Program-made: the position numbers and the translations under genes
NCBI RefSeq assembly: GCF_000687455.2
Contig: NZ_JGVW01000060.1
Coordinates: 1-64,000, forward strand
DNA from: Burkholderia sp. lig30
Lineage (GTDB): Bacteria; Pseudomonadota; Gammaproteobacteria; Burkholderiales; Burkholderiaceae
DNA length: 64,000 nucleotides
Direction of reading: 5' to 3'
Notes under the pieces: generated by a model
The model's database searches: none
Told to the model about the DNA's origin: nothing
Seen by the model: the letters and a program-made list of their open reading frames with translations, nothing else
Part shown: positions 1 to 64,000 of the stretch, piece by piece
Layout: each line of letters opens with the position of its first letter
Numbering within the stretch: the stretch's first letter is position 1

Positions 1-301
1 TCGTGACGATCCCATGCACGGTGCGCGCCGCGTGGCGCACCGGCTCGATCAGGCCCGGCATCGACGGCACCGACGCGTACTCCTCGATCGTGAAGATCGC
101 CGGCCGCCCGACCACCGCCGCGCCGTCGATGCGCTTGTCCGGCGAGGTGGCGGTGATGTCCGCGAGGAACGGCGTGTTCATTGCCTCGTTCAGGACGAAC
201 GAGAAGACGGACACCGGCGACTGCAGCGTCGCGATCTCGAGATGGAAAGGCTGGGTGACGATTGCGCTCCGGTGCTGGAGCACATCCTGAATGGTTCGCA
301 T
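1..301 (-). CDS. vgrG: VgrG-type type VI secretion spike protein, N-terminal part
   Basis: The first 100 residues are visible; the gene continues beyond the left edge. The sequence begins MRTIQDVLQHRS and shows the pattern typical of VgrG N-termini: a strand with PVSVFSFVLNEAMNTPF, then DITATSPDKRIDG, a GRPAIFTI strand, and RTVHGIVT at about residue 92. VgrG trimers form the puncture tip of the type VI secretion machine and resemble phage gp27-gp5. The start is the only ATG before the homology. No other secretion gene is visible, so this may be an orphan vgrG with an effector further left. Identification is by family resemblance of a short fragment. Confidence 0.62.
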   Translation of the reverse strand, partial: MRTIQDVLQHRSAIVTQPFHLEIATLQSPVSVFSFVLNEAMNTPFLADITATSPDKRIDGAAVVGRPAIFTIEEYASVPSMPGLIEPVRHAARTVHGIVT

Positions 302-590
302 GGCGCCGCTGTCGTTAGGTTTCCCAACCGGCACGACCGCCCGCGTTGCCGCTACGGACGAGATGCCGTCAGATGCGCACGAGTTAAGCAAATCATCAGG
401 TAAATGTCGATCGGACTATTCCTAAAATCACTGGGCGAGTTAACGTCGGCAAAAAAACGTCCGCGGCCTCCTCGATACCAGAGACGGTCACCGCGTCTAT
501 CGATTTGGAATACTTCGAATCCTTACCGGCAATCCAGTCGTGCTCCTGAACGGAGGCCCGGCGAACGCAACGCGATCATCGCATCCGCCG

Positions 591-1625
591 TCACACCTCC
601 TCCAGCGGCTCGACCGTCACCGCGACCTTCAGCACCTGATCGGCCCCGCCGCCGCGAATCACGCCGCGCAGCGGCGTGACGTCCGCATAGTCGCGGCCGA
701 CCGACAGCATCACGTAGTCGTCGCCCGGCGCGCGGTCGTTGGTCGGGTCGAGCTGCAGCCAGCCGCCGTCCTCCGGCCACAGCGGGTCGTACACCTCGAC
801 CCACGCATGCGACGCGTCCGCGCCGATCAGGCGCGGCTGTCCGGGCGGCGGCTGGGTCAGCAGGTAGCCGCTCACATAGCGCGCGGCCAGCCCGAGCGAG
901 CGGATCGCGCCGATCATCACGTGCGCGAAATCCTGGCAGACGCCCTTGCGCAACGCGAGCGCATCGAGCGCGGTCGTCGTCACGTCGGTGCTGTCCGGCG
1001 CATACGCGAATTCCGCGTGGATGCGCCGCATCAGCTCCCACGCCGCCTGCACGAGCGGCCGGCCCGGCGTGAAGCTCGCCGACGCGTACGCGGCCAGCTC
1101 CGGATGACACGCGACGTGCGGCGACGCGAACACGAATTCGCTCGCCGCATCGTACGGCTGCCCCGCGCGATAGCAGAACCGGTCGCGCACCGCCTCCCAC
1201 GCGCTCGCATGCGCGGCATCCGGCTGCGCGATCGCGGGCGGCGGCGCACCGCGCTTGCCGGCCGACCACGCCGGCGCGGCGACCCGCACCACGCTGCGGC
1301 TGCGCACGAACAGCGCGTCGTGCGGCTGGTTCAGCGCGAACGACGCGCGCTCGTTGCCGAACGCATCGGTCTCGACGCCGACCGACTCCGGCTTCGGCTC
1401 GATGTCGAGCGCGAACGACAGCAGCTTTTGCCGCGGCGTCGACAGCGGCTTGAGCCGCGCCTGATGCTGCGCGGATTCGACCCGCGCCGCGTAGCGATAG
1501 TGGGTATCGTGCGTGACACGCAGCACACGGCCCGGCTCGGCCGCAGCGGTCGCAGTGGCCGCTTTCGGCTCGCGGCGGCGCTCGGCGGCGGGCTCGGCGC
1601 GCACCGCGGATTTCATCGTCACCAT
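591..1625 (-). CDS. Transglutaminase-like cysteine peptidase family protein
   Basis: A 344-residue protein with a low-complexity Ala/Arg-rich N-terminus (about 1-33), a bacterial transglutaminase N-terminal domain and a transglutaminase core. The catalytic triad is intact: Cys230 in KGVCQDFAH, His273 in ASHAWVEV and Asp293 in QLDPTND. It is the last gene of a six-gene minus-strand operon and overlaps the 3' end of the ATP-grasp/alpha-E fusion gene by 7 bp, so translation is probably coupled. An alternative ATG lies nine bases downstream. The family catalyses amide-bond cleavage or transfer. In such operons it has been predicted to process peptides made by the ATP-grasp partner, but the substrate is unknown. 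Confidence 0.9.
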   Translation of the reverse strand: MVTMKSAVRAEPAAERRREPKAATATAAAEPGRVLRVTHDTHYRYAARVESAQHQARLKPLSTPRQKLLSFALDIEPKPESVGVETDAFGNERASFALNQPHDALFVRSRSVVRVAAPAWSAGKRGAPPPAIAQPDAAHASAWEAVRDRFCYRAGQPYDAASEFVFASPHVACHPELAAYASASFTPGRPLVQAAWELMRRIHAEFAYAPDSTDVTTTALDALALRKGVCQDFAHVMIGAIRSLGLAARYVSGYLLTQPPPGQPRLIGADASHAWVEVYDPLWPEDGGWLQLDPTNDRAPGDDYVMLSVGRDYADVTPLRGVIRGGGADQVLKVAVTVEPLEEV

Positions 1626-4267
1626 AGCGTCCTGCCTGCCTCGCGTACGTGGCTGAAATAGCGTTCGCCGATCCGGTTCGACAGCTCCCAGACCGCCTTC
1701 ACGCTCGCGTCGAGTTCCGCCAGCAGCCGGTCGTGGCGCCCTCCCTCGCCGGTTTCGCACAGCGCGTGCAGCGACCATCCTGCGACGTCGGGAATCGCAT
1801 CGGCCAGCTCCGACAGCGCATAGCCCTCGCCGCGCTCGACTTTCGTCAGGCGCCCGCGCAACGCCTGCGCGACCCACGCGAGCGAGCGCGGGTTGTCCCC
1901 GTCGAGCACGAGCAGCGCGAGCAGCGGCGCGACGTCGAAGCAGCGCTGGTATTGCGAGCGGAACGTGATCGCGCTGTCGAACAGCTCGAGCACCAGCTCG
2001 AAGCCGTCCTGCTTGTGCACCGCGCCCTCTTCGAACGCGAACTTCAGCACGCTGCACAGAAAATCCAGCCGGTCGATCTGCCGGCCGATCGACAGCAGCC
2101 GCCAGCCGTCGTCGCGCGTCATGTTGTCGGTCTGCGCGCCCGTGATCGCGCCGAGCACCAGCCCGAGCCGCTCCAGCAGCTGCAATGCGTTGTTGCCGAG
2201 CTGATCCTCCGCTTCCGGATTGCCCGCGCTGTCCGCGAACAATTGCGTCGCATCGTCGATCAGCCGCCATTGCTCGCGCGACAGCCGCTCGCGGATCGCC
2301 GCCGCCGCGCCGCGCATCCCGAACAGGCACGACGCGATGCCCGTCGCGCGGTCGGCGCCGCGCGTGAGCGACGCGCTCAGCGCCTGCTGGAACGCGCGCG
2401 GCGCGTCGACCGCATACGGCGTGTCGGCGCCGATCAGCCCGGTGTCGCGGCACAGCGTATCGAGCAGTTGCAGATGCGCGGGGCTGTCGGTGTCGTCCTC
2501 GCCGCGCAGGCGCTCGAGCGCGCCGCGCGCGAGCCGCATCAGGTTGGTCGCGCGCTCGGTGTAGCGGCCGAGCCAGAACAGGTTCTCCGCCGCGCGGCTC
2601 GAAATCGCGCGCGGCCGCGCGGTCAGGTCGTCCGGGCCGAGATGCGTCTGCAGCAGCGTCGTCGGATCGACGACGCCTTCCGTCATCACCCACGTGTCGA
2701 TCGTGCTGCCGCCGCGCGGCATCGGCGCGTTGAACAGCATGTCGCGCGCGCCGACGCGCGACAGTCCGCCCGGCAATACGCGCCAGCGGTTCGCGCCGTC
2801 GGCCAGCGCGAACACGCGCAGCAACAGCGGCTTCGGCACGAGGCGCGCGGTGTCGGCGCTGCCTGGCTGCGCGCGGCCCGGCCAGGTCGGCGCCTGCGAC
2901 AGCGGCAGATCGGCCTGCAGCGTGTAGTGCGCGGGCTGCGCGGCAATCCGCGCGCGCCATGCCGCGCGCTGCGCGGCGCTCAGGCGTGCGCCGATCACCG
3001 GATCGAAGCCGCCGCCCGCCTGCACATCGGGCGGAAAGGCCGGCTTGACGATGCTGCGCGCCAGCTGCGGCAACGCGTCGTCACATGCGGCAGCCTCGCC
3101 GCACCACCACGAATGCACGGCGGGCAGGCTGAGGGTCTCGCCGAGCAGGCTTTCCGCGAGGCGCGGCAAGAAGCCCAGCACGCCCGGCGATTCGAGAAAC
3201 CCCGAGCCCGGCGCATTCGCGAGCAGCACGTTGCCCGCGCGCACCGCCTGCAGCAGCCCGGGCACGCCGAGCAGCGAATCGGGCCGCAGCTCGAGCGGGT
3301 CGAGCCATGCGTCGTCGACCCGCCGCAGGATGCCGTGCACCGGCTCCAGTCCGCTCAGCGTCTTCAGGAACACGCGATTGTCGCGGGCGGTCAGGTCGCC
3401 GCCCTCGACGAGCGTGAGGCCGAGATAGCGCGCGAGATACGCGTGCTCGAAATACGTCGCGCTGTGCGGCCCCGGCGTCAGCAGCACGATCCGCGAGTTC
3501 TTGCGGGCCGGGCTGAGCGCCTGCATGCTTTGCAGCAGCGCGCGATAGCTGGCGGCGAGCCGCTGCACCCGCATCCCCCGGAACGCGCGCGGGAAGAGCC
3601 GCGACACGATCAGGCGGTTTTCGAGCAGGTAGCCGAGGCCGGCCGGGCCTTGCGTGTGCTGCGCCAGCATCCGCCACTGGCCGTCCGGCCCGCGCGCGAG
3701 ATCGAACGCGACGACGTGCAGCCAGGTGTCGCCCGGCACCCGCGCGCCGCGCATCGGGCGCAGGTAGCCGGGGTGGCCGGTGACGAGCGCGGGCGGCAGC
3801 AGGCCGCGCTGCAGGATCGTCTGCGGCCCGTAGATGTCGGCCATGATCGCGTTGAGCAGGCGCACGCGCTGCAGCACGCCGCGCTCGATCGCCGCCCAGT
3901 CGTGCGGCGCGACGATCAGCGGCAGCAGGTCCAGCGACCACGGCCCGGTCGCGCCGTCGCCGACGCGCTGCTCGTGCAGCTGATAGAACAGGCCGTTCTC
4001 GCGCATGCGCCGCTGCAGCGCGTCGGCGCGGCGGTCGAGGTCGGCCACGCCATCGCTGCCGAGCTGCGTGAAGAAGTCGCGCCACATCGGCGCGAGCGCC
4101 GGCGCCTGCAGGCCGGCCGCGCCGCCGCGCAGCTCGTCGTAGCGTCCGGCGGCTGCCGGCGCGGCGAGCGCGGCGGCCAGTTCCGCGGCATCCGGCAGCG
4201 ACCCGGAATCGAAGAGCGTATGCATGGCGTCGGCGTCAGCCAGGTCGTCGGGGTGAAGGGGCGGCAC
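1619..4267 (-). CDS. Circularly permuted ATP-grasp fused to alpha-E domain
   Basis: An 882-residue fusion. Residues 1 to about 550 form a circularly permuted type 2 ATP-grasp domain. From about 555 (SSRAAENLFWLGRYTERATN) to the end is an alpha-E helical domain (DUF403). The ATP-grasp half looks degenerate beside the stand-alone copy at 9923-11338. The acidic stretch VLEDNARTPSG there is replaced here by MLAQHTQGPAG (about 200-210), and VVKEVHGSGGYG by IVKPAFPPD (about 406-414). The fold-defining LLENR, LTPG, RRVDD and NAPG motifs are kept. It may be a structural or regulatory partner of the intact ligase rather than an enzyme. The first in-frame ATG was chosen; an ATG at residue 15 is possible. 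Confidence 0.88.
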   Translation of the reverse strand: MPPLHPDDLADADAMHTLFDSGSLPDAAELAAALAAPAAAGRYDELRGGAAGLQAPALAPMWRDFFTQLGSDGVADLDRRADALQRRMRENGLFYQLHEQRVGDGATGPWSLDLLPLIVAPHDWAAIERGVLQRVRLLNAIMADIYGPQTILQRGLLPPALVTGHPGYLRPMRGARVPGDTWLHVVAFDLARGPDGQWRMLAQHTQGPAGLGYLLENRLIVSRLFPRAFRGMRVQRLAASYRALLQSMQALSPARKNSRIVLLTPGPHSATYFEHAYLARYLGLTLVEGGDLTARDNRVFLKTLSGLEPVHGILRRVDDAWLDPLELRPDSLLGVPGLLQAVRAGNVLLANAPGSGFLESPGVLGFLPRLAESLLGETLSLPAVHSWWCGEAAACDDALPQLARSIVKPAFPPDVQAGGGFDPVIGARLSAAQRAAWRARIAAQPAHYTLQADLPLSQAPTWPGRAQPGSADTARLVPKPLLLRVFALADGANRWRVLPGGLSRVGARDMLFNAPMPRGGSTIDTWVMTEGVVDPTTLLQTHLGPDDLTARPRAISSRAAENLFWLGRYTERATNLMRLARGALERLRGEDDTDSPAHLQLLDTLCRDTGLIGADTPYAVDAPRAFQQALSASLTRGADRATGIASCLFGMRGAAAAIRERLSREQWRLIDDATQLFADSAGNPEAEDQLGNNALQLLERLGLVLGAITGAQTDNMTRDDGWRLLSIGRQIDRLDFLCSVLKFAFEEGAVHKQDGFELVLELFDSAITFRSQYQRCFDVAPLLALLVLDGDNPRSLAWVAQALRGRLTKVERGEGYALSELADAIPDVAGWSLHALCETGEGGRHDRLLAELDASVKAVWELSNRIGERYFSHVREAGRTLW

Positions 4268-4430
4268 GATGTCGGTCGGTCATGAATGGGCGGCCACGGG
4301 CGTGCGCCGCCGCGCACGGGCGCGGCGGCGCAGGTTCTGCCGGCATCCTAGCATTCGCGCCGGTGCGTTTTCGTGTGTGGCCCGGCGACGGGTCGTCATG
4401 CGGTCTCCTCCGGTTCCGTCGCACGCCGCG

Positions 4431-7400
4431 TCAGGTGCGCCGCAGGTCGAGCGTAAACGGGAACTCGCGGCTCGGCGACGCCGCGGCGACGTCCATCCGC
4501 CCCGGCGTATGCCCCATCGCGACGAAGCGCGCGAGACGGCGGCTTTCGGCCTCGTAGGCGTTGACCGGGAACGTCGCGTAGTTGCGTCCGCCCGGGTGCG
4601 CGACGTGATACCGGCAGCCGCCGAGCGAGCGCTGCATCCACGTATCGACGATGTCGAAGGTCAGCGGCGCATGCACGCCGATCGTCGGATGCAGCGCAGA
4701 CGGCGGCCCCCACGCCTTGTAGCGCACACCCGCCACGTACTCGCCGGCGGTGCCGGTCGGCTGCAGCGGCAGCGCGCGGCCGTTCACGGTGACGACGTGG
4801 CGGTTGTCGTTCAGGCCGGTGACGCGCACTTCGAGGCGCTCCAGCGACGAATCGACATAGCGCACGGTGTGGCCGGCCGCGCCCTCCTCGCCCATCACGT
4901 GCCACGGCTCCAGCGCGCCGCGCAGCGACAGCTGCATGCCGCGCACCGCGATCTGTCCGAACAACGGGAAGCGGAACTCGAAGTGCGGCGCGAACCACGC
5001 GGCGTCGAATGCGAAGCCGGCCTCGCGCAGCTCGGTCAGCACGTCGTCGAAATCCATTTGCAGGAACGCCGGCAGCATGAAGCGATCGTGCAGCTCGGTG
5101 CCCCAGCGGGTCAGCGGCGTGGTGTATGGCGTCGTCCAGAAACGCGCGATCAGCGCGCGCAGCAGCAGTTGCTGCACGACGCTCATCCGCGCATGCGGCG
5201 GCATCTCGAACGCGCGCAGCTCGAGCAGGCCGAGGCGGCCGGTCGGCGAATCGGGCGAGTACAGCTTGTCGATGCAGAACTCGCTGCGGTGCGTATTGCC
5301 GCTCACGTCGATCAGGATGTTGCGCAGCACGCGATCGACGAGCCACGGCGGCATGTCCTGCCCGTACAGCAGCGTGTTGCGCTGGATCTCCTTGAACGCG
5401 ATGTCAAGTTCGTAGACCTGATCGTTGCGAGCTTCGTCGACGCGCGGCGCCTGGCTCGTCGGGCCGATGAACAGCCCCGAGAACAGGTACGACAGCGACG
5501 GATGGTTGTGCCAGTAGCCGATCAGGCTCGCGAGCAGGTCCGGGCGACGCAGGAACGGGCTGTCGGCCGGCGTCGCGCCGCCGAGCACGAAGTGGTTGCC
5601 GCCGCCCGTGCCGACGTGGCGGCCATCGACCATGAACTTCTCGCTGCACAGCCGCGAGTGGTACGCCGCGTCGTACAGAAACTCGGTATGGTGAACCAGT
5701 TCGCTGAAATGGCTGGCCGGGTGGATGTTGACCTCGATCACGCCCGGGTCCGGCGTCACCTGCAACAGCTTCAGGCGCGCGTCGCGCGGCGGCGGATAGC
5801 CTTCGAGCACGAGCGTCACGTCGAGCGTCTGCGCGGTCAGCTCGACCGCGCTCAACAGGTCGAGATAGTCCTCGAGCGCGGCGAGCGGCGGCATGAACAC
5901 GTAGAGGATGCCGTTGCGGACCTCGACGCAGAGCGCCGTGCGGGTGATCCACGCGGCCGACTCGAAGCGCTCCGGATAGCGCGGCGCGGGAGGCGCGGCG
6001 CGTCCGCCGTGTGCTCGCCCGTCGTCGCGCCACTGCATCACGGTGTTCGGCAGCGCTTCGCGCTGCACGCCGGCCAGATGGCGCGTCGCGTCGGCATGCG
6101 CCGCGTAGCGCGCGCGGAACATGTCGGCGCTCGGCAACGGCGCGAGCGGCGCGAACGGGTCGCGCTCGATCAGGTACGGGTAATCGCCGCGGCTCACCCA
6201 CGGCAGCGAATCGAGCGGCAGCCGGTAGCCCATCGGCGAATCGCCCGGCATCAGGTACATCCGCTCGTCGCGGAAGAACCACGGCCCGGTCTCCCAGCAG
6301 GGGCCGTCGAGGCCGGGCCCGGCGTCGGCGGGCTTGAGCGGCAGCACGTAGCCGACGACGCTGTCGAGCTTCTGCTCGAACACCTTGCGCAGCCGCGCGC
6401 GCTCCAGCTCGTCGTCGAGACGCGAGTCGAACGGATCGACGTTGACCGGCAGCTGGCGTTCGCGCCACAGGTAGTACCAGACGTCCTCATACCCCGGGCG
6501 GATGTGGTCGCGCGTCAGGTTCAGGCGCGCGGCGAGCGCGTCGATGAAGCGTTTCGCGTCGTCCGTCGTAAGCGACGACGGCGCGCGCTCGTCGGCGAAC
6601 CGCGCGGGATCCTGCCAGACCGGCTGCCCGTCCGCGCGCCAGTAGATCGACAGCGCCCAGCGCGGCAGTTGCTCGCCCGGATACCACTTGCCCTGCCCGA
6701 AGTGCAGGAAGCCGCCCTGGCCGTATTCCGCGCGCAGCCGCTGCACCAGTTCCGTCGCGTAGCCGCGCTTGGTCGGACCGAGCGCATCGGTGTTCCATTC
6801 GGCGCCGTCGCGGTCGTCGATCGACACGAAGGTCGGCTCGCCGCCCTGCGTGAGCCGCACATCGCCCGCCGTCAGCGCGCCGTCGACCGCGTCGCCGAGC
6901 GCGAGCACGGCGCCCCACTGCGCGTCGGTGTACGGCTTCGTCACGCGCGGCGATTCGTGGATGCGCGTCACCGTCATCTCGTGCTCGAACGCGACCTCGC
7001 ATTCGTCGACGAGCCCTTCGACCGGCGCGGCGCTGGTCGGCTGCGGCGTGCAGGCGAGCGGAATGTGCCCTTCGCCGGCCAGCAGCCCCGAAGTCGGATC
7101 GAAGCCGATCCACCCCGCGCCGGGCAGATACACCTCGCACCACGCATGCAGGTCGGTGAAATCGACCGACGTGCCGCTCGGGCCGTCGAGCGACTTCACG
7201 TCCGGCGTCAGCTGGATCAGGTAGCCCGACACGAAGCGCGCGGCGAGCCCCAGGTGCCGGCACAGCTGCACCAGCAGCCAGCCGCTGTCGCGGCACGAGC
7301 CGGACGCCAGCTCGAGTGTCTGCACGGGCGTCTGCACGCCCGGTTCCATCCGCACCAGGTAGCGGATGTCGTGCTGCAGTCGCTGGTTGAGCGCGACGAG

Positions 7401-7841
7401 GAAGTCGACGGTGCCGGACGGCGTGCGGTCGATCCCGTCCAGGTATGCGCGAAACGCGGGCGCATCGGTCGTCTGGGGGTCGCACGCGAGATACGGCGCG
7501 AGCTCGGTGAGCAGCGCGTCGTCGTAGCGGAACGGGAACCGTTCGGCGCTCTCCTCGAGGAAGAAGTCGAACGGGTTGTACACCGACATCTCGGCGACGA
7601 GATCGACCGTGACCTCGAAGTGGCGCGTGCGCTCCGGGAACACCAGCCGCGCCATGTAGTTCGCGAACGGATCCTGCTGCCAGTTGACGAAGTGCTGCGC
7701 GGGCTCGACGGTCATCGAGTACGAGACGATCGGCGTGCGGCAGTGCGGCGCGGGACGCAGACGCACGATCTGCGGCCCCAGGTTGATGAGGCGGTCGTAA
7801 CGGTAACGGGTGGTGTGATGCAGCGCGACGTGAATGGGCAT
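4431..7841 (-). CDS. Large transglutaminase-DUF2126 protein
   Basis: A 1136-residue protein starting MPIHVALHHTTRYRYDR, with a bacterial transglutaminase N-terminal domain, a transglutaminase core (triad Cys183 in SGSCRDSGW, His232 in LHAWCEV, Asp248 in GFDPTSG) and an 800-residue C-terminal DUF2126 region with no known activity. Its length is normal for the family. It lies inside the ATP-grasp/alpha-E/transglutaminase operon, 98 bp after the preceding transglutaminase gene and 163 bp before the fusion gene. No signal peptide or membrane segment is seen, so it should be cytoplasmic. The role is inferred from neighbours: modification or hydrolysis of peptides built by the ATP-grasp ligase. Confidence 0.92.
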   Translation of the reverse strand: MPIHVALHHTTRYRYDRLINLGPQIVRLRPAPHCRTPIVSYSMTVEPAQHFVNWQQDPFANYMARLVFPERTRHFEVTVDLVAEMSVYNPFDFFLEESAERFPFRYDDALLTELAPYLACDPQTTDAPAFRAYLDGIDRTPSGTVDFLVALNQRLQHDIRYLVRMEPGVQTPVQTLELASGSCRDSGWLLVQLCRHLGLAARFVSGYLIQLTPDVKSLDGPSGTSVDFTDLHAWCEVYLPGAGWIGFDPTSGLLAGEGHIPLACTPQPTSAAPVEGLVDECEVAFEHEMTVTRIHESPRVTKPYTDAQWGAVLALGDAVDGALTAGDVRLTQGGEPTFVSIDDRDGAEWNTDALGPTKRGYATELVQRLRAEYGQGGFLHFGQGKWYPGEQLPRWALSIYWRADGQPVWQDPARFADERAPSSLTTDDAKRFIDALAARLNLTRDHIRPGYEDVWYYLWRERQLPVNVDPFDSRLDDELERARLRKVFEQKLDSVVGYVLPLKPADAGPGLDGPCWETGPWFFRDERMYLMPGDSPMGYRLPLDSLPWVSRGDYPYLIERDPFAPLAPLPSADMFRARYAAHADATRHLAGVQREALPNTVMQWRDDGRAHGGRAAPPAPRYPERFESAAWITRTALCVEVRNGILYVFMPPLAALEDYLDLLSAVELTAQTLDVTLVLEGYPPPRDARLKLLQVTPDPGVIEVNIHPASHFSELVHHTEFLYDAAYHSRLCSEKFMVDGRHVGTGGGNHFVLGGATPADSPFLRRPDLLASLIGYWHNHPSLSYLFSGLFIGPTSQAPRVDEARNDQVYELDIAFKEIQRNTLLYGQDMPPWLVDRVLRNILIDVSGNTHRSEFCIDKLYSPDSPTGRLGLLELRAFEMPPHARMSVVQQLLLRALIARFWTTPYTTPLTRWGTELHDRFMLPAFLQMDFDDVLTELREAGFAFDAAWFAPHFEFRFPLFGQIAVRGMQLSLRGALEPWHVMGEEGAAGHTVRYVDSSLERLEVRVTGLNDNRHVVTVNGRALPLQPTGTAGEYVAGVRYKAWGPPSALHPTIGVHAPLTFDIVDTWMQRSLGGCRYHVAHPGGRNYATFPVNAYEAESRRLARFVAMGHTPGRMDVAAASPSREFPFTLDLRRT

Positions 7842-7939
7842 GGCAAGGCTGCTCGGTTCGGGTTGGATCGGGGCGGCCGTGTCGCGGCGGCTTCGTCAGC
7901 CGCGGCACGGCATCACGGGTTGGGTGGCGACGCGCGGGT

Positions 7940-8905
7940 TCAGACCAGTTCGGGCGACTGCACGACGCTGATCTCCACGCCGAGCGGCTGCGCGCCGGAA
8001 CCGGTCACCGGCTGCGTGTCGCGGTAATCGAGTCCTGCCGCGATCCGCACGTAGCGCTCGTCCGGGCAGCGGTTCATGAACGGGTCGAAACCGACCCAGC
8101 CGAGCCCGTCGACATGGGCCTCCGCCCACGCATGGCCGGCGGACGGCTGCATCAGCGCGAGCGCCTGCTGCCGCGCGCCCAGCGACGGTTGCGGCATGCC
8201 CGGCGCAGCGCGCGCCGCGCCGAGCGCCTGCCGCATGCCGTTGCCGGCCTGCAGCGCGGCTTCGGCCTCCTCCGCGCCGCCCGCGTGCTGCATCGCCTCG
8301 GCCATGCGCTGCATCGCGCCGTCGGCCAGCAGATAGCCGGACACGTAGCGCGCCGGAATTTTCAGCACCCGCGCGGCGGCGATGAACGCATGCGCGTGAT
8401 CGCGGCTCGTGCCTTCGCCGTTCTGCAGCGCGGTCTCCGCATCGAGCGGCGCGTCGGCGCCGTTCGGCGCATACGCGATGCGGCCGTGGACTTCCGTCAT
8501 CAGCCAGTGCAGCGCATCGAGGCCGCGCTGCTCGACCGGCAGCGCGTCGGCGAGCGCGCGGATCGCGTCGCCGGCCTGCGTGAGCGGTGTCTCGCGCTCG
8601 AAGATCCACGGCGGCGCATAGCCGTCCGTCGTGCCGAGGATGCCCGCGCGATCCTGCGTCTCGACGACGCCCGCCGCGACGATCACGATCTCCGGCTTGA
8701 CCGCGCGCTCGTGCCGCACGAGGTCGATCCGGTTGCCGAGGCCGTCGGCATAGGACAGCGTCGGCTCGATGCCGTCGATCGTCACCTGCCATGCGCGCAC
8801 GGTCTGCCCCGGCCCCGATTGCGGCCGCAGGCGCAGGCGCTGCAGCACGTGCGTGACATGATCGTCGAACCGATAACGCGAGATGTGTCGGATGGCGAGG
8901 CGCAT
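7940..8905 (-). CDS. Transglutaminase-fold protein with Ser in place of the catalytic Cys
   Basis: A 321-residue transglutaminase-like protein. The N-terminal domain (1 to about 100) and core match the other two paralogues in the operon, and His258 (AGHAWAEAH) and Asp274 (GFDPFMN) are present. At the nucleophile position the sequence reads GEGTSRDHAHAF, so residue 167 is Ser (codon AGC) where the paralogues have GVCQDFAH and GSCRDSGW. About 60 extra residues rich in Ala, Met and Gln (194-255) separate YVSGYLL from the His motif. It may be a serine-dependent variant, a non-catalytic binding subunit, or nearly inactive. It starts 8 bp after the alpha-E gene stop, within the operon. Confidence 0.9.
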   Translation of the reverse strand: MRLAIRHISRYRFDDHVTHVLQRLRLRPQSGPGQTVRAWQVTIDGIEPTLSYADGLGNRIDLVRHERAVKPEIVIVAAGVVETQDRAGILGTTDGYAPPWIFERETPLTQAGDAIRALADALPVEQRGLDALHWLMTEVHGRIAYAPNGADAPLDAETALQNGEGTSRDHAHAFIAAARVLKIPARYVSGYLLADGAMQRMAEAMQHAGGAEEAEAALQAGNGMRQALGAARAAPGMPQPSLGARQQALALMQPSAGHAWAEAHVDGLGWVGFDPFMNRCPDERYVRIAAGLDYRDTQPVTGSGAQPLGVEISVVQSPELV

Positions 8906-8913
8906 GGCAGGTC

Positions 8914-9855
8914 TCAGTCGAAGTTGTAGGCCTGGGCGACTTCCTGCCCCAGGCTGTTGTTGCGGCCGATGAAGTCGGTCAGGAATTCGTGCAGCCCGCT
9001 CTTGAAGATCCGCTCGACGCTGTTGTCGGACAGCATCTGCAGGATCGTCGCGGCGGTCTCGTGACACGGATGCGTGACGCCGTAATCCTTCGCGAGCATG
9101 TCGAGGCTCGACACGACGCGCCCGTAGCAATACCGCAGCGAGCGCGGCATCCGCCCGTTGAGGATCAGGTAGTCGGCGATGTTGAGCGGCTTGTACTGCA
9201 CGTCGTACATCCAGCGGTACGAGCGGTGCGCGGCGACGCAGCGCAGGATCGTCTCCCATTGGTAGTTGTCGAGGATCGTGCCGACGTGCGACACCGACGG
9301 CAGCAGCAGGTGATACTTCACGTCGACGATGCGCGCGGTGTTGTCCGCGCGCTCGATGAACGCGCCGATCTGCGCGAAATTGAAGATCTCGTTGCGCAGC
9401 ATCGTGCTGTAGAAGCTGCCGAGGATCAGTGCCGTCTCGCGCTTCACCTGATCGAGAAACGCCGGCAGCTCGCTCGCCGGCACCGGCTGCGCGAGGCCGC
9501 GCCCGATCGACAGCCACGCGCCGTTGACGCTCTCCCACGCCTCGCGCGTGAGCGCGGTGCGCACCATCCGCGCGTTCGAGCGCGCGTCCTCGATGCACGA
9601 CAGCACGCTCGACGGGTTGTCGCGATCGCGCAGCAGGTAGTCGGTGACGGTATCGGCCGCGTACGCGTCGTATTTCCGGCGATAGCCTTCGTCCGCGCCC
9701 GAGCTGACGAGCACCGACGACCATTCGGCCGGCGCGTCGGTCGTGCGCGTCAACGCCATCCGCAGGCCGGCGTCGACGATGCGCGCGGTGTTCTCCGCGC
9801 GTTCGATATAGCGGTACATCCAGTAGAGACCGCTCGCAGTGCGTCCAAGAAGCAT
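8914..9855 (-). CDS. Alpha-E domain protein (DUF403)
   Basis: A 313-residue all-helical protein beginning MLLGRTASGLYWMYRYIERAEN, the diagnostic opening of the alpha-E family. It is a stand-alone homologue of the C-terminal half of the fusion gene at 1619-4267. It sits between the intact ATP-grasp gene and a transglutaminase gene, an order found repeatedly in bacteria. Comparative genomics has led to the proposal that alpha-E proteins assist ATP-grasp amidoligases, but no biochemical function is established. The second copy, fused to a degenerate ATP-grasp, suggests two parallel ligase complexes or a hetero-complex. Confidence 0.92.
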   Translation of the reverse strand: MLLGRTASGLYWMYRYIERAENTARIVDAGLRMALTRTTDAPAEWSSVLVSSGADEGYRRKYDAYAADTVTDYLLRDRDNPSSVLSCIEDARSNARMVRTALTREAWESVNGAWLSIGRGLAQPVPASELPAFLDQVKRETALILGSFYSTMLRNEIFNFAQIGAFIERADNTARIVDVKYHLLLPSVSHVGTILDNYQWETILRCVAAHRSYRWMYDVQYKPLNIADYLILNGRMPRSLRYCYGRVVSSLDMLAKDYGVTHPCHETAATILQMLSDNSVERIFKSGLHEFLTDFIGRNNSLGQEVAQAYNFD

Positions 9856-9922
9856 CTGTGATCCACTCCGTCGTTGTTCTGATTGCGCGCCGCGTCCGGG
9901 CGCGCATCGCGTGGTGCGGCGG

Positions 9923-11338
9923 TCAGTCGGCGAGCACCCAGGTGTCCTTGGTGCCGCCGCCCTGGCTCGAATTGACGACGAGCGAGCCTTCCTTCAGCGC
10001 CACCCGCGTCAGGCCGCCCGGCGTGATGCGGATCCGGTCCGACACCAGCACGAACGGACGCAGGTCGACGTGGCGCGGCGCCAGGCCCTTCTCGGTCAGG
10101 ATCGGCGTCGTGGACAACGCCAGCGTGGGTTGCGCGATGTAGTTCGACGGCCGCGCGCGCAGCTTCGCGGCGAACGCCTCGCGCTCCGCCTTCGACGCGG
10201 CCGGCCCGACCAGCATCCCGTAGCCGCCCGAGCCGTGCACCTCCTTCACGACCAGTTCGTCCAGATGCTCGAGCACGTACTTGAGGCTGTCGGCCTCCGC
10301 GCAGCGCCAGGTCGGCACGTTCTCCAGCAGCGCCTTGCGGCCCGTGTAGAACTGCACGATTTCCGGCATGTACGAGTAGATCGCCTTGTCGTCGGCGATG
10401 CCGGTGCCGGGCGCGTTCGCGATCGTGATGTTGCCCGCGCGGTACACGTCCATGATCCCGGCGACGCCGAGCACCGAGTCGGGCCGGAACGTGAGCGGAT
10501 CGAGGAACGCGTCGTCGACGCGGCGATACAGCACGTCGATCGGCCGGAAGCCCTCGGTCGTGCGCATCGCGACGCGGCCGTCGATCACCTGCAGGTCGCT
10601 GCCCTCGACGAGATGCACGCCCATCTGGTCGGCGAGGAACGAATGCTCGTAATACGCGGAGTTGTGGATGCCGGGCGTGAGCACGGCGACGGTCGGGTTG
10701 TCCACGTTGCCGCCCGGCGGGCACACTGCCGCGAGCGACTCGCGCAGCATCTGCGGATAGGTCTCGACCGGCCGTACCTTGACCCGCTGGAACAGCTCCG
10801 GAAAGAGCTGCATCATCGTCTCGCGGTTTTCCAGCATGTACGAGACGCCGGACGGCGTGCGCGCGTTGTCCTCGAGCACGTAGAACTGGTTCTCGGCGGT
10901 GCGCACGATGTCGACGCCGATGATGTGCGTATAGACGTTGCCGGGCGGCCGGAAGTCGATCATCTCCGGCAGGAAAGCGTCGTTGTGCGCGATCAGGTGC
11001 TTCGGCACGATCCCGGCGCGCACGATCTCCTGGCGGTGATAGATGTCGTCGAGAAACGCGTTGAGCGCCATCACGCGCTGCTCGATGCCGAGCGACAGCC
11101 TGCTCCACTCCTGGCCGGAGAGGACGCGCGGCACGATGTCGAACGGGATCAGCCGTTCGGCCGCCTCGGCATCGCCGTACACGGCAAAGGTGATGCCGGT
11201 CTTGCGGAAGACGCTTTCGGCGTCGTGGGCCTTCTGGGCGAGGCTCGCGGGATTCTGCGTGTCGAGCCATTGTTTCAGGCGCGCATAAGGCGCCCGGACA
11301 GTGTCGCCGGGTTGCAGCATCTCATCGAATGGCTTCAT
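9923..11338 (-). CDS. Circularly permuted type 2 ATP-grasp ligase
   Basis: A 471-residue protein, first gene of the operon. Motifs of the circularly permuted ATP-grasp family are intact: VLEDNARTPSGVSYMLENR (about 154-172, acidic/Asn ligands), LTPGIHNSAYYEH (220-232), YRRVDDAFLDP (271-281), NAPGTG (308-313), VVKEVHGSGGYG (363-374, ATP lysine and glycine loop) and SSQGGGTKDTW near the C-terminus. The family is predicted to form amide or peptide bonds at ATP cost through an acyl-phosphate. The substrate is unknown. The start MKPFDEML is the first ATG and no upstream gene competes; the promoter should lie in the roughly 500-bp gap to the right. Confidence 0.92.
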   Translation of the reverse strand: MKPFDEMLQPGDTVRAPYARLKQWLDTQNPASLAQKAHDAESVFRKTGITFAVYGDAEAAERLIPFDIVPRVLSGQEWSRLSLGIEQRVMALNAFLDDIYHRQEIVRAGIVPKHLIAHNDAFLPEMIDFRPPGNVYTHIIGVDIVRTAENQFYVLEDNARTPSGVSYMLENRETMMQLFPELFQRVKVRPVETYPQMLRESLAAVCPPGGNVDNPTVAVLTPGIHNSAYYEHSFLADQMGVHLVEGSDLQVIDGRVAMRTTEGFRPIDVLYRRVDDAFLDPLTFRPDSVLGVAGIMDVYRAGNITIANAPGTGIADDKAIYSYMPEIVQFYTGRKALLENVPTWRCAEADSLKYVLEHLDELVVKEVHGSGGYGMLVGPAASKAEREAFAAKLRARPSNYIAQPTLALSTTPILTEKGLAPRHVDLRPFVLVSDRIRITPGGLTRVALKEGSLVVNSSQGGGTKDTWVLAD

Positions 11339-11847
11339 CGATCATTATCTCCATCGTTTTCGCGGCACCCTGTGTGCCGGACCGGCGTCAATACTGATGA
11401 GCAAGGAGCGTGCCTTGCGATTCCTCCATTCTTCGGCCGGCCCGGCACGCTCGCGCGGCATCGCGCACCACGGCGGTGCGGCGCGCCCCGCGCGCGCGGC
11501 CCGGCATGCGCCGAGTCAGCGCACGGCCCGTCCGCGCGTCGCATGGCGGCGCGACGGCAGCGCGCGGATGGCGCGACGACCGGTATTTCGTATCGACCTT
11601 AGTCCGCGTTCGTGTCACGAATATGCAACCGACGGGAAGTAAGCGAGGGGAAGGCGGAAACGGCGGATGGCGCGTTACGGCGTGTTACGGCGCGCTCGGA
11701 CGCTGGGCGTACAGCCTGCGGCGCAGGAGGGAGCGGGATAAGTCGGGAAAGCGCGGCGCCGTGCCGCGTCGCGGCGAATGACGCCGGCCGCGACGCCGCG
11801 CGGCCGGCCTGATGCGCCGGATCCGCCGGCGCCGGCACCGCGCGCCG
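11339..11847. other. Gene-free gap upstream of the ATP-grasp operon
   Basis: About 500 bp of very GC-rich sequence between the start of the ATP-grasp operon and the 3' end of the carbamoyl-amino-acid hydrolase gene. The open frames here have no family resemblance and unconvincing composition. It should contain the leftward promoter of the operon, but I could not pick out a convincing -35/-10 pair. GC-rich inverted repeats near 11800-11850 could help end transcription of the hydrolase gene. Confidence 0.5.
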
Positions 11848-13107
11848 TCAGGCGGCCGGCTCCTGCGCGCTCGCCAGCACCGCGCGCAGCAGCACGTTGG
11901 CGCCCGCCTCGGCCCATTCCGGCGTGATCGCTTCGGCTTCGTTGTGGCTCAGGCCGTCGACGCACGGCACGAAGATCATGCCGGTCGGCGCGATGCGCGC
12001 GAGATAGCAGGCGTCGTGCCCCGCGCCGGACACGATGTCGGCATGCGGCAGCCCGAGCGCGTCGGCCGCCTCGCGCACCGCGTCGACGCAGCGCGGCGCG
12101 AACGGCACCGGCGGATACCGGAAGATCTGCTCGATCTGCGCGGCAAGGCCGGCCTGCGCGGCGATGCGCTCGAGCTCGCCGCGCAGCGCGGCATCCATCC
12201 CGTCGAGCACGGCGTCGTCGGGATGACGGCACTCGATCGTGAAGAAGCAGCCGCCCGGCACCGTGTTGCGCGAATTCGGCCGCGCCTCGATCATGCCGAC
12301 CGTCGCGCGCGCATGCGGCGCGTGACGCCGCCCGAGCGCATCGACGAACGCGATCATCCGCGCCGCGCCGACGAGCGCGTCGCGCCGGAACGCCATCGGC
12401 GTCGTGCCCGCATGCGCGTCCACGCCGGTCAGCGTCACTTCGTACCAGCGCTGGCCCTGCCCCGCCGTCACGACGCCGATCGTTTTGCCGGCGCGCTCGA
12501 GGATCGCGCCCTGCTCGATATGCAGCTCGTACGCCGCGTGCACCGGATAGCCGCCCACCGGCTCGACGCCCGCGTAGCCGATCTGCTCGAGCGCATCGCC
12601 GATCGTCGTGCCCGCGCCGTCGGCGCGCGACAGCCCGTATTCGAGCGTGTAGACACCCGCGAACACGCCCGACGCGATCATCGCCGGCGCGAAACGCGAG
12701 CCCTCCTCGTTGGTCCAGATCACGACGTCGATCGGCCGCTCGGTTTCGACCTGCGCGTCGTTCATCGCGCGCACCACTTCCAGCCCGCCGAGCACGCCGT
12801 AGATGCCGTCGTAACGCCCGCCCGTCGGCTGCGAATCGGCATGCGAGCCGGTCATCACCGGCGCGGCATGCGGATCGCGGCCTGCGCGGCGCGCGAACAC
12901 GTTGCCCATCCGGTCGACCCGCACCGTGCAGCCGGCGTCGCGCGCCCATTGGGCGAACAGGTCGCGCGACGCGCGGTCGAGCTCGGTCAGCGCGAGGCGG
13001 CAGACGCCGCCCTTCGGCGTCGCGCCGATCTGCGCCATCCGTTCGAGCGACGCCCACAGCCGGTCGCCGTTGACGCGCGGCGCGCGCGTGCCGCCGTCAT
13101 GCCGCAT
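11848..13107 (-). CDS. M20 family N-carbamoyl-amino-acid hydrolase, probable N-carbamoyl-L-cysteine amidohydrolase
   Basis: A 419-residue zinc-dependent M20 amidase of the allantoate amidohydrolase/L-carbamoylase group. Metal and substrate motifs are visible: GSHADSQPTGGRYDG, the Glu-Glu pair in WTNEEGSRF, ELHIEQG, the dimerisation signature DAHAGTTPM, PNSRNTVPG, and the final metal His in DGLSHNEAE. The start was chosen because AAGGAG lies six bases upstream; a longer form from 13125 would bury that site in the coding region. The start overlaps the ATC hydrolase gene by 11 bp. That partner suggests the substrate is N-carbamoyl-L-cysteine, giving L-cysteine, CO2 and ammonia (AtcC/TsC role). 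The enzyme class is clear; the substrate is inferred from the neighbour. Confidence 0.85.
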   Translation of the reverse strand: MRHDGGTRAPRVNGDRLWASLERMAQIGATPKGGVCRLALTELDRASRDLFAQWARDAGCTVRVDRMGNVFARRAGRDPHAAPVMTGSHADSQPTGGRYDGIYGVLGGLEVVRAMNDAQVETERPIDVVIWTNEEGSRFAPAMIASGVFAGVYTLEYGLSRADGAGTTIGDALEQIGYAGVEPVGGYPVHAAYELHIEQGAILERAGKTIGVVTAGQGQRWYEVTLTGVDAHAGTTPMAFRRDALVGAARMIAFVDALGRRHAPHARATVGMIEARPNSRNTVPGGCFFTIECRHPDDAVLDGMDAALRGELERIAAQAGLAAQIEQIFRYPPVPFAPRCVDAVREAADALGLPHADIVSGAGHDACYLARIAPTGMIFVPCVDGLSHNEAEAITPEWAEAGANVLLRAVLASAQEPAA

Positions 13108-13639
13108 CGTCCGCTCCTTGCGCATCAGGTTGCGGCGCGCCGGCGAGCCGATAGCGGAAATCGCAGCGCGTGCCGCCCTGCATGAGCGTGCTGGTGCGCG
13201 TGAGCGCGATGCGCGGGTCGTAGCCCTGGATGAAGTCGCTGTCGCGCGCGCAGCTCAGCAGGTGGCCGATCTCGCCGAGCCCCATCGCGTGGTACATCTC
13301 GGCATAGCTGCAGCGATGCACGTCGTAGTCGTAATGCGTGTCGTCCGCGCGACGCACCTCGACGTCGAGCGCGTCGTCCTTCTCCCACAGCACCTGCAGC
13401 GCGATGAACGACGCGACGCTCGTGCCGTCGGGCTCCTGCGCGGCGAACGTGCGCCCCGCGTCGACCGCCGCGCCGCGCACGGCCTCGGCGATCACCGCCT
13501 GTGCACGCTCGATACCGAATTCGCGCTTCATGATCTCGTAGATCGGCTTGATGATCTCCGCCTCGATGCGGCGCCGCGCGAGGATGCCGAGGCGCGTGTC
13601 GTCCGGCGCGGCGGCCGGCGTCTGGGTGGTTTCAGTCAT
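13097..13639 (-). CDS. atcB: L-2-amino-thiazoline-4-carboxylic acid hydrolase family protein
   Basis: A 180-residue protein with the family's hallmark block DYDVHRCSYAEMYHAMG (about 104-120), followed by LLSCARDSDFIQGYDP, LTRTSTLMQGG and CDFRYRL near the C-terminus. Conserved Cys and His residues lie in these motifs. In Pseudomonas strains the enzyme opens the thiazoline ring of L-ATC to N-carbamoyl-L-cysteine, which a second hydrolase converts to L-cysteine. Here the second enzyme is the overlapping downstream gene. No signal peptide is present. Family recognition is firm; the exact substrate could be a related cyclic or hydantoin-like compound. Confidence 0.85.
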   Translation of the reverse strand: MTETTQTPAAAPDDTRLGILARRRIEAEIIKPIYEIMKREFGIERAQAVIAEAVRGAAVDAGRTFAAQEPDGTSVASFIALQVLWEKDDALDVEVRRADDTHYDYDVHRCSYAEMYHAMGLGEIGHLLSCARDSDFIQGYDPRIALTRTSTLMQGGTRCDFRYRLAGAPQPDAQGADDAA

Positions 13640-13707
13640 GTGTATTGTCTCGTGTCGACCTGAGTTAGCGCTTCAGCGCTTACTCTGGTCCCATGCAAAG
13701 CTCGAAG

Positions 13708-14877
13708 TCACTTCACGGCGGCGCGCGCGCCGCCGAGCACGTCGACGACCGCCCACTTGCCGCCACGCACCTGATAGATCGTGAATGCCGGGTTCTTCAG
13801 ATTGCCGGCCTCGTCGAACGCGATCTCGCCCGTCACGCCCGGCCGGTCGATCGCGTGCAGCGTCGCGACCAGCTTGCCGGGCGCAGTCGAACCGGCTTTC
13901 TGCGTCGCGGCGATCAGCGTCGCCGCCGCGTCATACGCGAACGGCGCGTGCAGTTCGATCGGCGCGCGATAGCGTGCCCGATACTGCGCGTCGAACGCGT
14001 TGCCGCCCGGCATCCGCGACAGCGGCAGGCCCGGTTCGAGCGCCGTCACGCCCTCGCCGTCCTTGCCCGCGAGCGACAGGAACGTCTGGCTCACGAAGCC
14101 GCCCGCGCCGATGAGCGGCACGCGCAGCCCGAGCTGGCGCATGCGCCGCGCGATCGGCGCGGCCTGCGCGTCGAGGCCGCCGAAGAACACGAGATCCGCG
14201 CGCTTGCCCTTGATCGCCGTCAGCACGCCGCTGAAGTCGGTCGTCTTGTCGTTCACGTACTGGCGATCGACGATCGTGCCGCCATGTGCCTCCACGCCGC
14301 TGATGAACTGCGCCGCGAGCCCCGCGCCGAACGACGTGCGGTCGTCGATCACCGCGATGCGCTTCGCCTTCAGCGTGCCGACCGCGTATGCGCCGGTGTA
14401 CGCGCCGCCCGCGTCGTCGTGGCCCATGATGCGAAAGGCCGTCGCGTAGCCCTGCTGCGTGTATTGATGGCCGGTGGATGCGGGCGCGATCTGCGGAATG
14501 CCCGCGTCACGGTAGACGCGCGACGCCGGCACGCTGCAGCCGGTGTTCCAGTGGCCGACGACCCCGGCGACGTGCCGGTCGACGAGTTGCTGCGCGACCG
14601 TGACGGCGGTGCGCGGGTCGGACTGGTCGTCGACCGCGACGAGCTTGTAGACGACCGGCTTGCCGCCGAGCGTCGGGCGCTTGCTGTTCGCGTCGTCGAT
14701 CGCGAGTTGCGCGCCGTTTTGCAGATCCTTGCCGATCCGCGCAGACGGGCCGGTCAGCGGCGCGGCGAGGCCGATCAGGACCGTCTGCGGCGCGGATTGC
14801 GCGAGCGCGGCAGGCGCGGAAGCGGCCAGCGTGGCCGAAAACAGCGCGAGGCCGAAGGTGGAGAAAGCGGTTTTCAT
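13708..14877 (-). CDS. Branched-chain amino-acid type ABC transporter substrate-binding protein
   Basis: A 389-residue periplasmic binding protein of the Leu/Ile/Val (LivJ) class. It begins MKTAFSTFGLALFSATLAAS, a signal peptide ending near AALAQ, followed by the typical start VLIGLAAPLTGPSARIGKDL. A TTG eight codons upstream is also open, but the ATG directly precedes the signal peptide. It lies 68 bp upstream of the ATC hydrolase gene on the same strand and probably shares its transcript. No permease or ATPase gene is present, so it must use a transporter encoded elsewhere. Context suggests it binds ATC or a related cysteine precursor. Confidence 0.9.
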   Translation of the reverse strand: MKTAFSTFGLALFSATLAASAPAALAQSAPQTVLIGLAAPLTGPSARIGKDLQNGAQLAIDDANSKRPTLGGKPVVYKLVAVDDQSDPRTAVTVAQQLVDRHVAGVVGHWNTGCSVPASRVYRDAGIPQIAPASTGHQYTQQGYATAFRIMGHDDAGGAYTGAYAVGTLKAKRIAVIDDRTSFGAGLAAQFISGVEAHGGTIVDRQYVNDKTTDFSGVLTAIKGKRADLVFFGGLDAQAAPIARRMRQLGLRVPLIGAGGFVSQTFLSLAGKDGEGVTALEPGLPLSRMPGGNAFDAQYRARYRAPIELHAPFAYDAAATLIAATQKAGSTAPGKLVATLHAIDRPGVTGEIAFDEAGNLKNPAFTIYQVRGGKWAVVDVLGGARAAVK

Positions 14878-15057
14878 GTGCGGGGATCGAAGTATCGCCA
14901 AGACAAAACATGAAAAATACTAAACAGTCATCGCAACCCGCTCAAATATTCAATTGTTGGATGCTTATGCCATTCCGGAAACAATAGCTTAATTCGCTGT
15001 AAACACAAGATATTTCATGCTTGCACCATAACCAGGCTGTTCTATAAAATTTGATAC

Positions 15058-15960
15058 ATGAAAAATATCGAACAAACACCCAACGACCCGCCGTTGCGCG
15101 CGGTCCGCGCGTTCGAGGCGTTCGCGCGTCTCGGCTCGGTCACGGCGGCGGCGGCCGAACTCGACATCACGCCGTCCGCGGTGAGCCATCAGCTGCAGTT
15201 GCTCGAAGCGTTCATCCAGACGCCGCTGACCGTCCGCGAAGGCCGGCTGCTCGCGCTCACCGACGAGGGCCGCGACTATTACCGGTCGATCAGCGCCGCG
15301 TTCTCGGTGCTGCGCAGCGCGACGCGCTTCGTGCGCGACCGCTCGTCGCTGCGGCAGATCACCATCAGCCTGATCCCGCTGTTCGGCATCGGCTGGTTCA
15401 TCCCGCGCCTGCACACCTTTCTCGCCGACAACACCGATGTCGACGTCACCGTGCTGTACGCGCATCACCGCAACTATCGAAGCGACGCGTCCGACCTGTC
15501 GATCCGCTTCGGCGTCGGCGACTGGACCGGCTACCGTTGCGAGCGGCTGCTGCCCGGCGCGATGGTGCCGGTGTGCAGCGCATCGTTCCTGCGGCGTCAC
15601 GGGCCGTTTCGCACGCCAGCCGATCTCGCACGCGCGCCGCTCGTTCACGACGAGGACCGCAGCGCTTGGGTGAACTGGCTGCAGGGGGCGGGCGTGCGGC
15701 ACGCGCCGCACGTGGTCGGCCCGCTGTTCGAGGACGGGCAACTGACGCTGAGCGCCGCGCGCGCGGATCTCGGCGTCGCGCTGCTGCGCGCGCCGCTGAT
15801 CGCCCGCGAGCTGGCGAGCGGCGAACTCGTGCAGCTGTTCGACCATGCACTCGACGACGGACGCGACTACTACCTGTGCACGCGCGAGGACAGCGACCTG
15901 CCCGACGGCGCGCGGCGTCTCGCCGAGTGGCTGACGCGCATGGCGGCCGCCTCCGCGTGA
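15058..15960 (+). CDS. LysR-type regulator, GcvA-like
   Basis: A 300-residue LysR-family protein with an N-terminal winged helix (LRAVRAFEAFARLGSVTAAA then TPSAVSHQLQLLE, about 13-50) and a GcvA-like effector domain (ISLIPLFGIGWFIPRL to the C-terminus). It is transcribed divergently from the binding protein/ATC hydrolase operon across a 180-bp A/T-rich gap at 14878-15057, the usual layout for a LysR protein and its target. ahpC follows 122 bp downstream on the same strand, but a separate promoter for ahpC is more likely than co-transcription. Confidence 0.92.
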   Translation: MKNIEQTPNDPPLRAVRAFEAFARLGSVTAAAAELDITPSAVSHQLQLLEAFIQTPLTVREGRLLALTDEGRDYYRSISAAFSVLRSATRFVRDRSSLRQITISLIPLFGIGWFIPRLHTFLADNTDVDVTVLYAHHRNYRSDASDLSIRFGVGDWTGYRCERLLPGAMVPVCSASFLRRHGPFRTPADLARAPLVHDEDRSAWVNWLQGAGVRHAPHVVGPLFEDGQLTLSAARADLGVALLRAPLIARELASGELVQLFDHALDDGRDYYLCTREDSDLPDGARRLAEWLTRMAAASA

Positions 15961-16082
15961 CGCCGCGCACGCGCGGATAGAAATTCACGATGCCGACTAT
16001 TGAAACAAGCAATTTCACATCGGACGGATGAAACCGGATACTGACGCTTCCTCAGACATCACCGACACAAAGGGAAACGCAG

Positions 16083-16646
16083 ATGCCGATCATCAACACC
16101 ACCATCAAGCCGTTCAAGGCCACCGCATACCACAACGGCGAATTCGTGCCCGTCACCGACGAGCACTTCAAGGGCAAGTGGTCCGTCGTCGTGTTCTACC
16201 CGGCCGACTTCACCTTCGTGTGCCCGACCGAGCTGGGCGACCTCGCCGACCGTTACGCGGAATTCCAGAAGCTCGGCGTCGAAATCTACGCGGTGTCGAC
16301 CGACACGCACTTCACGCACAAGGCGTGGCACGACACGTCGGACACGATCGGCAAGATCCGCTATCCGATGATCGGCGATCCGACGCTCACGCTGTCGCGC
16401 AACTTCGACGTGCTGATCGAGGAAGAAGGCATGGCGCTGCGCGGCACGTTCGTGATCAACCCGCAAGGCGAAATCAAGCTGTGCGAGATCCACGACAACG
16501 GCATCGGCCGCGACGCGGGCGAACTGCTTCGCAAGGTGCAGGCCGCGCAGTACATCGCGGCCCATCCGGGTGAAGTGTGCCCGGCGAAGTGGACCCCGGG
16601 CGCCGAGACGCTGACGCCGTCGCTCGACCTGATCGGCAAGATCTGA
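16083..16646 (+). CDS. ahpC: Alkyl hydroperoxide reductase subunit C (peroxiredoxin)
   Basis: A 187-residue typical 2-Cys peroxiredoxin. The peroxidatic Cys47 is in [12 protein letters not shown] and the resolving Cys166 in GEVCPAKW. It reduces hydrogen peroxide, organic peroxides and peroxynitrite in the cytoplasm and is recycled by AhpF, encoded next. AAGGGAAACGCAG precedes the ATG. The 122-bp gap upstream contains ATAG and CTAT blocks (near 15978-16000) that loosely recall OxyR half-sites but do not match the spacing well, so OxyR control is only a suggestion. Confidence 0.97.
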
Positions 16647-16762
16647 CGCACCGGCCGCGCGCCCCACCCGGCGCGCGACGGCGGGCCGCCGCACCGTGCG
16701 GCCCGCCCACCCCATCCCGGCACGACCTGCCCGACCACAATCATTACGGAATCCGAATCGCC

Positions 16763-18355
16763 ATGCTCGACGCCAATCTCAAGACCCAATTGAAAGCGTA
16801 TCTGGACAAGATCACGCGCCCGATCGAACTCGTCGCGTCGCTCGACGATGGCGCGAAGTCGCAGGAACTGCTCGCGCTGCTGAACGAGATTGCGTCGCTG
16901 ACGCCGCGCGTGACCGTCATCGAGCGCCGCGGCGATGCCGAGCGCAAGCCGTCGTTCTCGATCGGCGAACCGGACAAGCCGGCCGGCATCCGTTTCGCGG
17001 GCATTCCGATGGGTCATGAATTCACGTCGCTCGTGCTCGCGCTGCTGCAGACGGGCGGCCACCCGATCAAGCTCGACGGCGACGTGATCGAGCAGATCCG
17101 CGCGCTCGACGGCGACTACGCGTTCGAGACGTTCTTCTCGCTGTCGTGCCAGAACTGCCCGGAGGTCGTGCAGGCGCTGAACGTGATGTCGCTGATCAAT
17201 CCGCGCATCCGCCACGTTGCGATCGACGGCGCGCTGTTCCAGGACGAAGTCGACGCGCGCCAGATCATGGCGGTGCCGACGATGTTCCTGAACGGCCAGC
17301 CGTTCGGCCAGGGCCGCAGCAGCGTCAAGGAGATCCTCGCGAAGCTCGACAGCGGCGCGAGCGCACGCGCCGCCAGGGCGCTCGACGACAAGCCGGTGTT
17401 CGACACGCTGATCGTCGGCGGCGGCCCGGCCGGCGCGGCCGCTGCGATCTACTCCGCGCGCAAGGGGATCGCGACGGGCGTGGTCGCCGAGCGCTTCGGC
17501 GGCCAGGTGCTCGACACGATGGCGATCGAGAACTTCGTGTCGGTGCAGGAAACCGAGGGGCCGAAGTTCGCGGCCGCGCTCGAACAGCACGTGAAGCAAT
17601 ACGACGTCGACGTCATGGACGTGCAGCGCGCCGACGCACTGATCCCCGGCGACGTGCACCAGATCCGCCTCGCGAGCGGCGCAGTGCTCAAGGCGAAGAC
17701 GATCGTACTCGCCACCGGCGCGCGCTGGCGCGAGATCGGCGTGCCGGGCGAGCGCGAGTACCGCAACCGCGGCGTCGCGTACTGCCCGCACTGCGACGGC
17801 CCGCTGTTCAAGGGCAAGCGCGTCGCGGTGGTCGGCGGCGGCAATTCAGGCGTCGAGGCGGCGATCGATCTGGCGGGCATCGTCCGCGACGTCACGCTGA
17901 TCGAATTCGGCGCGCAACTGCGCGCGGACGAAGTGCTGCAGCGCAAGCTGCGCAGCCTGCCGAACGTCACCGTCGTCACCCAGGCAAGGACGACCGAGCT
18001 GACCGGCGACGGCAGCCGGCTGAACGGTCTCGTCTACGAGGACCGGCGCACGGGCGACATGAAGCGCATCGACCTCGAAGGCGTGTTCGTGCAGATCGGC
18101 CTCGTGCCGAACACCGAATGGCTGAAAGGGACAGTCGAATTATCGAAACACGGCGAGATCGTGGTCGACGCGCGCGGCGCAACCTCGGTGCCCGGCGTGT
18201 TCGCCGCGGGCGACGTGACGACGGTGCCGTTCAAGCAGATCGTGATCGCGGTCGGCGAAGGGGCGAAGGCGTCGCTCGGCGCGTTCGATCACCTGATTCG
18301 GCAGGAGGTCGCGCCGGTGGACGTGGCGCCGCAGGCCGAAACCGTCGCGGCATGA
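16763..18355 (+). CDS. ahpF: Alkyl hydroperoxide reductase subunit F
   Basis: A 530-residue flavoprotein disulfide reductase. The N-terminal tandem thioredoxin-fold domain carries the CxxC pair Cys129/Cys132 (SLSCQNCPE). The FAD domain starts near 213 ([15 protein letters not shown]). The redox CxxC is Cys341/Cys344 (AYCPHCDG), followed by the NAD(P)H-binding [14 protein letters not shown] and FAD motif GVFAAGDVT. It passes electrons from NADH to AhpC. The gene starts 116 bp after ahpC, and the start [14 protein letters not shown] matches AhpF N-termini. A terminator-like hairpin follows. Confidence 0.97.
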
Positions 18356-18372
18356 CGGAAGATGTTTCTGCC

Positions 18373-18408
18373 GGCCCCGCGCGCCGTCATGGGTGCGCGG
18401 GCCATTTT
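18373..18408 (+). terminator. Probable rho-independent terminator after ahpF
   Basis: GGCCCCGCGC and GCGCGGGCC can pair, with one bulged base, around a loop of about 11 bases. ATTTTC follows directly. It lies 18 bp after the ahpF stop. The U-run is short, so efficiency is uncertain. Confidence 0.5.
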
Positions 18409-18493
18409 CACGATCGTCGCGGATTGGCGGCGGGCAGACGATCGCATGCCGCCCGCTTTCGCACCACGCGGGCAAACGCCCGCGGTGCCGCCG

Positions 18494-19318
18494 TCACAGC
18501 CACTCGAAGCCGCCCTGCTTGCGCCAGCCGTGCATGGTCATCCCGTAGCGGGCCAGCTCGCTTTCGCGCCAGGCTTTCTTCAGCTTGTTCAGCTTCAGCT
18601 TGTTCAACTTGCGCGTCAACGTGCTCTGATGCAGCAGGCGGTAATTCTTGCGATTGCCGAGCCCGCTCTTGTCGGCCAGGCCACGCTCCTGCTTCATCGC
18701 GGTCTGCGTGATCGAACCGAAGTGATGCAGCCACGCGGCGCCGGTGATCGCGGTGCGAATGCCCGCCTTGTCCAGCTCGTTGAAGAACAGCGTGTCCTCG
18801 TAGCCGAGCAGCTTGGGCACGGGCTGGAAGTAGCCGACCTCGAGCCAGACGCTGCGGTGCACGGCGATGCAGACGGCATGGCGCGCGCCCATCCGCAGCG
18901 CGTCGCGCATGTTTTCGCTCCAGACAGGCGCCTGCGCGTCGAAATCGTAATCGAGCGGCCCCTCGATCAGCGCCGGCGAAATGGCTTTCAGGCCGTGCCG
19001 TTCGGCCGTGCCGATCAGATGCTCGACCCAGTTCGCGGACACGAGCACGTCATTGTTCATCACGATCGTCCATTCGGCCTGCTGGTGCAGCGCGCCCTGG
19101 TTCCACGCGATTCCGCAGCCGAGGTTATCGGCATTGTGAATGACCCCGCCCAGCGGAAGGCTGCGAAGATAATCCAGCGTGCCGTCGCTCGATGCGTTGT
19201 CGACCGCGACCAGCCGGTCGAGCGGCGTGCCGTGCCTGAGCATGCTCTCCACGCACTTCTGCGTGTACTCGAGCTGGTTGTAGCACGCGAAGGTGATCGA
19301 GTACTTATTCTTGTCCAT
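18494..19318 (-). CDS. Glycosyltransferase family 2
   Basis: A 274-residue GT-A fold glycosyltransferase. It begins KYSITFACYNQLEYTQKCVESM and continues with VAVDNASSDGT (nucleotide-binding Asp), DNLGCGIAWNQG and the DxD-equivalent IVMNNDVLV. The later motif GYEDTLFFNELDKAG is typical of rhamnosyltransferase-like GT2 enzymes. The first start with a good match is ATG at 19318, overlapping the O-antigen ligase-like gene by 14 bp; an in-frame GTG lies seven codons earlier. Coupling to that membrane gene points to lipopolysaccharide or other surface-glycan assembly. The sugar transferred cannot be told. Confidence 0.88.
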   Translation of the reverse strand: MDKNKYSITFACYNQLEYTQKCVESMLRHGTPLDRLVAVDNASSDGTLDYLRSLPLGGVIHNADNLGCGIAWNQGALHQQAEWTIVMNNDVLVSANWVEHLIGTAERHGLKAISPALIEGPLDYDFDAQAPVWSENMRDALRMGARHAVCIAVHRSVWLEVGYFQPVPKLLGYEDTLFFNELDKAGIRTAITGAAWLHHFGSITQTAMKQERGLADKSGLGNRKNYRLLHQSTLTRKLNKLKLNKLKKAWRESELARYGMTMHGWRKQGGFEWL

Positions 19319-20594
19319 AGCGGGCGATTGATGCGCCACACAGCGCTGCGATGAAAACCGCGGCGAAGCTGGCGGTGAACTTCAGGTTGAACACTTCGGT
19401 GCTCATGCTGCTCACGATCTGGCCGATCATGAATACGACCCCCAGCGTGCCGTTCGCGATACGCTCGCGGGAAGGCGAACGCATCGCGCGGCAGAAGACG
19501 AGCAGCGGCACGATGAACAGCGCGAGCGTCGCGACGATACCCCAGACGCCCGACCGCACCGCATTCGTCATCACCTCGTTGTGAAAGCCCGCGTGCAGCG
19601 CGTAATCCCGCGCGAAAGGCGACGCGAACGACGCGAGGGCCGGCACGTTCAACGCCGATGCGAAACCGTTGTCGCCGAAGCCGCGCAGCGGGTCCGTCGC
19701 AACGAGGTGCGCGCCGAGACGCAAGAAGGTGATGCGCAGGCCGACGGAGGTGTCCGGCGCGATGCCGGTCCAGTTGTAGCTCATGTAGTCGAGCAGTGCC
19801 TGGTTCGCGCGCGCGTGGATCGTCGGCGACAGATCGTAGCCGGCGACGAGCACCGCGACCACCGCCACGAGGGCTACGATGCCTTCACGCCCAGGCAGCT
19901 TGTGACGCCGGGACAGCATGAGGAAAGCGAGCACGATCGGCACGGCGAGCCAGCCGGAACGGCTTCCGGAGCGGATCGACAGGTAAAAGCCGATCGCGGC
20001 ACCGGCGCACTTGAGTGCGACGAGCGCGTAGCTGTCCTTTCCGAACAGATGGATCGACGCGAGACTCATCAATCCGAGCGTGATCGCGTATTGGCCGAGC
20101 GTCAGCGGATCGGCGAAATAGGTGGCCATCCGGCCGTCGCCCCAATAAACCGGGGCTTCGACGAAGCGCAGCAGCAGCAGCGTGAGCACCAGCGTGGCCG
20201 GAATCGTGTATTGCAGCCAGCGGGCCACGCTGAACCGGTGCCGGAGGACGAGCAGCAGGACCGGAATGGCGATCACGAATCTCGACGGACTGTCAAACAG
20301 CGACCCCGAAAATTTCCCGCGGAAGGCCGAACTCAGCAGGATCGCCGTCACCGGCAGCAGCAGCGTAACGGCGACCCACCTGGCGGCGCGGATCTCCGTC
20401 GCCTGGATCGGCTGGCCGGGCCGCCGGAGCAGCAGGCACGCGGCAGCACCGACGCCGCAGACGAATAGCACGACGCTCGCCCACCCTCTGATCGTGACCA
20501 GAAACAACGGTGCGGCACAGATTAGCGCGAACACGGCGGCAGGAAACAGATCCGTGCGTACAGCGGGGGCAGGCAGCCTGAAATTGAAGGACAT
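19305..20594 (-). CDS. O-antigen ligase/Wzy-like membrane protein
   Basis: A 429-residue polytopic protein with about ten to twelve hydrophobic segments and the O-antigen ligase (PF04932) region. The periplasmic loop carries SVGLRITFLRLGAHL and GFGDNGFASAL, followed by HAGFHNEVMTNAVRSGVWG; these Arg and His residues match the position of catalytic ligase residues. WaaL proteins join O-antigen to lipid A-core in the periplasm, while Wzy proteins polymerise it; sequence alone does not separate them. The start MSFNFRLPAP is used because an upstream 51-residue extension is hydrophilic and unlikely. It is translated just before, and overlaps, the GT2 gene. Confidence 0.85.
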   Translation of the reverse strand: MSFNFRLPAPAVRTDLFPAAVFALICAAPLFLVTIRGWASVVLFVCGVGAAACLLLRRPGQPIQATEIRAARWVAVTLLLPVTAILLSSAFRGKFSGSLFDSPSRFVIAIPVLLLVLRHRFSVARWLQYTIPATLVLTLLLLRFVEAPVYWGDGRMATYFADPLTLGQYAITLGLMSLASIHLFGKDSYALVALKCAGAAIGFYLSIRSGSRSGWLAVPIVLAFLMLSRRHKLPGREGIVALVAVVAVLVAGYDLSPTIHARANQALLDYMSYNWTGIAPDTSVGLRITFLRLGAHLVATDPLRGFGDNGFASALNVPALASFASPFARDYALHAGFHNEVMTNAVRSGVWGIVATLALFIVPLLVFCRAMRSPSRERIANGTLGVVFMIGQIVSSMSTEVFNLKFTASFAAVFIAALCGASIARYGQE

Positions 20595-20890
20595 CAGGGG
20601 AGGATCGCGCCTCAACAGGCGCTCCGACGAAGGAGAAGGAATGACTCGGCAGGCAACAATGCAGCCGGACGCGGCGATACTCGCCAGCGGTAGACCCCGA
20701 CTGCACTGGCTGCGCGCGAAATCCTTGCCAATCGTGCCGCATATCACGATAGTCGCAGGGACAACGGTATGACAGACATGGAGTAAGTGATTGTCGAAGC
20801 GCGCCTTTCCGCCGCACAGCCGGGACGACGCATGGCGTGCGTGACGTTACTTCAGAAACCACCTTCAGTCAAGATGGCCGGCGCCGCGCA

Positions 20891-21445
20891 TCACTCCGCA
20901 AACGGCAGGTCAGTCTGGCCGTCGGCGCGCATGCCGAACGTGTTGAGCGTCATCGCGACGAGCGCGTAGTAGCCGAGCAGGCCGACCAGGTTCACGACGA
21001 CCTCGTGCCCGAAGCGCGTGACCGCGCGCGCGAACGTCGCGTCGCTGACGCGCCGGGTTTCGTCAAGCTCGCTCGCGAACGCATGGATCAGCGCGTCGTC
21101 GTCCGACTCGAACACGGGACGCACGCCCTGCCGGATCGCCTCGGCCGTCGCGGCCGGCAAGCCGGCCTCGAGCGCGATCGGATGGTGGATGTGCCATTCC
21201 GCCTGCGAGCGCCAGCGCGCCGCCGTCACGAGGATCGCCAGCTCGGACAGGCGCAGCGGCAAGCCGGTGCGATAGCGGCAGAACGCGCCGAGCCGCTGCG
21301 CGTGCTGCGCCAGCTCGGGGCTCGCGATCCAGCCGAGGAACGGGCCGTTCAGGTTGCCGCGCGGACCGCCGAGTATCTCGTCGAGCACGGCGCGCTGCGC
21401 CGCCGACGCGGCGGCAGGATCGAAGGGAGGAAGTCTGTCGGTCAT
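20891..21445 (-). CDS. Carboxymuconolactone decarboxylase family protein
   Basis: A 184-residue protein of the carboxymuconolactone decarboxylase/AhpD-like fold, with GNLNGPFLGWIASPELAQHA and the core motif RSQAEWHIHHPIALEAG. The CxxC of peroxidase-type AhpD proteins is absent, so a decarboxylase-like or lyase role is more likely than peroxide reduction. An alternative start at 21469 (MTNPTGRS) would overlap the aminotransferase stop in an ATGA quartet. Either way the two genes are coupled. The substrate is unknown; the neighbour suggests amine or amino-acid catabolism. Confidence 0.82.
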   Translation of the reverse strand: MTDRLPPFDPAAASAAQRAVLDEILGGPRGNLNGPFLGWIASPELAQHAQRLGAFCRYRTGLPLRLSELAILVTAARWRSQAEWHIHHPIALEAGLPAATAEAIRQGVRPVFESDDDALIHAFASELDETRRVSDATFARAVTRFGHEVVVNLVGLLGYYALVAMTLNTFGMRADGQTDLPFAE

Positions 21446-21465
21446 GGAGCGTCCCGTCGGGTTCG

Positions 21466-22800
21466 TCATACGGCGAGCGGCGCGAGTGCCGCGTCGATCG
21501 CGTCGGCCAGCCGCGCGACGATCGTGTCGATCTGCTGCGCGGTGCAGATGAACGGCGGCGCGAGCAACACGTGGTCGCCCTGCCGCCCGTCGATCGTACC
21601 GCCCATCGGATACACCATCAAACCGCGCTGCATCGCCTCGCGCTTGATCGCCGCGTGCAGTTTCAGCGCCGGATCGAACGCCGCCCGGGTCGCACGGTCG
21701 CGCACCAGCTCGACGCCGACGAACAGCCCGCGCCCGCGCACGTCGCCGACGAACGGATGATCCGCGTAACGCTCGCGCAGCAGCCCGCGCAATTGCTCGC
21801 CGCGTGCCTTCACGTTGTCGAGCAACCGCTCCTCCTCGATCACGCGCTGCACCTCGAGCGCCGCCGCGCACGCGGTCGCGTGGCCGACATAGGTATGGCC
21901 GTGCTGGAAGAAGCCGGAGCCCGCGACGATCGTGTCGTAGATCGCGTGGCTGACGAGAGTCGCGCCGATCGGCTGATACCCTGCGCCGAGCCCCTTCGCG
22001 ATCGTCAGCAGATCCGGCGCGACGCCGTCCTCCTCGCAGGCGTACAGGTAGCCGGTGCGCCCCATCCCCGACATGACCTCGTCGAGAATCATCAGCACGC
22101 CATACTTGTTGCAGACGGCGCGGATCTTGCGCAGGTACGTGCGCACCGGCGGCACCGCGCCGGCGGTCGCGCCGACGACCGTTTCCGCGACGAACGCCGC
22201 GACGCTGTCCGCGCCGAGCTCGAGAATCTTCTGTTCGAGCTCGTCGGCGAGGCGCTGCGCGAACGCCTCCTCCGTCTCGTCCGCCCGCTGCTCGCGGTAT
22301 GCATAGCACGGGCTCACGTGATGCGCTTCGATCAGGATCGGCAGGAACGGCTCGCGCCGCCATGCGTTGCCGCCGATCGCGAGCGCGCCGAGGGTGTTGC
22401 CGTGATAGCTCTGCCGGCGCGCGATGAAATGGCGCCGCTGCGGCTCGCCCTTCTCGACGAAATACTGGCGCGCGAGCTTGAGCGCCGCCTCGATCGCCTC
22501 CGAGCCGCCGGACACGAAGTAGACGTGTTCGAGCCCCGCCGGCGCCGCCGCGACGAGCCGGTCGGCGAGCGCCTCGGCGGCGTCGGTCGTGAAGAACGAC
22601 GTGTGCGCGTACGGCAATTGCCGTGCCTGACGCTCGATCGCGTCGGTCACGCGCCGGTTGCCGTGCCCGAGGCACGACACGGCCGCGCCGCCGCACGCAT
22701 CGATGTAGCGCTTGCCGGTCGAATCGACGATTTCGATGCCGTCGCCCGCGACGGCGACGGGCAGTCTCGCGCGCGGTGCGCGATGGAATACGGTTGTCAT
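21466..22800 (-). CDS. Class III pyridoxal-phosphate aminotransferase
   Basis: A 444-residue omega-aminotransferase-type enzyme. SGGSEAIEAALKLARQY and RRQSYHGNTLGA bind the cofactor phosphate. LDEVMSGMGRTG carries the PLP-ring Asp, and the Schiff-base Lys is in LLTIAKGLGAGYQP. The start MTTVFHRAPRARLP was chosen; a 20-residue upstream extension has no family support. It is coupled to the carboxymuconolactone decarboxylase-like gene. A perfect palindrome 55 bp upstream probably binds a repressor. The amino donor is not evident. Confidence 0.9.
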   Translation of the reverse strand: MTTVFHRAPRARLPVAVAGDGIEIVDSTGKRYIDACGGAAVSCLGHGNRRVTDAIERQARQLPYAHTSFFTTDAAEALADRLVAAAPAGLEHVYFVSGGSEAIEAALKLARQYFVEKGEPQRRHFIARRQSYHGNTLGALAIGGNAWRREPFLPILIEAHHVSPCYAYREQRADETEEAFAQRLADELEQKILELGADSVAAFVAETVVGATAGAVPPVRTYLRKIRAVCNKYGVLMILDEVMSGMGRTGYLYACEEDGVAPDLLTIAKGLGAGYQPIGATLVSHAIYDTIVAGSGFFQHGHTYVGHATACAAALEVQRVIEEERLLDNVKARGEQLRGLLRERYADHPFVGDVRGRGLFVGVELVRDRATRAAFDPALKLHAAIKREAMQRGLMVYPMGGTIDGRQGDHVLLAPPFICTAQQIDTIVARLADAIDAALAPLAV

Positions 22801-22854
22801 GCGTGCCTCATGGATCAGGATGCGTGCGTTGCGCTGTCCGATTAAACAGCAATG

Positions 22855-22871
22855 CAACATATGTTGTCAAC
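22855..22871 (-). promoter_or_regulatory. Operator-like palindrome upstream of the aminotransferase operon
   Basis: The 12-base perfect palindrome CAACATATGTTG is followed by T and CAAC, giving three alternating CAAC/GTTG half-sites in 17 bases. It lies about 55 bp before the aminotransferase start, inside an A/T-rich stretch of the 415-bp divergent gap (22801-23215) shared with alr. The layout resembles a GntR- or MocR-type operator, but no such regulator gene is adjacent. Confidence 0.5.
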
Positions 22872-23117
22872 GCACAAACATCAACAACAAAAACGTTCAC
22901 AACAGGCCGGCGCATCGTGAAAAAACCACGCATCGGGCGAACGACGCATGCGCGGCCGGATGAGGAACGCTGGACGGGCCGGGATTCCGGCGCACCATCC
23001 ACACATCGCGGAATACGATAATTTCCACCAAATTCTCGACAAATACGTTAATTAAAACTGGCAAATCATCAATACCATAGCGGACACAACTGGATGCGCG
23101 CTTTAGGGCGCCATCCC

Positions 23118-23170
23118 GGGCAGCGGGGGCCGCGATCCGGCCCCGGGGCTGCCCGCCCTTCCGGGCGGCG
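23118..23170 (+). promoter_or_regulatory. Two GC-rich stem-loops in the alr leader
   Basis: GGGCAGC (23118) pairs with GCTGCCC (ending 23154), and GGGGCC pairs with GGCCCC inside it, giving a long interrupted stem. Immediately after, GCCCGCCC and GGGCGGC form a second hairpin. No U-run follows, so these are not clear terminators. They end about 45 bp before the alr start and could restrict its translation or stabilise the transcript. Confidence 0.4.
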
Positions 23171-23215
23171 TGCGTTTCGCCGCCGCGCCTCGAACGACTC
23201 ACGATACGAACCCAC

Positions 23216-24343
23216 ATGCCGCGCCCCATCGTCGCTCACATCCGCCCCGACGCCGTCCGCCACAACCTCGAAATCGCCCGCAAGAATGCCGCCCGCTCCC
23301 GTGTCTGGGCGGTCGTGAAAGCCGATGCATACGGCCACGGCATCGAGCGGATCTATCCGGGCCTCGCACCGGCGGACGGCATCGCGCTGCTCGACCTCGA
23401 TGAAGCGGTGCGCGTGCGCGAGCTGAGCTGGGACAAGCCCGTGCTGCTGCTCGAAGGGATTTTCGAGCCGGCCGACGTCGCGCTGGTCGAGCGCCATCGC
23501 CTGACGGTCGCCGTGCATTGCGACGAGCAGCTCGATCTGCTGATCGCCGCGAAGCCGCAACAGCCGATCGACATCCAGCTCAAGATGAACTCCGGCATGA
23601 ACCGCCTGGGCTACCGGCCCGACGCGTTCCGCGCCGCATGGGAACGCGCGGCGAGCGCGCCTTCGATCGGCAAGATCACGCTGATGATGCACTTCGCGAA
23701 CGCCGACGACGGCGAGATCGACTGGCAGCTCGACCAGTTCGACGCCGCCACCGACGGGATTCCGGGCGAGCGCACGCTGTCGAATTCGGCCGCGGTGCTG
23801 TGGCATCCGCGCGCGCACCGCGACTGGGTGCGGCCCGGCACGATCCTGTACGGCGCGTCGCCGACCGGTGCGTCCCGCCATATCGCGGACGTGCCGCTGC
23901 AGGCCGCGATGACGCTGACGAGCAAGATCATCGGCGTGCAGACGCTCGCGCCGCAGGAAACCGTCGGCTACGGGCGCTCGTTCACCGCCGATCGCCCGAT
24001 GCGGATCGGCGTCGTCGCGTGCGGCTACGCGGACGGCTACCCGCGCCACGCGTCGACCGGCACGCCGATCGCCGTGGACGGCGTGCTGACGCGCGTCGTC
24101 GGCCGCGTGTCGATGGACATGCTGACCGTCGACCTCACGCCCTGCCCGAACGCGGGCATCGGCTCGCGCGTCGAGCTGTGGGGCGATCAGGTGCGGGTCG
24201 ACGACGTCGCCGAAGCGGCCGGCACGATCGGCTACGAGCTGATGTGCGCGCTCGCGCGCCGCGTGCCGGTGGTGGTCGTGCCGCCCGGCGCATCGTCGGT
24301 GCAGCCCGCCACGTTGCTGCGCACCGGCACCGGCGGCCGCTGA
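23216..24343 (+). CDS. alr: Alanine racemase
   Basis: A 375-residue PLP enzyme interconverting L- and D-alanine for peptidoglycan. The PLP lysine is Lys35 in [12 protein letters not shown]. The second catalytic base is Tyr252 in [19 protein letters not shown] and [11 protein letters not shown] are typical Alr motifs. It is slightly long because of a C-terminal tail. The start follows a leader with strong GC hairpins, and no clear Shine-Dalgarno site precedes the ATG. It stands alone, so whether it is the housekeeping copy or a catabolic (DadX-like) one cannot be decided from the window. Confidence 0.95.
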
Positions 24344-24395
24344 GCGCGTACCGCGCGCCGCTGCGCGACGGCGTCTGCCGGGCGCGCGGCGCGCA

Positions 24396-25190
24396 TCACG
24401 TCCGCCAGCGCGGCGGACGCTTTTCCAGGAATGCGTCGATGCCCTCGGCGGCGTCGGCCTCCATCATGTTGCGCGCCATCACGTCGCCGGCGTACGCGTA
24501 TGCGTCGTCGAGCGTCATCTCGCGCTGGCGGTGGAACATCGCCTTGCCGTAGCGCACCGCGGCCGGACTCTTCGCGACGATCTCGGCAACCTTGCGCGCG
24601 ACCGCCGCGTCGAGCGCGTCTTCCGGCACGGCCTCGTTGACGAGCCCCCAATCGACGGCCGTTGCCGCATCGACGAAGCGACCGCTCACGAGCATGTCGA
24701 ACGCGCGCTTGGCCGACACGTTGCGGCTCAGTGCCACGGCCGGGGTCGAGCAGAACAGCCCGACGTTGATGCCGGACACGGCGAAGCGCGCGATGTCCGC
24801 CGCGATCGCCAGATCGCACGCGGCCACCAGCTGACAGCCGGCGGCCGTCGCGACGCCGTGCACGCGCGCGATGACCGGCACCGGCAACGCGCGAATCGCG
24901 CGCATCACGTCGCTGCAGCGCGCGAACAGCGTGCGGTAATAGTCGAGAGCGGGGTGGGCGCGCATCTCGCGCAGGTCGTGGCCCGCGCAGAACGCCTTGC
25001 CCGCGCCGGCGAGAATGACGCAGCGCACGCGCGGGTCGGCCGCGAGCGTGTCGAAAGCATCGTGCAGCGCCGCCAGCATCGCTTCGGACAGCGCGTTGAA
25101 CTGCTGCGGGCGGTTCAGGCGCAGCGTGACGACGCCTTCGCGGTCGTCGCGCAGCAGGATGGGTTCCGATGACGCGTGATTCGATTCCAT
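24396..25190 (-). CDS. Crotonase-fold protein, ECHDC3-like
   Basis: A 264-residue enoyl-CoA hydratase/isomerase superfamily member. The oxyanion-hole motifs CAGHDLREM and GVATAAGCQLVAACD are present. The two catalytic glutamates of true hydratases are missing: the first position is Gln in GCQLVA, and the second lies in SGINVGLFCSTPAVAL with no Glu. This matches the ECHDC3 subgroup, whose reaction is uncertain, so classical crotonase activity is unlikely. GGAG lies upstream of the chosen ATG. It is convergent with alr, separated by 52 bp. Confidence 0.88.
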   Translation of the reverse strand: MESNHASSEPILLRDDREGVVTLRLNRPQQFNALSEAMLAALHDAFDTLAADPRVRCVILAGAGKAFCAGHDLREMRAHPALDYYRTLFARCSDVMRAIRALPVPVIARVHGVATAAGCQLVAACDLAIAADIARFAVSGINVGLFCSTPAVALSRNVSAKRAFDMLVSGRFVDAATAVDWGLVNEAVPEDALDAAVARKVAEIVAKSPAAVRYGKAMFHRQREMTLDDAYAYAGDVMARNMMEADAAEGIDAFLEKRPPRWRT

Positions 25191-25336
25191 TTGGCTCCTC
25201 CAGGATGGCGGCGGCGCAGCGGCGCCATCCTGCCGGCGCGCCACACGCATGTGTCGTTGGTGTTTTGTTCAATCTGACATCCGATCCGGCGTCGCAACCC
25301 GGCGATACCGCGCGACCGGGAGCCGACCGGCACGAA

Positions 25337-25897
25337 CTAGCGCCCGAAACGCATCACGGTGCTGGTATTGGCCAGCACATGATCCTTTATCGCCGCATGC
25401 AACGCATCGCGTGTCAACCCGGCCGCGAGCGCGTCAGGCGCAAGGTCCAGCGCGTAGATCTGCACGACATAGTGATGGGCGATCTCGCCAACCGGTGGAC
25501 ACGGCCCACGATAAGCTGCCTGCCCGATGACGTTGAGACCCACGCGCGCGCCGGCAGGCGGCTCGCCGCCTGCCGCAAGCGACGTCGTCGACGCGGCAAT
25601 GCCGTACATCACCCAGTGCACGACACCGAAGCCTTTTGCGCCGTCCGGATCGAAGATTGTAATCACAAAGCTGCGCGTGCCAGCGGGCGCATTGCGCCAT
25701 TGCAATGCCGGCGACACATTGCCGCCACCACAGTTGTTCTGGCTCCCGGCATGGCGCATGGAGAGCGTGCCGCCGTCGGGCAGCCCCGGTGAAGTCAGTT
25801 CGAACGCGTCTGCGGCGTACGCGGTCGCGCCGCGCAGCAACAGGACGCACAGGCTCGCGCCAAGCGCATGCCGGATCGCATGTGCGTTGATTTTCAT
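25337..25897 (-). CDS. YbhB/YbcL family (Raf kinase inhibitor-like) secreted protein
   Basis: A 186-residue protein with a signal peptide (MKINAHAIRHALGASLCVLL, cleavage near AYAAD) and the phosphatidylethanolamine-binding-protein fold of the YbhB family: FELTSPGLPDGG, GGNVSPALQW, FDPDGAKGFGVVHWV and AYRGPCPP with GEIAHHYVVQIYAL. AGGAG precedes the start at good spacing. Function in bacteria is unknown; the export signal suggests a periplasmic ligand-binding role. It appears monocistronic. Confidence 0.9.
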   Translation of the reverse strand: MKINAHAIRHALGASLCVLLLRGATAYAADAFELTSPGLPDGGTLSMRHAGSQNNCGGGNVSPALQWRNAPAGTRSFVITIFDPDGAKGFGVVHWVMYGIAASTTSLAAGGEPPAGARVGLNVIGQAAYRGPCPPVGEIAHHYVVQIYALDLAPDALAAGLTRDALHAAIKDHVLANTSTVMRFGR

Positions 25898-26059
25898 CGT
25901 ACGGCTCCTTTCTCGCCGCATGGGTCGCGCGACGCCGACGCTGGAACTCGCCCATTTTGGAACCGTGGGCGAAACGCCCGACGCTGCCGAACGGACGACT
26001 TGCGCCAGCATGACCATCGGCGGATAATGCATCGCAATTGCGATGCTTCGAGAGACATC

Positions 26060-26338
26060 ATGAAATCCGCCACCTTTCCATCCATCCGGGTCGAGCCGGA
26101 ACTGCGCGACGCCGCCGAAAGCGTCCTCGGCGAAGGAGAAACGCTGTCGGGTTTCGTCGAGCAATCGATCCGCGAGGGTATCGAGCGCCGTCGTAACCGA
26201 AGCGAATTCATTGCCCGCGGCATCGCATCGCGCGAAGCGGCCCGACACACCGGCGATTATGTGCCTGCGTCCGACGTGCTGGAAAGGCTGGAACGGCGGC
26301 TCGACGCCCTTCGCGATACGAGACGGAAACCTCGATGA
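26060..26338 (+). CDS. Antitoxin of a ParE-type toxin-antitoxin pair
   Basis: A 92-residue protein resembling the YlcI/YnfO-like antitoxin family. The N-terminal IRVEPELRDAAESVL and LSGFVEQSIREGIERR give a ribbon-helix-helix-type DNA-binding unit. The charged C-terminal half would wrap the toxin. Its stop overlaps the toxin start in an ATGA quartet. The start was chosen over a long upstream open frame because the family homology begins at MKSATFPS. Autorepression of the pair is expected. Confidence 0.85.
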   Translation: MKSATFPSIRVEPELRDAAESVLGEGETLSGFVEQSIREGIERRRNRSEFIARGIASREAARHTGDYVPASDVLERLERRLDALRDTRRKPR

Positions 26339-26643
26339 CGTATGAGGTTCGGTTCACGCGTGCGGCGTCGGATGATCTGGAGCGTCTTTATGGCTTCATC
26401 GTCGATCGCGACGACGCCGACGTCGAACTCGCCGCCCGCGCGCTTGCGGCCGTCGCCGCCGGGATCGCCACGCTGGAATCGTCGCCGTTCACTTGCCGCA
26501 AAGCGCATCCGTCGATGCCGTTTCTACGGGAACTGATCATTCCGTTCGGCGCGTCGGGATATGTCGCGCTGTTCGAGATCGACGACGATCGGACGGTGAC
26601 GATCCTTGCCGTGCGCCATCAGCGAGAAAGCGATTACCACTGA
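26335..26643 (+). CDS. RelE/ParE family toxin
   Basis: A 102-residue toxin with VRFTRAASDDLERLYGFI at the N-terminus (ParE-type helical hairpin) and the C-terminal strand VTILAVRHQRESDYH. ParE toxins poison DNA gyrase and RelE toxins cleave mRNA; the hairpin favours ParE. Overlap with the upstream antitoxin by four bases indicates a typical co-translated addiction module. The length is normal and all core motifs are intact. Confidence 0.88.
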   Translation: MTYEVRFTRAASDDLERLYGFIVDRDDADVELAARALAAVAAGIATLESSPFTCRKAHPSMPFLRELIIPFGASGYVALFEIDDDRTVTILAVRHQRESDYH

Positions 26644-26762
26644 GCCAACGACTCCCGCCCGCCCGATCGTGATCACACGATGAATGGCGAACCGGCGGCA
26701 CGGGCGCATGCGCGCATCGCGCGCGCTGCGCCGCGTACCGGCCCGTCGCCGCACCCGGCAGG

Positions 26763-27128
26763 TCAGCCCGCGAGCTTCTTGAACGCCTCGATCACCGCGT
26801 CGCCCTTGAACGGCTTGACGATCCAGCCCTTCACGCCGGCCGCCTTGCCGCGCTCCTTCATCGCCGGACTGCTTTCCGTCGTCAGCATCACGACGTTGAC
26901 CGCCGTGTTGCCCAGCTCGCTGCGGATCTTCTCGACCATCGTGAGGCCGTCCATGATCGGCATGTTGACGTCGCTGATCACGAGGCGCACGCCCGGCGTC
27001 GCCTTGAGCTTCGCAAGCCCGTCCTTGCCGTCGTTCGCCGTCGCGACGTCGAGCCCGTGGTTGCGCAGGAAGCCTGCGACTTCGTCGCGCACCGTGCTGG
27101 AATCGTCCACCACCAGAATCTTTGCCAT
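26763..27128 (-). CDS. Single-domain CheY-like response regulator
   Basis: A 121-residue receiver domain with all phosphorylation residues: Asp8/Asp9 in VVDDSST, phospho-acceptor Asp53 in ISDVNMPIMD, Thr83 in MLTTES and Lys105 in IVKPFKG. It has no output domain, so it should act by binding a target as CheY does. It is the last gene of the five-gene chemosensory-like operon, 20 bp after the REC-CheX gene. It is the natural phosphate acceptor for the CheA-like kinase and substrate for the two CheX-type phosphatases. Confidence 0.95.
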   Translation of the reverse strand: MAKILVVDDSSTVRDEVAGFLRNHGLDVATANDGKDGLAKLKATPGVRLVISDVNMPIMDGLTMVEKIRSELGNTAVNVVMLTTESSPAMKERGKAAGVKGWIVKPFKGDAVIEAFKKLAG

Positions 27129-27148
27129 GTCTTTTCGTCCTTCCTTTT

Positions 27149-28108
27149 TTAAAACAATTCCAGTTCACCCGAGTCGACCATCGGCCCCACGTCCTGCTCC
27201 GACTCGGTGAAATCCTCGGGCGACCAGCTCAGGCTGAACACGAATCGCTGGTCGACGCAGACCGACTTGCCCGACTCCGGATCGGTCACCCAGTACTTGA
27301 AGCAGAGTTGCGGGTACTCGCCGCCGAACGAGATCGTCTTCTGCTTGTGATTGACGATCAGCGGCACCTGCACCGGATGACGCGCGAGCGCCTCGGCATC
27401 GCCGAGATAGCGGTTCTTGAACGCACCCCAGACCAGGTTCGTCAACTCGCCGAGCATGCCGTTCAGCTCGCGGAAATCGGGCGGCGCGCCGTCCGACTCC
27501 ATCTCGCCGAGCAGGTCGAGCATCGGCTGCTCGCTCGTCTGCAGCAGCATGTAGCCGCGGCACCATGCGCTTTCTAGCGCGATCAGGCTGAACACCTCGC
27601 CGAAGATGATCTGGTCGCGGACGATGCAGGGCGTCTCGCAGCGCACCGTCATGCCGGGGAAAAGCGCGTCGAGCCGCGCCTCGGTGATTTCCGCGATGCC
27701 GCGCACGAGCGCGTTCGGGTAGTCGAGGCTGAAGATGTATTCGTCGATCATGCGACGCAGCGGCGTCATGTCGTCCGCAACGTAGGTCGCACAGGCGGCG
27801 CGGGCCAGCGCATCGGGCAGGCCTTCGCTCGACGGCTCCGAGCCGCGCCGCAGGATGATCGGCAGCTCCGGTCGCAGCGCGTCGATCTGCGTCGCGACGA
27901 TCGCGCTTTCCTCCACCGAGCCGCCGTAATCCTCGGCGAGCAGGATCGCGCCGAGATCGATGTTCGAGCGCAGCACATTCAACAACCGGTTGCGGCGCAC
28001 TTTCAGGCCGATCAGGTTGTGGTCGTCGCAAAAGCGCTTGATCGCCTCGACGTGCACCGGACTGTCGTCGAGCACCAGCACCTTGCTGACGGGTTTGCCT
28101 TCGGTCAT
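27149..28108 (-). CDS. Degenerate receiver domain fused to CheX-like phosphatase domain
   Basis: A 319-residue protein. Residues 1 to about 125 are receiver-like (KVLVLDDSPVHVEAIKRF), but the usual Lys region reads TYVADDMTPL with no Lys, and IILRRGS replaces the Thr/Ser switch, so it is probably a pseudo-receiver. From about 150 a CheC/CheX-type domain carries ExxN (Glu221 and Asn224 in GELTNLVW), the motif that dephosphorylates CheY-P. It ends DSGELELF, nearly the same tail as the next CheX protein. The start was chosen at MTEGKPVSKV; it follows the CheX stop by 29 bp. Confidence 0.88.
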   Translation of the reverse strand: MTEGKPVSKVLVLDDSPVHVEAIKRFCDDHNLIGLKVRRNRLLNVLRSNIDLGAILLAEDYGGSVEESAIVATQIDALRPELPIILRRGSEPSSEGLPDALARAACATYVADDMTPLRRMIDEYIFSLDYPNALVRGIAEITEARLDALFPGMTVRCETPCIVRDQIIFGEVFSLIALESAWCRGYMLLQTSEQPMLDLLGEMESDGAPPDFRELNGMLGELTNLVWGAFKNRYLGDAEALARHPVQVPLIVNHKQKTISFGGEYPQLCFKYWVTDPESGKSVCVDQRFVFSLSWSPEDFTESEQDVGPMVDSGELELF

Positions 28109-28137
28109 TTCCGGTTCTTCCTCGCGTTCGGATTCGG

Positions 28138-28671
28138 TCAAAACAGTTCGAGTTCGCCGCCCGATTCCACGGCTGCGGTGTCCTGCGCGTAGAAGTCGAC
28201 CGGCGCGTTCGCGCAGATGCACAGGGTCGCGCCAAGGCGCACGGCGTCGCCGACCGTCACGTCGAATGCGGCGAGATGATGCGGCGCGAGCGCGTGCATC
28301 GCGTCGATGCTCGCGCTGCCCAGCAAGTACGGCGTCGACATGCCCAGGTCGGGGAAATGCTCGATCAGCGCCTGGTTCATCGCGCCGCAGCAGAGGTTCG
28401 CGACCTCCATGAACGCATCCTGAATCGACCGCTGCGCGGTGGCGCCGAAGTAGGCGCGCGTCGCGTCGTCGTCGCGGAACCGCAATGCGAGCAGCAGCCG
28501 GAAATGCAGCGACGAAATCGTCAGCACCACGGCATGGGCGTCACGCGCGGCCGGCCGCGCATCGCCGGCGGCCGGCACGATCGCGCACGTGCCGCCGTCC
28601 AGCACGAGCCGCGTGCGGGCCGCGTTGAAGAAGATGCGCTCGACGCTGTCCTTCGCCTGCGCGCTGATCAC
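28138..28671 (-). CDS. CheX-like chemotaxis phosphatase
   Basis: A 177-residue protein starting at GTG, with AAGGAG seven bases upstream and a four-base GTGA overlap with the MCP-like gene. The DxxxExxN phosphatase signature is present (Asp85, Glu89, Asn92 in IQDAFMEVANLC), so it should hydrolyse CheY-phosphate. It ends ESGGELELF, matching the C-terminus of the REC-CheX protein encoded next. CheX is rare in beta-proteobacterial chemotaxis loci, which normally rely on CheZ. Confidence 0.88.
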   Translation of the reverse strand: MISAQAKDSVERIFFNAARTRLVLDGGTCAIVPAAGDARPAARDAHAVVLTISSLHFRLLLALRFRDDDATRAYFGATAQRSIQDAFMEVANLCCGAMNQALIEHFPDLGMSTPYLLGSASIDAMHALAPHHLAAFDVTVGDAVRLGATLCICANAPVDFYAQDTAAVESGGELELF

Positions 28672-29423
28672 GCCTGCACTCCTTGCAGCCGCTCGCGCAG
28701 CTGGCCGCTCAGTTGCCCGGTCAGCATCTCGACGGTGCCGAGCGCCGCGGTGATCATCTTGCCGCCCGCCTGAATGTCCTGGAACGTCGCGGCCGTCACC
28801 AGGTCGTTCCGGTTCAGGCTGTCGCGGTAGCTGTTCGACAGTTGCTGCGAGCGCGCCGCGAGGGTTCGCACTTCGCTCGCCACGATCGAGAATCCGCGCC
28901 CGGCCGCGCCGGCGCGCGCCGCCTCGATCGACGCGTTCAGCGACACGATCGACACGTGTGCGACGATCGAAGACAGCTCGTGGTTCTTCGAGCGCATGTC
29001 CTGGTTCTGCGTCGTCAGCGAGATCATCTGCTCGTGCCAGCGCTCGAACGTGCCGGACAGGCCGCGCAGCCGCCCTGCCTCCTGCTCGATCCGCTCGGCC
29101 ATCGCGAGCAGCGCCGCCTGCTCCGACTGCGCCGCCTGCAGCGCGTCGCGCCGGGCGTCCGCCTCGGCCGACTGGCGGGCGAGCGCGTCGGCGAGCTCGC
29201 TTTCCTTCTGCGTCCATGCTTGCGCGTCGGAGGCGTGCGCCGCCTGCGCGCCGCTCGCCTGCGCCTCGGCGTGCGCGAGCGCTTCGCGCAGCGCCGCCAT
29301 TTCATTTGCCGCCTGCGCAGCCAGCCGCTTGCCGCGCGCGTGGTACGCGAGCGCCGCCCCCAGCCATGCCAGCAGGCCGCCGGCCAGCACGGCCGCGATC
29401 GTCCATCCCGTCTGCACGCTCAC
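28668..29423 (-). CDS. Short methyl-accepting chemotaxis-like transducer
   Basis: A 251-residue protein with one N-terminal transmembrane helix (about 8-27), a long Ala/Gln/Glu-rich coiled coil (about 30-115) and an MCP signalling tip (about 163-190: NASIEAARAGAAGRGFSIVA then SEVRTLAARSQ). It lacks a periplasmic sensor, HAMP domain and a C-terminal CheR/CheB tether, so it would sense from the cytoplasm or act as a scaffold. It overlaps the kinase gene by 4 bp upstream and CheX by 4 bp downstream. No CheW is encoded to link it to a kinase. Confidence 0.9.
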   Translation of the reverse strand: MSVQTGWTIAAVLAGGLLAWLGAALAYHARGKRLAAQAANEMAALREALAHAEAQASGAQAAHASDAQAWTQKESELADALARQSAEADARRDALQAAQSEQAALLAMAERIEQEAGRLRGLSGTFERWHEQMISLTTQNQDMRSKNHELSSIVAHVSIVSLNASIEAARAGAAGRGFSIVASEVRTLAARSQQLSNSYRDSLNRNDLVTAATFQDIQAGGKMITAALGTVEMLTGQLSGQLRERLQGVQA

Positions 29424-31825
29424 TCCGTCACGCCGGCTGCTGCCGTGCCCATACGCGTGTCGCCGTCGCCGCGCGTCGCGTCGAAGCCCACGCTGTCCAC
29501 CGCGAATGCGTCAGGCAGCGACACGACCGTCTGGAATGCGCGATACGATGCGCCGCGCCGGTCGTCCGTGAAGCGCAGCGCGATGTCGCCGCCTTCGCGA
29601 TTGAGGAAATTACGCACCGCGTCCATGCCGACGCCACGGCCCGACACCTCCGTGACCGCGCTGGCCGTCGAGAAGCCCGGACGGAAGATCAGCTCGGCCA
29701 CGGCCTCGTCGCTCATCGTCCGCTCGGTGTCTGCATCGATCCAGCCGCGCTCGCGCGCAATGCCGCGAATCCGGTCGAGCGCGAGCCCGCGGCCGTCGTC
29801 GGCGAGCGTGATCTGCAGCATGCCGCCGTCGACGCCCGCTTCGATGTCGATCGTGCCGGCCACCGCCTTGCCGTTAGCCTTGCGTTCGTCGGCAGCCTCG
29901 ATGCCGTGATCGATCGAGTTACGCAGCAGGTGCACGAACACGTTCTTCAACGTGCCGCCGATCTCGCTGCGCACCCGGTAGCCGTTGTCGTCGATCCGCA
30001 CCTCGGGCACTTCCTTGCCCAGCTCGGTTGCCAGCGACGGCAGCGATTCGAGCACGCCGGCCAGCGCCTCGTCGAGGCTTTCCGTGCCGAGCAGGCTCAG
30101 CATGTTGCGCACCGAGTCGCGCGCCGCACGCCAGTCCGCGGCGTTCGCGGGGTCGATCCCGTCGAGTACGCGCAGGCTCTCGCTGATCTGCGCACGCTCG
30201 ACCATCAGGTAGTCTTCGGCCGGGCTGCCCGCCACTGCGCCGCCGCGGCCGAGCGTGACTTCGTTGATCGTCGCATAGCTGTCCACTGCCTCGCGCACCC
30301 GCACGAGATCGTCCATCAGCGCGTTGCGGTCCCATTCGCGCGCGGCATCGGCGTTCTCGTGGCGCAGCGCCTCGTAGGCCTGCTCCGCTTCGTGCACGAT
30401 GTTCGTCAGGTGCTGCAGGCTGTACGTGCGGGCATTGCCCTTGATCGTATGCATGTTGCGGAACAGCGCCGCGACCGCCGTGCTGTCCGCGCAGTCGTTC
30501 TGGCGGATGATGTGCTCGTTCTCGTTGATGAAGCCCTTCGCGCTGTCCACGAAGTGGTGGAACTTGTCCTGGCTGATCGACAGGATCTCGCCGATCATCT
30601 CCAGGCGGCGCTGCTGCTCGCCCGCCTGCGCGGTCAGCTCGCGCAGCTCGGTGACGTCACGCACGCACAGCATCAGGCGCACCACGGTGTCGGTATCGTC
30701 GGTGATCGCCGACCAGCTCAGGTCGAGCCACTTCTCGCGCCCGTCCGGCATGCGCTTCGCGACTTCGTTGACCAGCAGGTGCGCGTTGAACTCGAAGTTC
30801 ATGCTGTCCTCGCCAAGGCACGCGAACATCGCCGCCTCGACCTGCGAGCGCGCATCCGAGCCGAGGCTCGAATCGTCGAACACGAGCTCCATCAGCGGAC
30901 GGGCGGCGATGTTCTTCGTTTCGAAGATGTTCTCCAGATACGCCGAGTATTCCGCGTGCACGACGCCGCCGTTCACCACGGTCAGGATACCCTGCTGCAT
31001 GTTCTGCAGCATCGCCTGGATGTCCGCGGTCTTCTGCTTCAGCTGCGCGGCGTTTTCCTGGATCTTCTCGATCATGCCGTTGAACGCGACGATCGAGTGG
31101 CCGATCTCGTCCATCCGGCCGACCGGCACGCGCCGCGTGAAGTCCTGGCTCGACGCGATCTCGCTCATCATCGTCTGCATCCGGCTCAGCGGGCGCGTGA
31201 TCTGGCGATACAGCACGAAGCCGAGCGCGGTCAGCAGCACGATCACCGTGCCGGCGACGCCCGCGATCGCGGTCGCCGTCGTCGACAGCATGCCGTTCAG
31301 CGCCTGGATCGCGTCGTCCTTCTGGCGGTTCTTCTCGACGCGCAGCGCTTCGACGATCCCTTCCAGTTCGTCGCGATACTGCGCGACGTTCGCGAACAGG
31401 TAGGCCTGGGCCATCTCGGTCTTGCCGTCGGCTTTCATCTTCGCGGTGTCGCCGATCGCCGAGAAATAGTTCGTGACGCTCTCTTTCGCCTGCGCGACGA
31501 GACCTTCCTGCGCATGGCTCGCGGCCGACCGGGCCTGCACGTCGAGCGCCGCGCGCAGTGCCGCCTGCTTCGCCTTCAGCTCGTCCTGCGCCTGGGCGGC
31601 CATGTTGCTGTCGGGCGCGTAGATCAGCGTCATTGTCGCGATCTGGATGTCCTTGACGTCGGACACGAGATCCGCGGATGCGAGTGCGCTGGGCACGATG
31701 CCCTGCGTAACCTGCTTAACTTCGGACGCGCTCTTGCGCGTCTGGTAGACGGCGTAGACACCGATCGCCGACAAGGCGAGAAATGTCAGGACGACAAGCA
31801 ACGTGATGCGATGGCGAATGGTCAT
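29420..31825 (-). CDS. Membrane-bound HAMP-PAS-Hpt-HATPase histidine kinase (CheA-like)
   Basis: An 801-residue protein. Order: TM1 (about 7-27), a helical periplasmic four-helix-bundle MCP-type sensor (30-185), TM2 (186-207), HAMP (207-260), PAS (about 268-395), a CheA-type Hpt domain with phospho-His459 in MHTIKGNARTYS, then an HATPase domain with N-box Asn635 (HLLRNSIDHG), G1 DDGRG (677) and G2 GRGVGMDAV (729). No C-terminal CheW-like P5 domain follows. It thus merges receptor and CheA kinase in one chain. First gene of the operon; a sigma-28-like -10 lies about 75 bp upstream. Confidence 0.92.
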   Translation of the reverse strand: MTIRHRITLLVVLTFLALSAIGVYAVYQTRKSASEVKQVTQGIVPSALASADLVSDVKDIQIATMTLIYAPDSNMAAQAQDELKAKQAALRAALDVQARSAASHAQEGLVAQAKESVTNYFSAIGDTAKMKADGKTEMAQAYLFANVAQYRDELEGIVEALRVEKNRQKDDAIQALNGMLSTTATAIAGVAGTVIVLLTALGFVLYRQITRPLSRMQTMMSEIASSQDFTRRVPVGRMDEIGHSIVAFNGMIEKIQENAAQLKQKTADIQAMLQNMQQGILTVVNGGVVHAEYSAYLENIFETKNIAARPLMELVFDDSSLGSDARSQVEAAMFACLGEDSMNFEFNAHLLVNEVAKRMPDGREKWLDLSWSAITDDTDTVVRLMLCVRDVTELRELTAQAGEQQRRLEMIGEILSISQDKFHHFVDSAKGFINENEHIIRQNDCADSTAVAALFRNMHTIKGNARTYSLQHLTNIVHEAEQAYEALRHENADAAREWDRNALMDDLVRVREAVDSYATINEVTLGRGGAVAGSPAEDYLMVERAQISESLRVLDGIDPANAADWRAARDSVRNMLSLLGTESLDEALAGVLESLPSLATELGKEVPEVRIDDNGYRVRSEIGGTLKNVFVHLLRNSIDHGIEAADERKANGKAVAGTIDIEAGVDGGMLQITLADDGRGLALDRIRGIARERGWIDADTERTMSDEAVAELIFRPGFSTASAVTEVSGRGVGMDAVRNFLNREGGDIALRFTDDRRGASYRAFQTVVSLPDAFAVDSVGFDATRGDGDTRMGTAAAGVTE

Positions 31826-31899
31826 GTGTACTGCTCCCCGTAACGATCCGGATTCAACCGCGTGCGCGTTCTATTGAATATGAGTTGGCGCGCGGCGAA

Positions 31900-31925
31900 T
31901 TATCGGCGACGGGTTATGACCGTTA
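31900..31925 (-). promoter_or_regulatory. Sigma-28 (FliA)-like promoter for the chemosensory operon
   Basis: Reading leftward, the exact flagellar -10 GCCGATAA occupies 31907-31900. TAACGGTC lies 10 bases upstream (31925-31918; 5 of 8 matches to TAAAGTTT, one base short of ideal spacing). It leaves a leader of roughly 65-70 nt before the kinase start. The -10 is perfect and the -35 weak. Confidence 0.5.
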
Positions 31926-31987
31926 TATGACTATGGCGGAATCGATTTTTCCAAAAAAAGAGACAGTTTATTCGGGCACGAAAACCC

Positions 31988-32014
31988 TAAAGTTTTCGGA
32001 AACTCTGCCGTTAA
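31988..32014 (+). promoter_or_regulatory. Near-consensus sigma-28 (FliA) promoter, rightward
   Basis: TAAAGTTT, eleven bases, then GCCGTTAA: 15 of 16 positions match the enterobacterial FliA consensus TAAAGTTT-N11-GCCGATAA at exact spacing. It faces away from the chemosensory operon and toward the TonB receptor gene 580 bp away. The nearest convincing transcript end is a T7 run at 32088, so the product may be a small RNA. Confidence 0.6.
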
Positions 32015-32020
32015 CTTTCG

Positions 32021-32094
32021 TCCACCATTCTCGCTGACCCTTGCGACGCAGCGTGAATCGCGTGCCGCGGCCGGGTGTGATGCGCGCTTTTTTT
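32021..32094 (+). ncRNA. Candidate FliA-dependent small RNA
   Basis: Starts about seven bases after the sigma-28-like -10. GCGTGC (32060) can pair with GCGCGC (32082-32087, one G-U pair), directly followed by seven T (32088-32094), a plausible intrinsic terminator. No open reading frame fits. The RNA of about 74 nt is purely predicted from promoter plus terminator. Confidence 0.3.
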
Positions 32095-32363
32095 CATTCG
32101 CGCATGCATCGGACGATATGTACCACGCCGTAAAACGTTTGCAAATAATTAACGCTTGCATCGCATTCAATTCGAAATGATTTTGCGAATGGCGGCGTGA
32201 ATGCCGCCAACTTTCATCCGGCGACCGGCTGGCCGCCGGATCGCACGCGCCCGCCCCACCGGACAGCGCGCACGTCGGCACAACCGGCAATTCGCTCCTC
32301 CGCACCCTGTCACGCCGCCCTGCCCGATCGCACCCCACCACCACAACCGCACGGGCCATCGCC

Positions 32364-32419
32364 GCATCCCGCATCCCGCATCCCGCCTCTCGCCTCTCGC
32401 CTCTCGCCTCTCGCGTCCC
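32364..32419. repeat. Heptamer tandem repeat upstream of the TonB receptor
   Basis: Eight consecutive 7-bp units: three GCATCCC, four GCCTCTC and one GCGTCCC. The array lies about 180 bp before the receptor start and 75 bp before the Fur-box-like site, in a 770-bp gene-free gap (31826-32595). Apart from the sigma-28-like promoters and the sRNA candidate I see nothing else in that gap. A second heptamer array lies on the other side of the receptor gene. Confidence 0.9.
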
Positions 32420-32495
32420 TGACGCATTTTTAAATCCCCACCGACGTCGTGTGTTTACACAAACACTACATACCCCTACAATCGCAACCGCTAAC

Positions 32496-32514
32496 GCGAA
32501 TCATACTCATTTAC
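32496..32514 (+). promoter_or_regulatory. Fur-box-like site
   Basis: GCGAATCATACTCATTTAC matches 13 of 19 positions of the Fur consensus and lies 82 bp before the receptor ATG. Iron-dependent repression of a siderophore receptor is expected. Confidence 0.5.
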
Positions 32515-32595
32515 ATTGTTGCGAGAGATTGCCATTTGTGCCGGCAGTCAACCTCGCAGCCGCACAAACCGATCACCGTCACTTCCTTTTTCTCT

Positions 32596-34836
32596 ATGCC
32601 TGCCCAGATCAAGACGCGGCCTCGCGCCCTCGTGTCGGCGCTCTATTGCTCCGTTTTCCTGACGCCGCTCATCGCCGCCGCCGAAACGGCGCCCGACACG
32701 CCGGCGCAGACCACCGCACCGAATCCGGCCGCCGCGACGGCCGGCACGCTGCCGACGATCGCGGTCACGTCGTCGGCGCTGTCCGAGATGCAGGTGCGCC
32801 GCTCGCCGTCATACAAGTTCACGGCGCCGCTGATCGACACGCCCCGCTCGATCACGGTGATTCCCGAGCAGCTGATCAAGGAAAAGGCCGTCACCACGTT
32901 CGCCGACGCGCTGCGCTCGGTGCCCGGCATCACGTTCCTCGGCGGCGATGCCGCAGCCAACCCGTCGGCCGACCGCCCGGTGATCCGCGGCTTCGAATCG
33001 CGCAACTCGATCTTCGTCGACGGCATGCGCGACTCCGGCCTGCAGAACCGCGAGACGTTCGCGGTCGAGCAGATCAGCGTGATCAAGGGCCCGGATTCCG
33101 TCTACGCGGGACGCGGCTCGGTCGGCGGCAGCATCGACATCGTCACGAAGACCCCGCAGAACGACAATTTCGTCAACGGCAGCATCGGGCTCGGCACCGA
33201 CAGCTACCGGCGCGCGACCCTCGACGCAAACCACAAGCTGAACGACGCGACCGCCGTGCGCCTGAACGTGATGGGCCACAATGCGGACCAGGCGGGCCGC
33301 ACCGACGTCTACAGCAAGCGCTGGGGCGTCGCGCCGTCGATCGCGTTCGGCATGAACACGCCGACCACGGTCACGATCAGCTACTACCATCTGAACAGCT
33401 ACGACATGCCGGACTTCAGCGCGCCGTTCCGGTCGACCGGCGGCACGCCGGTGCCGACCGACCGCGGCCAGTTCTTCGGGCTGAACACGCGCGACTACCG
33501 CTACGGCCAGACCGACACCGGCGAGGTGCGCGTCGAGCATCGCTTCAACGACGACTGGAAACTGAAGAACACGACGATGTTCGGCCGCTCGACGCTCGAC
33601 TACGTCGCGACCAATCCGCAGATCCTGGCCTCGAACCCGAACCTGCTGAGCCTGCAGGCGAAGAGCGGCAAGTACGCGACCAACGGCGTGTCGAACCAGA
33701 CCGAGATCACCGGCCGCGCCAGCCTGTTCGGCATGCAGCACACGATGACGGCAGGCGTGGAATTCAGCCTGGAGCAGAACCGTTACGAGGGCTATTACGT
33801 GTCCGACGCGGCGGGCAACAACATCCGCACGGGCGGGCCGTGCACGGTCGCCTACAACTGCACGACGCTGTCGGGCGGCTGGAACCCGAACAACCCGTGG
33901 ACCGGCAACATCGTGCTGAACGGCGACAAGAGCTTCCCCGGCCCGGCGACGAACACGCGAACCACCACCGCGTCTGCGTATCTGTTCGACACGGTGAAGC
34001 TGTCCGAGCACTGGCAGTTCAACGCCGGGCTGCGCTTCGACCGCTACGACATCTCCGCACAGCAGTCCGGCGCGGCTGACCTGTCGAACACGTCGAACCT
34101 GTTCAGCTACCAGTTCGGCCTCGTGTTCAAGCCGGTCAGCAACGTGAGCTTCTATACCTCGTACGGCACGTCGTCGAACCCGCCGGGCGCAAACGGCGGC
34201 CTCGGCGGCGGCACCGACCAGATCACCGCGACGAACCAGGACCTGTCGCCGGAACGCACGCGCAACATCGAGATCGGCGCGAAGTGGGACGTGCTCGACG
34301 AGAAGCTGTCGCTGACATCGGCGCTGTTCCAGACCGAGAAGACCAACGCGCGCGTGAGCGACGGCCTCGGCCACACGATCAACGCGGGCACCCAGCGCGT
34401 GCGCGGCGTCGAACTGGGCTTCGCGGGCAACGTGACGAACAAGTGGCACGTGTTCGGCGGCTACTCGTACCTGAACGCGGTGACGACCGACGCCGGCCCG
34501 GGCAGCCCCGGCGCGTCTGGCCTGCCGATGGTGATGGTGCCGAAGCACAACTTCACGCTGTGGACGAGCTACGACGTCATGCCGAAGCTGACGATCGGCG
34601 CGGGCGCCACCGTGATGAGCAAGATCTATGCATCGGTGTCGCCTACCGTGTCGAAGTGGACGCCGGGCTATGCGCGCTTCGACGCGGCCGCGACCTGGCG
34701 CGTGAACAAGACGATGGACCTGCAATTGAACGTGCAGAACCTCTTCAACAAGGAGTATTACTCGAGCGCGTACCCGATCTACGCGACCTGGGCACCGGGC
34801 CGCTCGGCGATGGTCACGCTCAACTTCTACCAGTGA
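32596..34836 (+). CDS. TonB-dependent catecholate siderophore receptor, Fiu-like
   Basis: A 746-residue outer-membrane receptor. A signal peptide (about 1-30, LVSALYCSVFLTPLIAAA) precedes a plug domain (about 75-185: DTPRSITVIPEQLI, FADALRSVPGITF, PVIRGFESRNSIFVDGMRD, VEQISVIKGPDSVYAGRGSV) and a 22-strand barrel ending AMVTLNFYQ. The order and wording resemble Fiu/PiuA-type catecholate receptors. The start MPAQIKTRPRAL begins the signal peptide; a 49-residue upstream extension is not plausible. A Fur-box-like site upstream supports iron control. No siderophore biosynthesis or ABC transporter genes are nearby. Confidence 0.92.
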   Translation: MPAQIKTRPRALVSALYCSVFLTPLIAAAETAPDTPAQTTAPNPAAATAGTLPTIAVTSSALSEMQVRRSPSYKFTAPLIDTPRSITVIPEQLIKEKAVTTFADALRSVPGITFLGGDAAANPSADRPVIRGFESRNSIFVDGMRDSGLQNRETFAVEQISVIKGPDSVYAGRGSVGGSIDIVTKTPQNDNFVNGSIGLGTDSYRRATLDANHKLNDATAVRLNVMGHNADQAGRTDVYSKRWGVAPSIAFGMNTPTTVTISYYHLNSYDMPDFSAPFRSTGGTPVPTDRGQFFGLNTRDYRYGQTDTGEVRVEHRFNDDWKLKNTTMFGRSTLDYVATNPQILASNPNLLSLQAKSGKYATNGVSNQTEITGRASLFGMQHTMTAGVEFSLEQNRYEGYYVSDAAGNNIRTGGPCTVAYNCTTLSGGWNPNNPWTGNIVLNGDKSFPGPATNTRTTTASAYLFDTVKLSEHWQFNAGLRFDRYDISAQQSGAADLSNTSNLFSYQFGLVFKPVSNVSFYTSYGTSSNPPGANGGLGGGTDQITATNQDLSPERTRNIEIGAKWDVLDEKLSLTSALFQTEKTNARVSDGLGHTINAGTQRVRGVELGFAGNVTNKWHVFGGYSYLNAVTTDAGPGSPGASGLPMVMVPKHNFTLWTSYDVMPKLTIGAGATVMSKIYASVSPTVSKWTPGYARFDAAATWRVNKTMDLQLNVQNLFNKEYYSSAYPIYATWAPGRSAMVTLNFYQ

Positions 34837-34855
34837 CGCCCGCGCCTTCCGGAGG

Positions 34856-34878
34856 CCGTCCGGCCACATCCCGGACGG
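34856..34878 (+). terminator. Hairpin after the receptor gene, possible terminator
   Basis: CCGTCCGG and CCGGACGG pair perfectly around a 7-base loop, 20 bp after the stop codon. No U-run follows, so this is a weak or rho-assisted end at best. Confidence 0.35.
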
Positions 34879-34927
34879 TATCCGGCGGCGCGATTCCCGG
34901 CGATGCCCGGCGTGCGTGCCGCGCGAC

Positions 34928-35003
34928 GCTCACGCCTCACGCCTCACGCCTCACGCCTCACGCCTCACGCCTCACGCTTCAGGCTTCAGGCTTCAGGCTT
35001 CAC
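34928..35003. repeat. Heptamer tandem repeat reaching into the DUF2891 stop codon
   Basis: After a partial unit come six GCCTCAC units, three GCTTCAG and one GCTTCAC. The last unit contains the stop codon of the leftward DUF2891 gene (35000-35002). Gain or loss of units inside the array would not change that protein. The variant units resemble those of the upstream array at 32364. Confidence 0.92.
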
Positions 35004-36010
35004 GCCTCCAGCGCAAGCGTCGCGAACGTCGCGAGCCAGTGCTCGCCCATGTAGTCGCCCGCGACGTGCGCGAGCGCACTGTCGAGATGGCGGTCGGCCG
35101 CATCGCGCAGCAATGCGCGCCGGATGTCGTTCTCCGGCAGCGCGCCCGCGAGCGCGCGCTGGCACCATGCGCGGCTCAGGTTCAACCCGTCGAGGTGCGC
35201 GATCTTGCCGTCGCTGCGGTCGCTCACCGTGACCAGCGCGAACAGCGTCGCCGGCTCGCCGCGCGCGAGATCGGGCAGGAACCGCGCGAACCAGCCGTCG
35301 AACGCGTCCGGCGGCAGCACGCGCCGCATCAGTTCCGCCTCCATCAGCGCGGGCGACAGGAACTCGTCGCCGGACGGCTCCCAGGCCTGGCACGCGGCGT
35401 CGTTCAGGTGCCAGCGCGCCGCCGTCTCGACGATCAGCGCGGCGAGCCGCTCGCGCCCCGTCTGGCGCGCGAAATCGAGTGCGAGCGCCAGCGCGAACGC
35501 GGTATTGAAATGCGTGCCGACGCGCACCGGATAGGTCGCTTTCGGCAGGAATCCCTCGAAGCGCTCGACGATCGCGCCGGTAAGCGGCGCCAGCACCTCG
35601 GCCCAGCGGGCGGCCTGCGGCAGCGGCAGGCGTTCGAGCTGCGCGGCAAGCGCCAGCAGCCACGCCCAGCCATACGGCCGCTCGAAGCCGAGGTTGTGCG
35701 GCAGATCCAGATATGCGCACTCGCCTGCGACGTTCGCGCCGGTGAAGTGTGCGTCGGCGACGGCGACGATGCGCGCGGCTTCGGGCAAATCGGGAAAGCG
35801 CTCGAGCAGATGCAGCACGAGCCAGTAGCCATGCACGCACGAATGCCAGTCGTAGCTGCCGTAGAAGATCGGGTGCAGCGCGCGCGGCCCCTGCACGTCC
35901 CGCGGGCCGGCGAGCGCATGGGCGAGCTTGTTCGGATACTCGCGCGTCAGGTGCGCGAGCGCGAGCGTCGCGAATCTCGACGCAATCGCGGGCGTGAGTC
36001 GAGCGGTCAT
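35000..36010 (-). CDS. DUF2891 family protein
   Basis: A 336-residue protein of the DUF2891 family (hypothetical, probably an alpha/alpha-toroid fold). Visible blocks include REYPNKLAHALAG, HPIFYGSYDWHSCVHGYWLV, LPHNLGFERPYGWAWLLALA, YPVRVGTHFNTAFALALAL and DFLSPALMEAELM-like EFLSPALMEAELM. The His and Trp residues in SYDWHSCVHG could line an active site. The start at MTARLTPA fits family N-termini; an ATG two codons earlier is possible. It is convergent with the TonB receptor gene, with a heptamer array between. No function is established. Confidence 0.88.
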   Translation of the reverse strand: MTARLTPAIASRFATLALAHLTREYPNKLAHALAGPRDVQGPRALHPIFYGSYDWHSCVHGYWLVLHLLERFPDLPEAARIVAVADAHFTGANVAGECAYLDLPHNLGFERPYGWAWLLALAAQLERLPLPQAARWAEVLAPLTGAIVERFEGFLPKATYPVRVGTHFNTAFALALALDFARQTGRERLAALIVETAARWHLNDAACQAWEPSGDEFLSPALMEAELMRRVLPPDAFDGWFARFLPDLARGEPATLFALVTVSDRSDGKIAHLDGLNLSRAWCQRALAGALPENDIRRALLRDAADRHLDSALAHVAGDYMGEHWLATFATLALEA

Positions 36011-36311
36011 GGGCATCTCGTCGGTGGCGGAACACGAAACATCACATTATCAAAAAGCCGATCTTTCACGTTTCCCGGGTACGCGCCCAACGGCACGCCG
36101 AGGCGGCGATCCCCGTTTTATCCGACGAAACCGCCCCGCGCGCACGCCGGAAACGGCCCCGCACCGATCGTCGATGCCGTGCGCCGGCAGGCGCCGCCCA
36201 CGCGCCGCCGGAAACGCGCGCCCCCGCCCGGCCGCGCGGGCGCTCCGCATGGCGAACGCCGCGCCCGGCAACTACACTGGAACAGGATCCGGACTATTCG
36301 GGAGATCCGCC
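36011..36311. other. Gene-free gap
   Basis: About 300 bp between the DUF2891 start and a small hypothetical gene. It is A/T-richer near 36030-36070, which could hold the DUF2891 promoter. I see no gene or repeat. Confidence 0.4.
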
Positions 36312-36536
36312 ATGATCGACGTTTACGAGACCATCGGCACCCGCGCGCTCTCCGCTCATCTGACGAAGGACGGCATGGTGACCGTGAAGGAACAGCGCCA
36401 CGAAGTCGGGCGCGTGACGCTGGCGACGGCCTATGCCGCGCTTGTCGAGGATGTGGAGGAGGAAGAAGACCTGCGGGACGCGACGGTCGAAGGCATGATG
36501 CGCGCGCTGCTGCACGGGTACGTGCGAAGCCACTGA
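36312..36536 (+). CDS. Small hypothetical protein
   Basis: A 74-residue acidic protein (MIDVYETIGTRALSAHLTKD..., with EDVEEEEDL at about 49-57). GGGAGATCCGCC precedes the ATG, giving a good ribosome site. Codon use is like its neighbours, supporting a real gene. I do not recognise the family. There is no signal peptide or membrane segment. It is not clearly in an operon. Confidence 0.65.
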   Translation: MIDVYETIGTRALSAHLTKDGMVTVKEQRHEVGRVTLATAYAALVEDVEEEEDLRDATVEGMMRALLHGYVRSH

Positions 36537-36784
36537 CGCACAATCACGCGCGGGCGCAACGCTCGCGCGACGCGGCGCCCCGCCGCCGCGACGGCATTGC
36601 TGCCGGGTATCGGCACGCCCTGCGCGGGCGCGGCGACGCGTCGGCGCGCGCCAGGGCCTGTTCACGCTGACAACAGGTTCCTCGTGGATTTCTGGGGATG
36701 TCGCGTACAGAGCCACACCGGTCCTTGGCATATTTAAGAGCCGAATGGCAGATTCCAAGGTACAGCGGTCGCCGCATGCCATTC

Positions 36785-37858
36785 TTATACCGCGCCTGAC
36801 GCAGAACCGGATTCATTGCACACGAGCACGATCTTGCCTGTCACGCCCCCCTCGCCGAGCAGCTCCTGCGCGCGTCGCGCCTCTGCAAGGGGGATGAGCT
36901 GCGCGATTAGGGGCTTGATCTTCCTCTGTTGCAGAAGACCAAGCAGGGCAATCAAATCTTGTCGAAACAATGCCGGTTTCAGCCGTTTTAGCCACTGGAT
37001 GCTATAGGGAATCACCCGTTTCCTGCCCGGCAATAGCCAGCCGCCAGCAATGTACAACCCGAAAATGGCGATCGCGCGAAAGCGATGGCGACCGCCTGGA
37101 CCTGGACGCCCTGAAGCCAATCTACCCCCACGTAGAGAGGATGTTAGCCCGTATGCGACTACTGTCCCTCCAGGGCGGAGAGCCTTGCGGGAACGCCAAA
37201 TATGGGTACCACCGATCCCTTCAAAGACGACGTCTACGCCGTCCCTTGTGAGGCGCTGAATTTCTTTCACGAAGTCGAACTTTCGGTAATCAATTGGGAT
37301 ACCGCCAAGTTCTGAAACGGCCGACGCCCCATGCGATGAACAAGTACCGTACATCTCCAGTCCGGCGAGGCGCCCAAGTTGCAACAGTGCCGTGCCGACC
37401 CCACCTGCAGCGCCGTGGATCAAGACGCGCTGGCCCGGTCTGACCTTTGCGGAACGATGCAGCATCTGGTACGCCGTGACATAGTTCAGCACGAGGCTGA
37501 CAGCCTCAGCAGCGTCCAATCCAGGTGATACCGGAACCAGTTCACCTTGCGGCAGGCACACGTACTGCGCGTACGCACCACTGATCGGCAGCGCGGCTAT
37601 CATCTGGCCGGGTTCCACTCCAGAGACGCCGCGGCCGAGCCGATCCACCATGCCAACCAGATCCCAACCCGGCGTGAAAGGTAGTCGTGGCGTTTCGGGA
37701 TGAACGCCCTCGCGCATCATCAGGTCGGGCAAGCTGACACCTGCAACCAGCACTTTCACCCGCACCTCACCATCCTTAGGCTCGGGGCACTCCTCCTCAA
37801 CCACCCTGAGTGCGTCGGGACCACCGTAGTGAGTCACGATGATACGTGTGTGTCTCAT
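36785..37858 (-). CDS. Zinc-type alcohol dehydrogenase-like/quinone oxidoreductase
   Basis: A 357-residue medium-chain reductase. GroES-like domain: GGPDALRVVEEECPEPKDGE, VSLPDLMMREG and LPFTPGWDLVGMV. Rossmann domain: VLIHGAAGGVGTALLQLGRLAG with the AAxxxG motif of quinone oxidoreductases. No zinc ligand set is visible, so an NADPH:quinone or enoyl reductase role is likely. AAGG precedes the chosen ATG. It lies at the left margin of a patch with lower GC and different codon use, with no obvious partner gene. Confidence 0.9.
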   Translation of the reverse strand: MRHTRIIVTHYGGPDALRVVEEECPEPKDGEVRVKVLVAGVSLPDLMMREGVHPETPRLPFTPGWDLVGMVDRLGRGVSGVEPGQMIAALPISGAYAQYVCLPQGELVPVSPGLDAAEAVSLVLNYVTAYQMLHRSAKVRPGQRVLIHGAAGGVGTALLQLGRLAGLEMYGTCSSHGASAVSELGGIPIDYRKFDFVKEIQRLTRDGVDVVFEGIGGTHIWRSRKALRPGGTVVAYGLTSSLRGGRLASGRPGPGGRHRFRAIAIFGLYIAGGWLLPGRKRVIPYSIQWLKRLKPALFRQDLIALLGLLQQRKIKPLIAQLIPLAEARRAQELLGEGGVTGKIVLVCNESGSASGAV

Positions 37859-38593
37859 AGGCACCTTCCCGGCTTACCGAGTTATCGATCTCGCGAGCGC
37901 CAAGAGGAAGTCAAGACGACTTGGCAGCAGAAACTCTCAAACTACCCGCCTACCTCCTCGCCAACTTGATGCACGTCAATCTCTTCAAGAGAACAACTTC
38001 GTGGCGGTCTTGCCCCGCCCACAATAGGTTCCTCAGATGCCGACCGGTGATTCGAATGCCTTGAGCCTCGAACGGCAAACGACAATTATTCAGGAACCCG
38101 ATTGTTTTGCGGATTTGCAAAGTCTTCGTGATCTGGACCAGTTCGGTCATCAGCTACACGAATAGTGGTTTCGCGAATCTGCAGAGCGACGTGCCACAGT
38201 CTGGTGTTGATCTCGCCGCTGTCGGTCGCCTACCGATCTCGCTAACGCCAACCGGCATCCGATCTCCTCAAATCCAGATCACGAACGTCAAGTTGACGCA
38301 GCAGCGTATCGCGCAGCGCTCCGAGCGTCGGATGTCTGCAAGCGACGATGCGAAGGGGATCGTCGCCAAATGAACGGCCGTTCCACGTCGAATCGGCCGC
38401 CCAGATGTCATAGTCGCGGTGAAAACGAACGACGCTTATCGCCCGAACCCGGTCCGATCCGGCACCGACAAGGCGATCCGCTGCCGGCGGAGATCGCATT
38501 CGGCGCAAGTCGACCCAATGCGGCCAGTCGCGTTGCTCCAAATCAGCCGTTCCGCCGATATGCTGTTCCTCGCATCCCCGACACGGGTTGCGG
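37859..38593. other. Gene-free, lower-GC stretch
   Basis: About 735 bp with lower GC than the surroundings. Short open frames on both strands (for example 38242-38541 minus) lack ribosome sites and family resemblance. Probably decayed sequence within the 36.8-42.7 kb patch. Confidence 0.45.
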
Positions 38594-38881
38594 CTACTGA
38601 CTTGGTGATGAGATTATTTTGCGCCCATACATGTCTTGGCCCGTCAATTTGTTCGCTTCGCTCAGCACATTTTCAAGCGTGGCATACGCGGGACCGACGT
38701 CCATCTTCCGTACCGCCAGGTCCATGCAATTCGACCTTAGCTGCGCAGTCAAATCGTGTAGCGCCGCAATTACTTCATAGTCACACGGAGACTCTTCCAA
38801 CGCCATGCGACCAATCAAAAACGCCTCGTGATACGCCGCGGCACGAAGCTTCTCCCGTATGCGATCTGAGTTTGAACTCAA
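38594..38881 (-). CDS. Small hypothetical protein, TTG start
   Basis: A 95-residue predicted helical protein (SDRIREKLRAAAYHEAFLIG then ALEESPCDYEVIAALHDLTA). The start is TTG with GGGGGGAAG upstream. Composition is protein-like, but I do not recognise a family. It lies 179 bp downstream of the membrane hydrolase gene on the same strand and could be its partner. Some chance that it is not expressed. Confidence 0.5.
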   Translation of the reverse strand: MSSNSDRIREKLRAAAYHEAFLIGRMALEESPCDYEVIAALHDLTAQLRSNCMDLAVRKMDVGPAYATLENVLSEANKLTGQDMYGRKIISSPSQ

Positions 38882-39060
38882 GATAATCTTCCCCCCGTCG
38901 GTGCGAATTTAGCGATTCTCCGCGATCTTGAGCTCGATGTTGACCGACCGTTCCTGGCCGGTGACAGACTCCGAAACTGATCCAGGCTCATAAGGAGTTC
39001 ATGTTCGTGTCAGCTCGAACGATAGCTGACTGCACCCGTACTCGTTTCCCCCTTCGTCGG

Positions 39061-40086
39061 TCATAAATTCAGTATAGCTTTGAGTACCTCGTCGTGTTCG
39101 AAATAGTAGTCGTGCGCGAAGCCAAGAGAAGCTTCGATTTCCGTGTATCCCAGGTTGATGCCCGCATGCGAGCGCTTCCGTTCCGCTTCGAACGGCACCT
39201 TGCTGCACAACGAATCGGTCAAGGCGTAAAAATCAATCCAATTTTCGACCAATGTCGAGGCCACGCACTGCCGGATCCGTTTCTCATACGCTGGTTCGCG
39301 GGACATGACAAACTCCAAGGGACTACCTGCGGTGACGAACTTAAATGCCCGAAGCAGCGACGCAGGGTCTGGTTCAGCCATGATCCACGCGATTGCATCG
39401 ACCGCGACGACGCTGCCGAAACTGTGCGCGAGCAACGTGATGCTTTGGTAGTTTGCAAACTGCGGACCGATCTCCCGAAAGGCGTTGATGACACGCCGAC
39501 GGACCCGGTCACAAAACCCTTCGCGATTCTTGAGATAGCAAAATGCCGCGTACGACGCGTCGATGTTCGATGTTACGAAACCGGTTGCGAGAAGGCCGGT
39601 GGCACCCACCCAAAGCCAACCAATCGGGCTTTCGGTATGCGTTGGCAGGAACAAGGAGAGAAGTTGCGTGAAGTGAAGAATGGCGAGTAGTGTCAGAACA
39701 TACCAAACGAACAGGAAACACGTTCCAACGCAGAAGGCTCGCTGAAGTGGCCTGGACGTTTTCGGTATTGCCTTCCATTGCTTGAGGCTGAGCCAATACC
39801 GGACAAGAGAGTACCCCAGGAACGGAATCCAAGATTTTTCAAGCGGTGGCCGAAGATCATTCCAGAAGATTTCGACTACATCAACCAGCTTCTGCTGACC
39901 GTTGCAGAGTCGTATGTCGAACTGCGCGCGGCCGCTGCTGTCGCTTCGGCGACGAAACGACTGGACTGATTCGCGGTGCGTTTCCAGGAAGCCCTCAATG
40001 CCGTCCGACAGACGGGTTGCGTAGCGCTCACGTTCGCTTCTGGCCATGCCCGGGACAAGCATGACAAGCTCATGTACCGTTTCCAT
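39061..40086 (-). CDS. Predicted membrane-anchored alpha/beta serine hydrolase
   Basis: A 341-residue protein with an alpha/beta-hydrolase outline: first strand HELVMLVPGM (about 5-14) and nucleophile elbow LLAHSFGSVVAVDAIAW (Ser222 in G-x-S-like AHSFGS). Candidate acid and base are Asp286 or Asp291 and His325 (FAHDYYF) or His331. Between first strand and elbow lie two transmembrane segments (about 118-147 and 155-172), an unusual insertion that would tether the enzyme to the inner membrane. GAGGTG precedes the start. I do not recognise a characterised family; lipase, esterase or a secreted-type effector are possible. Confidence 0.75.
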   Translation of the reverse strand: METVHELVMLVPGMARSERERYATRLSDGIEGFLETHRESVQSFRRRSDSSGRAQFDIRLCNGQQKLVDVVEIFWNDLRPPLEKSWIPFLGYSLVRYWLSLKQWKAIPKTSRPLQRAFCVGTCFLFVWYVLTLLAILHFTQLLSLFLPTHTESPIGWLWVGATGLLATGFVTSNIDASYAAFCYLKNREGFCDRVRRRVINAFREIGPQFANYQSITLLAHSFGSVVAVDAIAWIMAEPDPASLLRAFKFVTAGSPLEFVMSREPAYEKRIRQCVASTLVENWIDFYALTDSLCSKVPFEAERKRSHAGINLGYTEIEASLGFAHDYYFEHDEVLKAILNL

Positions 40087-40461
40087 TTCAGCACCTCATG
40101 TGCATCAAGCGCGTTATGACGAACACTTAGGGGATCTGGCTGGCCTTCATGCGGTCCGAGCGAGCGAGGCCGGAGCGTGCCGCTGCCACCGAGAATAATA
40201 GACGGTCGAGACGAACTGGTGGCGGGGGCCGCCCCATTCCGGACGCTGCACCAGGCACCATTTCAACGACAGATTTCAGTGCGGTCGCGATGGAACTCAA
40301 GAATCTCGGCCGGCTGCGTGACCGGATGACAGTTCGAAACGACGGATAGACATTACACTCACGCGGACACTCGGATGTCGTCTGCTTACAGACGATAGAT
40401 GGTGGATGTTCGGCTAGGGAACTTCGTACCGATCCCGTCGGCGCTAACGTTGCAGAGAGGA
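40087..40461. other. Gene-free gap
   Basis: About 375 bp between the membrane hydrolase start and the AraC regulator stop. Short frames exist, but none is convincing. It should contain the hydrolase promoter; no clear regulatory repeat was seen. Confidence 0.4.
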
Positions 40462-41496
40462 TCAGTCAGGCGCGGACTTCGTCCTGCCCGACCTGCCGAG
40501 TGTCGTCGAGGGAAGTTCGCCAAATTGGCGCAAATAATCTTGCGCGAATCTAGCAAAATGAAAGAACCCCCAGTGCATGGCGATGGCCGTCACCGTCGCG
40601 TTTGTACCGCGCGCCGCTTTCAGGGCTCGCCGCGCGCAATTGAGCCGTCGCATCCTCAAGTATGCAAGCGGCGCGACACCATGAATCTGCAAGAAGCAGC
40701 GCTGAAGGGAAGCACGGCTGACTCCCAGCCCCTGACACAAAGTCATTACTGTCAACGGCTCTTCGGGTCTGCTTTCAATCAATGCTTGCGCGGCTTGGGT
40801 GATTCGATACGCACTACCCAACGGCATCTGAGAGGATCTGGCAGTCGAGTTGGAAACGATGCGGAGAGTGCGCTCCAGCACGACCTTTTCCAGGTATTCG
40901 TGATTCAATGCCTCAAGCTGGCTTGGATCAGACGAATGTCGCAGCGACATCAAGGTCTCGAGCATGTCGTTCAGATCACTGGAATCAATGCCATCGAACA
41001 TCAGCGCTTGGTACCCGTCTCCCGCCAAGTCGTAACCCAAGGTGTCGGCTGCTTGTAATAACCGGTCCTGGCGGATCCGAAAATAGGCGATCTCGCTTGG
41101 CGGCAAAAGCACTTCGTACTCGTTGTTTGCCGGCAGGTAGGCGACAGTCCCTTGGGAAAGAGCATCGAGATCGCATCGTGCCCGACCTGAGACCGAACGG
41201 ACGAAGCTCACCGAGCAGTAATCGGGCGGGAAATGCAGCCGCTTCAGCACAGTGCGATTCTGTTGTTCAGCAGCCACGAGTGTGTCTTGAAAACTCAGTT
41301 GCTGAAACCGACCGGCAAACGCGCCTCTATCAACCTGATCGTACTCGGTTGGCATCCATCGACGCTGAACGCCTGCGGCGTCCTCGGCGTCGGTCGTCGC
41401 AAGGTCCAGCCATGAGAGCCCGCCATCGATATCCGCCGCGTGCTCGTCCGACGCGCCTTGGGCAGCCACCTTCACTGATCGGTCTGGCAGATCCAT
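40462..41496 (-). CDS. AraC-family transcriptional regulator
   Basis: A 344-residue regulator. The N-terminal ligand/dimer domain resembles the AraC-binding-like domain of FeaR/AndR types (PPDYCSVSFVRSVSGRARCD, LLPPSEIAYFRI). The C-terminal double helix-turn-helix begins near 235 (YRITQAAQALIESRPEEPLT, LGVSRASLQRCFLQIHG, AYLRMRRLNCARRAL). GGGAG sits upstream of the chosen ATG; a GTG 45 bases earlier is also in frame. It diverges from a second AraC-type regulator across 141 bp, with no structural gene between. The target is unknown. Confidence 0.9.
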   Translation of the reverse strand: MDLPDRSVKVAAQGASDEHAADIDGGLSWLDLATTDAEDAAGVQRRWMPTEYDQVDRGAFAGRFQQLSFQDTLVAAEQQNRTVLKRLHFPPDYCSVSFVRSVSGRARCDLDALSQGTVAYLPANNEYEVLLPPSEIAYFRIRQDRLLQAADTLGYDLAGDGYQALMFDGIDSSDLNDMLETLMSLRHSSDPSQLEALNHEYLEKVVLERTLRIVSNSTARSSQMPLGSAYRITQAAQALIESRPEEPLTVMTLCQGLGVSRASLQRCFLQIHGVAPLAYLRMRRLNCARRALKAARGTNATVTAIAMHWGFFHFARFAQDYLRQFGELPSTTLGRSGRTKSAPD

Positions 41497-41637
41497 GCAC
41501 AAGCTCCCATGCGTGACTAATTTCGGATAGCCGAGGGGCACACAACCAAGTAACTTGCTTTTGCGTCACCGATTATAAGAAAAAGACAGAGTCTTCAAAA
41601 TGAGCTTTTCAGGCCAAAAAATTTTGGGAACTAACAG

Positions 41638-42684
41638 ATGGAGCTGGTACATTCTCCGCCGCGCTGCTCGTGGCAATGTTCCGTGACCACGCGAACGAGC
41701 GAGTTCGTACGTGTCAATATAGCGCTGTTCAATGGCTTTGCGCTGACAAAGATTGCAGCGCTTATCGAGATCTTCCAGAAGGCAAACGCACTCATCGCAT
41801 CGCAGCGATCGGGCCGCGCACACTATGACGTCTCGCTGCTTTCGGCTGCGGGCGGCCGCATCGCAAGCTCGTCGTCGGTGTTTGTCTGGACGGAAAGCGT
41901 CGAGTCGCACCGAAGTACGAATGACAGGCACCTGCTGTTCATTGCCGGTGGCGCGGGCGTGCAGCAGGCGTGCCGCGACTTGCGACTTGTCGATTGGCTG
42001 CGCTGTAGGCACCCCTTCAGCGAGATTGTTCATCCCATCGCAGAAGGACAACTGCTTTTGGACGCGGCAGGGCTTCCCAGCCGCTATCACGCGCTTCTAT
42101 ATGGCAGCAACGACGCGCACGAACGTTATCCGGCACTACCGCTTGACGAAGCGCCTGCTGCCGTACGCACGGCACTGCGCATCGTCGAAGATGATCTTGG
42201 ACCCGAACTGGCGCGGCAAGTCGCAGAATCGATTACGCCGCAAAGCGAGACGCCCCTCAGCTCGTCCATGACGCGCGGCGCGACGCCTCAGGTCAGCGAG
42301 AAGATTATGGCGTCGGCGCGCTGGCTGGAGGCAAACGTCGATCGTCCCATCTCTATCGACGACGCCGCGCAGGTCGCAGCGATGAGCGAGCGCAACTTCC
42401 TGCGACGCTTCAAGAGCGAAATCGGCATGACACCCTCCGACTATCTGCTTCGCGCGCGCCTGAACTTAAGCTGTCGGATGCTCGTCGAATCACGCTTGCC
42501 GATCGACAAAATCGCCAGGCGCTGCGGGATCGGCAGCGGCGGTCAGTTAGCCAAACTGTTCAGAAAATATCTGGCGACAACACCCACCGACTACCGGATG
42601 CGCGAGGAGGCGCCTCCGGGCAGCATCCTGATGCTTGCGCGGCGCGGCTCGACAAAGCAATCCGGGACAGTATCCGAGCGGTAG
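41638..42684 (+). CDS. GlxA-type AraC-family regulator with DJ-1/PfpI-like domain
   Basis: A 348-residue protein. N-terminal DJ-1/PfpI-like (class I glutamine amidotransferase-like) domain (VNIALFNGFALTKIAALIEI, DRHLLFIAGGAGVQQACRD). C-terminal AraC helix-turn-helix pair (ISIDDAAQVAAMSERNFLRR, IDKIARRCGIGSGGQLAKLF). Members sense small nitrogenous ligands such as choline metabolites. It diverges from the AraC gene at 40462-41496. Overall GC is lower than in the flanking genes, consistent with transfer. Confidence 0.9.
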   Translation: MELVHSPPRCSWQCSVTTRTSEFVRVNIALFNGFALTKIAALIEIFQKANALIASQRSGRAHYDVSLLSAAGGRIASSSSVFVWTESVESHRSTNDRHLLFIAGGAGVQQACRDLRLVDWLRCRHPFSEIVHPIAEGQLLLDAAGLPSRYHALLYGSNDAHERYPALPLDEAPAAVRTALRIVEDDLGPELARQVAESITPQSETPLSSSMTRGATPQVSEKIMASARWLEANVDRPISIDDAAQVAAMSERNFLRRFKSEIGMTPSDYLLRARLNLSCRMLVESRLPIDKIARRCGIGSGGQLAKLFRKYLATTPTDYRMREEAPPGSILMLARRGSTKQSGTVSER

Positions 42685-42848
42685 CCACCGCCATTCCTGT
42701 CGACTCAGCCGCTGGCCGTTGGAACGGCAGCTATGGCCGATGACTCGCCGGATCAACTTGCAGAGTGGATGTCTCCTATCCGGGCGTAGCCGACGTTCGA
42801 ATGTCCGACCGACGGCGCTGACTAACGTCTGTTGTTGTCCGACCGCCA

Positions 42849-42887
42849 ACGGTCTGCGCCGCGTTCCCCGGTAACCCTCGATGAACC
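42849..42887 (+). mobile_element. Relic of ISL3-type transposase gene 3' end
   Basis: Eleven codons (42852-42884) read VCAAFPGNPR-stop, the usual end of ISL3-family transposases. The surrounding 39 bases recur inverted at 53653-53691 with one mismatch. Sequence upstream (42690-42850) looks decayed and non-coding. Nothing else of an insertion sequence remains. Confidence 0.55.
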
Positions 42888-42899
42888 GAATAACAGGCC

Positions 42900-45140
42900 C
42901 TACCGGTCACCCAGCCGCCGCGCGTACGCGTCCGGCTCCAGCGGCTGGCTGAACAGAAAGCCTTGCTGCTTGTCGCAGCCGATTTCCCGCAGAAACGACG
43001 CCTGCGCCTCGGTCTCGACACCTTCGGCCGTGACTTTCATCCCGAGCGAATGCGCCATCGCGACGACCGCCTGCGTGATCGCGACCGAATCGCGGTGATC
43101 CGGCACGCCGGCGACGAACGAGCGGTCGACCTTCAGGTTGTGCAGCGGGAAGCGCTTCAGGTACGACAGCGACGAATAGCCGGTGCCGAAGTCGTCGACG
43201 GAGATGCGGACCTTCATGTCCGTCAGCGCCTTGAGCATCGGCATCACCGTGTCGCTGTCGTTCATCAGCAGCCCCTCGGTGATTTCCAGTTCGAGCGCGG
43301 ACGGATCGAGTCCCGCTTGCGCGAGACTGCGGCTCACGCACTCGACGAGCCCGTCGTGGAACTGGCGCGGCGACAGGTTGACGGCCATCACGAGATCGGG
43401 CGCGATCGTGCGGCGCCATTCGGCGGCCTGCCTGCATGCCGTTTCGAGTACCCACTGGCCGATCGCGACGATGAGCCCGGTATCCTCGGCGACCGGAACG
43501 AATTCCGCCGGCGACAACGGCCCGAGCTCCCGGCTCGTCCAGCGCAACAGCGCCTCCGCGCCGACCGTGCGGCCGCTGCGGCCGTCGACGACCGGCTGAT
43601 ACGCAAGCCTGAGATCGCGCGCGACGATCGCGCGCCGCAGCGATTGCTCGATCGCGAAGCGGCGCTGCAGCCGCTGGTTCAGTTGCTCGGTGAAGAACGT
43701 GAAGTTGTTGCGCCCGCGCTGCTTCGCGTCGTACATCGCGGAATCGGCGTTGCGCATCAGCGTCGCGGCGTCGCGGCCGTCGCGCGGCGACAGGCTGATG
43801 CCGACCGACACGCCGAGGTAATACTCGTTGTTGGCCGCCTCGAACGGCTTGCCGATCGCGTCGATGACCTGCCGGGCGAGCGCAGCCAGCACTTCCGTGT
43901 CGTCGCACGCGTTGACCATGATGACGAACTCGTCGCCGCCGACGCGCGCGAGCGCATGCCGATCGCCGACGCAGCACGCGAGCCGCGTCGCCACGCTGCG
44001 CAGCAGTGCGTCCCCCGCGTCGTGGCCGGCCGTGTCGTTGACCTTCTTGAAACCGTCGAGATCGATGAAGAGGATCGCGACGCGGGCAGGCTCACCGCCG
44101 GTCTCGAACGCCTCGCGCATCCGTTCGCCGAGCCACGCCCGGTTGTAAAGGCCGGTCAGCGCGTCGCGCGTCGCCAGATAGCGAAGCTGCCGCTGCGCTT
44201 CGCGCACCGGCCCGACATCGTTGAACGAGACCAGCGCGGACTGGGCTTCGACCTCCCCCGGCTTGACGATCGGCACCGCGTTGCCGCTGACCCAGATCAC
44301 GTCGCCGTCGGTCAGCCCGAGGCCGACCGAATAGCCGAGCCGCGGCTTGCCGCTCGCGATCACGCTGCGGCTCGGCCACTCGGCGGGCGACAGCGGCGCG
44401 CCGTCCTCCCGCAGGATTCGCGTCAGCACGGTCGAGATGCCGTGGCCGACGAGGCAGTCCTTCGCGTGCAGCATCCGCTGCGCGCTCGGGTTGCTCGCGA
44501 GCACGATTCCGTCGCGGGAGACGACGAGGATCCCTTCGTTCAGGTTGTTGACGACGAGCCGGTGATGCTCCTCGCTGCGCGCCAGTTGCCGGGCCATCCG
44601 GTCCTGCTGAACCGCAAGCCCCGCGCTGTTGCCGATGTCGCGCAACAGCGCTTCTTCCTCGTCGCTGGGGCGGCGCGGCGTGCGGTAATAGACAGCGAAC
44701 GCGCCCAGCACGCGGCCGGCGTCGTCGAGAAACGGAACGGACCAGCACGAACGCAGGCCGAGCGGCAGCGCGACCTGGCGGTAGGCGGCCCATAGCGGAT
44801 CCGTCGCGATATCTTCGACCGTGACCATGCGGCGCTCGAACATCGCGGTGCCGCAAGAGCCCGCGGCCGGCCCGATCGGCACGCCGTCGATCGCGGCGCC
44901 GTAGTGCGCGGGCAACGACGGTGCCGCGCCGAGGCGGATGTGCTTGCGGTCGTCGTCGAGCAACACGATCGTGCACGACGCGCCTTCGCCCAACAGCGCC
45001 TCGGCCCGCCGGCACACTTCCATCAGCAGCTCCGGCAGCGGCGTGTTGCGCGTGATCAGGCGCAGCACAGTCTGCTCCGACGCAAGCACCTCAGCGGCGA
45101 GACCCAGACTGTAGCGGGGACTTTGCGGTTCAGTGTTCAA
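42900..45140 (-). CDS. GAF-PAS-GGDEF-EAL cyclic-di-GMP protein
   Basis: A 746-residue cytoplasmic protein. GAF domain (about 30-185: ASCTIVLLDDDRKHIRLGAA, GSCGTAMF), PAS domain (about 190-310), diguanylate cyclase domain with intact GGDEF (ARVGGDEFVIM) and phosphodiesterase domain with intact EAL (VGAEALLRWT), the catalytic ELEITEGLLMND and VDDFGTGYSSLSYLKRFP. Both active sites look complete, so it could make and degrade c-di-GMP; which prevails is unclear. No membrane segment. It is monocistronic and lies just inside the left 39-bp relic. Confidence 0.94.
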   Translation of the reverse strand: MNTEPQSPRYSLGLAAEVLASEQTVLRLITRNTPLPELLMEVCRRAEALLGEGASCTIVLLDDDRKHIRLGAAPSLPAHYGAAIDGVPIGPAAGSCGTAMFERRMVTVEDIATDPLWAAYRQVALPLGLRSCWSVPFLDDAGRVLGAFAVYYRTPRRPSDEEEALLRDIGNSAGLAVQQDRMARQLARSEEHHRLVVNNLNEGILVVSRDGIVLASNPSAQRMLHAKDCLVGHGISTVLTRILREDGAPLSPAEWPSRSVIASGKPRLGYSVGLGLTDGDVIWVSGNAVPIVKPGEVEAQSALVSFNDVGPVREAQRQLRYLATRDALTGLYNRAWLGERMREAFETGGEPARVAILFIDLDGFKKVNDTAGHDAGDALLRSVATRLACCVGDRHALARVGGDEFVIMVNACDDTEVLAALARQVIDAIGKPFEAANNEYYLGVSVGISLSPRDGRDAATLMRNADSAMYDAKQRGRNNFTFFTEQLNQRLQRRFAIEQSLRRAIVARDLRLAYQPVVDGRSGRTVGAEALLRWTSRELGPLSPAEFVPVAEDTGLIVAIGQWVLETACRQAAEWRRTIAPDLVMAVNLSPRQFHDGLVECVSRSLAQAGLDPSALELEITEGLLMNDSDTVMPMLKALTDMKVRISVDDFGTGYSSLSYLKRFPLHNLKVDRSFVAGVPDHRDSVAITQAVVAMAHSLGMKVTAEGVETEAQASFLREIGCDKQQGFLFSQPLEPDAYARRLGDR

Positions 45141-45304
45141 GGGGAAGCCTGCCGTTCGTTCTCGTTCAAATCTGCTGCGCCCAACTCGTTATCGGCACGT
45201 CAAGCGCTCGCGTACACCCGGGTTTACGCTAACACAAAACAGTGACAAATCAGGCGCCGCACCTGAACGGCTGCGGCAATCCATCAAACACCGGCCCGCC
45301 CGGC

Positions 45305-46684
45305 TCAATGCAGCGGAACGGTCACGCCTGCCGCGCCCTCCTCCTGCGCGCCCTGCGCCGGCCGGCACTTGACGACCGCATGCAGCGCGAGCGCCGCCAC
45401 GAGCGCGGGCAGCGCAAGCAGGCTGAACACATCGCCGACATGCCAGCCCAGCCCCATCAGCAACGCGCCGACGAATGCGCCGGCCACGCCGCCGATCCGC
45501 CCGACACCCAGCATCCACGCGACCCCGGTCGCACGCCCCTGGGTCGGATACAGGCTCGCCGCGTAGGCGGACATCGACGTCACCGCGCTCGTGACCACGG
45601 TGCCGCACAGGAAGATCAGCGTGCCGAGCCACGCCGCGTGACCGAGCGTGCGCCCGACCACCAGCACCAGCGCGCCGGCCAGCAGGTACGCGCAGACGAT
45701 CGTGCGATTCGCGTTGAAGCGGTCCATCAGCCAGCCGGCGCACAGATTGCCGACCACGCCGCCGAGCGGAAACAGCGACGTCATCAACGCGCCGTGCCCG
45801 GCGTCGAAGCCCGCATCGCGAAACAGCGTCGGCATCCAGTTGGTCAGCAGGTAGTAAATCAGCAAGCCCATGAAATACGCGGCCCACAGCAACACCGTGC
45901 GCGCCCGGTAGCCGGACGACAGCACGAGCGCGAGCGCCGATCGGCCGACGGACGGGTCGGCGTGCGGGCGCGCCGCGGCGAACGCGACATCGTCGAACGA
46001 GCGGCCCGGCGCGATGCGCGCGAGGATGCGGGCGATGCGCGCGTGGCGGCCGGGGCGCACCGCGAGGAACTGGGCGGACTCCGGCAGGAATGCGACGAGG
46101 AACACGGCCAGCACGATCGGCCCGATTCCGCCCGCGCTCAGCACGCTTGGCCAGCCGAAGTGCGGAATCAGCCACGCGGATGCGACGCCGCCGGCCGCGA
46201 GCCCGCATGAGAAGCCGCAGAACATCGCATTGACGACGATGCCCCGCACGCGCGCCGGCGCGTATTCGGACATCAGGGTGACGGCGTTGGGCATCGCGGC
46301 GCCAAGCCCCAGGCCGGTCAGCACACGGTACGCGGTCAGCTCGCCGATGGTCTGCGCGTGCGCGGACACGAGGCTCCATACGCCGAAGCACGCGACGGAC
46401 AGCACCAGCACGGTCTTGCGGCCGAGCCGGTCCGCACACGGGCCGGCGGCCAGCGCGCCGACGCCGAGCCCGGCGAGCGCCGCGCTCATCACCGGGCCGA
46501 GCGCGCTGCGCGCAATGCCCCAGTCATGCACGAGCGACGGCGCGATGAAGCCGATCGCCGCCGTGTCGTAGCCGTCGGCGGCGACGACGAGAAAGCACAG
46601 GACCAGGATCAGCCACTGACAGGGGGAAAAGCGCTCGCCGTCGATGAACGACTGGACGTCGAGCGTACGGGCAGGTTGATTCAT
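45305..46684 (-). CDS. MFS transporter, aromatic acid:H+ symporter (AAHS) type
   Basis: A 459-residue twelve-helix transporter. TM1 carries the AAHS signature DGYDTAAIGFIAPSL. The loop 2-3 motif is GPCADRLGRKTVLV, and FLPESAQFLA ends the first half. Relatives PcaK/BenK import 4-hydroxybenzoate, protocatechuate or benzoate. AAGGAGAC precedes the start. It diverges from an AraC-type regulator related to PobR across a 360-bp gap, which supports an aromatic-acid substrate. No catabolic gene is adjacent. Confidence 0.92.
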   Translation of the reverse strand: MNQPARTLDVQSFIDGERFSPCQWLILVLCFLVVAADGYDTAAIGFIAPSLVHDWGIARSALGPVMSAALAGLGVGALAAGPCADRLGRKTVLVLSVACFGVWSLVSAHAQTIGELTAYRVLTGLGLGAAMPNAVTLMSEYAPARVRGIVVNAMFCGFSCGLAAGGVASAWLIPHFGWPSVLSAGGIGPIVLAVFLVAFLPESAQFLAVRPGRHARIARILARIAPGRSFDDVAFAAARPHADPSVGRSALALVLSSGYRARTVLLWAAYFMGLLIYYLLTNWMPTLFRDAGFDAGHGALMTSLFPLGGVVGNLCAGWLMDRFNANRTIVCAYLLAGALVLVVGRTLGHAAWLGTLIFLCGTVVTSAVTSMSAYAASLYPTQGRATGVAWMLGVGRIGGVAGAFVGALLMGLGWHVGDVFSLLALPALVAALALHAVVKCRPAQGAQEEGAAGVTVPLH

Positions 46685-47044
46685 GTTGCGTCTCCTTGTT
46701 GTCCGGGCGCGCGCGCGCCGGTGTCTCCATGTCTTGTATCGCGGTGCGCCGGGCGAGCATTGCCGATCCCGCGCATCGCCTCGTTGCACTGTGCGCGAGT
46801 GGCGCGGGGCTCACCCCCTCCCGGAGGACGACCCGTCCGTCGCACGCACCGCCCACATGATCAGTTATCCTTATTTGCCTGACGGAATGCCTGTCGGCCC
46901 CTCTGGCGAAGATGGCGCGGCATCGCGGCGTCGTGCGACTCAGGCCACCCCGTTCGGCAAAAAAAGTATAGAGGCGCGACAGCCGCGCCGATTGGACAAA
47001 CGCATCAAGCAGCAGGACAATTTGTACAGAGGAGGGCAAACCAC
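46685..47044. promoter_or_regulatory. Divergent promoter region between AAHS transporter and AraC regulator
   Basis: A 360-bp gap without genes. Its right half (46950-47044) is A/T-richer and carries repeated TTTGTAC-type sequence near 47021. It probably contains both promoters and the AraC-family binding site, but I cannot mark the boxes with confidence. Confidence 0.4.
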
Positions 47045-47941
47045 ATGAGGAGAATCCCTAATTACGACCTGTATGGCGAATCGGCGCGTCCGCCTTGGTA
47101 TGACGCGTTCAACTTCGAGTGGATACCGGAGCGCAGCCGTCCGAACGACTGGCATATCGCCGCTCACCGGCACGATGCGCTATTGCAGATTTTGTACATT
47201 CGCGACGGAACCGGGCATGTCGTGATCGAAAGCGTGAAGCACGCGTTCGACCCGCCCTGCATCGTGCTGCTGCCGGCGCAGACCGTCCATGCGTTCGAGT
47301 TCATGCCGGAGATCGACGGCCTCGTCATCACGGTCGCGCAGCGCGCGCTCGAAGCGCTCGTCAAGGCGGCCGCGCCCGGCATCCTGCCGATCCTGCAGCA
47401 CGCGGCGGTGATTCCCGTCAGGGAGCCGGACGCGAGCGTGTCGATGCTGATGCCGCTCTTCGAATTGCTGGAGCACGAATTCCGCGGCGCCGCGCGCGGC
47501 CGCGCCGCCGCCGGGATGGCGCTCCTGGTTGCGCTGTTCGTGCAGATCGCGCGCCTGAGCGACGTCGCCGCATCGCCGTCGCACGGCGGCACCGATCGCC
47601 GCGGCGCGCTGTTGCGGCGCTTTCGCGAATTGATCGCCGCGCACTTCCGCGAGCATCGGCCGGTCGAGTTCTACGCGGGCCGGCTCGGCGTCACGGCGCC
47701 CTATCTTGCGCGGATGTGCCGGGAAGCACTCGGCCTCTCGCCGACGGCGATCGTCAACGAACACGTGATTCGCGAGGCCCAGCGCGATCTCGTCTATTCG
47801 AATCTGAGCGTCAAGCAGATCGCGCACGAAATGGGCTTCGAGGACAGCGCCTATTTCAGCCGCTATTTCCGCAAGCAAACCGGCCTCACGCCGGGCGAGT
47901 TCCGCGAATCGGCTCACCACGACCTGATGCTCGCGCGCTGA
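47045..47941 (+). CDS. AraC-family regulator, PobR-like
   Basis: A 298-residue regulator with an N-terminal cupin-like sensing domain (AAHRHDALLQILYIRDGTGH, PPCIVLLPAQTVHAFEF) and a C-terminal AraC double helix-turn-helix (LGVTAPYLARMCREALG, VKQIAHEMGFEDSAYFSRYF). The arrangement resembles PobR-type activators of 4-hydroxybenzoate metabolism. GAGGAGGG precedes the ATG. It probably controls the divergent AAHS transporter. Confidence 0.92.
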   Translation: MRRIPNYDLYGESARPPWYDAFNFEWIPERSRPNDWHIAAHRHDALLQILYIRDGTGHVVIESVKHAFDPPCIVLLPAQTVHAFEFMPEIDGLVITVAQRALEALVKAAAPGILPILQHAAVIPVREPDASVSMLMPLFELLEHEFRGAARGRAAAGMALLVALFVQIARLSDVAASPSHGGTDRRGALLRRFRELIAAHFREHRPVEFYAGRLGVTAPYLARMCREALGLSPTAIVNEHVIREAQRDLVYSNLSVKQIAHEMGFEDSAYFSRYFRKQTGLTPGEFRESAHHDLMLAR

Positions 47942-48026
47942 GACGGCTGCACGCGGCGAACGCCGTCGCCGCCGCTTGCACACGCCAACGCCAACGCATG
48001 CCGGCCGCTCGCCCCCTGCCGCGCGC

Positions 48027-49007
48027 TTACAGGCGGGCGACAGCCGCCTGCCCTGCGTCGCCCACGAGCCGCAGCACGCCCGACTCGCCGGCCAGCAGCG
48101 CGCGGTTTTCCTCGGCGGCGGCGCGCAAGTAGTCCCACAGCGCCTGGACGCGCCGCAGCTTGCGCAAGTCCTCGCGGCAATAGAGCCAGAAGCAGCGCGT
48201 CAACCCGACTTCATCGGGCAGCACCGGCACGAGCGCCGGTTGCTGCGCGGCGATGAAGCAAGGCAGGATCGCCAGCCCGCCGCCCTGCAGCGTCGCGAAA
48301 TACTGCGCGATCACGCTCGTCGTGCGCAGCCCCGCCGTCGCGCCGGGCACGGTGCGTTCGAGATAGAGCAGCTCGTTGCTGAACGCCAGGTCGTCCACGT
48401 AGCTGATGAACGCGTGGCGGGCCAGGTCGTCCTTGCCGCCGATGGGCGGATGGCTCGCCAGATACTCGCGCGTCGCATACAGCCGCAGCTGGTAGTCGCA
48501 CAGCTTGGTGAACACGTAAGGGCCGCGATCGGGGCGCTCGATCGTGACGGCCAGATCGGCCTCGCGCTTGGTCAGGCTGACGAAGTGCGGCACCGGCAGC
48601 AGATCCACGGTGACGTGAGGATGCGCGGCGCGAAAGCGGGTCAGTTGCGGCGCGAGGAAGAAGCAGCCGAAACCCTCGGTCGAGCCGATCCGCACGTGGC
48701 CGGACAACGCATGCCCGGTGTTCGCGACCTGGTCGCAGGCCGACTGCACGGTGGTCTCCATCGCATCGGCATAGGCGACCAGCCGCTGCCCTTCGGCCGT
48801 GAGCGTGAAGCCGCCGGAGCGGGACTTGTCGAACAGCAGCGTGCCCATCGCCTCCTCCAGCGCGCGAATGCGGCGGGCCACGGTGGTGTAGTCCACGCCG
48901 AGCCGCTTGGCGGCGCCGCTCGCGCGCTGCGTGCGCGCCACCTCCAGGAAGAAACGCAGGTCGTCCCAGTTGAGATGGGCCGGGGCCGGGTCGGAATGAA
49001 TGGGCAT
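48027..49007 (-). CDS. LysR-type regulator of the transporter-mmsAB operon
   Basis: A 326-residue LysR protein with an N-terminal winged helix (WDDLRFFLEVARTQRASGAA, DYTTVARRIRALEEAMG) and a substrate domain from about residue 95. It diverges from the MHS transporter-mmsA-mmsB operon over 170 bp that contains a perfect inverted repeat. Likely ligand: 3-hydroxyisobutyrate, a valine intermediate or a related acid; this is inferred from the genes it faces. Confidence 0.93.
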   Translation of the reverse strand: MPIHSDPAPAHLNWDDLRFFLEVARTQRASGAAKRLGVDYTTVARRIRALEEAMGTLLFDKSRSGGFTLTAEGQRLVAYADAMETTVQSACDQVANTGHALSGHVRIGSTEGFGCFFLAPQLTRFRAAHPHVTVDLLPVPHFVSLTKREADLAVTIERPDRGPYVFTKLCDYQLRLYATREYLASHPPIGGKDDLARHAFISYVDDLAFSNELLYLERTVPGATAGLRTTSVIAQYFATLQGGGLAILPCFIAAQQPALVPVLPDEVGLTRCFWLYCREDLRKLRRVQALWDYLRAAAEENRALLAGESGVLRLVGDAGQAAVARL

Positions 49008-49060
49008 CGGAGAGGCGGGCTTGGGGTGTCAGGGGAGCGAACGGGGCGCGAACGGGGCGC

Positions 49061-49080
49061 GATATGCATTTTTGCATATC
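49061..49080. promoter_or_regulatory. Perfect inverted repeat, probable LysR operator
   Basis: GATATGCA-TTTT-TGCATATC: eight-base arms with a four-base spacer, containing the T-N11-A pattern of LysR sites. It lies 54 bp before the lysR start and 98 bp before the transporter start, right for auto-repression and divergent activation. Two copies of GAACGGGGCGC precede it. Confidence 0.65.
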
Positions 49081-49177
49081 CAACCGGATTCTTTGTCGCT
49101 ACATCGCAGTTGCATGCATAACTATACTCGACCGCAACCTGCAGCCTCGAAGCGGCGGGACAGACAAAGGAGACACC

Positions 49178-50491
49178 ATGCAAACGCCATCCACCCTCGA
49201 TGAGCACGTCGCCGCCGGGCGGCCGGTGCGCACCGCGAAGGACCATCTGCTGGCCGGCTGGGCCAGCATGACCGGCACGACGATCGAGTGGTACGACTTC
49301 TTCCTGTACGGCACCGCCGCCGCGCTCGTGTTCAACCGCATCTTCTTCCCGTCGCTCGATCCCGTCGTCGGCACGCTGGCCGCCTTCGGCACGTTCGCGG
49401 TGGGCTTCATCGGACGACCGATGGGCGGCATCGTGTTCGGCCACTTCGGCGACCGCATCGGCCGCAAGTCGATGCTGATGATCACGCTGCTGCTGATGGG
49501 TGTGCCGAGCATGATCATCGGGCTGATCCCGTCGTACGACCGGATCGGCTACTGGTCCACGGCGATCCTCGTCGCGATGCGCTTCCTGCAGGGGATGGCG
49601 GTCGGCGGCGAATGGGGCGGCGCGGTGCTGATGGCCGTCGAACACGCGCCGAAGGGCCGCAAGGGCCTGTTCGGCAGCCTGCCGCAGACCGGCGTCGGCC
49701 TGGGGCTGATCCTGTCGTCGCTCGCGATGACCGCCGTGGCGGCAATGCCGGAGGCCGACATGCTGTCGTGGGGCTGGCGCATTCCGTTCCTCGCGAGCAT
49801 CGCGCTCGTGGGCCTCGGCTGGTTCATCCGCCTGAAGGTGCCGGAGTCGCCCGACTTCCAGAAGATGAAGACCCAGGGCAAGGCCGTGAACGCGCCGGTG
49901 CTGACGGCCATCCGCAATCATCCGCGCGAGGTGCTGACCATCATCGGCGCGCGCGCCGCCGAGAACACCTGGTTCTACATGGTGGTCACGTTCTCGCTGG
50001 CCTATGCGACCAACAGCCTGCACATCCCGAAGGCCGACGTGCTGCACGCCGTCACCGCAGGCGCGGCGCTGTCGCTCGTGACGATGCCGCTGTGCGGCCA
50101 CCTGAGCGACCTGGTCGGCCAGCGCCGCATGTTCGCGTGCGGCCTCGTGCTGATGTGCGCGTTCGCGGCGCCGTTCTTCGCGATGCTCGGCACGCTGCAC
50201 GCGTCGCTCGTGTGGTGGGCGATCGTGCTCGGCCTCGGCGTCGTGTTCCCGATCCTGTATGCGCCCGAATCGCTGCTGTTCGCGAGACAGTTCCCGGCGG
50301 AGATCCGCTACAGCGGCATCTCGCTGTCGGTGCAGCTCGCCGGCATCCTCGGCGGCGGCTTTGCGCCGATGATCGCGACCTCGCTGCTCGCCGCCGGCCA
50401 CGGCAACCCGCACTACGTGGTCGCCTATCTGGTCGGGCTCGGCGTATTCGCGCTGCTCTGCACGCTGCTGATGCGAAGCCCGCGCGACTGA
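49178..50491 (+). CDS. MFS transporter, metabolite:H+ symporter (MHS) family
   Basis: A 437-residue twelve-helix transporter. It has the MHS opening GTTIEWYDFFLYGTAAAL, the motif GHFGDRIGRKSML and the central RFLQGMAVGGEWGGAVLMAVE. AAAGGAGACACC precedes the ATG. It is the first gene of the operon, 90 bp before mmsA, so the substrate is probably a branched C4-C5 acid such as 3-hydroxyisobutyrate or methylmalonate. Relatives carry shikimate, alpha-ketoglutarate or proline-betaine. Confidence 0.92.
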   Translation: MQTPSTLDEHVAAGRPVRTAKDHLLAGWASMTGTTIEWYDFFLYGTAAALVFNRIFFPSLDPVVGTLAAFGTFAVGFIGRPMGGIVFGHFGDRIGRKSMLMITLLLMGVPSMIIGLIPSYDRIGYWSTAILVAMRFLQGMAVGGEWGGAVLMAVEHAPKGRKGLFGSLPQTGVGLGLILSSLAMTAVAAMPEADMLSWGWRIPFLASIALVGLGWFIRLKVPESPDFQKMKTQGKAVNAPVLTAIRNHPREVLTIIGARAAENTWFYMVVTFSLAYATNSLHIPKADVLHAVTAGAALSLVTMPLCGHLSDLVGQRRMFACGLVLMCAFAAPFFAMLGTLHASLVWWAIVLGLGVVFPILYAPESLLFARQFPAEIRYSGISLSVQLAGILGGGFAPMIATSLLAAGHGNPHYVVAYLVGLGVFALLCTLLMRSPRD

Positions 50492-50581
50492 CCGTCCGTT
50501 TTTCCCTTTGTCCGCCGGGCGGCGCGTTCGCGCCTGCCGCGGCCTCCCCTTGTCGTCGATTTCCCGTTACGGAGACTTTCC

Positions 50582-52105
50582 ATGAATGCTGCCGTTCCCC
50601 ACGCCGCCGTCAACCTCGCCACCGCCAAGCTGCTGATCGACGGCCAGTTCGTCGATTCGCAGACCCAGGAATGGGGCAACGTCGTCAATCCCGCCACGCA
50701 GGAAGTGATCGGCCGTGTGCCGTACGCGACCCTCGACGAAATCGATGCCGCGATCGCGTCGGCCCGGCGCGCGTTCGACACCTGGCGCGTCACGCCGATC
50801 GGCACGCGCATGCGCATCATGCTGAAGTTCCAGGATCTGGTGCGCCGCAACCTCGAACGCATCGCCCGCACGCTCACCGCCGAGCAGGGCAAGACGCTGC
50901 CCGACGCGCAAGGCGACATCTTCCGCGGCCTCGAAGTCGTCGAGCACGCGTGCTCGGTCGGCACGCTGCAGCTCGGCGAATTCGCGGAAAACGTCGCCGG
51001 CGGCGTCGACACCTATACGCTGCGCCAGCCGATCGGCGTGTGCGCGGGCATCACGCCGTTCAACTTCCCGGGCATGATCCCGCTGTGGATGTTCCCGATG
51101 GCGATCGTCTGCGGCAACACCTTCGTGCTGAAGCCGTCGGAACAGGACCCGCTGTCCACCATGCAGCTCGTCGAGCTGGCCATCGAGGCGGGCGTGCCGC
51201 CGGGCGTGCTGAACGTCGTGCACGGCGGCAAGACCGCGGTGGACCGGCTGTGCACGCATCCGGACGTGAAGGCGATCTCGTTCGTCGGCTCGACCCGCGT
51301 CGGCACGCACGTCTACAACCTCGGCAGCGAGCACGGCAAGCGGGTGCAGTCGATGATGGGCGCGAAGAACCACGCAGTCGTGCTGCCGGACGCCCATCGC
51401 GGCCAGACGATCAACGCGCTGGTGGGCGCCGGCTTCGGCGCCGCAGGCCAGCGCTGCATGGCGACCTCGGTCGTCGTGCTGGTCGGCGAGACCCGCGAAT
51501 GGCTGCCGGAACTGGTCGAAAAGGCGAAACTGCTCAAGGTCAGCGCCGGCCATGAGCCGGGCACCGACGTCGGCCCGGTGATCTCGCCGGCGGCCCGCGC
51601 GCGCATCACCGGCCTGATCGACGAAGGCGTGAAGGCCGGCGCGACGCTGCTGCTCGACGGCCGCGACGTGAAGGTGCCCGGCTACGAGAACGGCAACTTC
51701 GTCGGCCCGACGATCTTCTCCGGCGTGACGACCGACATGTCGATCTACACCGACGAAATCTTCGGCCCGGTGGTGGTGGTGCTGGAAGTCGACACGCTCG
51801 ACGACGCGATCGCGCTGGTCAACAAGAACCCGATGGGCAACGGCGTGGGCCTCTTCACGCAAAGCGGCGCGGCCGCCCGCAAGTTCCAGAGCGAGATCGA
51901 CGTCGGCCAGGTCGGCATCAACATCCCGATCCCGGTGCCGGTGCCCTACTTCAGCTTCACCGGCTCGCGCGGCTCGAAGCTCGGCGATCTCGGCCCGTAC
52001 GGCAAGCAGGTCGTGCAGTTCTACACGCAGACGAAGACGGTGACCGCGCGCTGGTTCGACGACGCGCCGGCCGGCGGCGTGAACACGACGATCGCACTGC
52101 GCTGA
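50582..52105 (+). CDS. mmsA: CoA-acylating methylmalonate-semialdehyde dehydrogenase
   Basis: A 507-residue aldehyde dehydrogenase of the MmsA branch. ITPFNFPGM (Asn161), catalytic Cys292 in [10 protein letters not shown], and the family-specific [16 protein letters not shown]. It lacks the general-base Glu found in hydrolytic aldehyde dehydrogenases, as expected for CoA-dependent enzymes. It converts (methyl)malonate semialdehyde to propionyl- or acetyl-CoA in valine and beta-alanine catabolism. It lies between its transporter and mmsB; the upstream sequence has ACGGAGACTTTCC as ribosome site. Confidence 0.96.
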
Positions 52106-52120
52106 CACAGGGAGCGACAC

Positions 52121-53017
52121 ATGGAAATCGCATTCATCGGGCTCGGCAACATGGGCGGCCCCATGGCCGCCAACCTGCTCAAGGCCGGCCACGCGCTGAC
52201 GGTGTTCGATCTCGACCGCGGCGCGGTGGAGGCCGCCGTGCACGCCGGCGCGGCCACCGCCGCGTCGCCGCGCGAAGCCGCGGCCGGCGCCCGCGTCGTC
52301 ATCACGATGCTGCCTGCCGCGCAGCACGTCCGAAGCGTCTATCTGGATGCGGACGGCGTGCTGGCCGGCGCGCGCCCCGGCACGACGCTGATCGACTGCA
52401 GCACGATCGATCCCGCCACGGCGCGCGCCGTGGCCGACGCCGCCGCGCGCCAGGACTGCCCGTTCGCCGACGCACCCGTCTCCGGCGGCACCGGCGGCGC
52501 GCAGGCCGGCACGCTGACGTTCATGGTCGGCGCCGGCGACGACGTGTTCGAGCGCATCCGTCCCGTGCTGCTGGACATGGGCAAGAACGTCGTGCACTGC
52601 GGCGCGCTCGGCACCGGGCAGGTCGCCAAGATCTGCAACAACCTGCTGCTCGGCATCTCGATGATGGGCGTGTCCGAGGCGATGGCGCTCGGCGTGTCGC
52701 TCGGGATCGATCCTGCCGTGCTGGCGGGCATCATCAACACGTCGACGGGGCGCTGCTGGAGCTCGGATACCTACAACCCGTATCCGGGCGTGCTGCCCGC
52801 GGCCCCGGCCGCGCGCGGCTATGCGGGCGGCTTCGCCGCGAACCTGATGCTGAAGGATCTGGGACTCGCGACGGAAGCGGCGCGGCACGCGCGGCAGCCG
52901 CTGTGGATGGGCGCGCTCGCGCAGCAGCTGTATCAGTCGATGAGCCAGCAGGGGCTCGGCACGCTCGACTTCTCGGCTTGCGTGAAGCTGTACGAGGCGC
53001 GCACGCCGGCCGCGTGA
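52121..53017 (+). CDS. mmsB: 3-Hydroxyisobutyrate dehydrogenase
   Basis: A 298-residue beta-hydroxyacid dehydrogenase. NAD-binding FIGLGNMGGPMAANLLKAGH at the N-terminus, substrate motif DAPVSGGTGGAQAGTL, and catalytic Lys in GTGQVAKICNNLLL. It oxidises 3-hydroxyisobutyrate to methylmalonate semialdehyde, the substrate of MmsA. It starts 15 bp after mmsA with GGGAGCGACAC as ribosome site, completing a two-step valine-pathway module. Confidence 0.95.
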   Translation: MEIAFIGLGNMGGPMAANLLKAGHALTVFDLDRGAVEAAVHAGAATAASPREAAAGARVVITMLPAAQHVRSVYLDADGVLAGARPGTTLIDCSTIDPATARAVADAAARQDCPFADAPVSGGTGGAQAGTLTFMVGAGDDVFERIRPVLLDMGKNVVHCGALGTGQVAKICNNLLLGISMMGVSEAMALGVSLGIDPAVLAGIINTSTGRCWSSDTYNPYPGVLPAAPAARGYAGGFAANLMLKDLGLATEAARHARQPLWMGALAQQLYQSMSQQGLGTLDFSACVKLYEARTPAA

Positions 53018-53178
53018 CGCTGCACGAAGGCGCAACGGCCGTCTTCATGCCGCATGCCGACCCGAGATGTGCACGGGCCGGCATGCGGCCCCGCTTCCGG
53101 CGGCGGCGCGCGGCCGCCGGATTCCGCGATGCGCGCACCCGACCTTCGGACAACGCATCACGCCCCCCCGTCGCTCCT

Positions 53179-53487
53179 TCAGAACACCGGATGGCACTCG
53201 AACGAAAGTTCGGCTTGCCCGACGACGCCGCGCGCGGCGTTCAGCGATTCCTGCTTGACGCTGGCGCGCATGCCGCGCTGCGCGCAGTAATCGTTCGCCT
53301 CGTCGACCGCCTTCTGGTGCGCGCCGGCCCACGTCAGCAGGATGCCTCGCGAATGCGTCGTCACGGTATAGACGTTCGGCTGCGCGGTGGCGGCGACGTC
53401 CGTCGCGCTCGCGCATGCGGCCAGCAACAGCGTGCCGGCCACCATCGGCACGCCACGCAACAATGTTAGGAGAATGGACTTCGACAT
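53179..53487 (-). CDS. Small lipoprotein of unknown function
   Basis: A 102-residue protein with a lipoprotein signal (MSKSILLTLLRGVPMVAGTL) and lipobox LLAAC, so it should be lipidated. The mature part has VYTVTTHSRGILLTWAGAHQ, two Cys that could form a disulphide and a C-terminal FECHPVF. Similar short proteins are common in Burkholderia, but the role is unknown. No clear ribosome site is visible, and an upstream extension of 36 residues is less likely. Confidence 0.75.
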   Translation of the reverse strand: MSKSILLTLLRGVPMVAGTLLLAACASATDVAATAQPNVYTVTTHSRGILLTWAGAHQKAVDEANDYCAQRGMRASVKQESLNAARGVVGQAELSFECHPVF

Positions 53488-53652
53488 GTTTGAAGATCGC
53501 TCGCCGGGCAGACTCGCGGCGTACAGGACAGCCGAAAGTATGCCCTGCCCTTCCCCGCAGATCATGTCGCGAGTGCCAAACAAACTGTTTCCCAAACGTT
53601 AATGATGGCGCTGGACGACGCCGGCCGCCACGCGATCGCACCCCAAATAAAA

Positions 53653-53691
53653 GGTTCATCGAGGATTACCGGGGAACGCGGCGCAGACCGT
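53653..53691 (-). mobile_element. Relic of ISL3-type transposase gene 3' end, inverted copy
   Basis: Reading leftward, 53688-53656 encodes VCAAFPGNPR-stop. Thirty-eight of 39 bases match the inverted copy at 42849-42887. The rest of the 53488-53929 gap contains no gene; flanking sequence looks decayed apart from a terminator. Confidence 0.55.
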
Positions 53692-53838
53692 CCGCGTTCG
53701 GCCGATTTGTGATGCTGGCAATTGGGTCTTCGATGGCTGCTCGCAGTAGTAGAACTGCCATTCGCATAGCAGCGCGCGGCAGATCGCAATCGCAGTCGAC
53801 TCCGTCCTACCGCGCGCCAGCTCGCCGTTACCAAGCAA

Positions 53839-53879
53839 AAAGCGACCGGTCGTCGGCGGGCACACCGACCGGTCGCTTT
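53839..53879 (-). terminator. Strong rho-independent terminator of the tartrate operon
   Basis: AAAGCGACCGGTCG and CGACCGGTCGCTTT form a perfect 14-bp stem around a 13-base loop. Read leftward the stem is followed by a T-run (CTTTTTGC). It lies about 50 bp after the tartrate transporter stop. The reverse direction has few U residues. Confidence 0.85.
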
Positions 53880-53929
53880 AGACTTTAGACGAAGGGATCT
53901 GCGGGCGGGGCGAGCGTTGTCGAGGTCAT

Positions 53930-55240
53930 TCAATGACCGTGACGTTCCTCAGCACGAACCGGCACCTGCTTCGATTGCCGGCTCAGCAACCACGTCACCA
54001 CTGCTGACACGGCCAGCGTCGCCCCGACTACGTATAGACCGGCGGCGTAGCCTCCTGTCAGATCCTTCAGCCAGCCTATCGCGAAAGGACCAACGAAGCC
54101 GCCAAGATTGCCAACGGAATTGATCATCGCAATGCCCGCTGCCGCGCCGGCACCCGAGAGGAACATGCTCGGCATTGCCCATAGCGGTGCTTTGGCGGCG
54201 CTGATCCCGATGTTCACGATCACGAGCGCCAGGATGATCATCAGCGCGCTGCTGGCTCCGCCTGCGAAAAAGAATCCGAGGCAGGCCACTACACAGGGAA
54301 TCACCACGTGCCACGTCCGTTCTTCCGTGCGGTCCGAATGCTTCGCCCACAGGATCATTGCGATGACGGCGAGAACACTGGGTATGCCCGCAATGAGCCC
54401 GGTCTCGAACGAGCCGAACCCATACTGCCGGATGATCAGCGGCGCCCACAGACCAAGGGTGTAGAGGCCGGCTGAGGTGCCAAAGTAGATCAGTGCCAGT
54501 GCGAGCACTCGGGGATCTCGTAATGCACTGAGTGCGCCGGCCGTGTGGCCCGCATGCGACTGCTTTGCGTCCGCTTCCATCTTCAGCTTCGCGATCAGCC
54601 ATTCACGTTCGTCGGTCTGGAGCCATTGCGCCTTCGAGGGCGTGTCGGTCAGGTACTTCAGCACCACAAATCCGAGGATGATCGCGGGCACCGCTTCGAG
54701 AATGTAGAGCATCTGCCAGTCGTGCAATCCCCACATCGGCGGGAGTTTCATGATTGCGCCCGAAATCGGCGAGCCGATAGCGGTGGAAATCGGCGCTGCG
54801 GCCATGAACCACGCTGCAGCGACTGCGCGTTGCCGGCTCGGGAACCACAAGCTGAGGTAAAGAATGATGCCGGGAAAGAAGCCAGCTTCCGCGACACCGA
54901 GAACGAAGCGCAGCACGTAAAAGCTGGTCGGGCCGACGACGAACGCAGAGGCCGCCGACACGATGCCCCACGACACCATCACCCGTGCGATCCATTTGCG
55001 TGCGCCCACTTTGTGAAGAATCAGGTTCGAGGGCACTTCAAAAAGAAAGTAGCCGATGAAAAAGAGGCCGCCCCCGAGGCCAAACGCGGCCGGAGAAAGC
55101 CCGATGGCCTTGTTCATCGTCATCGCAGCAAATCCGACGTTGACGCGGTCGAGAAAGCTGACGAAATACAGCAACATCACAAACGGGATAATCCGCAGCA
55201 TCAGCTTGCGGGAAACCCGGGCTTCGAGATCGGAAATCAT
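53930..55240 (-). CDS. ttuB: MFS tartrate transporter, TtuB-like
   Basis: A 436-residue anion:cation symporter-type MFS protein. It opens RIIPFVMLLYFVSFLDRVNV and continues IGYFLFEVPSNLILHKVGAR and FVLGVAEAGFFPGIILYLS. This matches TtuB/phthalate-permease type carriers. Its place at the end of an operon with tartrate dehydrogenase, glycerate kinase, enolase and pyruvate kinase points to tartrate as substrate. A strong terminator follows. Confidence 0.9.
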   Translation of the reverse strand: MISDLEARVSRKLMLRIIPFVMLLYFVSFLDRVNVGFAAMTMNKAIGLSPAAFGLGGGLFFIGYFLFEVPSNLILHKVGARKWIARVMVSWGIVSAASAFVVGPTSFYVLRFVLGVAEAGFFPGIILYLSLWFPSRQRAVAAAWFMAAAPISTAIGSPISGAIMKLPPMWGLHDWQMLYILEAVPAIILGFVVLKYLTDTPSKAQWLQTDEREWLIAKLKMEADAKQSHAGHTAGALSALRDPRVLALALIYFGTSAGLYTLGLWAPLIIRQYGFGSFETGLIAGIPSVLAVIAMILWAKHSDRTEERTWHVVIPCVVACLGFFFAGGASSALMIILALVIVNIGISAAKAPLWAMPSMFLSGAGAAAGIAMINSVGNLGGFVGPFAIGWLKDLTGGYAAGLYVVGATLAVSAVVTWLLSRQSKQVPVRAEERHGH

Positions 55241-55330
55241 CTTGTCTCCTCCTTGGAGGGGCGAGCAGTGCTCTATGGGAAGGTCCGGTGTGACCGGTAT
55301 CTCGTCCGTTGTCCGTCTGCGCGGCTCTTC

Positions 55331-58049
<2,719 letters not shown>

Positions 58050-58053
<4 letters not shown>

Positions 58054-59387
58054 CTCCCTGAAAGATCGCCGCGCTGAGCGGCGATGAAGATGGCACGAAA
58101 ATCATTGACGTTGGTCAGCGTCGGCCCAGTGATGACCGAGTCGCCAAGTGCCTGAAAAAAGCCGTGGGCGTCGTTGTTCTCGAGGCGCTCGGATGCGCGG
58201 ATGCCTTGATCGCGCGCCCGCTCCAACGTATCTGGGCGTAGTAGTGCGCCTGCGATTTCTTCCTGGCCATCGACGCCATCCGTGTCGCCTGCTATCGCGA
58301 ATACACCAGGTTCTCCATTCAGCGCGACGCCGAGCGATAGAAGAAACTCGACGTTTCGACCGCCTCGACCGTCACCGCGAATCGTGACGGTCGTCTCGCC
58401 TCCGGACAGCAGGACGCAGGGCGCCGGAAAAGGTTGATCACGCCGGCTTACCTGCTTTGCGATGCCCGCCATCACCGTGCCAACGTCGCGTGCCTCACCT
58501 TCGATTGCGTCGCCGAGAATGTGCACGTCAATTCCCGCCTCGAGTGACTTCGTCGCCGCCGCTTCGAGCGCGAGTTGCGGCGTTGCAATCAGGTGTGTCT
58601 CGATGTCGGGCAAACGTGGATCGCCCGGTTTCAAGGTCTCCGTCAGGCTGTCCTCGAGCAAGGCGATCGCGACGGGTGACGCGCATATTTCATAGCGACG
58701 CAAAATGGCAAGCGCATCTGCGCACGTCGTGCTGTCGGGGACGGTTGGGCCGGATGCGATATCGTTTGCAGCATCGGCAGGAACGTCCGAGATGATCAGG
58801 TTGACCACGCGAGCCGGGTAGCAAGCTGCCGCGAGGCGGCCGCCCTTGATCGCAGACAGGTGCCGGCGTACGCAATTCATCTCGGAGATCGTTGCCCCAC
58901 TCGCGAGCAACGCCTGATTGATTTCTTGTTTGTCCTGCAGCGAGAGCCCCTTGGCGGGCAGCGGCAAGAGCGAAGATCCTCCGCCCGAAATGAGACAGAT
59001 GACCAAGTCGTCGGCGGTCAATCCCGAGACGAGCTGCATCAGGCGCACGGCTGCTTCCAGGCCTTTCTCATCGGGGACGGGATGCGCGGCCTCGACGATC
59101 TCGATTCGTTCGCACGCTACCGCATATCCGTAGCGCGTGACGACGAGCCCTTCGAGGGGACCGGTCCAGTGATCTTCGACTGCTTTTGCCATTGCAGCCG
59201 AGGCTTTTCCTGCGCCGACGACGATGGTCCGCCCACGCGGCGGCTGGGGAAGGAAGTCAGGTACGCGCAACGCCGGTTGTGCGCTCGCGATAGCGGCGCT
59301 GAACATGTCCCGCAAGAGGCGATCAACGTCCAGCTTGTTGACCGTTCCTTCGGTTGAAGATGGACCGGAATTTGAGGAGGGTTTCAT
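58050..59387 (-). CDS. ttuD: Glycerate 2-kinase, MOFRL family (TtuD-like)
   Basis: A 445-residue protein with the glycerate kinase type-2 fold. RTIVVGAGKASAAMAKAVE, LISGGGSSLLPLPAKG, SEMNCVRRHLSAIKGGRLA, and C-terminal MOFRL region LSGGETTVTIRGDGRGGRNVEF. Relatives were first annotated as hydroxypyruvate reductase TtuD, but the family makes 2-phosphoglycerate from D-glycerate. That product is the enolase substrate, so the activity fits the operon. The N-terminal 18 residues are probably not part of the domain. Confidence 0.92.
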
Positions 59388-59614
59388 TGCTGCTCTCGCG
59401 CAGCGGCCGGCACGGCCGCAACAGAAGCGAAATGCGCCAGGGTGAAGGAAGTGAACATCTTGTCTCCTGCCTTTCTTCAGCGCGTCGGGACGAGGCGACC
59501 CGGGCCGCGAACTGTCACGGCCACATGCCCGGATCGTGCCTGTCAGGGGGGCTCGCTCACGGAGAGCCCGCCATCAGGCGGGCGCAGCCTATGAGACGTT
59601 GACTCGCGTCGCGC

Positions 59615-60700
59615 TTACGCTGCGTTGGCGACTTTCTTTTCCAGCAAGGCGCACACGGCAGCTGTGACTTGAGCCGTGGTCGCGGTGCCGCCGAGGTCGC
59701 GCGTGTGAAGAGATTTGTCCGCCGTCACGGCTTCCACGGCCTGCATCACACGCCTGGCAGCCTCGAATTCGCCAACATGATCAAGCAGCATCACGACCGA
59801 CCAGAAGGTGCCGACGGGATTGGCCAGCCCTTTACCCATGATGTCGAATGCGGAGCCGTGGATCGGCTCGAACATCGACGGATAGCGGCGTTCAGGATCG
59901 ATATTGCCGGTCGGCGCGATGCCCAGGCTGCCGGCGAGGGCAGCGGCCAGATCGCTGAGAATGTCGGCATGCAGGTTGGTCGCGACAATCGTATCGAGCG
60001 TTTCGGGACGGTTGACCATGCGCGCCGTCGATGCGTCCACCAGTTCCTTGTCCCATTTGACGTCCGGAAATTCCTTCGAAATTTCGCCGGCGATCTCGTC
60101 CCACATCACCATCGCGTGGCGTTGCGCGTTGCTCTTCGTGATGACGGTCAGGAGCTTGCGCGGACGAGACTGCGCGAGGCGGAACGCGAAGCGCATGATC
60201 CGCTCGACGCCGGCGCGCGTCAGGATTGATACGTCCGTGGCCGCTTCGATCGGATGCCCCTGGTGGACACGACCGCCTACGCCCGAATATTCGCCCTCGG
60301 AGTTCTCGCGCACGATCACCCAGTTAAGGTCTTCCTGCTTGCAGCGCTTGAGCGGCGCGTCGATGCCCGGCAGGATGCGGGTCGGCCGCACGTTCGCGTA
60401 TTGATCGAGGCCCTGGCAAATCTTCAGGCGCAGACCCCACAGGGTGATGTGATCGGGAATGTCGGGGTCGCCCGCCGAACCGAACAGGATTGCATCCTTA
60501 TCGCGAATCGCGTCCAGACCATCCTCCGGCATCATGACGCCGTGTTTGCGGTAATAGTCGCCGCCCCAGTCGAAGTTTTCGAACTCGAATGCGAACGACT
60601 CATCGGACTTCGCGAGGGCTTCAAGCACTTGCTGACCGGCGGGCACGACCTCCTTGCCGATGCCGTCGCCCGGAATTGTTGCGATGCGATAGGTCTTCAT
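59615..60700 (-). CDS. ttuC: Tartrate dehydrogenase/decarboxylase
   Basis: A 361-residue beta-decarboxylating dehydrogenase related to isopropylmalate dehydrogenase. RIATIPGDGIGKEVVPAG, GSAGDPDIPDHITLWGLRL, IVRENSEGEYSGVGGRVHQG, and FEPIHGSAFDIMGKG. Motifs match TtuC, which converts tartrate to D-glycerate and CO2. The start MKTYRIATI has GGAG close upstream. It is the first gene of the operon and is separated by 227 bp from the glycerate kinase gene, a gap without recognisable features. The lysR gene diverges from it. Confidence 0.95.
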   Translation of the reverse strand: MKTYRIATIPGDGIGKEVVPAGQQVLEALAKSDESFAFEFENFDWGGDYYRKHGVMMPEDGLDAIRDKDAILFGSAGDPDIPDHITLWGLRLKICQGLDQYANVRPTRILPGIDAPLKRCKQEDLNWVIVRENSEGEYSGVGGRVHQGHPIEAATDVSILTRAGVERIMRFAFRLAQSRPRKLLTVITKSNAQRHAMVMWDEIAGEISKEFPDVKWDKELVDASTARMVNRPETLDTIVATNLHADILSDLAAALAGSLGIAPTGNIDPERRYPSMFEPIHGSAFDIMGKGLANPVGTFWSVVMLLDHVGEFEAARRVMQAVEAVTADKSLHTRDLGGTATTAQVTAAVCALLEKKVANAA

Positions 60701-60807
60701 GTCTCCGTCCTTCATGTGTGGGGTGTGACGGAACTTTACCCGCATCCAGACTCCCAAACCGGTGCTAGACTTAAACCATTATTAACCTGAATTCACAAGT
60801 TGAGGCG

Positions 60808-61737
60808 ATGCGCGATACCGTACAACCCGCCGATCTGAGTTTTTTCTCGACGCTCGCAGCGTCTGGCAGCCTGAGCGCGGCGGCACGCGAATTGGGGCTG
60901 ACGCCGGCTGCCGTCAGCAAGCGCTTGACGCAAATGGAAAGCCGCGCAGGTGTGGCGCTCATCAACCGGACCACCCGAAGGATGATGCTCACGCCCGAGG
61001 GTCAGCTTTATCTCGAACACGCGCGCCGGATACTCGACGAAATAGATGAACTGTCAGAGCTACTGGGAACAGCAAAGAAGACTCCGAAGGGATTGCTGCG
61101 TGTGAACGCGACGCTCGGCTTCGGACGCAGTCATGTTGCGCCAGCGATCTCCCGGTTTGTCGCCAAGTATCCGCAAGTATCAGTCCAGCTCCAGTTGTCG
61201 GTTACGCCGCCGCCCCTGACCGACGATGCATTCGACGTCTGCATCCGCTTCGGCGAGCCGCCCGATACGCGGGTGGTCGCGAGGCTTCTCGCGGCGAACC
61301 GGCGGTTGCTCTGCGCAGCACCTTCGTATATAGCATCGCGGGGCATGCCGATGACCGCTCATGACCTGACGCGGCACAACTGCATCGGAATCCGACAGGG
61401 TGATGAGGCTTATGGGGTCTGGCGTCTTACGTCGGGCAGAGGGGCGTCCCGCAAGACGGAGGCCGTGCGGATCAACGGCACACTGACAACGAACGACGGC
61501 GAAATCGCGGTCAAATGGGCGCTCGATGGGCACGGCATCTTGATGCGAGCCGAATGGGACATCAAACAGTATCTGGCAGATGGGTCTCTCGTGCTCGTGC
61601 TTCCCGATCACGAGACGCCGAACGCCGATATCTTCGCTGTGTATTCCCAGCGACACCAGATGTCCAATCGCATTCGTGCGTTTGTCGACTTTATTGCGCT
61701 CGATCTCGAACGCGAGGTGGGCGAGCACACGCATTGA
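60808..61737 (+). CDS. LysR-type regulator of tartrate utilisation (TtuA-like)
   Basis: A 309-residue LysR protein. The N-terminal winged helix is LSFFSTLAASGSLSAAAREL with TPAAVSKRLTQMESRAG. It diverges from the tartrate dehydrogenase gene across 107 bp containing the A/T-rich stretch ACTTAAACCATTATTAACC (near 60768), which is likely promoter and operator. Agrobacterium vitis TtuA has the same arrangement. The substrate domain is complete. Confidence 0.92.
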   Translation: MRDTVQPADLSFFSTLAASGSLSAAARELGLTPAAVSKRLTQMESRAGVALINRTTRRMMLTPEGQLYLEHARRILDEIDELSELLGTAKKTPKGLLRVNATLGFGRSHVAPAISRFVAKYPQVSVQLQLSVTPPPLTDDAFDVCIRFGEPPDTRVVARLLAANRRLLCAAPSYIASRGMPMTAHDLTRHNCIGIRQGDEAYGVWRLTSGRGASRKTEAVRINGTLTTNDGEIAVKWALDGHGILMRAEWDIKQYLADGSLVLVLPDHETPNADIFAVYSQRHQMSNRIRAFVDFIALDLEREVGEHTH

Positions 61738-62151
61738 CCTCGCACGGTGACTGTGCGTAGCTATGCTAATTGAACTCCGCCGGCCATTCGACGTTTGACC
61801 TCGGGCCGCTCACGACTAGCACCGCAATGGCTGGTTTCCATCCAAGCCGGGACATTCGGGAAATGCTGGCAAGGGGCCGTTTCGGGTCGGGTGCAACCGC
61901 CCACATCGGGCGGCAATCGGCCTGCTGCCGGAACGGCTACCAGCCAGGAGGCGACGTTGCGCATCACCCGACCCCGGTCCTTCATTTGTCCGGCGTACCT
62001 CATGAAGCCGACGAACAAGACTCGGGGCATCGAACTGGCCATCGGATACGTGTCGCGCGAGGCCATATGAGCAACACTCGTCACGCCATAAGCCTGCGCA
62101 AATAGCGTACCGAGTTATCGCTCCGAGCGGGAAGCGCCGAGTGAGATGGAA
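61738..62151. other. Gene-free, probably decayed sequence
   Basis: About 410 bp without a convincing gene. The longest frames lack family resemblance and good ribosome sites. Composition and repeated GACATTCGGG-like words recall decayed intergenic sequence common in Burkholderia. It separates the tartrate cluster from the toxin-antitoxin pair. Confidence 0.45.
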
Positions 62152-62364
62152 TCAGCGCGAATCAAGCCGATCCAGAATCGCCAGCGCCTGACTGGCGTCA
62201 CCACGCATGGCCAAGGCTTTGAAGCGCATTTCCACATCGGCGGCCGTGATGGCTTGGATGCCAAGTTCTTCGATCAGCTTGTTGACGCTCAGCTTGCGCG
62301 TACGAGCCAACGTTTTCAGGCGTTCGGCGGTGTCATCCGGAAGACGAATGGTAAGGGTGCTCAT
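62152..62364 (-). CDS. Ribbon-helix-helix antitoxin partner of PIN toxin
   Basis: A 70-residue protein. STLTIRLPDDTAERLKTLAR and LSVNKLIEELGIQAI are typical of a ribbon-helix-helix (HicB/CopG-like) antitoxin. The C-terminal part AADVEMRFKALAMRGDASQA should bind the toxin. It begins in an ATGA overlap with the PIN gene stop, so it is the second gene of the pair, an order known for this PIN group. The sequence looks intact. Confidence 0.85.
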   Translation of the reverse strand: MSTLTIRLPDDTAERLKTLARTRKLSVNKLIEELGIQAITAADVEMRFKALAMRGDASQALAILDRLDSR

Positions 62365-62801
62365 GGAAATCGCTCCAGGAATCGTGCCGGCGTCAGGATG
62401 GCGAGCGCATCCCATCGCAATTCTCCGCGGCCGACATCACGGATATTGTGTGTGACAATCGCCTGCGCTCCAGCCGCCACGGCAAGTTCGATCAGGTGGT
62501 TGTCCGCTTCGTCCGGCAGGTTGGGCCGCCACCCGTAATACAGGGTGACCCAGCGTCCGGCACGCGCCAGTGCCGCGAGGATTTGCAGTCGCTCGTCGGC
62601 CGTGGTCAGGTCTGGCCAGATAGGTCGCCCCGGCAAGTCTTCATATTCCAGCCACCGGGCATTGCCGAACACCGGCACGTGCCGCCCCTGCAGTATGCGC
62701 CGCAGCACCTCCCGGGAAGCACCGCCGTCCGAGCGCAGCGCAGAAACAAAGACGTACGCTCGAAACGTGTTCTGCGATCTGCCGCGCCCGGTTGTTTTCA
62801 T
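62361..62801 (-). pseudogene. PIN-domain toxin with altered N-terminus
   Basis: A 146-residue open frame. From VFVSALRSDGGASREVLRRI to the C-terminus it matches the PIN toxin-component family, including DEADNHLIELAVAAGAQAIV and THNIRDV, with late catalytic acids present. The N-terminus is odd: where the family has LDTN (first catalytic Asp), this frame reads FRAY, preceded by KTTGRGRSQNT with no resemblance. Other frames do not restore LDTN. The 5' end seems replaced or mutated, so RNase activity is doubtful while the antitoxin remains whole. Confidence 0.65.
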
Positions 62802-62988
62802 CGCTGTGCTTGCAGTGCGGCAAAATGAGTGTCCTGTCGCCCGTGCGGCCCCGATGAGTGACGCACTCGAAGGCGTGAACCTCCCGATCATGGTGCCTGT
62901 GCACGGGCCAAACGTCGGCGCCAGGCGGCGTGTTGCACCGTCCGGATTCGAGGCACCTGCCCGGGTGCGGCCCGTGCGATGATGTGCC

Positions 62989-63393
62989 ATGACCAACATG
63001 AGAGATGGAATGACGACTACATTCGACGAGGCGACAACGGCGGCGATCGCCGCGTTTGCCCAATTGGATTTCTACACGGCTGTGCAAGCGATGCGCGCCG
63101 AGGCCGATTACGACCGCGAACGAGACCAGTGGATCTCGCGCTATATCGACGAGCACGGCGGCGGCGCGGACGATGCAGCATACGATGCCTTGCACGCGCA
63201 GGCCCAGGCAACCCCGGAATACGCGCAGTTCGTCGATGCGGTTCGCCGGGAAATCCTGGAATACTTCGGCGTGGCCGACAATCAACTGGACTGGATGGTC
63301 CTGCTGCGCAATGACGACAGCGATGAGCTTTGGGCGGAAGTCAACCGGCGGCGGAGCGCGCTGGGAACCGGTGAAGTGCGCGGAGATCTCTGA
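62989..63393 (+). CDS. Hypothetical acidic protein
   Basis: A 134-residue acidic protein (FDEATTAAIAAFAQLDFYTA, DYDRERDQWISRYIDEHGGG, LLRNDDSDELWAEVNRRR). Start codons at residues 1, 4 and 8 are possible; the third has AGAGATGG just upstream. No known family recognised. Codon use and length suggest a real gene. It sits between a decaying toxin-antitoxin pair and a transposase fragment, so it may be accessory. Confidence 0.6.
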   Translation: MTNMRDGMTTTFDEATTAAIAAFAQLDFYTAVQAMRAEADYDRERDQWISRYIDEHGGGADDAAYDALHAQAQATPEYAQFVDAVRREILEYFGVADNQLDWMVLLRNDDSDELWAEVNRRRSALGTGEVRGDL

Positions 63394-63543
63394 CCATTGC
63401 TTGCCATTGGGGTCTCAAGTCGTGCTGGGTGCGGGGCTAGAGTCAGGTCAGTCACGTGATGCGCCGGGCTCTCAGTCGCTGCAACCGATCCGCTAAGGGA
63501 GGACAAGCTTTCGGATCTTCGGAACGAGTGACCGTTGTGCTCT

Positions 63544-63684
63544 CCCACTCAATACCAGCGTCGTCGAAAGCCTCAACAACACCATCAAGGTCATCAAGCG
63601 CAGCGCTTACGGATACCGCGACGAGGAATACTTCTTCCTCGAAATCCGCGCAGCCTTCCCCGGTAATCCGCGATCAACCAAATA
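63544..63684 (+). mobile_element. ISL3-family transposase C-terminal fragment
   Basis: The last 46 codons of an ISL3-type transposase remain: PLNTSVVESLNNTIKVIKRS, then AYGYRDEEYFFLEIRAAFPG and NPRSTK-stop. The upstream part of the gene is missing, and no terminal inverted repeats were seen. It shares the AAFPGNPR ending with the two shorter relics at 42849 and 53653. Confidence 0.8.
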
Positions 63685-63720
63685 AAACAACCCGATCGGC
63701 GCAACGCCCATCGGGTTGTT
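63684..63720 (-). terminator. Terminator for the CoA-transferase gene (possibly bidirectional)
   Basis: AAACAACCCGAT (63684-63695) pairs perfectly with ATCGGGTTGTTT (63709-63720). Read leftward the stem is followed by TTATTTGG, a U-rich tail. It lies about 70 bp after the CoA-transferase stop. It could also end rightward transcription. Confidence 0.8.
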
Positions 63721-63791
63721 TCGGTCATACCGATCCGCTCGTTCGAGCCCGTGCCGGGCGCCTTCGTCTCGCCCGCGGGCCGCTGGGCGCG

Positions 63792-64000
63792 ATCAGCCGG
63801 CGACGGCCGCCTCGCCGACGGTGCGCATCGTGTGCGTGTCCCGGTAGCGCACATGCCACGCCAGCGCTTCTTCGAGGACGTGCGGCGTCTGTCCGCCGTA
63901 GCGGCTCGCGCGCGTCACGTAGTCGCGCAACGCATCGCGATAGCGCGGGTCGGCGCAATGATTGATGACCTGCTGCGCGCGCTCGCGCGGCGCGAGGCCA
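63792..64000 (-). CDS. Acetyl-CoA hydrolase/CoA-transferase family protein, C-terminal part
   Basis: Only the last 69 residues are visible; the gene continues beyond the right edge. They read GLAPRERAQQVINHCADPRY, then RDALRDYVTRAS and HVLEEALAWHVRYRDT. This is the typical end of acetyl-CoA hydrolase or succinyl-CoA:acetate CoA-transferase (Cat1/AarC-like) enzymes, where GL..R.RA follows the conserved EQG region. A terminator follows the stop. The exact CoA donor cannot be told. Confidence 0.72.

Follow-up and report, generated by a model that had tools for sequence, protein, structure and literature searches.

A five-gene operon with a P5-less receptor-kinase, a short MCP and two tailed CheX proteins is probably a new variant of chemotaxis signalling machinery

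How might a set of chemotaxis-type genes transmit a signal when, unlike in the canonical CheA-CheW-MCP system, no CheW is encoded alongside its kinase and its receptor-like protein? This question is raised by an operon of five genes, all on the minus strand, at positions 26763–31825 of the window, which is the 64,000-nucleotide stretch of Burkholderia sp. lig30 DNA that we analysed. The genes encode a receptor-kinase (KIN), a short MCP (MCP-short), a CheX protein (CX1), a pseudo-receiver-CheX protein (CX2) and a CheY (CHY). This composition was proposed in an earlier, sequence-only reading, and is borne out by a Pfam scan, matches to CheA and a structural model of KIN (Table 1). We found no description of an operon of such composition in the full-text literature searched, in which subscription journals are thinly covered. 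We regard the operon as a probable new variant of chemotaxis signalling systems.

Table 1 Features of the operon and their positions in the window
Feature	Positions	Strand	Remarks
KIN, receptor-kinase, 801 aa	29420..31825	-	4HB_MCP, HAMP, PAS, P1/Hpt, P3-like, P4/HATPase; no P5
KIN residues 1-161, periplasmic four-helix-bundle sensor and membrane helix	31343..31825	-	Pfam 4HB_MCP_1, 38 bits; helices in model
KIN residues 205-391, HAMP (205-257) and PAS (268-391)	30653..31213	-	Pfam, model
KIN residues 419-524, P1 (Hpt) helical domain	30254..30571	-	Pfam, CheA match, alignment, model
KIN residues 540-777, CheA P3-like stretch and P4	29495..30208	-	CheA match, model
MCP-short, 251 aa	28668..29423	-	single membrane helix at the N terminus, then a long coiled coil and the signalling hairpin
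FERWH patch, MCP-short residues 126-130	29034..29048	-	E127, W129, H130 invariant in 22/22
Hairpin tip, MCP-short residues 153-189	28857..28967	-	LNASIEAARAGxxGRGF largely retained
TFQDIQAGGKM patch, MCP-short residues 213-223	28755..28787	-	returning arm, faces FERWH patch
CX1, CheX-fold, 177 aa	28138..28671	-	ExxN motif E89/N92; GTG start overlaps MCP-short stop
CX1 C-terminal tail GELELF	28141..28158	-	disordered in CX1 model
CX2, 319 aa	27149..28108	-	N-terminal half resembling a degenerate receiver, then a CheX domain (172-271) with E221/N224 motif
CX2 C-terminal tail GELELF	27152..27169	-	
CHY, single-domain CheY, 121 aa	26763..27128	-	D8, D9, D53, T83, K105 invariant in 18/18

The KIN protein resembles CheA in its catalytic part. 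Judging by sequence, its P1 and P4 domains are homologous to those of CheA and retain the catalytic residues: His459 in P1 is invariant in all 17 homologs, as are N636 and the G boxes in the 17 sequences. Unlike CheA, however, KIN has its own transmembrane input. The 4HB_MCP and HAMP domains exceed the Pfam cut-off, and the same chain includes a PAS-like domain that lies under this cut-off and has an alpha/beta fold in the model. The CheA profile match begins only at residue 540, inside P3, and stops at the end of P4. The P3-like stretch is reduced: its helices measure 12 and 17 residues in the model, versus about 26–28 in model CheAs (PMC10782961). P2 was not found in KIN, and neither H-kinase_dim nor a HisKA-type dimerization/phospho-acceptor domain is among its Pfam matches; the invariant His is borne by Hpt/P1.

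A CheW-like P5 domain, which the sequence-only reading had reported missing, is indeed absent from the Pfam scan, the CheA alignments and the model of KIN. After P4, only 24 residues follow, the last 20 at pLDDT <50, and these do not form an SH3-like P5. On these grounds we rejected a hidden P5. By contrast, a CheA survey reports a CheW domain in 100% of 13,673 sequences, and a dimerization domain that is always accompanied by kinase and CheW domains (PMC10782961). Given that KIN has no P5 and carries its own sensor, canonical coupling of this kinase to receptors is impossible. The relative arrangement of the KIN domains lies outside what the model (pTM 0.39) gives.

The residues of a complete His-Asp relay are invariant in the aligned KIN (17) and CHY (18) sequences, CHY holding the acidic pair, acceptor Asp, Thr and Lys of receivers. 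Two proteins that could reset such a relay are also encoded. CX1 is predicted by its model to adopt the CheX fold with an ExxN motif, and CX2 has a predicted CheX domain with the same motif. The two motif residues are invariant in 14 sequences of CX1 and in 16 of CX2. The assignment of CX1 to CheX rests on fold comparison (VIA-align), not on CX1–CX2 profiles, whose profile-profile comparison gave 21.5%. The N-terminal half of CX2 has no Pfam match and weak receiver matches only; visual matching places its acceptor-like site at E59, a residue kept in 15 of 16 sequences. The arrangement differs from the CheX proteins of T. maritima and B. burgdorferi, in that most loci have two CheX proteins per operon, one of them with a receiver-like half.

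An additional property, which is new here and was missed by the sequence-only reading, is that both predicted CheX proteins, CX1 and CX2, end in the same GELELF tail. Among the 120 best CX1 homologs listed, 117 end in GELELF; the last six positions are 98–100% identical and are preceded by a variable linker. A relaxed pattern for this tail has matches in the whole genome at the two CheX genes only, and its reversed control has no match in the whole genome. The CheY phosphatase CheZ likewise carries a C-terminal peptide, which binds CheY and may be comparable to GELELF in position. A pentapeptide, a CheZ-like motif and a beta-clamp motif were also considered for GELELF.

The sequence-only reading depended on synteny, and the gene set proved to be kept well beyond Burkholderia. 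Four or five of the five genes are present in 37 of 45 genome loci (24 in the same order, 5 permuted and 8 without CX2), and their linkage is retained across families. Where both the MCP and CX1 are present (38 loci), CX2 is absent in 9 cases. At three loci (L028, L039 and L044), a KIN homolog is followed by at least 3 kb of downstream sequence in which the partner genes are absent, and another (L024) is without the MCP and CX1. KIN is widespread within the genus Burkholderia, occurring in 60 of 65 genomes. We also drew 200 genomes from the order and scored at most 13 candidates per genome for the short MCP; this protein (>230 bits) was found in 7 of 8 kinase-positive genomes versus 0 of 192 kinase-negative ones. 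Compared with one relative, the five genes have dN/dS values of 0.15–0.40. Chance or an annotation artefact was rejected in view of the synteny across loci, the frequency of KIN in the genus and these dN/dS values.

We favour, with a probability of roughly 0.5, an insulated, self-contained phosphorelay of the chemosensory type, in which a receptor-CheA fusion signals to its own CheY and is reset by tail-tethered CheX. Control of the CheA-type kinase core would lie with the periplasmic four-helix domain of the same chain, together with its HAMP and PAS domains. P4 would phosphorylate His459 of P1, and the phosphoryl group would then move to Asp53 of CHY. CX1, plus CX2 where it is present, would dephosphorylate CHY, and the GELELF tail could be a docking peptide that tethers these phosphatases to a partner in the module, whether CHY, the hairpin or the kinase. 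MCP-short may be a membrane-anchored antiparallel hairpin that acts as a docking or regulatory platform; the sequence-only reading took it for a possible scaffold. The target of phosphorylated CHY is probably not the FliM motor switch. We consider it rather doubtful that the operon goes as far as a distinct chemosensory class, in which covalent fusion replaces P5/CheW coupling, and the separate MCP hairpin is a membrane platform docking the GELELF tails of two CheX proteins (one with a Glu-for-Asp pseudo-receiver), thereby setting the lifetime of a CheY insulated from the flagellar CheY/CheZ.

There is no CheW on the operon's contig, and phmmer searches of the sequence on either side of the 45 loci, over 8 kb as far as contig ends permit, gave no match to CheW or CheR. 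A P5-type domain occurs in these flanks only at L042, in which a CheA that also has CheW and receiver domains is located 6.8 kb upstream of the kinase, and at L045, which is an ordinary CheA-type locus and not a member of the operon family. Apart from strong matches at L045, the CheB matches correspond to receivers, namely CHY and the receiver-bearing frames of L013, L036 and L042. We therefore rejected an adjoining CheW, CheR or CheB, and the sequence-only reading was correct in describing these genes as absent.

MCP-short is homologous to receptors (Pfam MCPsignal, 58 bits; solved MCPs matched at E 2e-19), and its tip half shares LNAxIEAARAGxxGRGFxxVAxEVRxLA with MCPs. It has no sensor or HAMP, as the sequence-only reading had it: neither gives a Pfam match, and only a single membrane helix and a coiled coil precede the hairpin. 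Other differences from MCPs are its length, the short return arm, the family-specific FERWH and TFQDxQA patches, and the canonical QTN of the tip, which is absent in 22 of 22 homologs.

The tip could nevertheless dock on, or insert into, the housekeeping CheW/CheA lattice, so that the operon modulates or reads main chemotaxis and depends on CheW. MCP-short residues R176 (R in 20 sequences, K in 2), E184 (E in 18, G in 4) and R186 (22/22) correspond by spacing to R394, E402 and R404 of the E. coli receptor, which are reported to contact CheW in the core unit (PMC6954272). The stretch from membrane helix to tip is 146–150 residues in the aligned Burkholderiaceae sequences, from which we infer that it could reach the baseplate; in relatives whose membrane helix is clear, however, its length ranges from 143 to 165 residues, and 3 of the 22 aligned sequences have no such helix. 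At L030, L031 and L033, three loci that have a neighbourhood in common with each other, the flanks of the block contain ordinary MCP genes. CheW is encoded elsewhere in all 35 kinase-positive genomes tested (none of the 35 is without it), but CheW is common among chemotactic bacteria, so this carries little weight. Given also the missing QTN and a sole kinase without P5, we regard such an attachment to the main array as an unlikely alternative. As to the proposal in the sequence-only reading of a self-contained relay bypassing CheW, the part concerning the kinase stands, with no P5, its own sensor and invariant relay residues. A bypass by the whole system is not established, because MCP-short retains R176, E184 and R186 and CheW is present elsewhere in the 35 genomes, and the hairpin could dock on this housekeeping CheW.

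The operon could instead provide an extra input to swimming, if phosphorylated CHY binds a part of the flagellum such as FliM, or serves as a phosphate sink on the main pathway. Every part is of chemotaxis type, and FliM is present in 34 of the 35 kinase-positive genomes. In the order draw, FliM occurs in 8 of 8 kinase-positive genomes versus 135 of 200 overall (chance 0.04 if genomes are independent), which is a weak trend towards flagellum dependence. With FliM nearly universal and CheW in every kinase-positive genome tested, a connection to the motor or to the main array is conceivable. The nearest solved relative of CHY is V. cholerae CheY4 (94 bits, versus 70 bits for the next CheY), with which it shares TTExSPxxKxxGKAxGxxGWxVKPF. 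CheY4 is reported not to bind FliM in a pull-down, and a phosphate-sink role was suggested for it (PMC3774744). The cheY4 cluster (cluster III/F7) differs from our operon in having cheA3, cheW2, cheW3, cheB3, cheR3 and cheD (PMC3774744). Also arguing against a motor target, CHY has a Trp at the beta-5 switch position, and the main che cluster of the genome has, beside CheB, a CheY that belongs to another type (GYVVKPF). Other single CheYs of the genome are 41% and 34% identical to CHY. A role directed at the motor therefore strikes us as improbable.

It is very improbable that KIN is an ordinary membrane sensor kinase using Hpt-type chemistry and that MCP-short and CheX are decayed, functionless hitch-hikers, as the short return arm, the missing sensor and HAMP, and the loss of CX2 at some loci might suggest, since dN/dS is 0.15–0.40 across the five genes in the comparison with one relative, the hairpin is gap-free over 94 columns with 29 invariant positions in 22 homologs, and the genes stay linked across families.

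Since a P5-less CheA core with its own sensor is conserved, usually beside a sensor-less receptor hairpin, chemotaxis parts can be re-wired. The operon also lets the role of an MCP hairpin be probed when this hairpin carries no signal from a sensor of its own. Moreover, GELELF, on two CheX proteins and nowhere else in the genome, poses a clean docking-motif problem.

Among 22 diverse loci of the 45, there was no conserved neighbour that reveals the output; the gene family most widely shared outside the operon encodes an ABC-type ATPase, at 4 loci. Every frame matching any of the five queries was dropped before this survey, so flanking MCPs and receivers are outside the count. A conserved −35 half was not found in the window and its relatives for a sigma-28 promoter candidate upstream of KIN, which reads GCCGATAA in the window and CCCGATAA in most relatives.

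The operon encodes a receptor-kinase of 801 residues (KIN), a membrane-anchored MCP hairpin (MCP-short), a CheX-fold protein (CX1, 177 residues), a degenerate receiver-like half joined to a CheX domain (CX2, 319 residues) and a single-domain CheY (CHY). The genes follow one another in the same direction on the minus strand, with 4-base overlaps at KIN/MCP-short and MCP-short/CX1 and gaps of 29 and 20 bases elsewhere. Full-text literature searches returned no description of the operon. Many database names of CX1 are "hypothetical protein" and some are "CheX", while an annotated Ideonella record names operon genes as Hpt domain-containing protein, methyl-accepting chemotaxis protein and hypothetical protein.

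Genes of the operon (window positions) and Pfam domains of KIN (residues)
Feature	Position	Strand	Source
KIN	29420-31825	minus	
MCP-short	28668-29423	minus	
CX1	28138-28671	minus	
CX2	27149-28108	minus	
CHY	26763-27128	minus	
4HB_MCP_1 in KIN	1-161		Pfam
HAMP in KIN	205-257		Pfam
PAS in KIN	268-391		Pfam, below cut-off
Hpt in KIN	447-505		Pfam
HATPase_c in KIN	626-760		Pfam

The sequence-only reading held that the kinase has no CheW-like P5 domain, and both searches and modeling bear this out. A Pfam scan of KIN gave no match to a CheW, HisKA or H-kinase_dim domain. A profile built from 17 homologs matches solved CheA over P1 and from inside P3 through P4 (540-750 aligned to 6s1k 283-495, E 5e-49), and no further than P4. 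The AlphaFold2 model (mean pLDDT 80, pTM 0.39), in which domains are readable but their arrangement is not, agrees: helices form the sensor, a PAS-like fold is present, the P1 helices fall in 419-524, two short helices resemble P3 (544-555 and 562-578), and P4 extends up to residue 777, followed by 24 residues, the last 20 with pLDDT <50. In Foldseek, the model reaches a target TM of 0.6 with CheA P3P4 and about 0.8 with P4 alone; 2ch4_A, a CheA chain of length 320 with P4 and P5, covers only 194 columns, as expected if KIN lacks P5. Neither H459 nor any ATP-site residue that was checked varies among the homologs (17/17). In the survey of PMC10782961, all 13,673 CheA proteins have a CheW domain, and the CheA dimerization domain is always accompanied by kinase and CheW domains. 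Lacking the domain that is universal there, KIN falls outside CheA by that criterion, although it should work like the CheA core.

MCP-short (251 residues) has a single membrane helix leading through a long coiled coil to the MCP hairpin, which scores 58 bits in Pfam and matches solved MCPs at E 2e-19. Its 94 columns from FERWH to TFQDIQA are gap-free in 22 homologs. FERWH and TFQDxQA are family-specific patches, one per arm, and since they are nearly equidistant from the tip they should face each other across the arms, judging from sequence.

The domains, catalytic residues, linkage and C-terminal tails of the operon are established. We propose that the KIN sensor would control the kinase via HAMP and PAS, that phosphoryl groups would flow from P4 to P1 and on to D53 of CHY, and that CX1 and CX2 would reset CHY, tethered by their GELELF tails, with the MCP-short hairpin as the platform. 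This hairpin could also meet the housekeeping CheW, which occurs in 35/35 positive genomes tested (those with KIN: 26 of the 45 loci described below plus 9 further genomes). The tip half LNASIEAARAGxxGRGF is largely retained, and so are CheW-contact residues: the counterparts, by spacing, of R394, E402 and R404, three receptor residues that PMC6954272 lists as touching CheW in the core unit of E. coli, are R176 (R 20, K 2), E184 (E 18, G 4) and R186 (22/22). However, all 22 homologs lack the tip QTN, which the main MCP of this genome has, and the stalk length varies. FliM occurs in 34 of the same 35 genomes, the exception being an Azonexus MAG (L041). In the order draw it was found in 8/8 kinase-positive genomes versus 135/200 (chance 0.04 if genomes are independent), a weak trend.

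GELELF ends both CX1 and CX2. With the window counted, CX2 ends in GEL[DE][LF]F in 31/31 cases and CX1 in GE[LIM]E[LFM]F in 35/39, the exceptions (L033, L034, L038, L041) each being off at one position. Among the best 120 of 981 CX1 homologs, 117 end in GELELF. The last six positions of CX1 are 98-100% identical, versus 34 to 87% for the ten preceding, and the model of CX1 leaves the tail disordered (169-176 with pLDDT <50). Genome-wide, a relaxed DNA pattern for tail plus stop codon matches only the CX1 and CX2 genes; the reversed pattern matches nothing. The tail resembles a short docking motif, with KIN, MCP-short or CHY as the likely partner, because nine loci lack CX2 and yet have a CX1 with the tail or, at L038, with a tail that differs at one position.

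CHY is the best conserved of the five proteins (82% mean column identity versus 44-64%, from differing sequence sets). Its closest solved relatives are 4h60 and 4hnr (94 bits; next 70), the two V. cholerae CheY4 structures by table order in PMC3774744. According to that paper, a pull-down showed no binding of CheY4 to FliM; CheY4 carries Trp at the beta-5 switch position, is expected to bind CheZ poorly, is encoded in a cluster that has no cheZ, and might act as a phosphate sink. CHY has the same Trp (18/18) and a similar adjoining stretch. At E 1e-10, the rest of the genome yields two single CheYs (41% and 34%), the former of GYVVKPF type and adjoining CheB, and a hybrid CheA receiver (38%). 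Given this likeness and distance, CHY probably works in insulation from the main motor CheY and CheZ, and this would account for the operon having phosphatases of its own.

On contig C18 of the same genome (L054), a receiver protein, a weak CheX match that by eye is CheC-like, and a GGDEF-like protein stand in a row (985-1641 minus, 1625-2140, 47-1234); together they may form another signalling operon, of a different kind, that includes a phosphatase.

Conservation of gene order was confirmed beyond Burkholderia: in one scan of genome contigs, 24/45 loci have KIN-MCP-CX1-CX2-CHY. Other arrangements are KIN-CX2-CHY-MCP-CX1 (5/45), KIN-MCP-CX1-CHY (8/45), KIN-MCP-CX1 with a broken CHY (L042), only KIN-CX2-CHY (L024) and KIN alone (5/45; L029 and L037 cut by the contig end, L028, L039 and L044 with at least 3 kb downstream). 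L045 was set aside as not a member. The loci include Burkholderia, Trinickia, Paraburkholderia, Caballeronia, Oxalicibacterium, Rhodoferax, Acidovorax, Azohydromonas, Azonexus and several MAGs. Against one locus only (L014), dN/dS is 0.21 for KIN, 0.40 for MCP-short, 0.34 for CX1, 0.36 for CX2 and 0.15 for CHY. With frames matching the five queries excluded, any gene family outside the block is common to at most 4 of the 22 diverse loci compared; L030, L031 and L033 have ordinary MCP genes beside the block. In a plasmid collection, four named Burkholderia records carry the operon on 2.4 to 3.5 Mb replicons, and two Caballeronia records and one Ideonella record also have it.

With only the top few candidates of each genome scored, and with the window's own genome counted in every set, we found KIN in 60/65 genomes of the genus, 8/200 of the order draw, 2/229 of the class draw and 5/398 of the phylum draw. 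Within the order draw, a protein of the MCP-short family (>230 bits; next match 84) occurs in 7 genomes, every one of them kinase-positive, and is missing from the eighth genome with the kinase, an assembly in 680 contigs. The sole member outside the order (G206) shares the PAS-P1-P4 core, MCP-short and a tailed CX1, and its locus stops before the expected place of the remaining genes. Its kinase (L052 790-3051) has a differing N-terminal sensor region with a His-rich start and matches the profile from position 253 only, which suggests that the input part can be exchanged.

The window is contig C60 of a 5.5 Mb genome in 139 contigs, with best protein matches of 99%, and 97% to a protein named as B. 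multivorans. The scanned neighbours of the operon are unrelated to it: on one flank a ParE-type toxin gene preceded by a small frame, a PEBP-family gene, enoyl-CoA hydratase and alanine racemase, and on the other a TonB-dependent receptor. The small frame (no Pfam match) and ParE-family gene (25868-26640, plus strand, convergent with the operon) are likely a toxin-antitoxin pair. HASRLTP units recur in ORF translations at ~34900-35030, probably reflecting a short tandem DNA repeat there, downstream of the receptor gene. Upstream of KIN (31823-32200, minus), 12 Burkholderia sequences conserve the blocks GCAAACGTTTTAC, GTTAACGGC, ACTTTAG and GTCATA..CGATAATTCG, with a few mismatches in some; these are possible promoter and regulator sites, and GCAAACGTTTTAC resembles a LacI/PurR-type box.

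In the Xylophilus MAG of L042 (about 11400-11700), the CHY frame is interrupted, and the sequence after it looks integrase-like by eye. In Ideonella dechloratans (L070 10035-11333), an integrase gene is annotated 375 bases past the CX1 homolog, followed by a diversity-generating retroelement gene. Two Burkholderia kinase matches (G476:C235 and G509:C2) come in two pieces parting between P1 and P4 (profile spans 1-542/538-778 and 1-531/532-785), through a frameshift or natural split. At L039, a Burkholderiales MAG locus where no partner genes were found, two very long frames (2-3517 and 3477-9638) match KIN with 572 and 578 bits and are perhaps larger multi-sensor relatives.
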